Source: Bolinopsis microptera
Lineage: Eukaryota; Ctenophora; Tentaculata; Lobata; Bolinopsidae
NCBI RefSeq assembly: GCF_026151205.1
Contig: NC_087083.1
Span: forward strand, 13,268,944 to 13,328,943
Length of the DNA: 60,000 nt
Direction of reading: 5' to 3'
Part shown: piece after piece, positions 1 through 60,000 of the stretch
Numbering within the stretch: position 1 is the stretch's first letter
How the letters are laid out: the number at the start of each line of letters is the position of its first letter
Notes under the pieces: generated by a model
Databases searched by the model: none
What the model was told of the DNA's origin: nothing
What the model saw: the letters and a program-made list of their open reading frames with translations, nothing else
Made by a program: the position numbers and the translations under genes

Positions 1-425
1 GTGAATAGGTTACTGTATGTACTATGTAGCTTCTTTCCAGGGTAATAAGTATAAAATTATAAAGAAGTTACGTTAAAGAAGAAGCTGATTAAAGAACCAA
101 AAAAAATATAAAATTATACAACATCTTATTTCGTTTAATAAACAGTTACACACAAGACAGTTACAAGCTTATTTCTTGATAAAGAAGATACATTATTATT
201 AAGGCTCAAAAAGGTCTAATAGCAATTCTAAACCTTATTCAAAGTGAATTGGTCACTAAATGTTAGCTTTTCCCGTGGTAAGAAGACGTATCAAATTATA
301 AAAAATCTTATTAATAGTTTAAAAACCTATAACCTATTACATACTAATAATGCATCCCGAATCAAGTCAACATTGCAGCATTGTTTAGACTATAACTGCG
401 AATGACTTACATTTAGAAACAATGT

Positions 426-2128
426 TCAATCGCCCCCACCGTCGCCCCCACCGTGTCCACCGCCCCCGCCGTCATCCCCGCCCCCGCCTCCGCCGTTACC
501 TCCGCCGTCACCCCCGGAGAAATCTCTACCAAAACCAAAACCGAAACCTCTTTTAGGAGAACTTTGCTCAGGGACTGGTGGAGGACCAAAACCAAAACCT
601 TTTCTAGGAGAACTTTGCTCAGGGACTGGTGGAGGATACTGACCAGGATACTGACCAGGGGGTCCAGCATCTCCTGCGGGATTGTAACCAGGATACTGAG
701 GGGGCTGGCTTCCATCAGCTCCAGGATTGTAGGGAGGATATTGTGTGGCTCCATTTAGATCTACGGAAGGATTTGCTGCCGTGAATAACACTGGAGGATA
801 CTGATCAGGATACTGACCAGGGGGTCCAGCATCTCCTGCGGGATTGTAACCAGGATACTGAGGGGGCTGGCTTCCATCAACTCCAGGATTGTAGGGAGGA
901 TATTGTGTGGCTCCATCTAGATCTACGGAAGGATTTGCTGCCGTGAATGACGCTGGAGGATGCACTTCACCAGCTGTCTGGGCTGGAATTGCTCTCTGTG
1001 CCTGGGAAGATTTGTTACATTTGATGCAAACGCAGATTAGAACGATGAAGACTATGATGCCTCCAACGACACCCGGAATAATGGGATTAATGTTGCTCGA
1101 GCTGCCACTGTAACTAGTCCTTCGCCTGGAATCGTAGCTTATCGCCCTTCTTCTATCGTAGCTTATCGCCCTTCTTCTATCACTGTGAAATGAGATGATT
1201 AATAAAATGCAGATTCAACATGCTCATTAAAATGTTTCTTCCATAAGAATTTATCTTCATTCTCTGTACTGTCCTATGTACAGTAATATTACCCTGATTT
1301 ATTTTGGGTGAAAGGGAAAATGACCGGTAAATCGGGATTATAATTGTTTACATTATGTATAATATTAATGCTTTTCATACAAAGTTACAACAAAGTCTTC
1401 ATTATGTTATGTATCCTGGGTTTGGATAGAATATTACCCGAATAAAATATTTCCATCACGTTACATAATTCTCGATAAATGTAATGCAGTGCTGTAATAA
1501 GTGTAAAATTAATTACAACACTAAGAAACAGAACCTACTTAAGGAAAGGATATGGTTGCGGTTATCGGGGTTTGTGGTAAATTGGGGCGAGGTAAATTGG
1601 GGCGAGGTAAATTGGAGCGAGTTAAATTGGGGCGAGTTATATTGGGGAGCACTGTACTTAAAAACTTAGAATGTGAGAACTTACGACCACAAAGTAAATC
1701 AGGGCCCGGTAAATCAGGGCCCGGTAAATCAGGGCCCGGTAAATCAGGGCCCGGTAAATCAGGGCCCAGTAAATCAGGGCCCGGTAAATCAGGGCCCGGT
1801 AAATCAGGGCCCGGTAAATCAGGGCCCGGTAAATCAGGGCCCAGTAAATCAGGGCCCGGTAAATCAGGGCCCGGTAAATCAGGGCCCGGTAAATCAGGGC
1901 CCGGTAAATCAGGGCCCAGTAAATCAGGGCCCGGTAAATCAGGGCCCGGTAAATCAGGGCCCAGTAAATTGGAGTTTTACTGTATTATATGGAAATTTAG
2001 AATGTGAGAACTTACGACCACGAAGTGCTCCTCCTTCTTGAGGCCTCGCTCATACTGTTGCCATTGTACATCAACAAGACAGCCAAAACTGCTACAGTTA
2101 GGACTGCCCATGTGGTGAACTTTATCAT
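426..2128 (-). CDS. Copy A: signal peptide + single TM protein with Pro/Tyr-rich and Gly/Asp-rich tail
   Basis: Two exons, 2128-2016 and 1182-426, give 289 aa. Exon 1 begins ATGATAAAGTTCACC and codes a signal peptide (MIKFTTWAVLTVAVLAVLLM) followed by a basic segment. It ends TC|GTAAGT, and exon 2 follows CACAG in the matching phase. Exon 2 codes an Arg-rich stretch with RRRAISYD occurring twice, a Ser-rich stalk, a TM segment (IIPGVVGGIIVFIVLICVCI) and a cytosolic tail. The tail has two long repeats rich in QYPPYNPG and PPQYPGYNP, then two SSP(R/K)(K/R)GFGFG units and a Gly/Asp run. PPQY fits the PPxY ligand of WW domains, so recruitment of Nedd4-type ligases is a plausible inference. I recognise no family. 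Copies B and C lack the Pro/Tyr block. Confidence 0.75.
1279..1984. mobile_element. MITE-like element in intron of copy A, expanded internally
   Basis: Left end TACAGTAATATTACCCTG and right end (reverse complement) TACAGTAAAACTCC form imperfect terminal inverted repeats beginning with TA, as in pogo/Tc1-type elements. The inside carries a clean 15-bp tandem array (see 1694-1965). Class assignment rests only on the termini. Confidence 0.5.
1694..1965. repeat. 15-bp minisatellite, unit GGTAAATCAGGGCCC, about 18 copies
   Basis: Near-perfect units, some with AGT in place of GGT every fifth unit, so a higher-order 75-bp period is visible. The unit is a variant of the cggtaaatcgggg half of the surrounding inverted-repeat element. 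The open frames on the plus strand here (Lys-Ser-Gly-Pro-Gly repeats) are a by-product of the 15-bp period. Confidence 0.9.
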
Positions 2129-2145
2129 GCCTTGAGAAATGTTAA

Positions 2146-2203
2146 GTCACGTGGTGTTGTGATGACGTCACGTGGTGTTGTGATGACGTCACGTGGTGAC
2201 GTG
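2146..2203. repeat. CACGTG/TGACGTCA repeat array upstream of copy A
   Basis: Units of about 21 bp (GTCACGTGGTGTTGTGATGAC) start 18 bp upstream of the copy A ATG on the minus strand. Each unit contains the E-box palindrome CACGTG, and the unit junctions create TGACGTCA. Confidence 0.85.
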
Positions 2204-2729
2204 CCATTAAATCAAATAATTTAATGTGTAAAAAATATATAAATCTGGGGGGGGGGGGCATCAACCCCATAAATACCTATTATTCCCTCCGATTTCAAAA
2301 TAGGTATAGGTATTTATGTATATTTGGAGGTTGCAACCCCCCAAATTTGAGGCAAAATTGTGAAGGTTTGTGATTACACAAAGTAAAGTTATATGATTTT
2401 ATCTTAGTTTGTTGATAAAATTACATACACATAATATATTTTCATAAAATTCTAGACAGACACAAGACAGTTGCAAGCTTATTTCTTGTGTATAATAATT
2501 CTAAACCTTATCCAAAGTGAATAGGTTATTGTATGTACTATGCATATGTAGCTTCTTTTCAGGGTAAAATGTATAAAATTATAAAGAAGCTACATTAAGG
2601 AAGAAGCTACATTAAAGACTCAAAAAAAGTATAAAAGTATACAACATCTAATTTTGTTTAAAAACCTTATTACATTCTCATAATTTATCCCGAATCAACT
2701 CAACATTGCTCAGACTTCAGACTATAACA

Positions 2730-3427
2730 CTAACAGATCGGTAATATGGTCAAGAAAGCTAGAAGCACACTGTCATGGGTGTTTAGTGTCTTCAAAACTC
2801 GTGTTTGGACCTTAATCTCTTAATGACTACCCTATATATAAGTCTTTGGTCAGAAGCCTACTAGAGTACTGTTGTCCGCTGTGGGACCCTGTTAAGGTGA
2901 CTGAGATCCAGCTTTTGGAGGGGGTCCAGCGAACATTCACCGTTCGTATATGCAGTCTGGAAAATATGAACTACTGGGAGAGGCTTTCACATCTAAAGCT
3001 AATATCACTGCAGCGCAGAAGGGAACGGTACACTATTCTGATGATGTGGAAGATCCTTCACAATGTTGTCTCCAATTGCAGCAATATAAGGTTCACAAAA
3101 ACATCCAGACATGGTACCCAAGCAATCATCGCTTCCCTGTCTAGGTTTAGTTCCTCGAGCAACCAGACACTCTATGACAGCTCATTTGCTGTAAGAGGAC
3201 CAAAACTGTGGAACAAAGTGCCTGATAATATTAAAGCTGAAGCTACGTTTGAGTCGTTTAAAGTTAGTTTGTCCAAGTTTATTGCTTTGATACCGGACAA
3301 CCCTCCTACTTCCGGTTAAAGCTGCAGCTGGTCTAATTCCCTGGTAGGCTACTCGCCATCGAAGTGGTCAGAAATCTGAGGACCCTTCCTGCTACGAGGA
3401 TAAACACAACCAAAGTAACCAAAGTAA
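2730..3427 (+). mobile_element. 5'-truncated CR1/Jockey-type LINE, 3' end only
   Basis: A 157-codon open frame (2846-3319) codes the C-terminal part of a non-LTR reverse transcriptase (RSLLEYCCPLWDPVK, VQRTFTVRIC, RGPKLWNKVPDNIK). The preceding KKARSTLSWVFSVFKTR is in another frame, so the copy is dead. The 3' tail has the short repeat aaccaaagt twice. ATAACA at 2724-2729 and at 3428-3433 is the target-site duplication, and the empty site is seen in unit C at 5129-5134. Confidence 0.8.
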
Positions 3428-3461
3428 ATAACAGACTGTAAATGCAAATGCCTTACACTGT

Positions 3462-4409
3462 TCAATCGCCCCCGCCGTCACCTCCGCCCCCGCCGTCACC
3501 CCCGCCGTCATCCCCACCGTCATCCCCGCCGTCACCCCCGCAGTCACCCCAATAATCTTTGTAGCAAACCCATATTAAAGCGAAGAAGACTATGATAGCT
3601 CCAACGACACCTGGAATAATGGATTCACTGTTGCTCGAGCTGCCGCTGCCACTGTTACTACTCCTTCGCCTGGAATCGTAGCTTATCGCCCTTCTTCTAT
3701 CACTGTGAAATGAGATGATCAATAAAATGCTGATTCAACATGCTTATTAAAATGTTTCTTCCATAGGAATTTATCTTCATTCTCTGTACTGTCCTATGTA
3801 CAGTAATATTACCCTGATTTATTTTGGGTGAAAGGGAAAATGACCGGTAAATCGGGATTATGATTGTTTACATAATGTATTAATATATTTTATGCTTTTC
3901 ATACAAAGTTACAGCAAAGTCTTCATTATGTTATGTATCCTGGGTTTGGATAGAATATTACCCTTATAAAATATTTCCATCACGTTACATAATTCTCAAT
4001 AAATGTAATAGATTTGCAGTGTTGTAATTAGTTTGAAACTAATTACAACACTAAGAAACAGAACCTACTTGGGGAAAGGATATGGTTGCGGTTAATCGGG
4101 GTTTGTGGTAAATCGGGGCGAGGTAAATCGGGGTTTTACTGTACATAAAAACTTGGAATGGGAAAATGTACTTACGACCACAAAGTAAATCAGGGCCCGG
4201 TAAATCAGGGCCTGTTAAATCAGGGCCCGGTAAATCAGTGCCCGGTAAATTTGAGTTTTACTGTATTATATGGAAATTTAGAACGTGAGAACTTACGACC
4301 ACGAAGTGCTCCTCCTTCTTGAGGCCTCGCCGATACTGTTGCCATTGTACATCAACAAGACAGCCAAAACTGCTACAGTTAGGGCTGCCCATGTGGTGAA
4401 CTTTATCAT
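3462..4409 (-). CDS. Copy B: signal peptide + single TM protein with short Gly/Asp tail
   Basis: Exons 4409-4297 and 3702-3462 give 117 aa with matching splice phase (TC|GTAAGT to CACAG|TGATAG). The signal peptide is MIKFTTWAALTVAVLAVLLM. The mature part has RRRAISYDSRRR, a Ser/Gly stalk, a TM segment (ESIIPGVVGAIIVFFALIWV), the stop-transfer residues CYKDYW, and then a Gly/Asp tail made of GGDGG/GGD units. The open frame in exon 2 runs upstream of the acceptor only to a non-ATG codon, which supports splicing to exon 1. Compared with copy A, the Pro/Tyr-rich tail is absent and the Gly/Asp end starts directly after the membrane. Confidence 0.75.
3799..4265. mobile_element. MITE-like element in intron of copy B
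   Basis: Same TACAGTAA...TTTTACTGTA ends and same internal sequence as the element in copy A, but with only about five GGTAAATCAGGGCCC-like units (4,190-4,250). Confidence 0.5.
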
Positions 4410-4424
4410 GCCTTGAGAAATGTT

Positions 4425-4550
4425 TAGTCACGTGGTGTTGTGATGACGTCACGTGGTGTTGTGATGACGTCACGTGGTGTTGTGATGACGTCACGTGGTG
4501 TTGTGATGACGTCACGTGATGTTGTGATGACGTCACGTGGTGTTGTGACG
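4425..4550. repeat. CACGTG/TGACGTCA repeat array upstream of copy B
   Basis: About six 21-bp units, 16 bp upstream of the copy B start codon on the minus strand. In the other reading it appears as a spurious TSSQHHV peptide repeat. Confidence 0.85.
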
Positions 4551-5162
4551 TACCATTAAATCAAATAATTTAATGCGTAGAAAATATATAAATCTGGGGG
4601 GGGGGGCATCAACCCCATAAATACTTATTATTCCCTCCGATTTCAAAATAGGTATAGGTATTTATGTATATTTGGAGGTTGCAACCCCCCAAATCTGAGG
4701 CAAAATTGTGAAGGTTTGTGATTACACAAACCTGATTACACTAAGTAAAATCATATGATTTTATCTTAGTTTGTTGATAAAATAACATACACATAATGTA
4801 TTTTCATAAAATTCTAGACAGACACAAGACAGTTGCAAGCTTATTTCTTGTCTATATAACCATTCTAATAACAATTCTAATAACAATTCTAATAACAATT
4901 CTAATACAATTCTAAACCTTATTCAAAGTGAATAGGTTACTGTATGTACTATTTAGCTTCTTTCCAGGGTAAAATGTATAAAATTATAAAGAAGCTATTT
5001 TGAGGAAGAAGCTATATTAAAGAATCAAAAAAAGTATAGAATTATACAACATTCAATTTCGTTTAAAAACCTTATTACATACTAATAATTTATCCCGAAT
5101 CAACTCAACATTGCTCAGACTTCAGACTATAACAGACTGTAAATGGAAATGACTTACACTAT

Positions 5163-5700
5163 TCAATCGCCCCCGCCGTCACCTCCGCCCCCGCCGTCAC
5201 CCCCGTCGTAACCCCCGCCGTCATCCCCGCCGTCACCCCCGCAGTTACCCCCATTACAAAAGCAGCAAGCTACAAGCAAACCGACGACAGATAAGCCTAC
5301 CACAAGTGCAATGAGTAGGGTATCATCATCCGAACTACCACTGCTCCGAATCGTTATTCGCCTAGAATCGTAGCTTATCGCCCTTCTTCTATCACTGTGA
5401 AATGAGATGATTAATAAAATGCAGATTCAACATGCTTATTAAAATGTTTCTATCATACTTCATAGAAATGTGTCTTCGATCTTTGTACTATCTTATGTAC
5501 AGTAATTTTACCCCGATTTACTGCAGAGTTTGGGAGAAAAGGAAAATGTGCAGTAAATTCGGGTCTGGTAAATTTGGGTTTTACTGTAAATGGAAACTTA
5601 TAATTTAAGAATGTACTTACGAGGCCTCGCTGAGGCTGTAAATCAACAAAACAGCCAAAACTGCTACATTCAGGACTGCCCATGTGGTGAACTTTATCAT
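5163..5700 (-). CDS. Copy C: signal peptide + single TM protein with Cys-rich membrane end and Gly/Asp tail
   Basis: Exons 5700-5621 and 5394-5163 give 103 aa. Signal peptide MIKFTTWAVLNVAVLAVLLI, cleavage likely near YSLSEA. Exon 1 is 33 nt shorter than in copies A and B and so lacks the RRRSTSW segment, but the exon junction (TC|T) and RRRAISYDSRR after it are kept. The TM segment has changed completely (LLIALVVGLSVVGLLVACCF), while the final GGDGGGGGDGGGD is shared with the other copies. The pattern of fixed signal peptide, fixed RRRAISYDS and fixed C terminus with a variable membrane segment and tail suggests diversification after duplication. Confidence 0.7.
5498..5588. mobile_element. 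Short MITE-like element in intron of copy C
   Basis: A 91-bp element running from TACAGTAATTTTACCCCG to GGGTTTTACTGTA. It lacks the tandem array and is probably closest to the unexpanded form of the elements in copies A and B. Confidence 0.5.
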
Positions 5701-5716
5701 GCCTTGAGAAATGTTT

Positions 5717-5836
5717 AGTCACGTGGTGTTGTGATGACGTCACGTGGTGTTGTGATGACGTCACGTGATGTTGTGATGATGTCACGTGATGTTGTGATGA
5801 CGTCACGTGGTGTTGTGATGACTTCACGTGGTCATG
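5717..5836. repeat. CACGTG/TGACGTCA repeat array upstream of copy C
   Basis: About six 21-bp units, again within 20 bp upstream of the ATG. The array position is conserved in all three paralogues, so it is either part of the promoter/5'UTR or was copied along with the segment. Confidence 0.85.
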
Positions 5837-6013
5837 TCTTGATACAATTGTAGGGTATTATGAGCATGTTCCTCTTCCTACTCTGTTGTAGGTAGACGTA
5901 AAAAAGATGTATAAAAACTTACCTTAACTTTAAGTAGGGACCAAGAAAAATAAGGGAAAAAAGCTGCAGATATTATCACAAGATAGTTCAAAAGTTAGAA
6001 CAAACTGGTTTTG

Positions 6014-6184
6014 GGTCGTTCACATATTACGTAATCACTTTTTAGAAAATCTGTAACCCCCCTCCCCCATCCGTAATCAGTTTTACACATAGCTATTGTA
6101 TCAAAATTACACTATCTTAATCATTTGGAAACCCCCTGGCACTCCCCCCTCGGGGTCGGCTGATTACGTAATATTTGAACGACC
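6014..6184. mobile_element. MITE with 24-bp terminal inverted repeats
   Basis: GGTCGTTCACATATTACGTA at the left is mirrored by TACGTAATATTTGAACGACC at the right. The interior is short, C-rich and has no open frame. No clear target-site duplication. Confidence 0.65.
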
Positions 6185-9040
6185 TCTTAATAATTAAGAG
6201 GGGCCCTTATAGTGGTTATACAATATTTTAAATGTTACAAATCTATCTTCCAAGTTAGAACTAGAGCAGTAAAGCTGTTAACAGGTGTACTCGTTAAGAG
6301 GAGCAAAACTACAGTTAACAATACACTGTCCTTTAAATCTCCTTGAGGAAATAGACTCTGGAACTGAGAACAATAAACTGAAAGCGGAACAATGAACAAA
6401 AGCATGTGATCCATTGTCAGGGTAGACTGGAGCAAGGGCAGTAGACGAGAATAACGACCATCAGACCATCTGAAATCTGAATAACAATCAGTGCAGAATG
6501 CAGATGATTACTTGTGCCAAATTTCTTATAATATCTTAAGTTAGTTAAAGAAAACTGAGTGTAGAATGTTAAACTGAGGTAGGCACTGGTATCAACGTAT
6601 CAACTAAAAATATGACTAAATTCATCGAAGATCGCGAGTGATCTTCACAATTTTCTCAATTTGATTAGCTAATCTGCAGTCTAGAACGTCGTCACAAATT
6701 CCTAGAATTGCTGGGAATTTATCTTCCTAGTCTAACTGTCAGGGTTGACGTTATTGTGGGCGTTAAGTATTATTCTATAGACGATTGTTGTCAATGATTT
6801 TGTGAACTGTAAAGTCACGACCCTTTATAGGTAAAGGCTGAAAGGGTCACACTCCTCTCGGTCTGTGCAACCCTCTCACAAACTGCAAACAGAAACTGGA
6901 CGGCCTCGATAAACTTTTAACCATGCAAGGAATTGTTGTAAATAGTTTCGTTACACTCCCTGAAACTACACAACTGCAGCACTAAGCGACATCACGTACA
7001 ATATCTCGACACAACTGCACTTGAAGTAGCGTACAATCATTATTATAAACAGACATGTACATCACGAAGGTTGAAATAAACAATTATAAACAAGCAAGTT
7101 CCTGTAACAAAGATTGAAATGTTAATGGGGAACAGACTTCCAACACAGTTCACCTCATACCGCACGTCATTAAAAATAAGCTGAAGAGAAAGGAAAGATA
7201 AACGTTACACAGATTTGTCTGTACAGTGAACAATTGTACACGCTATAGCGTGTGGTAGAGACTAGAGCTCCTTTGGTGCTTAGTTGGTGGTGACTAACCA
7301 AAGACGGAATAGAAATTCGATATGGACATTCCACCAGAATTAGCGAGATAAATCATAACTTGTTAGAAAAAAATGTACGTGGTGCTACAAAATACCTTAA
7401 CTCATTGATATAGAATCTTACCGAAAAATCAAATCAATGACCATATGAGATTATTAAAATTTACCAGACAAATTGAATTGAACTGACAAATATATTCTGA
7501 ACAATGCAAAATGATAAGAACCTTATAAACTGAAGACATAATATGAGACCAACTTCAGATTTACAAGGCTTACACATTGCAAACAAATAACACGTAACAA
7601 GTCAATTAGTGCAGACAAGGTGAACGTGATATGGATAAACAAATAGCTCTCCACACTGTGTAAATAGCTTCACACTGTGTAAAATAACAAATGAACTGAG
7701 AACATGGAATGGGGAACACAAGACGTGTATTATGGTGTGGTAACCCGTAACGTAAGTATCGTAGACTTACCCTTTCTTAAAGATAGCTTAAGTCAACAGT
7801 AAGAAATGGTGCACAGTCCATACTCTATATTATACACAGTATACAGGGTGTTTCATAAATAGTGTCCTGTTTTTGATTTGTTGTCTAATGTATATATTAT
7901 ATAATCAGTTTTTATCGTATCAAAAAATATCCGTCACAACCGAAGATACAGCCAATTAAAATATAGCTCGCACTGAACACCACGTAATTACCACAAAACC
8001 AATCAAAAAGTCACTCGCAAATCTTTGCACTTGCACTTTTGAACACCGTTACCATGGTTACTATGCAACTTCCTATTTCTCATCTGATTTGCACGTGGGC
8101 GATCGTACAGACAGACAAAAAGAATCTTTTGAATTGTAATATTGATATGATAGTGAGGTATAATTGAAATCGTTGGCATAAAGGTTTTTAGTCAAACAAG
8201 TGCAAAGAAACGTTGAAAAAATGAGAGTTGCAGATACTTCAAATTTTAAAACAAGAGCTTAAAAAAACAAAACTAAATAAAAATAGAAAAACAAAACAAA
8301 AAGAGCTATCTAAAACAAATAGAGGCTGTATAGTGTATCGCAAAGTAATGTTTTGTGATCAAGCTCTTCGTCCTCTGTTGCTATGGTATCATGGTCTGTT
8401 ATAATTAGAGGTATTACTAATTACATGCTTCAAATACCAATTATTGTTGTTCTACTCGAATTGGATGTTAATCGACTGTACACATTAATTACATAGTCAT
8501 TTGATGTTTCATAAAACTGCGCCAACAGTGGAAAACATACGGAACTGTGACTACTGTACACAATTTGGACACTTTACATGCATAGTGTGCGTGTTAAGTG
8601 TTGAAATTGTGTACAATAATCTGAGAGATATGAGATATGTAGATAAAAGGCTAATCTCCGGACATGTCAGTGCCGCAGCGCCCATCTGTGGCCAAAACAT
8701 ACCGAACCCTTAAAAATTCCTAAAACCAGTTTTTTTTTGTATGTGGTCCACTTCTATAATGCGTATCCCATGGGTAGATTACTATTTATTATATTACTTC
8801 TGGCTTATTCGGCAGACGCCTTATTTATGGCGCAAACAACCATGAAATTAGGGGAACTAGCAACAATCGATTACAATATAATTACAATCGATTACATAAT
8901 TACTGTATCAATTTAAGATACAAGGGGATGTAAATAAATACGTTGCGCCGTGCAATTTGATCCTCATTTAAACCCGACCACTTGTGAGTTACTTGTAGCA
9001 TGATATCATCATGACGTCATCATCATGACGTCATCGAGTA
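6185..9040. other. No gene recognised
   Basis: AT-rich sequence without a convincing exon on either strand. Short open frames at 6235-6435 (minus) and 8501-8713 (plus) show no conserved motif or splice context. It holds only scattered repeats, for example the phrase cagggtgtttcataa near 7,846 and two TGACGTCA motifs at 9,010-9,033. The missing 5' exons of the GDPD-like gene could lie here or to the left of the window. Confidence 0.4.
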
Positions 9041-9048
9041 TTAGACAT

Positions 9049-9197
9049 CAGGGACAAAAGGAAATCGCGGCATGTACGGAATCGCGATTTTTCCCATTAT
9101 TTGCGACAAATTTTATGTATAGTTTAATGTATAGTCTGTTAAAATTCGCGGTATCGCGATTTTTGGCCAAAATAATCGCGAAATCCTTTTGTCCCTG
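9049..9197. mobile_element. hAT-type MITE with 8-bp target-site duplication
   Basis: A 149-bp element with ends CAGGGACAAAAGGA and TCCTTTTGTCCCTG, followed internally by inverted ATCGCG motifs. TTAGACAT flanks both sides (9041-9048 and 9198-9205). The CAGGG ends and the 8-bp duplication are those of the hAT superfamily. Confidence 0.85.
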
Positions 9198-9515
9198 TTA
9201 GACATGGGTAGAAGAAACCTGGTAACCTTGTTATCTGCAGAGCAATTCTAACTGCACATCCACATTTTTGGGACAAACTGATATGTATCCTATCTGCACA
9301 ATATCTTATGTTGTCTGCAAATTTCTCAAGGCATGTACGACATTTTCCAGTATTAGAAACTAGATTCTGTAATTGTGTGGACAAAATAATAAAAGACCAG
9401 AAAATACAGGGGAATGTACTAAGTACTTATTCATTATACAATTATACGCATTAATTATACACCATAATTACCCCCTCATTAACATAATGAGTAAAATTAA
9501 CCCCATAATTTGCAG

Positions 9516-10987
9516 GTCGCCTGCGAGCCGGGAGAGTTTATGAGATGCGAGGTACAGCAGCCACTGGTTAGATTGGAGGATCTCTACAAGAAGTTCCCTA
9601 CTGTTAGTATTCATTTCATTATTGTTACTATTGTTTCCATATTGATATTTTTTATACCCAGTCGGCTCAGTTTGCTTTGGTCCGGGCCTTGCTTGCTGGC
9701 CCTGCCATGGCTCTCTAGCTTGGGCAGGTGTGACTGACATATATATATATATATGTATTCATTTCATTATTTTATTATCATTATTATTGAGAATGAAATT
9801 GAAAGATATGTCTAACCCGTTGATTTGTAAAACATCTTTAAAAATATAACGATATTGATAAAATATTTCTCTTTTAACGATCCCAAATGAGGTGTATGTT
9901 TGATGAAAAACTCCATATAACGTCACGTTACTGGTTCTGTACAGAGAATTGATATTGTAGCATTTATGTGGCCGTTCTGTACAGGTACCGATGCAGATGG
10001 ACCTGAAGCCTGGTGGAGACGAACTTATCCGCAAAGTATCAGATATGACGAAGCAGTACAACAGAGAGCATCTCACAATTTGGGGAGCATTTAGTCATCA
10101 TACCACTTCGCTGTGTAGGGAGCATAACCCTAACATGTGGGTTAATTGGGGTTAATTGGATAATTAATTGGATAATTAGATTGATTTAATTTGCTTGGTT
10201 TTTAGCTTGTTTTGTGGTCGATAGCACTAGCTTCTAGACGAAACCATCAAAGATGTTGTGCAGATAAAACGCTGATTTTTAATTTGAAGTAAAGCTTGAA
10301 TTACTTGCTTTATGTTCCTTTATCCTACATAAGCATTAGTTATAATTTATAATTTAGCTAATAAGGTAAGCTTGATCATTCGATTAGACATAATTACATA
10401 GTAGTTATCGTGTTAGTTGAGTAGTTGATTAGTTTGGACATTCACGATTCATCTAACAAACCTGATCACACTATTCAGATTGTCGTTCTGTAGTATGATG
10501 GAAGTGTCAATTTACTCCCTACTCATGCTAATCGGTAAGGGAAATGTGATTATTAGAATAATATTAATTCAAATTCAATTCAAGTTAATGGATTGAGTTT
10601 TCTGATATTTGAGTTTAAGTAGTAGTAAACCCGCGATGGGGTTGCATGTGCCTCAATTGGATATTACAAACATTTATTATATAAATTTTAAGTCTCAAGC
10701 TGAGAATAATCTGTAATTTAATCAAGCAATAATTGACTAATAAGTAATTAAGTCTAATTAGTAATTAGTCTAATTAGTAATTAGTCTAATTAGTAATTAG
10801 TCTAATTAGTAATTAATCTAATTAGTAATTAGTAATTAATAATTTACACCTCAGGGCTCCTACCCTGGATTCCACTGAAAGCTGACTTCTACCAAATACC
10901 AATCCCTAATATCAGCAACAAAAGTGGTTTTCTCTCCACCTTTCCTAAGTGGTTCTGTCATCTTATTACTCCCATCATGTGCAATCC
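9516..10987 (+). CDS. GDPD1/GDE4-like glycerophosphodiester phosphodiesterase, partial (4 exons)
   Basis: Four consecutive exons, all in phase: 9516-9602, 9985-10136, 10479-10534 and 10855-10987. They code the middle and C-terminal part of a GDPD domain: QQPLVRLEDLYKKFPT, then VPMQMDLKPGGDELIRKV and KQYNREHLTIWG (characteristic of GDPD1/GDPD3, where YNREHLTVWG occurs), then a hydrophobic stretch (EVSIYSLLMLIGLLPWIPL) matching the membrane-proximal region. Known members of this family hydrolyse lysophospholipids. The N-terminal catalytic His/Glu exons (HRG...EN, ELD) and the C-terminal exon (WVLN...GVMTDYP in relatives) are not found. The C-terminal exon should lie 3' and may be lost in the unreadable block that starts near 12,480. 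The last visible donor is CC|GTAAGT. Family assignment is firm, orthology less so. Confidence 0.75.
10741..10840. repeat. 16-bp tandem repeat, unit AATTAGTCTAATTAGT
   Basis: About six units ending 15 bp before the acceptor of the fourth GDPD-like exon. Each unit contains CTAAT, which resembles a branch-point sequence. Confidence 0.8.
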
Positions 10988-11019
10988 GTAAGTGTTTTTT
11001 TTTTTTTTTTTTTTTTTCG

Positions 11020-12480
11020 TTTGTATATTATATTACATATTATTGTATTATATAACATATACATTACAATATACATATACATTACTTCTCTACCAATAAC
11101 CAGGATTCCTAATACCAACCTAAAACCATGATGCCTTATATCTACCTAAACTTTCACGATGATCAGACACACAAACTTTGATAACAATAACGAAACAATA
11201 CTTCACTATCAAGACGAAATATGATTATTGATTAACCTCGAGTGGTTTTACAATCGTGCTACACACCTGATCTGGACAACTTCACTGTAATTTAACTGAT
11301 TAAAGATCTGTGCGCATTCCTGGCATTAATCTCACGAATTATCGTATTTTTTTTGTACTCTACAACCCCGTACAAATGCCACAAATCATTAATCAGTAAT
11401 TAGTATCTCTTCACTTATAGGTGCACTAGTGTAACCCGGCCTTCGGCCGGGATTTCACTGCCGCAGTTAAAAAGGGTAGGATTAATTACCCGTTGAGTCA
11501 AAACCCGCATTAGGTGACCCAATAGTTTCTTAAACAATAATCTCATAATCAGTTATTTCTTGTGGATAATTAAGTCATTATTAGCCATGAGGCACCACAT
11601 TCCATGATCATAAGGTCTGAACACCGAGTATTACACCTCATCACTCCCGTCTTGAACCGCTTTCTATTTAGATTTAAATCGTTATAGAAATTAACCCTTG
11701 TTAACTCCGCACCACACCCGCACATTATATTTGAAAACACGCATAACATTGTCGTATGAACTCTCTCTCTCTCTGCAGTCCAAACAGACCCCAAACACTA
11801 ACAGTCCTCCTCCCCTAATAAGCTTATGGTATTACATTACAGCGAATCTTCCCGGGCTAACGCAATTATGACGCTACTTAAATGCAGCTACATATTATAC
11901 AGTAGTGAGATATAGAGAGCAAGCCCCGTAACTCTTGCCTTTCTGCTAAAGCCATTTTATGCAACATTTGTGGTACAAAACCGTCAATTAAACCACTTAC
12001 CACCGGCCGATTTAAAAAAAATTTGCTTACGGGCTTCATCAGAGTTTTGTCGGCACTATACCAAAAAAACCAGTCCCGTAACTCTTACCGTTTTTTTTGT
12101 ATAACCGTTCGGAAATTACACACAGACAGACATCAGACACACACACCCACACATTCTGGTGTTATTAAGTTGATATAGGGCCCGATGTAATTGCTATGAC
12201 CAGTTTACTGGTCAACTGGTGTTTCGGTGTCCCTAATTTTGTTTACACTCGGTCACTTGTCAAGGCATGAAAAGATGAAAGGTCATTCGGCAAATTTTCT
12301 TTGAAATGAAATAAGGAACAATTAAAACAATTTGAAAGTTTATTGATTTAAAAAACTGTAAGCTATACAAACCTTGTTTAAACATAACAAGTAACCACCC
12401 AGATTGTTACTCTGGCATCTAGAAAAACGAGGAGTAAGAACCGGAGCCTGGGTACTTAACCATCGTTTTCGTATTTTTTT
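11020..12480. other. No gene recognised; intron or 3' flank of GDPD-like gene
   Basis: AT-rich sequence. A small hairpin CCCGGCC-TTC-GGCCGGG lies near 11,437-11,453, and the phrase cccgtaactctt occurs twice (11,925 and 12,075). No exon matching the missing GDPD C terminus was found. Confidence 0.4.
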
Positions 12481-12873
12481 TGGTATTACACGAAAATCAA
12501 ATTTTTATTAAAATATTACCCAATAAAGGAAAGGGGCCGCCATATCCAGGAAAAAGGGTAAATACTTTTTGAGCCAACCCGCTTCCTTTTAAGTTTTTAA
12601 AAAAATTTAATTCCAGTTTGGAAATAAATTTTCCTGTTCATAAAAAAGGTCTAAACGATTTTAACACTATACCCTCGCGTTTATTTAAAAATTTTTCTTT
12701 TAAAATACCCGGTTCCAAACCCCAACCTAAAAACCCCATAACTTTTTTCCCTAAACTTTCTGGTAATCGACCAAACAAACTTTTGATAAACATAACGAAA
12801 ATTAAAAAATTTACTTTACTAAAAGGGACAAAATATGATTAAAAACCCCCCCCCCCCCCCCCCCCCCCCCAAA

Positions 12874-12937
<64 letters not shown>

Positions 12938-13885
12938 TTAACTCGATGGTTTTTTCTCCCCAAAGACCTGGCCCCTTTGACCAAATTCATGAAAATTTTC
13001 GAAAAATTTGGGGGCATTTTTTAAAAATTAATTTTTTAAAAAAGAATTTCCCGCCCCCTTTTTTTGGGACTCTAAAACCCCGGGTTCAAACCCCAAATAA
13101 AACGTATGGTCCTTTAATTTAAGAAAAATTTTCCCCCGTTTTTTTATTTATAGGGGAAGGAAAAAGTTTGGGGGTATTGCCTGGTACTTTTTAAACTAAG
13201 GGTATTCCATTTCTTGACTGGGGGATTCACTGGTTAATTTAAAAAATGGTATTGCACGTGGTTACTTGACTAAGGGGATTGAGGACGGGGTATAAGGTGG
13301 GATTCACGGGGTTTCTTTTAAGGGGGATAAGGGGTTTTTCCCACGTTTATGGAAGGGGGTATTGATTTTGGTTTTACGTGACTAAGGGGGTATTCACGTG
13401 GTTACTTCCCAAGGGGTATTAACTTACTGGAAAGGTGGTATTCCCCGGGGCTGGCCAGGGATTGCCGGTTTACTGTGCCAGGTGGAAATTCCGTGGTTAC
13501 GGGGACAGGTGGTTTTCCTTTTTTACTGTACGGGGGGTTTTGCCGTGGGTTACTGGTGACTAAGGTGGATTAGTTTAACTGACAGTTTTTTGGGCAGGTA
13601 CTGGACTAGGGGGGTTTGCCGGGTTACTGGACAAAAGGGGGGTATTCCCCTGGCCGTGATGGGGGTTATCACTGTTACTTGACAAGGGGTTTTCAGTGTT
13701 ACGGACTAAGGTGGTTTTCCACGGTTAAAATACTAGGGGTACCCCTGGTTCGGGACTAAGGTGGATTACGGGGACTGCTAGGGGGTTTTTCACTGGTTCC
13801 CTGGACAAGGGGGTATTGCAGGGGGTTTATGTGCGGGGTTTTGACGTGGTTACTGTGACTAAGGTATTGTTTTAAATTTATTGCT
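12480..13885. other. Homopolymer-smeared low-quality sequence, partly a corrupted copy of 11,096-11,425
   Basis: Mononucleotide runs of 3-6 bases dominate, and there is a poly-C tract of about 97 bases with one short interruption (12,846-12,937). The stretch 12,700-13,160 can be followed colinearly against the clean sequence at 11,096-11,425, for example CCTAAACTTTC...ACTTTTGATAAACATAACG versus CCTAAACTTTC...CTTTGATAACAATAACG. From 13,170 to 13,880 it is a degraded tandem repeat of about 27 bp around cacgtggttactgtgactaagg. Open frames here, including Pro- or Gly-homopolymers, are not genes. Confidence 0.75.
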
Positions 13886-14715
13886 GTGGGGTTTTAGTTA
13901 GGATCCGATTTGTTTCAAATGGCGCTCAGAAAGCAACTGTTAAGAATTAAGAAGTTGTTTAAAACTTATAGAAATGTATTATGTGTAGCTGTTATTTTAT
14001 GTAAATTTTGTTTGACATAAATTAAATTTGAAGTGTGTTTCTATTTTGAAGTGTGTTTAAGCTTTATATTAAATTCTAACATAAGTCTTCACTAACATTT
14101 ATTGCATGAGTTCGAAGCCGATTAGATTAAATCCGAATACGGTATGACCTTAAAATTATGTATATATTATTGTTTCAGACTTACTTTTTGTTATGAAGGT
14201 TACATTGTTTACACTTACAGTAGTGTTGCAGTAGTGTTACAGTGGTGTTACAGTAGTGTTACTGTTACAGTGGTGTTAATAGCAGTGTACAGATTGTAGT
14301 ATCAGTGCTATGGTATACATTGTACAATGTACAACAGTTGAAAGTTATTATGAGAGTTTAATGTTTAAGTGTTAGTTTACGAAAGGTCTTGTGATGTTTT
14401 AGACAGTGTTTTTGCCCTTGTATCTGATTTATTTTGTAACTTATAGATAAACTCAGCTTCCTTATTGTCTTCATTTGTGATTTGCGTAATTTAAGTTTTT
14501 AACTCAAAACTGTGAGCTGGTAAAAGACACCGTGTTTCTTGAATTACAGAATTTGTTAACGTTAAATAAATCTGTTTTTATATCAGCTTCTTCAGTCAAA
14601 TCCTTATAAAATAAGTGTCCTGATAACTTAATAATGATAAAACGTACTTTCACTTTAATTCAAATTTAATTAATTTAATTTCACTTTAATTAATAACCCA
14701 GTAAAGTAGGTTGCG
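13886..14715. other. No gene recognised; likely 5' flank of the CHCHD4-like gene
   Basis: Normal-looking AT-rich sequence with a short GTTACAGTAGT-type repeat at 14,215-14,280. Nothing coding is seen before the ATG at 14,716. Confidence 0.4.
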
Positions 14716-14982
14716 ATGTCGTACAGCTACATCGAAGGTAAGGACGAGGTTCACTTCATAACAGAATCAGACCTAAAGAATATGCAGCCTCGCGCGAGGA
14801 GGTCACAGCACTGCACGAGGAAATCGCAGCTGCACGCGAGGAGGATGCCGACGATGCCGCCGACGTGCCGCCAAGCGAGCAGAGTGCACAAAGTGGACAG
14901 GCTGTGAGTGAGGAGGTACAGGAACAGTATCCGGGGGCTGTGTCGGAGAGTGGCGAGATTAACTGGGACTGTCCGTGTTTAG
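14716..14982 (+). CDS. CHCHD4: CHCHD4/MIA40 first exon (mitochondrial intermembrane-space oxidoreductase), apparent frameshift
   Basis: The exon starts MSYSYIEGKDEVHFITESDL, which follows the MIA40 N terminus (MSYxxxEGKDxxxF in animals). It ends SESGEINWDCPCLG before the donor G|GTGGGT. INWxCPCLGG is the redox-active CPC site through which MIA40 oxidises cysteines of proteins imported into the intermembrane space. Between these parts the frame shifts by one base near 14,770-14,790, and the second half (EYAASREEVTALHEEIAAAR) is read in another frame. This is either a sequencing indel or a real lesion. The middle is a longer acidic linker than in vertebrates. The exon with the twin CX9C helices is not found downstream. 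It would fall in or near the unreadable block 16.6-20.3 kb. Confidence 0.75.
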
Positions 14983-15000
14983 GTGGGTAATTGTCTGTGT

Positions 15001-15124
15001 CACGTGGTGTTGTGACGTCACGTGGTGTTGTGACGTCACGTGGTGTTGTGACGTCACGTGGTGTTGTGACGTCACGTGGTGTTGTGACGTCACGTGGTGT
15101 TGTGACGTCACGTCGCGTGGTGTT
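15001..15124. repeat. CACGTG/TGACGTCA repeat array, 18-bp unit
   Basis: Seven units of GTCACGTGGTGTTGTGAC located 18 bp after the CHCHD4 exon 1 donor and before a duplicate of the exon end. Confidence 0.9.
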
Positions 15125-15130
15125 GTAGTG

Positions 15131-15198
15131 TTCCGGGGGCTGTGTCGGAGAGTGGTGAGATAAACTGGGACTGCCCTTGTTTAATGTTTAGGTGGGTT
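15131..15198 (+). pseudogene. Duplicate of the 3' end of CHCHD4 exon 1
   Basis: Repeats about 60 bp of 14,931-14,992 (tccgggggctgtgtcggaga, then gagataaactgggactgccc) and codes SESGEINWDCPCL again, but it is followed by atgttta before ggtgggt, so the donor context differs. It has no upstream coding sequence in frame. Together with the original it brackets the E-box/CRE array. Confidence 0.7.
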
Positions 15199-16600
15199 TA
15201 TACAATAGTTTTACAAAGAAGATAAGAGCTAAATAGCTAAATATAGCTTGTTGCTCTTTCGTAAATTAATTTACAGATGTTTAAAACCGTACCAATGTTT
15301 CGTGAACACCCTATAAAGCTATAAACAATACTAGGTTACGTTTTTATTGCAACATTTTTAATTAATTAATTACTTTTTAATTGGTTAAGTTATGGTGTCT
15401 AATTATAGCTTTGAGATTAGCAGTAATAATCAACAGCCATGAAGTTTGTAAAGTTAGAAATATACAATTTCACACCGAGAACTATGATGATGACACGTGT
15501 ATTTAAACCATAAAATATGAATAAATAAATAAATTCTAACATTTAATACACACTTCGACATTAAAATATACCCAACAAAGATGTACATTTAAGTCATTCA
15601 AGCGAGACTTAGTGTTGAAAAACCGAGATTATGGACTTTTTTATCAGTTCAGATTTTATGAACAAATATATGAGAATATGCTTCTCCTGACACCACACAA
15701 TTATACTGTACATTTTCCTTCTATACGGTACCACGCTAAATAGCTTGTTTATTAAAGTATACGTCATCATGTTGTGATATGTTACACACCAGAATACCCA
15801 TTATATAACATACATATTTTGAATTATCAAACTCTCAATTGTTAAATGTATTCTCAATATTAAATGTATAACAATGTGTAAATTATCTACACACATACCA
15901 ATACATGACGCCTTGTCCAGTAGAGAGCTCCACAGGGAGGTTCATAAAATAACAAAATATTGTCAAATCATTTAAATTTGCTACCTCTGGCTTATCTGTT
16001 GCTCCTAAGGTCAAATAACTAAAAATACGCTAAAGAGCTTGTTTATCAAAGTATACATCATGTTACACACCAGAAGCACCAAATTTATATTATGTGTACT
16101 TCAATTATAAACACCTCCGGGTTATAATCAGCCGGCCGGGCGGATAGATTCTGATAATCCCGGCTGTTAGTTTTTTCCCGCTTAATAAATAACGCTTAAT
16201 AAATAACGCTTAATAAATAACGCTTAATAAATAACGCTTAATAAATAACGCTTAATAAATAACGCTTAATAATATCACGGGTTGTATCACGGTTGTATCA
16301 CGTGACTAACTACTACGACGTGCATTGGTAAAACATGTCACGCGACCTATGACTTGACGTAAGAACTATTAATACACTTGATCTACATATCGGTTTTATT
16401 GCAGGCGCTGGCAAAACTCCAGCATACTGCTTATATTATTACAAGTAATGTTTGGACACTTACATTACTTGGACCAGTTCCAGAACTTGTCTCGACGGTT
16501 ACATTTGCCCGGTAAATTTTGTCGTAGCAATTGCACTGTTTGATATGAGCCATATAATATTATAGTCGTATACTTTGATGAACATCATGACACGATATCA
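15199..16600. other. Intron-like sequence with repeats; no exon recognised
   Basis: AT-rich. The segment around 15,740-15,790 (ttaaagtatacgtcatcatg and cacaccagaa) recurs at 16,035-16,080, and part of it recurs inverted near 16,560-16,600. A candidate acceptor at 16,404 (ttattgcag) is followed by a frame that stops after 15 codons and does not resemble MIA40. Confidence 0.4.
16176..16270. repeat. 14-bp tandem repeat, unit CTTAATAAATAACG, about 7 copies
   Basis: Perfect head-to-tail units in the CHCHD4 intron. Confidence 0.9.
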
Positions 16601-16639
16601 ACTCCACCTTTTATCGCTTTTTCCATTTTTATTTTTTCG

Positions 16640-19600
16640 CGCGGCCCTTACCTTGTACGTTCTGACGGGTTAATGTTTTAAAAATTTTTAAATAAAACTA
16701 AATTTTAAAATGTCTGTACTTAGTTTTATTTATTAGTGAAATATACGTCCAATTCCCTTTTCATTTTTTTCCATAATATTTATACTGATCTCATTAGTAG
16801 AAAAAAAAAATTTTTTCCCGAAATTAGTTCAGGTTAAAACCCCCCCCCGGAGGTGTTTATAACACAAAACGCCGGCCGCTCGGGTTTTTTAAAAAACCCC
16901 CCTGCTAAAGCCCCGGGGTTTTTTTTTTAATCCCTGGGGCTCGCATTAAATTATTTTAATTTTCCCCGCGTCGGGGAAAAATTGAAAAGTAATCCCTGCC
17001 ATGCCGGAGTTTGTGTTTATAAAACGTTAAAATTCCCTTTAAACTTATCCAATTTTTTTAAAAATTTTAAAATTTTTTAATTTTAATTTTCAAAATATCT
17101 AACAAGTATAATCTCCCGGTGGTATGGGGAAAAGGGGGGGAGGTTTTTTTGACTGTTCGGGGGAGAGGGGGGGGGAAAAGGGGGGGGAAATTTGGGACAA
17201 TTCTTTTCCAGAGGAATCATAAAAAAAAGGAAAAATTTTTTTTTGGGGTAGAAATATCCAATTGGGTTTTAAAAGGGGTTATTTGAATTGAAAATTTTTG
17301 GTTTCCATTTTGTCTAGGGGATTTTGTTTTTAACGGTGTTTTGTTGGGGTTTTTGTTTAAAAATTTAAAAAATTTTAAATTTTGTTTTATTTTGTTTTGT
17401 CAATTTAAAAAGTTTTGAATGATTTAAAAACCCCTAATTTTTGTTAAATTAAATAAAAAGGGCCCCTATTTTTATGTTTTTTTCATAAAAATTAAAAATT
17501 TTTTATTTGTATCCTAGGTTTAAGGACCCCCTTAAATTTATGGAATTTGATTTCCTTTTTAAATTCAATAAAAAAGAATTACAAATTAAAACAAAAAAAT
17601 TTAAAAGTTCAAATACAAATAATCCATTCCAAAAAAAAATTTAAAAAAAAAATAAAAATTCCCCACCCCCCCTAACCTTCAAAAATTAAAACAAAAATTT
17701 TTTTCGGTTTAAAATTCAAAAAATAGTACAAAAATAAAAAAAAAATTAATCCAAAAAAATTTTAAAGGGGTTTTCCCAGTGGCCAAAAAAAAGGAATCTC
17801 CAAAAACCCAAAAAACCCCTTTTACCCCTTTTTATTAAAAACCCAAATTAACCCCTATTTTTTGGGGGTTAAAATTTAACCTTTTTTTTTAAAAAAAAAA
17901 GGCGGAAAAAATTTTCCAAAAAAAAAAACCCCACAGAAGGGAAACTAATTTTTTTTTTTTTGGGGTACTTTTTAATTTTACACCCCAATTTAAAAAATAT
18001 TGGTGGGTAATCCCAAAACCCCGAAAAAAAAGACGTGAAAAAATATTTAAAAAAAAAAAAATGTCCAAAAAGGGCCCCCAAAAAAATGAAAAGGGGGAAA
18101 AATTTTTTTTTTTTTTTAAAACCTTTGGTTTTTTTCAGGCTTTTTGTATAAAATTTTTTAAAAAAAGGGAAATTTTTGAAAAAAAAAGGGTTTTTCCAAA
18201 AAATGGCCCAAATTTTTTGGGTTTTTTCTTCCCCACAAAAACCCCATTCGGGGAAAAAAAAAATTTGGGGGGTTTAGAAATTTTGAAAACTTTGCTTATT
18301 GTTTATGAATAAAAGGGGTTTTAAATTTTTTTGTAGGTATTTTTCCCTTTTTAGGGTTTTTTTTTTCCCTTTTTAAAAAATTTTTCTTCCCTTTTTGCAA
18401 TTTTTTTTTTTTAAAAAAAATTTTTTCCCCCTTCTGTTCTGGGGATTCCACCAAATGCCCCAAATTGTAAAAAATTTAAAAAAATTTTTGGGTTTTTTGG
18501 CCAGTAGGGGTGAACCCTTTTAATTTTTTTTTTAATTAAAAATTTTTTTTGTTTTGTTTATATATTTTTTAAATTTTTTTATTCCAGAAATTTACCAAAT
18601 TAAATTGTTTTTTTAAAAAATTTTTTTGGGGGCATATTTGTTTTTACGGTTTCCAAAATTTTACTAATGTTTTTTTTCCGTGTGGTCTAGTTAATATTTC
18701 CCCCGGATTTTAAAAATTTTTTTTTTCATTGGAAAAAAACCCCACCCGTTTTTAAAAAATATTTAAAAAATTTCAAATTTGGGCCCTTTTTTGGGCCCGT
18801 TCTGGAGGCATTTACAGAATTTAAACCCTTAAAGGCCCCATGTTCCTGGGGTTTTTTTCCCAAAAAAAAAAAAAGTTTAAATTAAAATTTTAAAAAAAAT
18901 TTTAAGTTTTCCCCGTTGTATTTTTGGTAAAAGAAAATTATTTTTGTTGGGTGGGCTTTAGAAACGAGGAATTGTGTAAATTTTAATTTTTGGGGTTTTA
19001 CAAAATTCCCTTTTTCAGTGGGTTTTTCCCCTTCGAAATTTTTCTTTTGCCTATTTTCCCACCCCAAAATTTTTTCCCAAAAAAAAAGAAACCGCCCTCC
19101 AAAAACCATTCCCAATTTGGGGTACTTTTCCCTTTTAAACATAATGCCCTTTTTGGAAACTATTTTTTTTAAATTTAGTTAAAAAAAGGGCTCTCTAAAG
19201 GTGCATTTTTTTTAAAAATTTTTTGGGAAACCCCGCCTTTTTATGGGCCGGCACAATTTACCCGGTTTTACCTTTTGGGTTTCTTTTTAAACCTTTTGTA
19301 ATTTTTTTCACACTGGGTGCCCCGGGGGTTTGGCCCCCCCTTTTTTTTTGTGCAATTTTTATATTAAGGGGAATTTTATTGGTATATTTGGTGCTCTATT
19401 TTTTTTAAAAATTTTGGTTTTTTTTTTTTTTAAGGGGTTTTATGTGGTTGGGGGGGGCGAAATTCACGGTTGCCCCCGAAGGGCCAACTTTTCCCGGGGG
19501 GGAAAAAAAAAGGATTAAAATTGGGAAAAATTTTAAAAGAAAGGGGGTTTTGGGTTTCCATTTAATTTACCATTGGATTTTCTTTTTGTAGACGAATACT

Positions 19601-20335
19601 CCAATTTCCGGAAAAAACCCAAATGAATTTTTTTCCATTAGCTTCCCCGAAAAACCTGTTTTTGGAGAAACGGAAACGGGCGGGGTTTAAAATTTTTCAG
19701 GAAAATTTTTTGAACCAACCAAAATTTTTTCCTTTATTTTTAAATCGAGGAAAAAATTTTGGGACCTTAATTTTCCTTGTTTTTTGGGGGAAAAACCCCA
19801 AAAAATTTTTTTCCACCAAAATTTTCCCCTCTTTTTAAATTTTTGGCCCCACCCCGGATTTTCCCAAGGCTAAAGTTTTTTGTGAAAAAAATTTGATTAA
19901 ACCCCCCCAAAAAGGTTTTTATTAAATTTTTTTATTAATTAATTATAATTTATTTCTTTTTTTTTATAAATTTTAAATGAATTCTTTTTAGGTTTTTTTG
20001 GGCCCCAATTTTTTCTTTTCGGTAAATTTATTGATTTTTTTTTTCTTAAATTTTGGGCTTTTTAAAAACCTTTGACTTTTAAATTTGTTTTTTAAAAATT
20101 TATTTATTGTTTTCAAAATAATTTTTGGATTTTTTTAAAAATATTTTTGGGCCCCCCAAAATTTTTTTAACATAAGAATCTTTTTTACTATTTTGGGTTC
20201 TTTCCCTTTTTTTTCCCCGTTCCTTTCTGATAAAACTTTTGTTTAGGGGGGAAAAATTTTAAAACTGTTTTTTTATTTTTGGGGTACTTTTATTTTAAAA
20301 AATTTTTTTTTTTTTTTTTAAAAAATTTTTAATAG
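16640..20335. other. Homopolymer-smeared low-quality block
   Basis: Nearly every base sits in a run (TTTTTT, AAAAAA, CCCC, GGGG), and runs of 3 or more are far denser than in the flanking sequence. Clean sequence resumes abruptly at about 20,336. All open frames inside (Phe/Lys-rich peptides) are artefacts of the runs. Gene content cannot be read. Relatives of MIA40 predict that the twin CX9C exon belongs in this interval. Confidence 0.8.
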
Positions 20336-20514
20336 TTGGGTTTATGCCTGTAGCTTCATATGTCAGCTCGGAACCGGATTTCCCTAAAGCTGACTTTTCT
20401 GCCAATAATTCCATTATTGTGGCTGCAACACTCGAAGAACAAGAACCTGAATTAGAAGAGAAGAGTGCCGTGGAGGAGGAAGATTCAGAAAGTCAAGACT
20501 TGGAGAAATCATGA
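20336..20514 (+). CDS. Probable last exon of CHCHD4/MIA40 (acidic C-terminal tail)
   Basis: After an acceptor-like TTTTTAATAG, the frame GFMPVASYVSSEPDFPKADF continues to an acidic end (EEQEPELEEKSAVEEEDSE) and a stop at 20,512-20,514. MIA40 proteins end in such an acidic tail, and this is the only plausible partner downstream of the CPC exon on the same strand before the septin gene. The link cannot be proved, because the intervening sequence is unreadable. It could also be the last exon of another gene. Confidence 0.4.
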
Positions 20515-21294
20515 ACCAACTTACATGGGAAAGTTTCATATTCATGATCATTCCATGCATTTTTGTACGACCCATTTTATATTTTTTGATCGGCCTTTCA
20601 GAGAGAAACAACTCTGGGTGACCCTTAATTAAAAAAACCAAAATTGTAAACATCTTGTGGCGTAGCTTTGTAGATTCTGTGTTGAATCTCAATTTACCAC
20701 AGATCTGTGAAACATGACGGTTCACGTGACCGGTGACGTACGGACTAACAACACATCTGTGATCACAGTAAACTTAGGGTCTTTAGTCTGTTCTAGTCGG
20801 TAGTCACTAGTAAACTATCTAAATGCGACCTCAACTAAACCCTCTCCGTCATGATTAAAAGCACTGAATTTAATTATAAATTTATGTGAATATAATTATG
20901 AAATTTATAATCATGCACCTAATGTTGTGATAGTCTCATTTACAGTGTACTGTATAGTGATACCGTGACTCATATTTGATGTTTCTGTTGCTATGTCAGA
21001 TTAAGTTTTGTGATGTTTTTTTCCAGGTCTGAACTTTGGTTCCGTCAAACTAATTTATTACCAACCTTTTCATCAAAATTTGTGTTTAAAAGTCTTGCTA
21101 CGAAAATCTTATTTTAATTGGTCCTACAAAATTGAACTGTCAGGATTTTGTCAATAATCTCGTTTTAAATCATCTGGTTCCTGATTATTGCGGACTCTTT
21201 TCAAATCATAAGATTTATCTTTTTGACTGATCACCCGATCAATAACTAATTACTTAACTAATTACTCAATTAACCACTAAACTGATTAGCTAGT
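20515..21294. other. Intergenic/UTR sequence between the acidic exon and the septin gene
   Basis: About 780 bp with no coding signal. It contains CACGTGACCGGTGACGTACG near 20,713, a weak echo of the E-box/CRE motif. The septin promoter or 5'UTR must lie here or in an unseen upstream exon. Confidence 0.4.
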
Positions 21295-24200
21295 ATGTCA
21301 GAGGGTAAAGAAGGGAGAGGTCGTGTAAGAACTGGGGGATATGTCGGGTTCGCTGATCTTCCAAACCAGGTAATATTCAGCTAACTTTATTGTTTTATTT
21401 GAGTTAAGTTTTAAATAGGTTTTGCTTATTTGAGTGCGAGTATTTTAACACTTCTGGCGATAACTTCTTAATTCTTAATTGTTATCATGAAAAGCTCAAC
21501 AATAATTAAGTAATTAGCGAAATTATTTTTGGAAAAGCCTGTTCTGATGAGCAATTTGTATTTAGGTACACAGAAAAAGTGTGAAAAAGGGATTCGAGTT
21601 TACTCTTATGGTTGTTGGTAAGTGGAATTTTAAAACTTAATTTAAAACATAATTCTACAATTCTTTCCACCCTATATCCTGGTCCCACATCAACTTTAAG
21701 GTAAGAATTAGCAGGTCATGACCACCTCCTTTTTTCCATAGACTCCTTTTTTCCATAGACTCCTTTTTTCCACCCAATAAAACCACAAAAAAAGGCCCAT
21801 AATAAAAGCCATAAAACCAGCTAAGAACCATACACTATACATCTCCTCCTCCAACTATACACAGTACACACTAGTCACATGTACACAGTCACTATACATC
21901 TCCTCCTCCAACTATACACAGTACACACTAGTCACATGTACACAGTCATGTACAGTCTCTTTAAAGAGGAGAGCTAGTAAACAGGGCTCTCTGTAAGGTT
22001 TCCACTCCCCCCGTGATAACACATTGATTATTGATGTGTTGTTGTGTGTCACCGTGCCATGTTTCATCGGTCTGATTATGTAATTTGGTGTATCACGTGA
22101 CGTCATGTCACGTGGTGTGACGTCATTTCACGTGGTGTGACGTCATGTCACGTGACGTGACGTCATCATTGACGGCCTGTTTATGTATTATGGTAGAGTA
22201 TAATCCCCCTATAATATGTAAGCGGGGGCTGAGCTTACAGTTACATCTGATGATTTGTGTCTCTCTGTGTGTATGTGCTAGTAGAGATTTCAGTGTGCAG
22301 GATAATGTTAATATTGTGTGGCGAACATGTGGTATGCGATTAGCATAAGTGCTTAATTACCCTAATTATGTAATTATTCTGTGTAGTTACGTAGAATATT
22401 TCCCTCACGATCGTTTAGCTCTGAAATACAGATGGATTTAGGCAAATTCTTAGCCTTGTTATCGAGCTAAAATTAGAAATAAAACCTTATGAATTGTAAA
22501 AGATTCTTGAAAAGCGGACCATTAAAAAATTCAATTATTATAATGCCAGAAAACACTTCATCGAATAACACAATGTCAATAAGTCAATATAATGAAGGTA
22601 CACCAATATATATTAGCCAGTTAACTAATCAGTCAATTAACTAATCAGTCAATTAACTAATCAGGTAATTAACTAATCAGTCAATTAAATAATCAGTCAA
22701 TTAACTCAATATTTCCCAGGTGAGAGTGGTCTCGGTAAGAGCACCCTAGTTAACTCTTTGTTCCTAACGGACCTCTACGCTAAAAGAGCTCCTAACAGCG
22801 CTAAAGGTTAGTTCCTCGTATTTCACTTTCGTATTTCACTTTCGTATTTCACTTTCGTATTTCTTTCTTTAATGAAGTTACGTCTCCTTTTTATACTATT
22901 AGCTGACAACTACAAACAAGCAGTTAATATTTAGCTCTCTTTTATTAAGTTATTAACGGATATCTGCGCTAATTGTTAGCCTCGTTTTTCTTAAAAATCA
23001 AAGTAACGTTCTTAGTAGATGCTAACAATAGTGTCCTGGAGCACAGTTCAGTCATATAAAGATATAACACTGAGCGTGACGTGTGCTGTGACAGGGCACT
23101 ACATAAAGACATAACGTTTAACACGTTGCCTCGAACGTTTTTCTAAAAAGTTATACTACCTGCCACTGCACATATTTCTGTCAGGTGCCTCGTCTGGTGT
23201 CACGTACCACGTGTCATGTACTTTACTAAATACATATTTCCTAAATTAGAACATGATAGAATTCTCTAACTCAACTTTTAAAAACTCCAGCACTGTACTC
23301 CGAAAATAATGACTTTATGCCTGTCAAAACTTGCACGCGCACCTGAAAAAGAGATTTAGTACACCTCACAGCAGAGTAGTATAACATATAGTAATACAGC
23401 ATAATACAGAGTAATATAACATAATATAGTAATACAGCATAATACAGAGTAATATAACATAATATAGTAATACAGCATAATACAGATTAATATAACATAA
23501 TATAGTAATACAGCATAATACAGAGTAATATAACATAATATAGTAATACAGCATAATACAGAGTAATATAACATAATATAGTAATACAGCATAATACAGA
23601 TTAATATAACATAATATAGTAATACAGCATAATACAGAGTAATATAACATAATATAGTAATACAGCATAATACAGAGTAATATAACATAATATAGTAATA
23701 CAGCATAATACAGAGTAGTATAACATATATTAATACAGCATAATACAGAGTAATATAACATATATTAATACAGCATAATACAGAGTAATATAACATAATA
23801 TAGTAATACAGCATAATACAGATTAATATAACATAATATAGTAATACAGCATAATACAGAGTAATATAACATATATTAATACAGCATAATACAGAGTAAT
23901 ATAACATATATTAATACAGCATAATACAGAGTAATATAACATATATTAATACAGCATAATACAGAGTAATATAACATGTTATAGTAATACAGCATAATAC
24001 AGATTAATATAACATGTTATAGTAATACAGCATAATACAGATTAATATAACATATAGTAATACAGCATAATACAGATTAATATAACATAATATAGTAATA
24101 CAGCATAATACAGAGTAATATAACATAATATAGTAATACAGCATAATACAGAGTAATATAACATAATATAGTAATACAGCATAATACAGATTAATATAAC

Positions 24201-27200
24201 ATAATATAGTAATACAGCATAATACAGAGTAATATAACATAATATAGTAATACAGCATAATACAGAGTAATATAACATAATATAGTAATACAGCATAATA
24301 CAGAGTAATATAACATGTTATAATAGTAATACAGCATAATACAGAGTAATATAACATGTTATAATAGTAATACAGCATAATACAGAGTAATATAACATTA
24401 GTAATACAGCATAATACAGATTAATAGAACATATAGTAATACAGCATAATACAGATTAATATAACATATAGTAATACAGCATAATACAGAGTAATATAAC
24501 ATATAGTAATACAGCATAATACAGAGTAATATAACATATAGTAATACAGCATAATACAGAGTAATATAACATATAGTAATACAGCATAATACAGAGTAAT
24601 AGAACATATAGTAATACAGAGTAATATAACATGTTATAATAATAGCAGCTTAATGGTCAACAGTTAGACCATCTGCTGTAATTTATCAACACTTTGAACC
24701 AGCCTGTAAAATAGCTTATCTAATAGTCCTCTAATATACCGTCTATAATAATAGTGGCACATTTTTTATTATAATTCAGGTTACTCGGGAGACTAAGGGT
24801 TGCTTTTTAAACGCTGTAAATCGTTCACCGGGTAATTCAAACAAATTAAATATGTTTTCTCATACAGAAAAAGGGCAGTCTGACTGGGAGGAAATTTTTG
24901 GGTTTGAGAGAAATTTTGTGCTAAAGGGGACATTTTTAGAAGACCTGACCTTTTTTAGGAAAGAAAAATTGGAAGGAAATTTAAAACATTCTGGATGTGG
25001 GTATGTTCCTATTGCCATTGGTCACCTCTGTTTGGGTACAAACCAAAGTCCAAGGTATTACACAGTTACACACAAAAATCTACTATAGCATGTAATCTGC
25101 GCTGTTGATATGTTGCATAAACGACATAAATTGTTACAATACAATATGACACGTGACAGATATTAACCAATCAGCTTCCACTATTGACCAAACAACACCC
25201 AGTGCAGAATCCCTTACACGTGTAAAAGATATGCCTCACCTCCCCACCAGTAGCAACGTCTATTATTTATCTATTTATTGTTTTTGTGTAAACTAGCATA
25301 CTACTTGTTCCTGTTTCTAGTCAAAGCAATATTCATTACCGAAAGTACGTCTCCTCTCTGTGCTCCAGCAAACTACTTGTTCCTGTTTCTAGTCAAAGCA
25401 ATATTCATTATCCAAAGTACGTCTCCTCTCTGTGCTCCAGGATTCCACAACTATACAATATACAATATACCCCGGTCTAGTACTCTATCTAGGTATAGGG
25501 CTAGATAAATAGGGCTATGACAGTATTTTTATAGTCTCAGCTAATTCAAAACGAATATCAGATGTAAATTAGATCACATACAGTATATTACATCATGGGT
25601 GTTTTTATATGTCACTAATATTAGATAATAGATATAGTACAGACGGGTAGCTTGCAACGAATTACCGTTTCAGAGGTAGCTGATTGGTTTATTGCTGTCA
25701 CGTGACATACTTGTCACGTGTCACACCTATTCGTTGACACGTGATAAAGATTTAGAGGTAGTTTTAGAGGTAGTTGGGTCAAATATTACAGCTGAGTTAT
25801 GATAACTCTTATGGTTTGCAAAGGTGTGTTGATTGGTTAATTCGAGGAACAGGTGACAGAAATATTGTCATGACGTCATGTCACGTGGTATGACGTCATG
25901 CCACGTGATATTGTCGTTACTCGTTTGATATAAAGAACTTTGTAACGCTCTAATTATCGGTCTTATGTTTAGTGAAAACTTGTATAAAATGTAAGGGCAG
26001 ATACTGGTAAGTAATGTTTCAACTCAACGCGGAAATATTACGTCTTTAAATTAGGATTTGCGCATTTTGGCGGGAAAGTTACTGGCAGTGAAACACGACC
26101 AATCATTTTAATGGCTTTATTTAGAATTGGTATCAGTGCAGATACTCTAAAGTTAGAGTAACTCTAACGTATCAGATACTACTAACTTTGGGAGGAAAAT
26201 AGTCTATAAAAAGTTGTTTTATAAAAAGTTATTTTACTAACAGTCCATGAAGAACCCATGGCCATTCTTGGTGATACCTGATAAACGGTTAGTTAGTTCC
26301 CTCCTATATATAATTAACACGTAGTTATAGTAGTATCACTAACTCATAGTCCACAGTTTCATGGTTTCCCTGATGTACACTGTTTGCTCGTTTTCTGGTT
26401 CTTGTCGTGATATTGTCACTTACTAACTTGGCATGTGTTGTAAATACCTAATGTAAGTAAATACTGCTCGTTATTTTAGATAACAATTCTTTTTGATAGT
26501 TGAATCCTAATTTCCACAAAGCAGAGCGGGTTGGTTTGACTTTTTACCAGGTAACTTACACAGTAGACACTAGACACTGTATATGGACAATTTTGGGTGG
26601 ACCTAAATATAAAATATGGCTGAATCTTACAAAAATCCACCAAGCTTCAGTTCAGATGTTTTAGAACATATTCGAAATACCGAGTGAAATATTAAATTAA
26701 AAATATCACGATTAAACATTATGAATAGAAATATGAAAGGTACATAAGTTACTTGTCCAGTTAATCAGTTAAGAAACAGACAATTTCAGTAATGTTCTAA
26801 ATAAGACCAGACATATTCCCAGATCGCATTAACAAGACAGTGTCCATCGAGACGAACTGTGTTGAGATAGAGGAGAAGGGAGTGAGGTTGAGGTTGACTG
26901 TTGTAGATACGCCGGGCTTTGGGGATGCTTTGAACAACGATAAGTGGTGAGTTGTTGAACTTGTCACGTGGTATGACGTCATGTCACGTGGTATGACGTC
27001 ATGTCATGTGCTCTATTAAAAAGCTGCTCAGTGTTCAGTTGAACTCGGGTTTCCTCTTCCCTAAATCAATCAAGGAGTTAAATTACAGAAATTATAATAT
27101 TGTGTGTGAACACTAATACCTACAGTGATTACTAATTTCGATAGCTCATGAGCTCATCGTACATTTTTTATTTCAGCGAGGAATCTATCATTAAATACGT

Positions 27201-30200
27201 CGCAAATCAATACGAAGCATATTTACAAGACGAAAGTGGACTTAACAGAAGAAACATCGTTGATAACAGAGTTCATTGCTGTTTGTATTTTATTAGTCCT
27301 TACGGTCGAGGGTAAGCTTTTTCATAAAGTGAATTTTAAATTGCTGCTAGAAGTTTCTACTTGTCATTTGTCAAATTCGCTCGTTTGACCGGTGTCTTGC
27401 GAGCTAAACCCGCCAAGTGCCAATTTTGGCCACAAATTTTGTGTCGTTTTTGGAACGCGCGGTAATGTTTCGAAAAGACATGTCGCGCAGGAACACGCTC
27501 ACTTTTCTTGTTTTTGTAGAAATTAGGTCCATTCTTTACGTTGACCGAGTTGATGATAACGAACGCGTGTAAATTGTTTAACGATTACGAATCAATTTCT
27601 ATTACATCGCCTTGCACGATGGAGTCTCAAATTACAGCCCGATCCCAACCTATCGTGAAGATTCTAAATTCTAAATTTTGAACTGCGCGATCGCAGATTT
27701 ACCAAATGGTGATTTGTGATAATATTATGGTATTGTCAGTGTATCTAGGTTAGTTAATTCAATTGAACTTTTTCAGGTTGAAACCAATCGACATCAAGTT
27801 TATGAGGTCACTCCACGATAAAGTTAACATCGTTCCCGTCATTGCTAAAGCTGATACCCTCACCAAAACTGAAATTCGAAGTCTGAAAGCCAGAGTGAGT
27901 ATTTTAAATCGAGTGCGAAACTCTTCCGTCAGCCAATCCAGACCGGAAGTCCCAGTTCTACTTCAAACGCCAAACTTTTATTTGGCCTTATTCACCTGAG
28001 ATACTTAGATAAGGTTCTACAAAATTTTGTACGCCAAATGCTTTAACTAATCTGTACTTTACAGTTTACAGAAAACTGCATCAATTCAATTAATAATGGC
28101 CGATGAGAATAAAATTGAATATTCAAATTTATACAACAATTGTTCAACAATTAAATCCTTTTCTTGCAGATCCTAGAAGAGATTGAAGAAGCCAGTATTA
28201 GGATATATCAGTTAAATCCTTTTCTTGCAGATCCTAGAAGAGATTGAAGAAGCCAGTATTAGGATATATCAGTTAAATCCTTTTCTTGCAGATCCTAGAA
28301 GAGATTGAAGAAGCCAGTATTAGGATATATCAGTTTAATCCTTTTCTTGCAGATCCTAGAAGAGATTGAAGAAGCCAGTATTAGGATATATCAGTTAAAT
28401 CCTTTTCTTGCAGATCCTAGAAGAGATTGAAGAAGCCAGTATTAGGATATATCAGTTTAAATCCTTTTCTTGCAGATCCTAGAAGAGATTGAAGAAGCCA
28501 GTATTAGGATATATCAGTTAAATCCTTTTCTTGCAGATCCTAGAAGAGATTGAAGAAGCCAGTATTAGGATATATCAGTTTCCAGAGTGTGACAGCGATG
28601 TGACGTCATGTCATGTGACGTCATGTCACGTGGAATGACGTCATGTCACGTGGTGTAACGTCATTTCACCATCCTTTTCTTGCAGATCCTAGAAGAGATT
28701 GAAGAAGCCAGTATTAGGATATATCAACAATTAAATCCTTTTCTTGCAGATCCTAGAAGAGATTGAAGAAGCCAGTATTAGGATATATCAGTTTCCAGAG
28801 TGTGACAGCGATGAAGATGAGGACTTTGTTGAGATGAACAAAGATCTCAAGGTATTTTATTCGCAGTTACTTTAGAAGCTTATAACCATAAATACGATGT
28901 TTTTTTGCCTTTTTTATAACGATGAATAGTCAATCTGAAAGAGAATATGGAAATTCAAATAGCTAAAAAAAGTTTTAAAAATTAAAAAATTAAAAAGTTT
29001 ATCTAAAATATTCATTCAACTTTTTTTTCTTCAGGAAAGTCTGCCATTCGCAGTTATTGGGAGTAACACGTTTATTGTTAAAGAGGGTAACCGAGTCATA
29101 GGTAGACAGTACCCCTGGGGAGTTGTCGAAGGTTGGTCCCCATTATTTCTTATCTTTCTATTATTTCTTATCTTTCTTTCTTCATAAATTTGCATTCCTT
29201 TTTATCTGAGAGAAATTTAAAATCGTAAACCTCCGTAAAAAATCCACAGAAATAACGAATTGTTTTCAAAGGCAGATCATTCTAACTTTCTGTACACCCC
29301 CTAACCCCACCCTCACGTGGTGTGACGTCATGTCACGTGGTGTGACGTCACCCTCAACCTCTCTCTCTCTCTCTCAGTTGAGAACCCAGAGCACTCAGAC
29401 TTTGGCAAGTTGAGGAACATGCTGATAAGGACTCACATGCAAGACTTAAAGGAGGTCACACGTGACGTTCATTACGAAAACTTCCGATCTCAAAAGCTCA
29501 GTTATAGGTTCTTATGATAGTGATATGGACTGATTGTCACGCCATGTCACGTGGTGTGACGTCATGTCACGTGGTGTGACGTCATGTCACGTGGTGTGAC
29601 GTCATGTCACGTGGTGTGACGTCATGTCACGTGGTGTTATAGGTTCTTATGATAGTGATATGGGCTCATTGTTTTCTGCTGTGTGTTGTTTGAAGCGCTC
29701 ATTCTTTTGCCATGTGAATCTGATTTGATTATATAACAGATTAGTACTCGCCGGAGTGACGTGACAAATCATGATATCGCAATGTGTGTAATACTTGTCT
29801 TTAGGATCTAAGCATCTTTTTAGATTCACAGTCAAATCACCTACTAGTATTCCACGAACATAATTAATTGGATATCAGAAGATATCCAAACAAACAATCT
29901 TGAAAACCATGTCCTTTAATTTGTTGTTTGACATGAATACTGATTGTAGTTCCTTACCTCACTACAATTTCTCCCCAGCGATCTCGAGGGATCAATACTG
30001 CAAAAAAATCCAGCTGCAGCACACAACTTCACTATACACTCACCATACTTTACCACTCTTAATCTTACGTAGGAATTTGATTTTCTGTCTGAATTTTTGT
30101 CTGATTTATTTCATCTTTCATCCACTCAATCAAAGTGACACCAGTGTCAATTGAAGATGATCTTTCAAGAAAATGCCTGATTTTGTTTCTGAATAGACTC

Positions 30201-31178
30201 AGCGATGACATTTTTCTAATGAAGATAAATATATAAATTCTAATCAGAAATTTTCTTGAAAGAACCATCAAATGATCCTCAATAACACTACACGTCTTAA
30301 TCAGAAGATGATCTGTTTGAATAAGTGCGGTGTAACGTCATGTCACGTGGTGTAACGTCATGTCAAGTGGTGTGACGTCATGTCAAGTGGTGTGACGTAA
30401 TGTCACGTGGTGTGACGTCATGTCACGTGTTCTATTAAACCGCTGCTCAGTAAATAACGGTTGATCAATGTTTAACTCCAGTACGACTCCCAGTACGAAC
30501 ACCAGTATAAACGAGAGCACAGGCCCCAAGGTTGTTGACGAAACTGACAAGATAATCCGTGAGAAGGATGAAGAGGTACGTGTTATTTTGGGTTGGCTTT
30601 CGTGTCTGTGCGAGAGGGGATCGTGGAGGTTAAATAATAAATACCACCCCATGCACCGCCCGCGCTCCTCCTCAGCTACAAGCTGCGAGGAATTTATATA
30701 TCTTCAATCAAGTTCCATGAAGTCTGTTTATGAAAGAATCTAACTTTTTGAAATTCGCATTTTTGAATTCTCACATAAATTCGTCCCACTGAAGGTTATT
30801 TTATAATATACCAACTTAGATAAAGACAGTGGTTGTTCAACGTTCATAGTAGTTAATATTCTAGTTAATATTCTAGTTAATATTCTAGTTAATATTCTAG
30901 TTAATATTATAGTTAATATTATAGTTAATATTATAGTTAATATTCTAGTTAATATTCTAGTTAATATTCTAGTTAATATTCTAGTTAATATTCTAGTTAA
31001 TATTCGAGTTAATATTCTAGTTAATATTCTAGTTAATATTCGAGTTAATATTCCACTGGGATATTCATTTCTTTATTGAAACTAAACGTCCTCCCTATTT
31101 CAGTTGAAGAGAATGCAGAGAATGGTCGAACAGTTGACCAAGCAACAAAATATGCTGGCCGCTATGCAGAAGCAGTAA
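21295..31178 (+). CDS. Septin, SEPT2 group (SEPT2/SEPT5-like), complete 11-exon gene
   Basis: Exons: 21295-21369, 21566-21617, 22720-22806, 26823-26946, 27177-27311, 27777-27894, 28750-28851, 29035-29131, 29378-29507, 30482-30575 and 31104-31178. All phases agree, giving 362 aa. Septins are GTP-binding proteins that form hetero-oligomeric filaments at the cell cortex. Seen: [20 protein letters not shown] at the N terminus, P-loop GESGLGKST (residues 43-51), DTPGFGD (100-106), AKAD (181-184), septin-unique element [20 protein letters not shown], and a short C-terminal coiled coil ([17 protein letters not shown]). The residues [12 protein letters not shown] match SEPT5-type proteins most closely. 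The length is usual for this group. The exon 4 acceptor is TTCCCAG|ATCGC. An upstream AG would introduce a stop. The exon 7 acceptor is embedded in an array of nine near-identical copies. The exon 9 donor (AG|GTTCTT) is weak, and failure to use it would end the protein at YRFL. Confidence 0.93.
22093..22168. repeat. E-box/CRE array in septin intron 2
   Basis: Four units close to GTCACGTGGTGTGACGTCAT. Confidence 0.85.
22605..22700. repeat. 16-bp tandem repeat before septin exon 3, unit TCAATTAACTAATCAG
   Basis: Five or six units ending about 20 bp before the exon 3 acceptor. Each contains ACTAAT plus CAG, a miniature branch point and acceptor. Confidence 0.85.
23380..24640. repeat. 1.26-kb satellite in septin intron 3, unit about 35-38 bp
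   Basis: Units of the form tagtaatacagcataataca followed by gagtaatataacataata, with gatta/gagta and length variants. On the minus strand the unit lacks stop codons in two frames, so long Tyr/Leu/Ile/Cys-rich open frames appear. They have no other coding feature. Confidence 0.9.
24660..26822. other. Rest of septin intron 3
   Basis: No exon needed or seen: exon 3 joins exon 4 in phase. It contains a 70-bp direct duplication at about 25,300-25,440 (actacttgttcctgtttcta units) and an E-box/CRE array at 25,869-25,912. The open frame at 24,852-25,088 has no recognisable motif. Confidence 0.5.
25869..25912. repeat. E-box/CRE array in septin intron 3
   Basis: Two units of TGACGTCATGTCACGTGGTA type. 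Confidence 0.8.
26962..27010. repeat. E-box/CRE array 15 bp after septin exon 4
   Basis: Two full units of GTCACGTGGTATGACGTCAT and a partial one. Confidence 0.85.
28150..28800 (+). repeat. Nine-copy array of septin intron 6/exon 7 boundary (61-bp unit)
   Basis: Each unit has the acceptor tract CCTTTTCTTGCAG followed by the first 14 codons of exon 7 (ATCCTAGAAGAGATTGAAGA...ATATATCAG). Exon-like starts are at 28170, 28231, 28292, 28353, 28414, 28476, 28537, 28686 and 28750. Only the last continues into the full exon and donor. Copy 7 runs 22 bp further into exon sequence before an E-box/CRE array interrupts it. Because 61 is not a multiple of 3, use of copies 1-6 reads into a TGA in the next unit. 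Confidence 0.95.
28601..28672. repeat. E-box/CRE array inside the exon 7 array
   Basis: About four units (GTCACGTGGAATGACGTCAT type) placed exactly between copies 7 and 8 of the exon-boundary array. Confidence 0.85.
29312..29350. repeat. E-box/CRE array just before septin exon 9
   Basis: Two units ending 27 bp upstream of the exon 9 acceptor. Confidence 0.85.
29537..29637. repeat. E-box/CRE array just after septin exon 9
   Basis: Five perfect units of GTCACGTGGTGTGACGTCAT starting 30 bp after the donor. The sequence tataggttcttatgatagtg spanning the exon 9 donor is repeated at the far end (29,637-29,659). Confidence 0.9.
30331..30430. repeat. E-box/CRE array upstream of septin exon 10
   Basis: Five units of GTGTGACGTCATGTCACGTG type, with some CAAGTG variants, ending about 50 bp before the exon 10 acceptor. 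Confidence 0.85.
30843..31055. repeat. 12-bp tandem repeat before septin exon 11, unit AGTTAATATTCT
   Basis: About 17 units ending 50 bp before the last exon. Each contains TTAAT. Confidence 0.9.
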
Positions 31179-32560
31179 CACCATTACTCAATTTAGAGAT
31201 TATATCATCCAACTTCTAGTATAGCTCATCAATTGTATTTTAGAATTTTCAACATTTTATTTTATGCCAACGCGAGCAGTTGAGCTAATAATACCCGCGA
31301 AGAATGTCGTGATGTTTGTCAATTTAAAGATATAGCGCCTGAAGCTTTAGATAAAGATGATAAACTTTGAAGAAATGAGTGATTTGTTAGAATTTTCGTG
31401 GATGGACTAAAGCTGCACATTAATCCCCATCATTTGAAGTATTTTTGAAATTATAAAAATTCATAACTGACAATGGCAATCTATAAATAGTATCTACAAA
31501 AATCAAATTAATGTTTTAGTATCGTTATTTTGAGATTTTCCGTTAACCTGCATGACAATATAATAGTAAGTAGCATGAACTTTAATCTTTCCTGAAATCA
31601 AATATAATGTTTTAACCAAGTTGATGTCATGCATGTTCATTAAGATAGATTTTGCGATGAATATGTTAATTTAATGCCAATGTCTTTACGTTATGGTTTG
31701 AGTTCATTTATGAGCTGATTTCCAGGATAATCTCGCATCAGATAGAAATTTAATGTTTGGAATTGGAATTCTAACGCAATAATATGTATTCTATGTTCTG
31801 GTAAACATTTGAAGTCATCGGCCATAATATCGTTACGTACTTGATATGATAAAGCAGTACATTTTACAATTTTGCATTATAAATTGTGCAATTATGTTTT
31901 AATTTGTCTGCTGAATATTTTTAAAAGATCGCCTCCTGTTTTTTATTAATCGCGATAGCCTTAAAATTAAGTTTATTTTAGAAAACTAATTTACGACATT
32001 AAATAAGATATTAATATGTTATTTTATGTGATATGTTTGATGAATTTATACTTTGCTTTCTGTTACATTGCTCGTTTTCATTGTCTGATAAGTATAACCT
32101 CTAGTATTATTAACATTAAATAATAGGATGAAGGTTACGATGATTGGTGATGGTAGAGGTAGTTTTTCAATAAAAAAATGATTCTTTAGAAGAAAAGTGT
32201 GAAATTAAATTAAATTTTATTCCGAGGTAATCCGAACGTGCTCGATCGCTCTTGACTCTACATTTGAATTTTCAGAGGGGTCCCCAGTCTGCAGTCGTCT
32301 TTACCGGGCACGTGCGCCAGTCCCTGTGCTGTGTGCGCGTTACTGCCGTAAGTTTTTCTGGGAATGATTGACGATGCCAACATGCAACATCACCAGATCA
32401 GAACATCCCATTTAAGATTTATTTATACCACCCGTCTGTCCCTCTGATTCCCTTCAACTCTCTACTTCTAGCTAATTATATAAAAAGCGGTGTTACTGTT
32501 AAAAGTGAGTAAAGTAGAGGTAATATAATATAATGTCATGTATTGTAGCGCGATGCATTA
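31179..32560. other. Septin 3'UTR and downstream intergenic DNA
   Basis: AT-rich non-coding sequence. The only AATAAA on the plus strand lies at 32,169-32,174, so the 3'UTR may be about 1 kb. From about 32,220 the base composition becomes more GC-rich, with dispersed-repeat fragments. Confidence 0.4.
32169..32174 (+). promoter_or_regulatory. Candidate polyadenylation signal of the septin gene
   Basis: AATAAA about 990 bp after the septin stop codon. Confidence 0.35.
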
Positions 32561-32561
32561 T

Positions 32562-32714
32562 TTACTGGGCCGCGCTCAGCAGCTGTCATTCCGCCAAATC
32601 TTTATGAACATAATAGCCTGGGGTCCCCAGGTAATGCATTACCTGGGGACCTCAGGCTATTATGTTCATAGAATAGAGATTTGGCGGAATGACAGGCTGA
32701 GCGCGGCCCAGTAA
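32562..32714. mobile_element. Foldback MITE (153 bp, near-perfect palindrome)
   Basis: Left arm TTACTGGGCCGCGCTCAGC...CATTCCGCCAAATCT is mirrored by the right arm ...AGATTTGGCGGAATG...CGGCCCAGTAA, with the centre at GGTAATGCATTACC. A single-arm relative lies at 59,856-59,937. Confidence 0.75.
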
Positions 32715-32757
32715 GTGGTAAGCAAAAGGTGAACTTGATGTGATGTGCGAGACTTTG

Positions 32758-32870
32758 TATCACGTTGCGACCCCCACGGTCGTTTCACTATCGTCCTGAC
32801 GATACAGGGGGAGCCGCGCACTTCGTGCGCGGCGGGTCATACAACGTATGACAAGCGAGACCGACAAACG
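32758..32870. repeat. GC-rich dispersed repeat, intact copy
   Basis: Runs from tatcacgttgcgaccccc through gacgatacaggg to the hairpin GCCGCGCACTTCGTGCGCGGC (stem of about 9 bp) and tcatacaacgtatgac. The same sequence is at 59,800-60,000. Its class is unknown. It could be a SINE or the end of a larger element. Confidence 0.6.
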
Positions 32871-33176
32871 CGCCGTTGAAAATCGATCACTGCACTTTTA
32901 GCGAGCCCGGCAGGTGGTATAAAGGTTTTTTGGGGTGTCAAAACTGACAGATTCAAAAACAAATTTTTCCAATTGGAAAAATTTGTATAAATTATAACTT
33001 TATTTTTCAACTATAGATCACACAAATTTGTATTTCAAAATTGCACACGCTACGCCGCGCATTCGAAAATTGGTGCACGCAAAATTCAACCATGGAAATT
33101 TACTTGCAAATAAATATTGGTCCATGTAAAAATACATTAATTTTGATTTGAGTTTTTTTGGATCCATAATGGTCAT

Positions 33177-33285
33177 TGTAGCGCGATGCGTTACTGTGCC
33201 GCGCCGCGCACTTAATAAGGCTTCTCACAGGCTAGATCGGCGAGATGCGCTACTGTGCCGCGCCGAGCTGCCATGAATTGACATC
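33177..33285. repeat. Related GC-rich repeat fragments
   Basis: GCGCGATGCGTTACTGTGCCG and a second GAGATGCGCTACTGTGCCGCG echo the end of the foldback element (GCGCGATGCATTATTTACTG at 32,548). Confidence 0.5.
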
Positions 33286-33371
33286 GTCAATTAATAATGG
33301 TCAATATAATATTGTCCACTGTTTTACAGTTTACAAGTATCATATAACAAGGTTTATATGACCATTACTCA

Positions 33372-33740
33372 CTACTCAGATCTGTTTGTTTGTTGCATAC
33401 CTATATTTGCCACTCTTCTCCTATGTGCTAAAAACAATTTAGCTTTCATAGTTATTCTCTGTAGACGTAGTGTAGTTCGGGTATTGTCCTTTAGTCTTCC
33501 TGCTAGACTTAGGTATTGTCTTATTATTAGCTTAGATACGTTTGTCAATTTGTCTCGTTTAAATTTGTTGATCGTGGAAATACTGCCATTGACCATTCTT
33601 CCATTGAGCTATCCTGGCACTTGGCAGCTCATTCTTCACAAGCCCTACTTTTTTTGCCACATTGGGTTCCTCTGACAGTAAAGTAGTACTGGCTTATTGG
33701 TGGATTAAGGGAGCCAGGATCAATGATCATCCCTGTCGAG
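33372..33740 (-). pseudogene. Decayed coding remnant of unknown family
   Basis: Minus-strand frames can be stitched across two shifts: GMIIDPGSLNPPISQYYFTV, then KKVGLVKNELPSARIAQW, then RQYLSLAGRLKDNTRTTLRL and KLFLAHRRRVANIGMQQ. The composition looks protein-like, but I recognise no domain. It lies 450 bp from the RLE LINE and may be an older transposon fragment. It is weakly supported. Confidence 0.25.
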
Positions 33741-34190
33741 ACACTTTTTTGAGTTGAATCCCCTTTCAGATGTGTGTGAAGGGTGTACATGTTAACTTCA
33801 AGGATCAGTATTTGTATCCTACTGGTATAGGCAACTTAACAGCACAGTGTAGTTATTTTGATGTCTCTCCTACTTAAAATACTGGAATGCTGTTCCTAAT
33901 ATCCTAATTGCTAACAAGACCGGATACAACTGAATTGGTTTCTCTAGTTGTCTAGATCCTTGAAAAATTCGTCTTGTACCCCATTATAAAGAAGATACCA
34001 CCAAAAAATTGAGCCCTTTACTAGGTTCAATGTGAATAAATAATTGATGTAGATGCACAATGTGTCTCTGAGAATATTTTTATTACACTTACCAGGAGTA
34101 TTGGTAAAAGAAAATTTAGCATAAATTTCACTGCAAATGTATAATCCTGTTGAATCAGAGTTTTAATTTAGGGGTTGTTCACATATTATG

Positions 34191-34271
34191 GGAGTGTTAT
34201 AAAGTTGTTGTACTCTATAAGTGTATATTCACCTACAAGCATAACTGCTTGGCGTGATGAGGTACATCTTT
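34191..34271. repeat. 81-bp target-site duplication, left copy
   Basis: Identical to 38,053-38,133 at every base (starts ggagtgttataaagttgttg, ends gatgaggtacatcttt). Confidence 0.9.
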
Positions 34272-37200
34272 GATTGGTCGAAGGTCTTTCAACAACACAG
34301 CATCATCACTTTCATAGTAGTCCCCGGCTTATGACGGGTTCATAGCGGTATTAAACATGTTTTTCTGGGCCCAAACATTCTACGCTCCTACTATGCTATT
34401 ACTGGTCTCTTGACTAACTCCCAATCATCTGTCCATATGGTATTGTTTCTGGACAAATAGATGGTATACGATGCCCTCAGGCTGATCTCAGCGATCTTCA
34501 TGCAGGCCTTCTTCTTCTCTTTGTTGTTTACGTTCAGGTGGTTCATAAAGGTTGGGAGGCTATAGTTGTAAATGCCTCGAGCTCCCACTTCTACTGTCTG
34601 GAGCTTGCAAGCCCATCCGTTGGCTTCTATCTCTTCTGTCAGCTGCTGATATCTCTTCATCTTTCGCTTCTCTTGATCAGCAAAGTTCTGCTCATTTCCA
34701 CAAGTCAGCTCCATTAGATAAACCTTCTTTGCTTTATCTGAATAGATCACTACATCAGGTCTTAGTGGTGTAGCTGCAATGTGCTGCGGGAAGTTCCTCT
34801 GTCTCTCATCCTCATCAAATATTATCTTCCAGTCGTTGGCATCTGAAAAGAAATATCTTTGGGTCTTATGATGAGTTGGGTCAGCTAAGGTAACCTTCTC
34901 GCGCTTATTGCCTGCCTTGTGAAAGACCGACGGTGCCCTCTTCGATTCCTTGGCGATGTCGGAATTAAACTCTTCAATCTGTGATGAAACAGTCTTCATG
35001 ATTTCACGTAGGACCTGATCATGGCGCCAGTTGAAACGTCCCTGTCTAAGTGCAACCTTGCAGAACGTCAGGATATGATTGAGTGTCCCTTGTTTGCTGC
35101 AGAGTTTACAGTTTCCTGAAACGGCTTTATTCCAAAGCTTTAGGTTGCTAGGTGTTGACGCAGTGTCATGAATAGCATTGACATGAAACTTTAACAGTTC
35201 CGGACTAAGTTGATAGATCAAGTTATTCCATGTGGTGTCAAATGTCATTGTATTTTCCCATGTGAGAAAGAGGTTTTGCCGCTTTTTGTCAAAAAGTGAA
35301 CAAATAAGTGTCTCTTCATCAAAGGTCCTCACCATGTTGGTTAGCAGTTTCCTCTCTGATGTGTCCTCATATCTTGTCCCATACCCGAGGCCAGTTGTAC
35401 CAACTGCAGGTTTTCCAACTAACTCTTGGAAGTAAAGTTGGCGCTGACGGTCTTTCAGCTCTTTGGGATAAGACCACATCTTCTGTGTGTCTGCAATAGC
35501 CTTATGGTTAGAGTACACTTTTTTGATGTAGGGGTCACTTGAGTTACAAAGTTGGTGTCCCTTAATAAGTTGAATGACTTTGTACTCAGTGCAGATGTTT
35601 TTCAGCTGCAATCCTTTCTGGTCTCTACTCCTGTAGAGGACGGTGGTGGTACAAGGATGCGCAATCCCTAGCCACTTCTTAAGGTATCTGTTACACAGTG
35701 CCTCAAGCTCTCTCACAAATGTGATGGGTAGGTTATAGACAGTAAACCCCCATGACATCTTACTAATGATGAGGTTGTTATACACCCACGCCTTCATTGG
35801 ACCGGTGATTTCATCATTAGACGTAGTTTCCAAAAGGTCCTCTAACTTCTTCTTAATCATGGACCGAATTTCCTTTACCTCAAGATCTACATACATGTAC
35901 ATTCCTAGGAACTTCATTGGTGCTTGGATAATGGACGGCACCTGTTGTTCGCTTAGTACAAACTCTGCATCATAGGTATTGTACTTTCCTCCAGTACACT
36001 TCATAGACATAGACAGGCACTTCGATGGTTTAGCCTTCATTTTCTTCGACCAGTCCAGGAACTCTTCTACTACCTTCAACATCTTCTTCATCTCCTTCTC
36101 GCTCTTCGACAACAGGGTTAGGTCATCAGCAAATGCTTTCTTTGAGGTCTTGCTATCACTGAAGCTTGGCTCATACCCAACTTGACTGCACAGTACAGCT
36201 AGAAGTTCCAGTAGGATGTTGAATACTATAAGGAACAGGATCACGGACAGTGGGTCTCCCTGGAACAGGCCTAGCTCATACCAGAATGTTCTGGATGTCC
36301 ATTTCCTGCACTTAACTAGGACACTGAGGCTTCCATAATACTCTATTATAAGCTTAATGAAGCTTTCAGGTAGGTGGTACCGGCGTAGGGCATAAATAAT
36401 AAGGCTGTGCGGGACTCTCCCATACGCATTCATAAGGTCAATCCAGATCACGTGGACTTGTCTTCTGTGGCTTTTAGCATCTTTAATCTCTTCAAGGAGG
36501 GCTTGAGTGTGTTCTAGGCCACCAGGGGTTTTCTTCATGAAACCTTTCTGTACTGAGGTGTCAATGAACAGATTTCGTGTCATGTGCTCAAGTACACGGT
36601 CTCCCCAGATGGCAAAGAACAGCTTCCCGCTACAGTTTTGGAGTGTGATGTTTCGGAACTTGCCAGGATCTTTTAGATCATCCGTTTAAGGAATTAATGT
36701 ACTCACTCCCACCTTCCACTGTGGGGGGACAACTCCTGTTTTCCAAATCCTGCATATCAGATGGTGTAGATGGTGACTGAAAGTTCGACACTTCTTGTAG
36801 ATCAGGTAGTTGACACCATTTGACCCAGGTGCTGACTTATTTCTCCTTGACTTAAGCTTTAGGTGGAATTCATCCCATGTGGGTGGCGCTGTACTGCAGA
36901 TCCAATTAGGTTTGTCAAGGTCTTTCAGTCCTGTGGGGTTTACATAGTCACGCTCTCGGTCATCATCTTTGTACTCCTTTTCAAAGAACTTAGATGCTTC
37001 TTCACTGTCGAACTCAGGCTCTTTATCTTTAGTCTCTTCCTTCGTGAGCAGTTTCTTACCATACTCATAAGGGTTTCTTCTAAAGAGTTTGGAGCTATTC
37101 TCTTTCATCTTTTTCCTTTCTTTCTTCTGGGCGGTCTTTCTTGCTTTGTTATGAAGTCGTACTAGTTTCAGGTAAGAAATCTTCTGTCTTTTAACCTGTT

Positions 37201-38052
37201 CATCATCATTCGAGTCACATACTCTCTTCCATTCCTTTCTACTCTCTTTCTTCATTTCCCTCAACTGTCTGCACTCAGCATCAAGTCTCGGTTTTTTCTT
37301 CGATGGTATAATGTTTGTTGAACCAACTTCGCATATCAACTCGAGGTAGTCATAGGTGGTGTTCTCAAGTAACTCCAAACCCTTACTAGGGTCGCTGTGT
37401 GTAGTGAACTGGAGACCAATTAGACCGAGGTCTTGATCAATCTTGTCCCACCTAATATCATTGGCCTTAGGTAGTTTTAATCGAGTTTTAATAACTACCG
37501 GTTCTGGTGGATCTGCGTGAGATCTAAAGTTTGCAGACGTAGACGTCCTCCATTTTGCACTGTGGTTTGTATCCTGGCTGGGTTCCGTCTCCGTGTTACC
37601 TCCTTCCTGACCGATAATGCCTACGGCATCCTCTTCCAGGCTCTTGTCCGGTGTCTGCTTACAAAATCTCGCGTGTTTCTTCACGTGCTTAAACCACCTT
37701 TTACACTTATCACACTGTTGGTCGTGTGTGACACTCCGTCCTGTGTTGTTTCCACTATCATCTTGCTGGCTATTAGTTGCTGTGGGTGAAATAGTAGCAG
37801 GGGAGCTGGGGTTCACACCCAAGGGACTTCCCAGTCATTTGTTTTCGTGAGGGTGCCCGACGTAGAAACGTCACCCTCAGTTAGAAGTCAGGTAGGCGCA
37901 GAGTGAGAGGGGAAGTCGTGTCACTCTACTGGCATAACCATCAAACCATACAACTTCCCTTTGACGAGTAAACGCCATATCTCCAAGGAGATTCCAATCC
38001 GTTAATCAATGTGAGGATAACCCTCCTCACTCGGGTCAATTTCCAATCATAA
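34272..38052 (-). mobile_element. RLE-type non-LTR retrotransposon (R2/NeSL/HERO group), nearly full length
   Basis: A 3.78-kb element in minus orientation: a 5'UTR of about 230 bp (37,823-38,052), one long frame (34,391-37,822) and a 3'UTR of about 120 bp. It is bracketed by perfect 81-bp direct repeats. The single-ORF architecture with N-terminal zinc finger, central reverse transcriptase and C-terminal restriction-like endonuclease defines the group. Which clade it belongs to cannot be settled by eye. Confidence 0.85.
34391..37822 (-). pseudogene. ORF of the RLE LINE: zinc finger, reverse transcriptase, restriction-like endonuclease; one nonsense codon
   Basis: The frame of 1,144 codons is uninterrupted except for one TAA at about 36,686-36,688, where TLIP*TDDLKDPGKFR suggests a Lys codon (AAA) changed to TAA. 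Read in order, it shows the zinc finger CDKCKRWFKHVKKHARFC, RT motif A (VIWIDLMNAYGRVPH), motif B (LFQGDPLSVILF), catalytic FADD, a CCHC knuckle CKLCSKQGTLNHILTFC, and the endonuclease core RPDVVIYSDKAKKVYLMELT. Such proteins nick DNA and prime reverse transcription at the nick. No ATG occurs before about residue 190. An in-frame TGA lies directly upstream of the frame, so initiation must be non-AUG or the 5' end is incomplete, a known ambiguity in R2-like elements. Confidence 0.85.
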
Positions 38053-38133
38053 GGAGTGTTATAAAGTTGTTGTACTCTATAAGTGTATATTCACCTACAA
38101 GCATAACTGCTTGGCGTGATGAGGTACATCTTT
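38053..38133. repeat. 81-bp target-site duplication, right copy
   Basis: Perfect partner of 34,191-34,271. Confidence 0.9.
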
Positions 38134-38641
38134 TACTACTTTTTTTATTTGAAAATTCAATTAATTATTATATATATAAATCAAGCGTTACATTTCAGCC
38201 ATGCAAAATTACAATGACATATTTTGATATACTAATTGATAAATGGAACTGCAATATAAGTTGCTTAATGTTTGGCCGGATGACAACTAACTAAAAGAGA
38301 AAAATAAACTTGATTACATAATAATTAATTCGGCTGAATCAACACATAGCAAGAGCCACATTAACGTTGGGGCCGTCTACCAAATTTGAATGACATACAA
38401 TAACAAAAAATCAAACATATCATAAATAATTATATATGGATTTTGTTCATTACAATTCCGTCACAACTGATAGAAGAAAAAAGAATAGGTCAAGCGGATA
38501 GGAAATTGGACGGCAGAATTGTAACCAACAAAAACACATTTCTGAGAATCATAAGACTGATGAGCTAGTCTGGCCAGACTGTACACACTTTATTTTCCAC
38601 TACATTGTAATCAATGCAGCAAAGAGATGATATATTAATGG
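38134..38641. promoter_or_regulatory. Upstream region of the BACE-like gene
   Basis: AT-rich, no coding sequence. The promoter or 5'UTR of the protease must lie in or near this segment. No TATA box or other element can be assigned with confidence. An out-of-frame ATG (38,638) overlaps the start codon region by 4 nt and opens an 18-codon upstream frame. Confidence 0.3.
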
Positions 38642-41600
38642 ATGGCAGTATCGCTCTCCCTCCTCTGTTTTCTACTAACTGTTCACATTGAGTCAGCCAT
38701 CAAACTTCCTCTACGAGGGAGTATTCAAGGTAACTACACTTGCATTCTATAATAATATGTCTCATTGGTTTGTGATTATATCGTTATTTAATTAGAAGTT
38801 CTGTGTTCCCCAAAAACAAAAGTATTTTGTAGAAATAATGCATTGAAAGCATGAACTCATATTTCATATTCAGTTTTGTAACATAATATAATGGGCACAC
38901 ATCGCCATTGTCATCTTAAACATTTATGTTCATACTCTCTAGAACTAAACATTGAATTACACAATAGATCCTGACAACAACAGGGTGTGGAAGAGAGAGA
39001 CAGATGTGCAGGTTACAGGGAGACCCGAACAAGGATACTTCATAGACATATTCCTAGGTCTTATACTAATTAATTAATTTTTATTAAGTTGATGAGGGGG
39101 TTGCGCGTCTTAGTTTGAAATACTCAAATTTTCGATTATGATATTGTGGTTTAAAAGTCTTTCCGCCAAATATTAGCTAAAATGACCATGTTCAAAAATT
39201 TTCAGAAATCAATTTTTATGTGATGCATGATGAGGTAAATTACCTCTAACTTACCTCTAACTTACTTATAATTCAGGAAGTCCTGCCCAGAAGTTTAGTG
39301 TAGTGGTCGACACTGGCAGCTCAAACTTTGCAATTGCGGGGTCTGCTGATGTGGGGATTGATAAATACTTCATCAGTGAACAGTAAGAATTTGTTAAGAT
39401 TTTCAGTTTTATTTAAAAATTCCAATTAAATTGGATGCTGGGGAGGAGTTGACATAAATGTTTTGACACGTGGAAGCAATTAGCTAATTAATTAATTAGC
39501 AATTAGCTGTCCAATCATGTTTGCCAATTTTTGTTGATCTACATAATCTTTAAATTTTTTGCTTATGCAGAACTGGAAAGAGATGTTTAGTTAGAGCATA
39601 GCCGAAACGACAATTGAATTCTATATTTAATTTTATAGTGAGTGGAGGCTCTCATATTGTCCTGAGTTATCACGATTTGCACGATGTTTTTTCCCTTTTA
39701 TTATCATGCATGATCGACCCACAGATCGACAGATCTACATACACAAGACGTAATACTAGGTCTAGGTGCACTGCATTGTCGTTAGTATTATAGCCCATTG
39801 TTGTTTGTGTGCCTGTGTAGAGCGACCTCAGCCAGATGTGATATTCCTGTGTAAATGAAGCATTGGATCTTCCCAGCTTAAAAAGAGCGTACGTCAAGTG
39901 AACTCTTGTTAGATGAAGGTGGCGATGTGAGAGTAATTATACGTACCGTGCAGTGGTTATTGTAAGGAAAGGACCATTATAAAATAGAAACTTCATAAAA
40001 GAAAAATTGTCTATGGGGTTGGACCTATTCATATTCAGTTATTCAGCTTAAAAGACGCATGAGATGTCTATTTAGCATGATACAGTCACGTGGTACAATC
40101 ATGTGGTACAATCAGTCAGCAGCTGTTCTAAGTGTCCAACATCTCGTGTTGTTATGGTAACAAGGAGAGAGACAGAGAGAAGTTATCGCGTTATTGCATG
40201 TTACCTCGAAATAAGGTGTGATAGTTCCCAACATGTATCATATATATATTCCACATTCAATACCATTAAACTATTTTCACAACTACTATTAAATACATTT
40301 ATTGAGGACGTTACAGTCCAGAAGGAATATATTTAATGTAGTTTGAGGAGTCCTCACGTCCGACGCGACAATGGCTTTTCTCTTGTCGCTAATATATACA
40401 GTACCATAATAAATACTATACTACAATACTATATAATATAGTAATATATATGTAATATATACCGTACTAATTTGTATATAATAATCAGTGTATGTGAGGT
40501 TAACAGGTGCACACAGCACAGCTTATATCTGTTTCTTTTGTGAGTACCACTAGATGAGGTGTGTAAGTAATACAGTGACATACACTATACAGTAACATAA
40601 AGTAAGTAATATAGGTATTCTTTTTTACATATATATGTAGTATTAATTACCCGTTACTTATGGTAAGTACAGGTAGAATATTATGAATGTGTAAAACTTA
40701 AGTCCAGTGTGAACAAGTAACTCCTGTACACACAGATTAATAGAAAATAGAAAAAGTTCGTTTTTTGACTACTTCTGTATTAGTTTCGAATATGAGTTTT
40801 GGTTTCGTATAGAATATATTATATAATAATATGGCTGCAAGATACAATTAACAATTTGCTCCTTCATAAAGATATTTGATACAATTTTCGACGTCCCCTA
40901 GCTTGATTCTGTGAGAACAGATGACCTGCGAGTGAAAATTTAGCTAACAAATTAAATAGAGGCGACTTATTACTTTAACAGGCAGGTTCTTTTTAAATTA
41001 TCATGATTCCTAAATGTCAGATCTGAATAAGGTTTATATATTATCCTTGATATCCATGCTGCAGTGAAATTCAAAGATCAATATCAAAGATCTGTATATA
41101 ATGCGTCTGCCATTATAGCCGTTTAACATTATTTAAATTCTATTATTCGCAGTGTGGTATTAATGAATAATGAACAGGTATAATGAATAATGAATAATGA
41201 ATAAATAATGAGTGTCTTAAATCAGTCCTCCATAATTCCATTCTTATTCCGTAATGATTTGGAGCTACATGCATAGATAACCCGTAAATTATTCTGATAT
41301 AATTATCTTACTTTGATATTAATTATACTGGTAATGCAAATGTGTAACACAGAACTCTAAATTTAACAAGTGGTGCTAATTTGAATCCCATGATAATCGG
41401 AAAATCAATGATCTAACATGACAAATGAAATTCTTATCGCATGAGTTTAACCATGAATAAGTACAGCCGTCTGATTATTGTAATGATTGCATTTATTGCC
41501 ACACTAAGATGCAATGTATAATCATGATGTTAATAGCGCTGACAGTGGCACCAGTAACCAGTGGCGCCAGTAACCAGTGGCGCCAGTAACCAGTGGCGCC

Positions 41601-44600
41601 AGTAACCAGTGGCGCCAGTAACCAGTGGTGCCAGTAACCAGTGGCGCCAGTTACCAGTTGTAGGTGAAATTAAGGAGGAAGTGGGAGGTTTCAGGGGTGC
41701 ACAACGACGACGCGCCGATTAATATTTACTTATCGAGATGGATGCTTACATATCGAGTTTCTAAATACAGTAAAACATCGCCTATCTGCATCATCTCCAA
41801 TTGTTTTATGGGTGGCTCTTGAAACTGAAATTATTCACATGACAGCTCTCATAATTTTAATAGCTTATTTTCCAATATTTCAGGTCTACTTCATTCAAAG
41901 GAAGTCCTGATAAAAGTATAAAAGTTCAGTACTTTAATGGCACTTGGCAGGGATACTTCGCTAGTGATATCTTTATGTTCTGTGAAACCTGTGAGTATTT
42001 CAATTTGTATAGTAAAACCCCGATTTACCGCAAACCCCGATTTACCGGAGCCATCTCCTTTCCCCAAATAGGGCTTAACATACACAATGCAATGTAAACA
42101 AAAAACCCCGATTTACTGCAAACCCCGATTTGATGATTCATCATAATATAAATGTATGTGTTGTGACACAACGTTACATTATGACAGCAAATTAGAAAGG
42201 ATCTAGATATCGACTAACGATTACTATTACTTTCAGCTTTTATACATGTATAAATTGTATATAAGCGTTAAACTAATTTAGCTTCATCGCGGTAGATATA
42301 TAATATGCAATATGCAATACATTGTACTGTTTACGACTTGCAGTATTCATCATCTTAAAAACGATAGATTCTTATATTCTTCTGATTAGTCCGATTAACT
42401 TTGCTATATCCCAATTAATAACTCTAAATTATCTCTAACTTACCTCTAACTTACCTCTAACTTACCTCTAACTTACCTCTAAATTACCTCTAACTTACCT
42501 CTAACTTACCTCTAACTTACCTCTAACTTACCTCTAACTTACCTCTAAATTACCTCTAACTTACCTCTAACTTATCTCTAACTTACCTCTAAATTATCTC
42601 TAACTTACCTCTAAATTACTTTTAACTTACCTCTAAATTACTTTTAACTTACCTCTAACTTACCTCTAACTTACCTCTAGATTACCTCTAACTTATCTCT
42701 AACTTATCTCTAACTTACCTCTAACTTATCTCTAACTTACCTCTAAATTACCTCTAACTTATCTCTAACTTACCTCTAACTTACCTCTAAATTACCTCTA
42801 ACTTACCTCTAACTTACCTCTAAATTACCTCTAACTTACCTCTAACTTACCTCTAACTTATCTCTAACTTACCTCTAACTTATCTCTAACTTACCTCTAA
42901 ATTACCTCTAACTTATCTCTAACTTACCTCTAACTTATCTCTAACTTACCTCTAACTTACCTCTAAATTACCTCTAACTAACCTCCCATTATCTCAGGTG
43001 GTAGTGGCAGTGTCGATGTCGCTCTGATAACATCTTCCTCCAACTTCTTTGTTTCGCCTACATTATGGCAGGGAATTCTGGGTCTCGGCTACAAAAGACT
43101 CATGCAGGTACCCGTTTACTAGGTATAAATACCTTATAAGTACCTTATAGGTGGTACCTTATAGGTGGTACCTTATAGGTGGTACCTTATAGGTACCTTA
43201 TAGGTGGTACCTTATAGGTACCTTATAGGTGGTACCTTATAGGTGGTACCTTATAGGTACCTTATAGGTGGTACCTTATAGGTACCTTATAGGTGGTACC
43301 TTATAGGCACCTTATAAGTACCTTATAAGTACCTTATAAGTACCTCATAACTCCTACATCTTATACCACCACTTCCCACAATCTACACAATACCTTTTAG
43401 CCATTTCCCCATTGCTTCACAGAAGAACACACTGTGTGTCCCGACACTGTTAAGTGTTACCCCTAAATCACACCCCTAAATTACACATTACTGTTACCCC
43501 TAAATTACACAGTAAACCACTTAGACAGGCCCAGTTACCAGGCCACGGCATACTTGTTATCCAGCCAAATGTGGTAACGAGGGGTTGAGAGTATTGTTCG
43601 ATACTCAGGGTATTTGAATAATTCAAACACACGTGTATGGGGACCTTGTTAGTACATAGTTACTGTGCTCGTTCACAGTTATACAGTTGCAAGCTACTCC
43701 CCATATAATCACGTGACTATATTTCAGCCTGAGCCGAGTACAGCTGATACCGTACTAGACAGTCTGTCTGCTAAAGGTGCAGTGAGCCAAGTGTTCAGTA
43801 TTGAGCTATGTGGACGAAGAGACCAGAACACTACAAAACTTGACGGGTTACTCGTTAGTAATTGTTGTACTTTTCTTACTGTTAAACCTTTTACCCTAGT
43901 ACGTCATGATGTCGTTTCTTTCTTTTATTCCATTGTTGTATTGTAAATGTACTATTTATATAAAAGTTTCAAATCAAATCTTTATCAAAAATCATCACGT
44001 ATTAGCAGTTATTTTTCCAGGGCTGTTTTTGGCAAAATTTCCTAATTATTTTAAGATGTGGCGAGAGACATCCAACGAGTATCTACTCTAAAAGGGAAAA
44101 TTGATTCCTTAGTTTTATCATGTTCTTGAAGTGATGACATAACTAATGAGAATGATTATAATATGATAATGATTTTAATGAACCATGAGAATTATAAAAC
44201 ATAACTGATCATGTATCCTTTAAAGGTAAGTACTATAGGTACATACTATAGGTACATACTAGGTACATACTATAGGTACATACTCTATAGGTACATACTA
44301 TAGGTACATACTATAGGTTCATACTGGGTACATACTATAGGTACATAATAGGTACATACTATAGGTACATACTATAGGTACATACTATAGGTTCATACTG
44401 GGTACATACTATAGGTACATACTAGGTACATACTAGGTACATGCTCCATATATTTTTGTAGCGACTCTACAGCTGACTATTGTAACTATTGTAACAGTGC
44501 CCCATTACAATAGTTAACTGCAGAGTGCACACTTAATGGCCCATTAAACCACAGAACGGTTAAAATGACCTGTAAATGACCTGTTAATTGCCACTTTCCC

Positions 44601-47600
44601 AATGGCCAAGTGACACCAAGTTCAATATAAGTGTACAGATTCGTAACCATACTGGAAACTTCTGGAATCTGGGGTTTATATAATAATAAGTTAAAATCGT
44701 TCTGATTGACTCGTTTATTATTATTGAATCTCATGATTTGATGTTTCTTTCATTCAAATTTCTGATTGTCTCTAAATATAATCAGTGAAGACAGATTCTA
44801 ATAGAAATAAAAAGCTGAATAATGTATCGACATTTCTAAGACTAAGTCATACTCATATACTCAATAAATGTATTTAATTGTAGTTGTGAAAACAGTTTAA
44901 AACTATCGTTCTGTAGCATTAAATATAGGTTCTGTAGCATTAAATATAGGAAAATTATGACCTTATAGTCTTCTGTAAAGGCTGCGATCACCTTCACATT
45001 ACAGCTTTGCAGCTTGCATGCCTAGTATTGGTATTTTCACCATATCGAGACTGAAAAGGTGTAGGAGAACACCTACTCCAAGATGGCATCTGATACATTA
45101 TTATTATTATAAAACAGGATCTTACAGACAAAAATGATTCATGAAAATACCCTAATGTGGTAAACTGTACCCTTGAAACAGATTTTCCCAACATCTGTTG
45201 CATGCAGATATATCTTTGATTTCGTTTAATTCATGCAATATATGATACGAATACAAATAATTTCAGGAATTAAATGCTACAGCAGATGAAAGTTACCAGT
45301 ACACAGATCTGGTTAGGGAGTGGTATTATCAGATAGAACTAACTGATCTCACTGTTAACGGAACTGCAATTGTTGAGGAGTGCTTTGAGGTACTAAATTA
45401 TTAAGATATTTGGATCTTAAAGTGCTGTTATTAAAGCTTAATTTATTGCTGTTATAAAATGTTGAAAAGACCTAAATATCTGCAATGCGCTAGAATCTAT
45501 ATAAAGTAAGAGTTTAGACCGATCATGCTACGTGTTAGTTTTAAATGATATGCAAATTTCAAGACGGGGCAGTGCCACAATATACCAAGAAAACACCCCC
45601 GAGTTGGACTTTCCGTTCCGTATCATGTTCCGCGGAACGATATTTGACGAAAGTCGATTATCTCGAGATCTGAATGATAGAATTTCTTTAAACTTTCCAG
45701 ATAGTTACATGGCTATAAGACGGATAATCAGAGCGAGTTTGGGCGAATTTCTATGTGCCAAACTTGAGATATGACTTCAAACACAAGAAAATATCTCAAA
45801 TTGGCGCGTTCTAGCGGAACGCAGGCATATATTTCGAGATCTAAATGATAGAATTTTTTAAACTTTCCAGATAGTTACATGGCTATAAGACGGATAATCA
45901 GAGCGAGTTTGGGCGAATTTCTATGTGCCAAACTTGAGATATGACTTCAAACACAGGAAAATATCTCAAATTGGCGCGTTCTAGCGGAACGCAGGCATAT
46001 ATTTCGAGATCTAAATGATAGAATTTCTTTAAACTTTCCAGATAGTTACATGGCTATAAGACGGATAATCAGAGCGAGTTTGGGCGAATTTCTATGTGCC
46101 AAACTTGAGATATGACTTCAAACACAAGAAAATATCTCAAATTGGAGCATTCTAGCGGAACGCAGGCATATATTTCGAGATCTGAATGATAGAATTTCTT
46201 TAAACTTTCCAGATAGTTACATGGCTATAAGACGGATAATCAGAGCGAGTTTGGGCGAATTTCTATGTGCCAAACTTGAGATATGACTTCAAACACAAGA
46301 AAATATCTCAAATTGGCGTCTTCTAGCGGAACGCAGGCATATATTTCGAGATCTGAATGATAGAATTTCTTTAAACTTTCCAGATAGTTACATGGCTATA
46401 AAACGGATAATCTGAGTGAGTTTGGGCGAGTTTCTATGTGCCAAACTTGAGATATGACTTCAAACACAAGAAAATATCTCAAATTGGCGCGTTCTAGCGG
46501 AACGCAGGCATATATTTCGAGATCTGAATGATAGAATTTCTTTAAACTTTCCAGATAGTTACATGGCTATAAGACGGATAATCAGAGCGAGTTTGGGCGA
46601 ATTTCTATGTGCCAAACTTGAGATATGACTTCAAACACAAGAAAATATCTCAAATTGGAGCATTCTAGCAGAACGCAGGCATATATTTCGAGATCTGAAT
46701 GATAGAATTTCTTTAAACTTTCCAGATAGTTACATAGCTATAAGACGGATGATCTGAGCGAGTTTGGGCGAATTTCTATGTGCCAAACTTGAGATATGAC
46801 TTCAAACACAGGAAAATATCTCAAATTGGCGCGTTCTAGCGGAACGCAGGCATATATTTCGAGATCTAAATGATAGAATTTCTTTAAACTTTCCAGATAG
46901 TTACATGGCTATAAGACGGATAATCAGAGCGAGTTTGGGCGAATTTCTATGTGCCAAACTTGAGATATGACTTCAAACACAAGAAAATATCTCAAATTGG
47001 AGCATTCTAGCAGAACGCAGGCATATATTTCGAGATCTGAATGATAGAATTTCTTTAAACTTTCCAGATAGTTACATAGCTATAAGACGGATGATCTGAG
47101 CGAGGTTGGGCGAATTTCTATGTGCCAAACTTGAGATATGACTTCAAACACATGAAAATATCTCAAATTGGCGCGTTCTAGCGGAACGCAGGCAAATATT
47201 TCGAGATCTGAATGATAGAATTTCTTTAAACTTTCCAGATTGTTACATGGCTATAAGACGGATAATCTGAGCGAGTTTGGGCGAATTTCTATGTGCCAAA
47301 CTTGAGATATGACTTCAAACACAAGAAAATATCTCAAATTGGCGCGTCCTCATCAGTCGTCCTCCTCCACCTCCTTCTCCTCCTTCTCCTCCTCCTCCTC
47401 ATCCTCCTTAGTCCTCCTCCTCCTCAGTCCTTCTCCTCCTCCTCTTCCCCCCCTGTCCCTCCTCCCCCTCATCCCATCCTCCTCCTCCTCCTCAGTCCTT
47501 ATTTTCCTCCTCAGTTCTAATCCTCGGTTCTCCTTATCCTCATCTTCCTCCTCCTTCTGGGTCCCCCTGAGTCCTCCTCCTCCTGAGTCCCCCTGAGTCC

Positions 47601-50600
47601 TCCTCCTCCTGAGTCTCCCTGAGTCCTCCTCCTCCTGAGTCTTCATCCTCCTCCTGAGCCTTCCTCCTCCTGAGTCCTTCTCCTGAGTCCACCTCCTCAT
47701 GGGTCCTCTTCCTCCTCCACCTCCTCCTCCACCTCCTCGTCTTGAGTCCTCATCCTCCTCCTGAGTTTTCCTCCTCCTGAGTCCTTCTCCTCCTGAGTCC
47801 ACCTCCACCTGAGTCCTCTTCCTCCTCCTCCTCTTCCTCCTCCACCTCTTCCTCCTGAGTCCTCCTCCTCCTGAGTCCTCATCCTCCTCCTGAGTCTTCC
47901 TCCTCATGAGTCCTCCTCCTGAGTCCACCTCCTCCTGAGTCCTTTTCCTCCTCCAACTCCTCCTCCTCTTCCTCAGTCCTCTTCATCCTCATCCTCCTCC
48001 TCCTGAGTCCTCCTCCTGAGTCCCCCTGAGTCCTCCTCCTCCTGAGTCCCCCTGAGTCCTCCTCCTCCTGAGTCTTCATCCTCCTCCAGAGCCTTCCTCC
48101 TCCTGAGTCCTTCTCCTGAGTCTACCTCCTCCTGGGTCCTCTTCCTCCTCCACCTCCTCCTCCTCCTCTTCCTCTTCCTCCTCTAGTCCACCTCCTCCTG
48201 AGTCCACCTCCTCCTGGGTCCTCTTCCTCCTCCACCTCCTCCTCCTCCTCTTCCTCCTCCACCTCCTCGTCTTGAGTCCTCATCTTCCTCCTGAGTTTTC
48301 CTCCTCCTGAGTCCTTTCCTCCTGAGTCCACCTCCACCTGAGTCCTCTTCCTCCTCCTCCTCTTCCTCCTCCACCTCTTCCTCCTGAGTCCTCCTCCTCC
48401 TGAGTCCTCATCCTCCTCCTGAGTCTTCCTCCTCATGAGTCCTCCTCCTGAGTCCACCTCCTCCTGAGTCCTTTTCCTCCTCCAACTCCTCCTCTTCCTC
48501 CTCCTCCTCTTCCCCATTCATATCTCAATTTTGGCACATAGAAATTCGCCCAAACTCGCTCAGATTATCCGTCTTATAGCCATGTAACTATCCGGAAAGT
48601 TTAAAGAAATTCTATCATTCAGATCTCGAGATATATGACTTTTTTCCGCTAGAAATCGCCAATTTGGAGATATTTTCTTGCGTTTGAAGTCACATCTCAA
48701 ATTTGGCACATAGAAACTCGCCCAAAATCGCACAGATTATCCGTCTTATAGCCATCTGGAAAGTTTTAAGGAAATTTCTCATTCAGATATCTAAATATAG
48801 GCCTGTGTTCCACTAGAAACCCCCAATATGAAGATATTTTCTTGTGTTTGAAGTCATATCTCCATTTTGGCATATAGAAATTCTCCCAAACTCTCACACA
48901 TTATCTGTCATATAGCCATCTAACTATCTGGAAAGTTTAAAGAAAATATAACATTCAGATCTTGAGAAAATCAAAAATATATTCTAAGTTATTCACTAAA
49001 ACACTCGATTTTCGAACTTTTTATTTGGAACAGATTTGTCGAAAGTCCTTCTGACACCCCCTGGATGAATGTCATATCTGGAACGCGCAAGCAAGCCACA
49101 CATAAGAAAACTGGCGCGCGCAATTCGATCTGATCGATCTACATGCGCTGCATGCATGCATGCATGGTCGATCTTAGCTTGCTTGAATTGAATTGCATGA
49201 TATCCAGCTGATGATATTTATAACGATATTCAGCTTGTACGATATTATAGATTCGCTCTGAGCTCTCTATAACTGTACAGTCCCTAAAAATATGAAATGC
49301 ATAAATATTGAAAATATGTCTAATCATCATTATTATCCAATAACAATAATACATACATTATGCATGCACCAATTTTATAATCTCACGGCCACAAATTTGA
49401 TAAAATTAACACTCAATATTTGCAGCTAAACAAACCGCATGCGATACTAGACAGCGGCACAACTAATCTTCTCCTGCCAACAGTTGTGTATTTCAAGGTC
49501 CTGGCGGCTATTGAGTCATTTTCGTACATCGCAGCTAATGGTTCGAAGGTGGGATATGGAGAACATTTGTAAAAAAATCTAGAATTCAAATAGGGAGGGA
49601 TTGTTTTTGTGTTATTTTGTTTTCAAATAAAAAGCGCGAGATTAGCATGACTTCATATGTATTAAAATATATTCTAATTTCTACTCAACATCAGAATGGA
49701 GTGACTCACGCTGACATTAACAAATTCATTGTACGAGAGAATTTCCTTTGCAAAGAGGACCTACAGTCTGTCATATTCACGTGGTTCCCAGAAATTGTGG
49801 TGAACGTAGCTTACAATAAGACTCACCAGTTCGCGGTCAATATCCCACCACAGGTTTCCTTTTCACCACTTTTCACCACGCCCAACCTTAATTTATTACG
49901 AGATTTATTTAAATTCGAGTGTATGCACTCTCATCCCCTAAGTTGATAGGGGTCCTGGTGTTTTGTAAATATTGTTGATTAATTGGTAAAAACCACCAGA
50001 GCTAAATTGATCTTGTTTTCAGCAATACGTCAGACAAACTATGGACAGTATCAACAAACAGGGGCAGATGAGTGATAAAACTAAGTGCTATATGTAAGAA
50101 GATCAGTATTTTTATACTACTGAGATATTTTTTATATCTCTGTGAAATATCAAAGTTTAAAAGTATAAGTTATCTCCATACATACATTGAACGTTCTGCT
50201 CATTTTGCTCCAGGGCAGAGAGTTCAAATCCGCTCTGGGGCTATAATATCAGAACCTATCTCAAAACTTAACATTTTCTACAAAATAATACAGGAAATAA
50301 TATCTTTGAATAATGAATACAGAAAGTGCCCGAAAGTGGTCTTACGATCTAAAACATTCACAACTCACACTTATTCCTGTGCAGGTTTGGAGTGCAGAAG
50401 AGTGAAGCTGGTACGATACTGGGTGCAGCTTTTCTAGAACGACTTACTGTTCTGCACGACAGAATTACCGGAAGAGTAGGGTTCAAGATAGCTACCAGTT
50501 GTCAGGGTGAGTTTAACCAAAAAGAGAGCTGTATTCTAGTCACGTGATACTAGCTAACCAATAAGAGAGCTGTATTCTAGTCACGTGATACTTGCTAACC

Positions 50601-53600
50601 AATAAGAGAGCTGTATTCTAGTCACGTGATACTAGCTAACCAATAAGAGAGCTGTATTCTAGTCACGTGATACTTGCTAACCAATAAGAGAGCTGCAATA
50701 GTGACAACCTCGTAATTTAAAAATGAATGTTGAAGGGGTTAAATTAAATTGTTTCGAAAATCTGTGAGGAATTCTTTATTATATGTCCTCATCTTTTTCA
50801 GTTTCGGATCCAGTGTTCGAAAAGACCATGTCAGGTCCTAATTTGAGAACCGACGAAGGTAATTTCAATAAAAAGTTTCGATTTTGAAATTTCAAAATGC
50901 CAGCTTAATGCAGTTTTATTATAGCTATTATAGCTATAATAGCTAGTACACTGTGTGTGTACTAAGTACACACTTTGATACTAGCTAGATTTAGAGTACA
51001 AACGATAGCTGCTACACTTCGCTTGTATCGTGCTATGTTGCAGTTGTGTTCATCGGGCCTGGGTAGCTCCTTTACATGATATGTATCAAAGAGCCAAAAT
51101 GCTAAACAGAGCAGTCCATGAAAATACATCTTCCCAAATTAAAAAACTAATGGTTATTATAATTACCACAGGGGGGGGTCCACGTTAAAAAAGTTAAATT
51201 CTAAGATCGAGATTTTGGAATTTAACATTAATTACTTTAACTTTTTTAACTTTTTTAACATAAATTAAAAATCAGATTTTGGCTGACTAATCGGTTCAAA
51301 TTTTAACATAATTACCCAAATTAAACTCAATTATGAGTGTTGACCTTTAGTACTAGTAGTACCTCGCTCTTGCAATTGTTTTCTGTAGTTGTAACTGATT
51401 TGATAACTCTACAAAAAAAACAGCTTGTATTTATATAAACACATAATTGTATAATTTACTAATATAATCATTCATATAATACGAAAAAAGAATATGGCTT
51501 GGCTGTGTAAGTGCGGAAGGGTTATGGAAAGTCTCACATACGACAGATGTTTACGTTGCAATTTAGCGAAGGCATCAGGAGAGTCGCTCATTCGCTTGAA
51601 GGGTTCCTGTAGCTGTAATCCCTGTACCCGAACCATCTACTGAGGACACATCATCAGGTATTGATACTCCGGAGCTTCCTCCAGCTGTAATCCCTGTACC
51701 CGAACCATCTACTGAGGACGTATCAGTTGTTGTCAACACTTCAAAAAGGGCTGCTGATTCATCAAAACCTAGAACTCAATATGATTCTGAAGACGAATCA
51801 TCTGCTGATGTTATCACTACTGCGATAATAACAAGCAACTCATTCAAGAGGAGAGCTGTCCCTACTTTTAGGATTCCAAAGATTAAGAAACCGACGGTGC
51901 AAAGCAAATTGACGATTATGGATAAATCTTCATCGACGGGTCTGAAGAAGAAGGAGCATTTGCGGGCTAACACTGATAATTTAACCACGAGAACTCCCAC
52001 AGTAGACAATTCTAAATTCACAATTGGACGACCAATTGATGTTGATAAGATAAACAGCAGCAAGAAAGTGTTAAATTCAAAGAAAGAAACAGCACTTAAC
52101 AAGTTGTCTACACGACTCATTGAAGGTGGAACTGCAATCAAGAATGAGAATCAGCAGGGAAATCGGGACAAATTGAACTCTAGAAATACTCCTCCAACAA
52201 GTTCTCTGAGTACAATTAGACTGCCAGTACACGATGGAAAAGGTGATAAGCCTGTGATTGCGAAGAAAGAGACTGTTTTAAACAAACTTTCTACAAGATT
52301 CGCCACAGAAGATGGCACTTCCACGCCGAAAAACAAACTTTGTAAGGAGAAATCCGGAAGAAAGGCGCTCGATGCCGAAACGATTAAAGATAGATGCACG
52401 GTCAGGACGAATTTTGAAATTGAATTGTGGAAGTGTAACGACATGGTACCTGGCCAGATTATCAAGGCCAAAGCAATTCAACAGGTTTTATTCAGACTTG
52501 GGTGTTCTTTAGAGGAAGCTTGCCTACAGAATATATACAATATTTTCGGAGGAAAAAAATCCAGGTGTCCTACGTTATCAATTGTGCGATCCATGGAGCG
52601 GGTATTAAGACTAAAATCTAAGAAAAGACGTCGTCGGATGATGAGTATTTTACCTACCCCGGAATGTCAGAATGGAACAAAGAGTACAGATGATGTGGTG
52701 CAGAATACTGTGCATCAGCCATGCCCAATAGCTAGAGTGAAACCAATCTTGTCATCGGAAACTATTCAATCTATTCCAAAAATACAAGGAAAGCTGTCTA
52801 CTAATTATGTCCATGCAAATGTGACAGGGAAGCATTCTTTTGCCTTTATTTCCCACATTGCGGTAATGCTAGAGTTAACTAGATCACTAGGTCCAAGCAA
52901 TTTGAAAAGTTGTGACGATGAGGAACTTGTGCATAGATCGTTGAATGAAATAAAAAATAATCAGGATTCAAAGAAATATCTAAATGTAATTGATAGCGCG
53001 GAAGATATTGAAAATGAAGTCCCTGAAGTCTTAAAGCAGGTAAAGAACCTATTGGGGTGTGTGAAAGTGAAACAACCAGATCGAAGTTCTGTTTCAAAAC
53101 ATAGATGCTCTCATAATCTAAAGAGCCATTTAGCCAGTTATATAATATAATAACATCTATAAACAAAAGAGCACCTAAAGAGGCTCAGCAAAGTGCTGGC
53201 CTATTTACGCTTACGAAGACTCATTCGTTCAATATGTCTCAAAGTAAATAAAATCCTCCATCCTACTCTATCTCTTGCTAAGTTCACTAAGTTGGTAAAA
53301 TCATCTTCATTTTTTAAATAAATTTGTCTCTTAAATAGGTCCTTTTTCACAATAATATCATACAAATTAGTCCTGTGTCTACCCACTCGTCCCTTTAGTG
53401 TTTGACATCCTAGTGTAGCAAATAACAGAGACTGGTAGGCAGGTGTGTTGTTGTCACTGCAACTGCGTAGAACATGACCTAGCATTGTCCACCGTGCCTT
53501 TTCCACTCTCTCGGAAAGGGGCCTGGTCTGGGTACGAGCGTAGAGGGCCTTGTTAGATATTGAGCTAGGCCAATATATGTGTAGGATGTTAGGATGCGCT

Positions 53601-56573
53601 TGAGGTGCTTCCTCTGAAGAACATCTACAGACTCTAGAACATGCTGAGGTACGGCCCAGCAGCAGCAGTTGTACAGGAACACTGATACTACTAGTGAGTT
53701 GTAGAGTTTGATCTTTCTCTTCTCAGTTATCTGACTCCTCTCTGATCCCTGGCACCACAGCTTGTCAAATGACCAGAAGGCAGAGTTAGCTTTATTTATT
53801 CTATTAGTAACATCCTGCTCTGATCCAAGCTTAGTACCAAGAAGCGTCTCGTTTCTCCACTCCTCTTTTCCTCTTAGTTCATTATCCCACTCGTCACAGG
53901 CACCAACTTCTTCTAAATACACTCTGGTAAACTTTGTCTTTGTGTCATTGACAAAGAGACTCCATTCACTGAGAATATTCTTGGAGATCTGAAAGATATC
54001 CTGTAACTCCTCCATATCTTCACCAATCTCCTCTAAATCGTCTGAATAGCCGGACTCAAGAGGCATGTGGTTATCGGCTATCGGAGGGTTGGGTCTTGAG
54101 GGGAGGACTGCTCTTATGTGCACTACAGCTCCAGCTAGATTGAGGGTAAACAATTTACCAGCTGTGCTGTCTCCTTGGGAGGCTCCTATGTTGAAAGAGA
54201 ACATCTCTGAGTCAGTAGAACACACTCTGACTACTAGAGTGGTGTTAGCCATGAGGTATTGTACAAGCCTCAGGTCGTCTCTGGAGCATCCTGCAGCTTC
54301 TGATTGTTGTACCTCTGCGGATGGTATTGAAGGCAGCTGACATGTCGATACTCACTTTGTTCCATTCAAACTCCTTCTTCATTACTACAGATATGAGCAT
54401 GCTCTGTGCCCAAACTAGGTCGGCACAGCTCCTGCCAGCTTTGTAGGCAGCTTGGAACGGTCCGGTGAAGTTGTCCACAGCTCTCTCTATTCTGTTTAGC
54501 ACTATCAGTGACAGGATCTTTCTAGAAACATTCAGCAGGGTCAATTGCAATGGTCGTGATCGACTTAACTGGGCCACGAGTTTTACCAGGCTTAGCCAGT
54601 GGTGTGAGGATGCCTGCTCCTATTGCTTCAATGTGAATGTTTTTCTCGAAAGACTCGTTGAACACATTAGCCAGCTCTTCATGAAGGAGGGGGTTGTTCA
54701 GGGCTTTCATGACCTCGCCAGCAACTTTATCAATACCCACTGCTTTACCAGACTTGAGTTTACTGATGGCTCTCTCTATCTCTGCAACGGTGATGGGACT
54801 GTTAAGGCTAGATGGGGGGTCAAGGAAGGCAGGAAGGGTAGGCTCATCATGGCGTCGTTGAACTCAGCTTCAAAGTACTCCTTAATAATCCTCGCTTTCT
54901 CCTCATTAGTACCTGCGATATTCCCAGCAGGGTTGTGGACGGTTAGAGCTGGTCTAACATATCCTTTGGCGAGTATCTTAGAGGCTCCAAAGTATCTCCG
55001 GGCGTCGTCTGTGTTATTTACCTTTTCGACGAGTGTGTCAGCACTGCGGTTGTTGATATCTCTGAGTCTCTTTCTGGTTGATGTTGGTCTTGACATGCTT
55101 CCTGTTGGTCGGGAATTTGTTCTGCATATTCGCAATCATCAGCTGCTTGCGTTCAAGTGACAGTTCAGCGATCTCAGGATCAGTACTGAAGGATTTGTGC
55201 TTTTTTTAGCCAGTTGTTTGGCCATAAGAGGTAGCCTCCCTAGTCTTGGGATATCAGGAATGTCCGAGGAAGAGATTATTGAGGAACATCTATTTTCATT
55301 ACTGAATAATGATGTATGTCGTGATATAATGAAGATTCCTCAACCGTATGATGTTAATCGTATTACAAGTGAAGTTCTAAAATATATGAACGACGATAAG
55401 GACTCTGCTGCACTATAGTGAAAATTATTTTAATGATAGACTTTTATATTCAGGTTAAATGATATAAGTAACTTCAAATTAGACCCTCAAGTTCTTTTAT
55501 TTACGTTATTACAGTAACACCTGTAAAATTTTTACTTCATTGACACTGTTTTTTAATTTTGTAATATAATATATTGACAAATTGTTTGAGCGATAACTTT
55601 TACATTGAAACATCATTAGACGTGACTCTTTTAAACTTTGTAATATAATATCGTGACAAATTGACTCATTGTTTGAACGATAACTTTTATGAAATATCAT
55701 TAGACACTATTTTAAATTTTGTAATATAATATCGTGACACAGTGACTCTTTGTTTAAGCGATAACTTTTATGAAACATCATTAGAATTTTATTCAGTTAT
55801 TAATTCATTACGATTAGTATCACTAGATTTAATGATATAGATTATCATAGCCCTATTTTTAGTGTTGACACTGTGAATGGAATCTGTTGTTTTTTAAAAA
55901 TTATTTATGAATCAGCTGTTTATATTTCTATGAATTATAATTTATTATTGTAATGATCAAATGTATCAATTATTTATCGGTTGTACCTATGTTATATGAC
56001 TGTTTTACTCTTGTCATGGGCATTCCTATATTCCTACATGTAGTGACTAATGAACAAAAATACCAACGCATGACCTGAAAGTAAACTAGTCTAGAATATT
56101 CACTCCATTGCAATTTCAACCCAAATTTGAATTTATAATAAAAAAGTTAAACTTTCTAAGCCTGAATTTTGAAATTTAACATTAATTAGTTTAACTTTTT
56201 TAACTTTTTTTAACGTGGACCCCCCCCCCCCCCCCTACCACACAAACTTCACCAAATATTACCTTGATGATCTTACAATTACCATGATAACTTCAAAATC
56301 ACCACGACAACCAGCAAATTACCCGGACAACCCGCAGGTTGCCTGCTCCCACCACACTCTGCTTTACCAACAGTCGCGCTCACAGTAACGCTGACGCTTA
56401 TCCTGACCACGCTGTGCTGTATTGCGTGTTGGTGGCACAACGAAGCGCTAAAAGCGCAGCTTGCGGCACTGTGTCTGACTCAGAACTACACTTACATGTT
56501 GAACAGTGAGGATGAGGATGAGAGTAGTCTGCAGATGGAACTAGATGAGATCAGGACTGATATTACTCAATGA
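38642..56573 (+). CDS. BACE-like membrane aspartyl protease (beta-secretase family), 13 exons, isoform with short tail
   Basis: Exons: 38642-38729, 38968-39057, 39277-39382, 41884-41990, 42998-43107, 43728-43853, 45267-45389, 49426-49548, 49695-49853, 50023-50093, 50385-50506, 50802-50858 and 56338-56573. Total 1,518 nt, 505 aa, all phases consistent (human BACE1 has 501 aa). It is a single-pass type I endoprotease of the secretory pathway. Seen: signal peptide MAVSLSLLCFLLTVHIESA, catalytic DTGSSNFA (residues 71-78), WQGILGLGY, LVREWYYQI, second catalytic DSGTTNLLLP (259-268), MFGVQKSEAGTILGAAFLER, GRVGFKIATSCQ, a TM segment (about 438-460) and an acidic tail EDEDESSLQMELDE. The six cysteines of the BACE disulfide pattern are all present (LCG, ECF, LCK, KCY, SCQ, and the last in the terminal exon). 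The usual flap-side GGxxxxGG is replaced by LLELNATAD. The start codon was chosen for the signal peptide. Confidence 0.93.
39235..39268. repeat. Three copies of the CTCTAACTTAC repeat before BACE-like exon 3
   Basis: Same 11-mer as the large array in intron 4, here 10 bp before the exon 3 acceptor. Confidence 0.7.
39383..41883. other. Intron 3 of the BACE-like gene
   Basis: AT-rich non-coding DNA without recognised exon. It includes a 16-bp minisatellite (41,543-41,658), and a pogo-like end phrase (acagtaaaacatcgcc) is seen at 41,768. Confidence 0.5.
41543..41658. repeat. 16-bp minisatellite, unit GTGGCGCCAGTAACCA, 7 copies
   Basis: Nearly perfect units, GC-rich against an AT-rich background. 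Confidence 0.9.
42009..42128. mobile_element. Degenerate copy of the ACCCCGATTTACCG repeat element in BACE-like intron 4
   Basis: Contains agtaaaaccccgatttaccg and two more ACCCCGATTTAC phrases, the same family as the elements in introns of copies A-C. The right end is lost or inverted. Confidence 0.5.
42420..42985. repeat. 11-bp minisatellite, unit CTCTAACTTAC, about 50 copies, before BACE-like exon 5
   Basis: Ends about 12 bp before the exon 5 acceptor. Each unit carries CTAAC (branch-point consensus) on the sense strand and AGGTAAGT (donor consensus) on the antisense strand. Confidence 0.95.
43112..43345. repeat. Minisatellite GGTACCTTATA/GGTGGTACCTTATA after BACE-like exon 5
   Basis: Begins within 20 bp of the exon 5 donor (CAG|GTACCC) and repeats AG|GTAC-like motifs about 20 times. 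Confidence 0.9.
44221..44445. repeat. 13-bp minisatellite, unit AGGTACATACTAT, in BACE-like intron 6
   Basis: About 17 units. The first is AAGGTAAGTACTATAGG, a strong donor-like sequence. Confidence 0.9.
45655..47345. repeat. 171-bp satellite, about 10 tandem copies, BACE-like intron 7
   Basis: Units start near cgagatctgaatgatagaat at 45,663, 45,835, 46,005 and so on up to 47,203, with over 90 percent similarity by eye. Part of the unit is open (RDLNDRISLNFPDSYMAIRR) but each ends with a stop. I treat it as non-coding. Confidence 0.9.
47346..48515. repeat. CCT-rich polypyrimidine minisatellite (CTCCTCCTGAGTC units)
   Basis: About 1.17 kb of almost pure C/T on the plus strand, with higher-order repeats (47,640-47,900 resembles 48,060-48,420). 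It is predicted to be able to form H-DNA. Open frames of Arg/Glu/Gly repeats on the minus strand are artefacts. Confidence 0.9.
48516..48990. repeat. Inverted, decayed copies of the 171-bp satellite
   Basis: The sequence ctcaattttggcacatagaa...gtcttatagccatgtaactat is the reverse complement of the 45,655-47,345 unit. About three increasingly divergent copies follow the CCT array. Confidence 0.85.
50511..50695. repeat. 41-bp tandem repeat after BACE-like exon 11
   Basis: Four units of agagagctgtattctagtca then cgtgatactagctaaccaat. Relatives of the motif (accaatcagagag...tagtcacgtgg) recur at 56,573-56,660 and 56,890. Confidence 0.9.
51494..55418 (+). pseudogene. Transposon-borne ORF of unknown function, broken by a frameshift and a LINE insertion
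   Basis: The N terminus MAWLCKCGRVMESLTYDRC with CxC...CxxC (CLRC) looks like a zinc ribbon. After a one-base shift near 51,600-51,610 the frame continues with two repeats of AVIPVPEPSTED and a long Lys/Ser/Thr-rich region containing two KKETxLNKLSTR motifs. A more ordered segment follows (NFEIELWKCNDMVPGQIIKA, VLFRLGCSLEEACLQNIY), then basic KSKKRRRRMM. At 53,139 a LINE interrupts the frame, which resumes in phase at 55,216 (SCLAIRGSLPSL) and stops at 55,416-55,418 after VLKYMNDDKDSAAL. Length without the insert is about 620 codons. I see no DDE triad and recognise no family. It could be a highly derived transposase, an accessory DNA-binding protein or a captured host gene. Confidence 0.6.
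53140..55204 (-). mobile_element. 5'-truncated, frameshifted LINE nested in the TIR transposon
   Basis: Minus-strand frames give RT pieces in order: RRYFGASKILAKGYVRP, then GIDKVAGEVMKALNNP, then motif A (VSIDMSAAFNTIRR), motif B (IGASQGDSTAGKLFTLNLAG), motif C YSDD, and the C-terminal RWTMLGHVLRSCSDNNTPA. At least four frame changes make it dead. The target-site duplication TTTAGCCAGTT lies at 53,129-53,139 and 55,205-55,215. The 3' end is the AT-rich tail near 53,140-53,160. Confidence 0.85.
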
Positions 56574-56941
56574 ACCAATCAGAGAGTGTTTTCTAGTCAC
56601 GTGGTTAAAATCCGACCAATCAGAGAACTGTATTTCAGTCCCTTGATTGAAATCTGACCAATCACTAATGGTGCACTTTGAACTGTATTTCGTTTCTCTT
56701 AAATCAAATAACAGAGACCACAGAACATTTTATTTTTCTATTTTGACATAAAATAATCAAACACCCCACAAACACATTCCTTACTTCCCCACCTAGTCAC
56801 CATCACCACCACTTACTCTGCCAGTCAAAACGCTGCCTGCTGGCTCAACGGCTAAAGATGTCAACCGGCTGTCCTTTTAATTCATACCAACCAATCAGAG
56901 AGCTTTATGAAGTAGACTCGTGACACAAACTAACCAATCAG

Positions 56942-59094
56942 GTGCGTCGTCCTGTCTGGAGTCAGGTGAAGCCCCCGCATGGCTAGTGTCAGTTATCGCC
57001 CTCTCCGTAGGAGCAGCAATCGTGCTGTCTGTAAGTCTTTGGTATTTGTGGAAAAGTCGTCACAATATCTGTAAATGCGGGAGCAAGAGTGAGGAGGGGC
57101 GGGTAACAGAATGCCGCGCAGAGAAACGTGTATCTGTGGCAGCTGTCGGTAATAAGGCACGGAGAATGTCAAATGTGGACAGTGGGAACACTAACAGTAT
57201 TCTTGCGGGGCTGCAAGGAGGGGAGGATGATGTTGGGGGTGGTAGTATGGATGTTATCGAGGAGGATGAGGTGGTTGTTGATGAGGCGAGTGGTGGGCTG
57301 TGTGATGAGATTCCTGATTATGGGGTAAATACTGTAGTGTTGGAGTCTCTAACCGGGCGGGATGTTGAGGGTACTGGAGCTGGTCAGGTTGGAGTGGTTA
57401 ATTCTGATGAAGAAGATATGGGGTATGAGAGTCATGAAACATTAGAGGATCAGAATGATGGGGAGAATGATCATGGTGGTGTTATTGTCAATAAGGATGA
57501 TCAGGAGAATGCAGAAGAGAAGGAAACGGTGGAGGAGGAGCTTGAAAAGGAGGAGGAAGTGAAGGATGTGTCAGAGAAGGAGGAGGATGTGTCAGAGAAG
57601 GAGGAGGATGTTGAGAGTTATGAGGAAACACAGGAGAATGGAGAATCAAATGTAGAAACATTACCGTTAGATCAACAACAGCAAGATCATGATCATGTAA
57701 AAGAACCGGAAGAGATGGGATATGACTCGCAGCAGAACGATCAACAGAAGGAAAATGAAGTGGAATCGGTTGTCAAGGCAGCAGAAGAAAATGAGTTGGA
57801 ATCGGCTACCATGACAACTGAAGAAAACGAGTTGGAATCGGTTGCCAAGGCAGCAGAAGAAAACGAGTTGGAATCGGCTACCATGACAACGGAAGAAAAT
57901 GAGTTGGAATCGGTTACCAAGGCAGCAGAAGAAAATGAGTTGGAATCTGCTACCATGACAACAGAAGAAAATGAGTTGGAATCGGTTACTAAGGCAGCAG
58001 AAGAAAATAAGTTGGAATCGGCTACCATGACAACGGAAGAAAATGAGTTGGAATCGGTTACCAAGGCAGCAGAAGAAAATAAGTTGGAATCGGCTACCAT
58101 GACAACGGAAGAAAATGAGTTGGAATCGGTTACCAAGGCAGCAGAAGAAAATAAGTTGGAATCGGCTACCATGACAACTGAAGAAAACGAGTTGGAATCG
58201 GTTGCCAAGGCAGCAGAAGAAAACGAGTTGGAATCGGCTACCATGACAACGGAAGAAAATGAGTTGGAATCGGTTACCAAGGCAGCAGAAGAAAATGAGT
58301 TGGAATCTGCTACCATGACAACAGAAGAAAATGAGTTGGAATCGGTTACCAAGGCAGCAGAAGAAAATAAGTTGGAATCGGCTACCATGACAACGGAAGA
58401 AAATGAGTTGGAATCGGTTACCAAGGCAGCAGAAGAAAATAAGTTGGAATCGGCTACCATGACAACGGAAGAAAATGAGTTGGAATCGGTTACCAAGGCA
58501 GCAGAAGAAAATGAGTTGGAATCGGCTACCATGACAACGGAAGAAAATGAGTTGGAATCGGTTACCAAGGCAGCAGAAGAAAATGAGTTGGAATCTGCTA
58601 CCATGACAACAGAAGGAAACGAGTTGGGATCGGTTGGCAAGGCAGCAAAAGAAAATGAGTTGGAATCGGCAGCCATAACAACGGAAGAAAATGAGTCAGA
58701 ATCAATTTCTAAAGCAACGGAAGAGAATGCGTTGGAATCGGTAATTATAGAAACAGAAGAGAATGAATTAAAGTCGATAACCATAGAAAGAGGAAGAAAA
58801 GAGTCCAATTCGGAAGAGCGAGCTGTGTTAGCAGCACTAGCTGACTCCGTGAGAGGAACAGAAGACAGCAGTACTGAGGAGTGGGACTCGGACTCCGCGG
58901 AATCCCAGTCAGAGGAGAAATCGAAGTCCATCGAGGACTCTGATTCGGACGACAATACATTTGTGAGAGTTGGTAATAATAGTGATATTGCAACCGAAAA
59001 ATTAGAGTGTGATCTGGATAATGTTGAGGTACAATCACCGAACAACTTCACTGGTGATGAAAATGATGACATACCTATTGATTGGAATGATTGA
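56942..59094 (+). CDS. Alternative terminal exon of the BACE-like protease: TM segment plus long repetitive acidic tail
   Basis: An open frame starting at acceptor CTAACCAATCAG|GTGCG joins exon 12 (GAC GAA G|) in the same phase as the exon at 56,338 and encodes 717 aa. That would give an isoform of about 1,144 aa. It begins GASSCLESGEAPAW and so supplies the sixth BACE cysteine, then a TM segment (WLVSVIALSVGAAIVLSVSL), the stop-transfer residues WKSRHNICKCG, and a very acidic tail. About 12 tandem 24-residue repeats (AEENELESATMTTEENELES then VTKA) run from about 57,760 to 58,620, followed by Ser/Asp/Glu clusters. No in-frame ATG precedes the TM segment, which argues against a separate gene. 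The two exons would be alternative 3' ends. An intron with another upstream start for a second gene cannot be excluded. Confidence 0.7.
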
Positions 59095-59797
59095 CAAGAG
59101 TTTCCTTCTACATACGATACACACTTCACGCGATGTTTACATTTTATAGCATGTTAAATATCAGAAGTGCCTCAGAAGAGCTCACTGATAAAGTTCTAAT
59201 ATTATTTTATTTTTAGCTTCACTTTCGTTTCACCAGACTTAGAAGGTAGATGTACGCTTGAAGCTGCTTAGTATATCTAGTAAAACTGGGCAGTAAATAT
59301 ACGACTCTAAATTTGATTTCAATTTGGTTGCATGTGCAGTGTTTTTTTTTGCTATTTTTACGATTTGTTATTGTAAATTTCACTCCATTTTTAATTTGAG
59401 ATGATTGGGCTCAAAGGGGGTTTTTGAAGTTGCCCTATTTCAATTCTGAATTGCTGTATTATATGAAACATTCAAATCTCCATAAATTAGATTATCCAAA
59501 ATCGATCGTCTTATTTCGCTTTTGTCTCATGGCGAATTTAATTCTGTACTCGGTTGCGCGCTCACTAAATCGCTCGCCCTAAAAGTAAAATGAGAACGAA
59601 CCACTCTGACTGCTGATAAAAAGAGTTTTGATATCTATATAGACTTATCAAGTGGCCTTTTTTATGATCCAAGATAAATCGCTCGCCCTTTTTTATGATC
59701 CATTATCCAAGATGGCTTAATATCTGGTCTCTGAAAACCACAAATGTTGACTTGTCCGCGGGCGCGGATCGTTTTGAGTGAACTTTCAAGGCCACAC
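59095..59797. other. 3' flank of the protease gene; no gene seen
   Basis: AT-rich sequence after the stop of the long-tail exon. No canonical AATAAA nearby, only weak variants. The phrase aaatcgctcgccct occurs twice (59,569 and 59,677). Confidence 0.4.
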
Positions 59798-60000
59798 TTG
59801 TATCACGTGGTGACCCCCACTGTCGCTTCACTATGTAGAGTTTCGACGATACAGGTTACCTGAGGACCCCATGCTATTATGTCCTTTAACGCCGAATATA
59901 GATTTGGCGGAATGACAGGCTGAGCGCGGCCCAGTAACGATACAGGGGAGCCGCGCACTCGTGCGCGGCGTGTCATACAACGTATGACCAATGACAAGGC
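59798..60000. repeat. GC-rich dispersed repeat, second copy, interrupted by a MITE
   Basis: Matches 32,758-32,870 (tatcacgt...gacccccac, gacgatacagg, gccgcgcac...gtgcgcggc, tcatacaacgtatgac) but is split at CGATACAGG by an 82-bp insertion. It runs off the window end. Confidence 0.7.
59856..59937. mobile_element. 82-bp MITE with 9-bp target-site duplication
   Basis: Starts TTACCTGAGG and ends CGGCCCAGTAA. It equals one arm of the foldback element at 32,562-32,714. CGATACAGG is duplicated at 59,847-59,855 and 59,938-59,946, and the empty site is visible at about 32,803. Confidence 0.75.

Follow-up and report, generated by a model that had tools for sequence, protein, structure and literature searches.

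The 3' part of a protease gene of the ctenophore Bolinopsis microptera raises the question of whether one beta-secretase (BACE) gene can end in either of two last exons that differ in membrane anchor and cytosolic tail. We examined this in a stretch of 60,000 nucleotides of contig NC_087083.1 (forward strand, hereafter the window). What we found is probably explained by one ctenophore BACE gene that has two alternative last exons, here called A and B. The gene content of the assembly agrees with a ctenophore: it gives 18 matches to innexins, which sponges are not known to have, and 55 matches to a family of photoprotein genes, the majority almost complete in a single frame, whose two members compared are most similar to berovin and mnemiopsin. 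A sponge source, the first idea, was rejected on these grounds. No match to COX1 turned up in the assembly.

Exons 1 to 12 and the identity of the protease

Exons 1-12 (38,642-50,858, + strand), rebuilt independently of the earlier note on this DNA, join into one open frame corresponding to the ectodomain of a BACE-type aspartic protease. Copy 2 in the following list is a second copy of the locus described below.

38,642-38,729, + strand: exon 1, with start, signal peptide and pro-region, MAVSLSLLCFLLTVHIESAIKLPLRGSIQ; one substitution in copy 2
38,968-39,057, + strand: exon 2, pro-region, EQGYFIDIFL; of several possible acceptors the one fitting the phase was taken; less secure than the other exons
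39,277-39,382, + strand: exon 3, first catalytic motif DTGS
41,884-41,990, + strand: exon 4
42,998-43,107, + strand: exon 5
43,728-43,853, + strand: exon 6, Cys 195, first of the six BACE-position cysteines
45,267-45,389, + strand: exon 7, Cys 248; from tblastn with BACE fragments and from the sequence
49,426-49,548, + strand: exon 8, second catalytic motif DSGT
49,695-49,853, + strand: exon 9, Cys 310
50,023-50,093, + strand: exon 10, Cys 366
50,385-50,506, + strand: exon 11, Cys 407, phase-1 end
50,802-50,858, + strand: exon 12, 57 nt, phase 1 to phase 1, so that in-frame skipping is possible; identical in copy 2

When the full ectodomain was compared with PDB, the best 60 of 137 matches were all beta-secretases, the other 77 scoring lower. 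An early gene model (it missed exon 7 and some of the start, and one residue where exons 10 and 11 meet was wrong) gave the same picture, its best 60 of 132 matches being all beta-secretases and the other 72 scoring lower. Among the best 60 PDB matches, the predicted product is thus closer to beta-secretases than to aspartic proteases of the cathepsin D/pepsin type. The Pfam Asp family scores 111.8 bits (cut-off 19.9), and the catalytic motifs read VVDTGSSN in exon 3 and LDSGTTN in exon 8. Alignment to beta-secretases places cysteines at all six BACE positions: 195, 248, 310, 366, 407, and either 429 (exon A) or 432 (exon B). Cysteines 128 and 131 are additional to this set. The cysteines at these positions are paired in BACE1, and the same pairing would be expected here. 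Hydrophobic segments lie at the start of exon 1 and in each of exons A and B, and are taken by hydropathy only as signal peptide and C-terminal anchors. PDB matches, motifs, cysteine positions and the Pfam score all agree with the beta-secretase-like protease proposed in the earlier note, and we regard the protein as a predicted BACE-family membrane protease.

Two candidate last exons

Exon 12 ends at 50,858 in phase 1 (GAC GAA G/gtaatt), and here the rebuilt gene model agrees with the earlier one. The two frames proposed to continue it, from 56,338 and from 56,942, were confirmed: each follows an AG, continues the phase of this one upstream donor and runs to its own stop, as expected of alternative last exons. 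The features downstream of exon 12 are as follows.

51,171-56,235, no strand: transposon in intron 12, a G run then TCCACGTTAAAAAAGTTAAA at inverted ends (recognised by eye), flanked by TACCACA
56,338-56,573, + strand: alternative last exon A, with Cys 429, membrane segment, short acidic tail with YTYM, and stop
56,370-56,435, + strand: membrane segment in exon A, with a Cys at its cytosolic end, TVALTVTLTLILTTLCCIACWW; from sequence and hydropathy
56,942-59,094, + strand: alternative last exon B, with Cys 432, membrane segment, 680-residue Glu-rich tail, and stop
56,977-57,051, + strand: membrane segment in exon B, AWLVSVIALSVGAAIVLSVSLWYLW, followed by basic residues; from sequence and hydropathy
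57,742-58,741, + strand: tandem repeat in the B tail, 72 nt (24 aa), 13.9 copies; seven units fewer in copy 2

Exon A is preceded by ...cccgcag and translated as GCLLPP...ITQ, with the TGA at 56,573; exon B is preceded by ...aaccaatcag and translated as GASSCLES...WND. Joined to exons 1-12 they give uninterrupted frames of 505 aa (A) and 1,144 aa (B). Each brings a sixth cysteine in the expected place (EGCLL with Cys 429, ASSCLE with Cys 432), as had been claimed. The tails, previously put at about 45 and 680 residues, count 47 from WWHNE for A (45 minus the two W) and 680 from KSRHN for B. That of A is short and acidic; it has cysteines next to the membrane and the YxxPhi-type motif YTYM. That of B bears the repeat and a net charge of -155, and contains none of the sorting motifs for which it was scanned.

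The alignment of isoform B with BACE2 spans the exon 12/B junction and reaches the sixth cysteine. In segment shuffles the end of A resembles the BACE1 end at p 0.059. The B stub and membrane segment resemble the human BACE2 end at p 0.024, a modest likeness from one of five comparisons and with a provisional sequence as reference. No Pfam family exceeds its cut-off over exon B, the best being LapA_dom on the membrane segment (16.2 bits vs 28). There is no sign that A and B arose by duplication of one exon, because their mutual similarity is at the level of shuffled sequences (p 0.33). Nor does B appear to be a mobile or duplicated exon: its first 199 aa match only this locus and its second copy in the genome (E-value up to 10). 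At the same threshold, the A stretch finds the two copies and two weak others (E-value 0.24 and 8.6).

The earlier note took both exons for ends of one protease. BACE identity, phases, cysteines, membrane segments and coding selection (below) speak for this; on the other side, compared with the gene's own 11 acceptors, those of A and B have low scores. Use of the two junctions is a prediction. With splice models built on the few sites of this one gene (11 acceptors, 12 donors), the A acceptor scores 0.28, above one of the 11 own-gene leave-one-out scores and at the 79th percentile of AGs in the window. The B acceptor scores 2.05, above two of the 11 and at the 87th percentile, and sits in one copy of a locally repeated ACCAATCAG motif. 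Scanning for poly(A) hexamers yielded variant forms only for A and B, the sole one after A being CATAAA at 56,747.

We scanned 80 kb (the window and 20 kb beyond) for further frames of this kind, with a filter designed with A and B in view. On the + strand, 16 of 4,393 AGs are followed by a phase-1 frame in which a Cys precedes a hydrophobic segment, namely A, B and 14 others grouped in eight places, none of them downstream of B; on the - strand 5 of 4,700 AGs pass. With such places about 10 kb apart on average, finding two of them within 0.7 kb would, as a rough estimate, have a probability of 1% or less.

Comparison with a second copy of the locus

The genome holds a second copy of the locus, inverted and diverged, which is either an allelic contig or a duplication. 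It carries exons A and B in the same order, phase and frame. The 5,065-bp transposon that makes up most of intron 12 is absent there, leaving an intron of 376 nt. Every length difference within the two exons is a multiple of three: +12 nt in A; -6, -21, +3 and +6 nt and seven 72-nt units fewer in B, the B tail ranging from 506 to 680 residues across the two copies. Between these two copies in one genome, dN/dS is 0.11 for exons 1-12, 0.07 for A and 0.33 for B outside the repeats (Fisher p 8e-6, 0.012 and 0.010, respectively). Within B, the last part (p 0.37) and the last repeats (p 0.51) exhibit no significant selection between the copies. The in-frame indels, together with dN below dS, indicate that both A and B are conserved coding sequence. 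This conservation between diverged copies is stronger support than the chance count given above.

The second copy also bears on three other readings. The protease might truly end in exon B, with A being rarely used or in decay. The A acceptor is indeed weaker than that of B, and the likeness of B to the human BACE2 end is slightly above that of A to the BACE1 end. However, dN/dS is lower in A than in exons 1-12 or in B, with four synonymous changes and one nonsynonymous, and its 12-nt insertion is in frame. We consider this reading very unlikely.

A and B might instead be consecutive: splicing from a donor within A (AACA/GTGAGG, 56,505) to B would produce a protein that carries both membrane segments. 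Such splicing could replace A as an end or occur alongside it. This donor is in phase 1 and scores 2.3, where those used elsewhere in the gene score between -0.5 and 7.8 (leave-one-out). An in-phase GT is nothing special within A, because five other phase-1 GTs are present there (56,418, 56,427, 56,472, 56,523 and 56,526). Past 56,505, moreover, copy 2 keeps the frame and the stop of A, with two synonymous and zero amino-acid changes. The charges around the B segment (ESGEAP before, KSRHNICK after) would fit an N-out, C-in orientation, the opposite of what a second segment needs. Such a two-segment protein is improbable.

Finally, the BACE gene could end in A alone, with B being the last exon of another gene or transcribed on its own from an unrecognised promoter. 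The weak B acceptor lies in a repeated motif and the link of B to exon 12 is read from sequence, both of which leave room for this. The earlier note had named a first exon of its own, upstream of 56,942, as one case that would overturn its claim, and we searched for one between exon 12 and B. Exon B has no in-frame ATG ahead of its membrane segment, and none of the 101 ATGs between 50,859 and 56,941 opens a signal-like frame with a phase-1 G/GTR donor, a filter that exon 1 passes. An own first exon in this interval is therefore unlikely. With the donor relaxed to any base before GTR, two of the 101 (54,849 and 55,081) are left as possible first exons, but both lie inside the transposon absent from copy 2. 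The phase of B and the position and spacing of its cysteine also match BACE. A separate origin of B, conceivable with a first exon upstream of exon 12, is in our judgement likewise improbable.

Two alternative last exons thus remain our preferred reading. Exons 1-12 would supply the signal peptide, the pro-region, the catalytic ectodomain and five of the six BACE cysteines, and the phase-1 donor at 50,858 would be spliced to A (56,338) in one isoform and to B (56,942) in the other. Each of the two exons would complete the cysteine set, provide a type-I membrane anchor and set the cytosolic part. The isoform ratio would depend on how often the transcript is cleaved and polyadenylated after A rather than spliced onto B. 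The A form may be directed to endosomes, and the B form held or scaffolded by its long tail. On balance we lean towards one gene giving two predicted membrane proteases, which would have the catalytic ectodomain in common and differ in sixth cysteine, anchor and tail, one tail being acidic, repeat-bearing and 506 to 680 residues long.

Relation to known systems

Alternative last exons that swap membrane anchors and tails are a general mechanism. The present gene resembles such genes in its one upstream donor and two last exons with a stop each, and differs from them in that each exon also contributes a cysteine to one of the disulfide positions in the catalytic ectodomain.

With BACE1, BACE2 and the Mnemiopsis BACE1/2 (PMC11117577), the predicted protein shares the signal peptide, DTGS/DSGT, the six cysteines and the C-terminal membrane segment, and its A form also the cysteines at the membrane/cytosol border and the acidic tail. 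Unlike BACE1 and BACE2, it has two candidate last exons and, in isoform B, a 680-residue acidic repeat tail. Both a ctenophore BACE and the use of alternative last exons are already known, and for Bolinopsis RNA-seq and Iso-Seq have been described (PMC10232365). In the literature searched we met no BACE with such a choice of last exon, which is weak evidence of absence and in line with the earlier note. The splice variants I-476, I-457 and I-432 of BACE1 lose parts from exon 3 and/or 4 (PMC2647160). The predicted splicing here is likewise alternative splicing of a BACE gene, but it would leave the ectodomain intact and change anchor and tail.

The same source describes BACE1 trafficking as controlled largely through the cytosolic tail (PMC2647160). 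If our reading is true, swapping anchor and tail would allow a single BACE gene to work in two compartments or with two partners, and exon choice would bring about two-way BACE sorting in a lineage with a BACE that is interpreted as no closer to BACE1 than to BACE2. It would also offer a natural test of tail function, each option completing the cysteine set. The Mnemiopsis BACE1/2 is reported as not processing human APP (PMC11117577); a two-ended BACE would bear on this result, because one construct represents one protein end only.

The BACE-like gene and its two candidate last exons

The BACE-like (beta-secretase) gene was rebuilt from the sequence, with exon boundaries set by GT/AG, reading frame and BACE alignment. 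Twelve exons (38,642-50,858) form a single open frame, of which the least certain boundary is the exon 2 acceptor at 38,968, picked by phase among several. The earlier note's proposal that either of two last exons can follow exon 12 in phase holds for the rebuilt gene, at the level of DNA:

Exon A, 56,338-56,573: gives a complete protein of 505 aa
Exon B, 56,942-59,094: gives a complete protein of 1,144 aa

Because exon 12 is symmetric (57 nt, phase 1 at both ends), either last exon could also be joined to exon 11.

A phmmer search of the PDB with the isoform-B ectodomain and anchor retrieved 137 sequences (E <=0.001; best E 1.1e-53), the best 60 of which are all beta-secretases. So are the best 60 of the 132 PDB matches of an earlier query, which had the anchor of A but no exon 7 and an incomplete exon 2. 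The Pfam match is Asp (111.8 bits). Five cysteines (195, 248, 310, 366, 407) fall on BACE cysteines in the alignment, which also bears out the claim that each last exon supplies the sixth of the pattern, at 429 in isoform A and at 432 in isoform B. When the genome was searched (E <=10) with an early model of the ectodomain lacking exon 7, 18 of the 19 matches lay in two copies of the locus and one, weak, elsewhere (E 1.8).

Probable association of exon B with the protease

The frame of B is open from 56,911 and contains no ATG before the membrane segment; B therefore needs an upstream exon. None of the 101 ATGs between 50,859 and 56,941 starts a frame that has both a signal-like stretch and a phase-1 G|GTR donor, a filter passed by exon 1 and by seven places in the whole window; a first exon lying further upstream than exon 12 is possible. 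When any base was allowed before GTR, two of the 101 passed, both in a transposon absent from the second, inverted copy of the locus.

The alignment of isoform B with BACE2 spans the exon 12|B junction up to the sixth cysteine (..SGPNLRTDEGASSCL vs ..SGP-FSTEDVASNCV). With p from segment-wise shuffles, the stub and membrane segment of B scored 44 with the human BACE2 end (p 0.024), and A scored 41 with BACE1 (p 0.059). By the same shuffles, the crosswise comparisons (p 0.33, 0.70) and that of A with B (p 0.33) were at chance level. With five comparisons made, the likeness of B to the BACE2 end is suggestive only. A scan of 80 kb (+ strand) found eight other places with a phase-1 frame, a cysteine and a hydrophobic segment.

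Both acceptors score low, A at 0.28 and B at 2.05, against a leave-one-out range of -3.9 to 14.7 for the 11 sites of the gene itself. The acceptor of B sits in the second of two adjacent copies of a repeated ACCAATCAG motif, which recurs downstream of exon A and, in the form ACCAATAAG, in intron 11. Neither AATAAA nor ATTAAA occurs between A and B or in the 806 bases after B. We envisage alternative last exons, where the weakness of A's acceptor and of its cleavage signals would allow splicing to B. Alternatively, an in-phase donor inside A (56,505) would permit splicing from A to B.

The second copy and selection

An inverted copy of the neighbourhood lies on the same contig (C12, ~14.91-14.99 Mb), colinear over the 14.904-14.988 Mb examined, with large insertions and deletions; an assembly gap of 100 N (14,906,569) is close to it. 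The listed blocks are 83-99% identical to the window, or 91-98% for the gene when tandem repeats are set aside. Two innexin pairs (C1, C7) are likewise doubled, with equal scores, each on one contig, so a duplication and an unpurged allelic contig are equally likely; the similar doubling suggests allelic contigs left in the assembly. The assembly holds 18 innexin matches; innexins are not known from sponges and so speak against that origin, and with the photoprotein matches given below they mark the genome as a ctenophore's.

Allelic or duplicated, the second copy offers a partial test. Exons A and B are both there, in the same order and with open frames. Exon A is longer there by an insertion of 12 nt. 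Exon B differs by -6, -21, +3 and +6 nt and has seven 72-nt repeat units fewer, which together make it 522 nt shorter. All these indels are multiples of three. Nei-Gojobori estimates, of little power with two copies of one genome, are as follows.

Selection between the window and the second copy
Core (exons 1-12): dN/dS 0.11; 13 synonymous, 5 nonsynonymous changes; dN < dS p 8e-6
Exon A: dN/dS 0.07; 4 synonymous, 1 nonsynonymous; p 0.012
Exon B outside repeats: dN/dS 0.33; 11 synonymous, 14 nonsynonymous; p 0.010

Taken by themselves, neither the post-repeat part of B (p 0.37) nor the final four repeats (p 0.51) showed a significant dN < dS with two copies, so that selection on these parts is unproven. 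At the DNA level there is good support for reading A and B as alternative ends of a single BACE gene, both under selection.

In the B tail, the array of 24-aa repeats (57742-58741) has seven units more in the window than in the second copy (tail 680 vs 506 residues), and its units look more alike in the window.

Tails, BACE literature and neighbouring elements

A single YxxPhi motif (YTYM) lies in the A tail and is also present in the second copy. The tail further has cysteines at the membrane border, beside which may be set the palmitoylated tail cysteines of BACE1 described in PMC2647160. The B tail has no match to YxxPhi, [DE]xxxL[LIM], DxxLL or NPxY. Its net charge is -155 (second copy -110) and it holds 29 CK2-type sites (second copy 17); it might serve in scaffolding or retention.

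Clytia hemisphaerica is a hydrozoan. PMC3865767 labels it a sponge in a table and lists Amphimedon as negative, and its abstract counts Porifera among BACE holders. The sponge Amphimedon is reported to have no BACE (PMC3865767, PMC11117577); ctenophores are therefore important for tracing how the family began. The BACE1 splice variants described in PMC2647160 concern exons 3 and 4. We found no description of alternative BACE anchors in the consulted parts of the open-licence literature on early-animal BACE and BACE splice isoforms (PMC11117577, PMC3865767, PMC2647160), and "splice" is absent from the main text of PMC3865767 as far as consulted.

Two introns carry further features:

51171-56235: the transposon mentioned above, in intron 12, 5,065 bp, flanked by TACCACA, absent from the second copy
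45659-47347: 171-bp tandem array in intron 7, 9.9 copies

Intron 12 of the second copy measures 376 nt. A 1.65-kb piece of the element has 34 genome matches including itself (contigs C1-C8, C11-C13); 33 of the 34 are at 97-100% identity, so the element has transposed recently. No Pfam family matches its 516-aa frame at E 0.1, and a reverse-strand frame inside the element gives a sub-threshold RVT_1 match (18.5 bits). After the 171-bp array comes a 1.1-kb TCC-rich low-complexity stretch. Just upstream of the gene, on the minus strand, long frames at 34391-37834 look retroelement-like by eye; the second copy lacks ~34,190-38,580.

Elsewhere in the assembly, an aequorin probe gave 55 photoprotein-like matches, scattered and partial ones included, mostly in tandem clusters; arrays with ~1 kb spacing lie at C1 22.00 Mb, C3 3.4 Mb, C5 17.01 Mb and C13 11.08 Mb. 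Two of these photoprotein-like genes were tested, L012 and L013, and their matches to berovin and mnemiopsin 1 have E 1e-121 to 1e-124.
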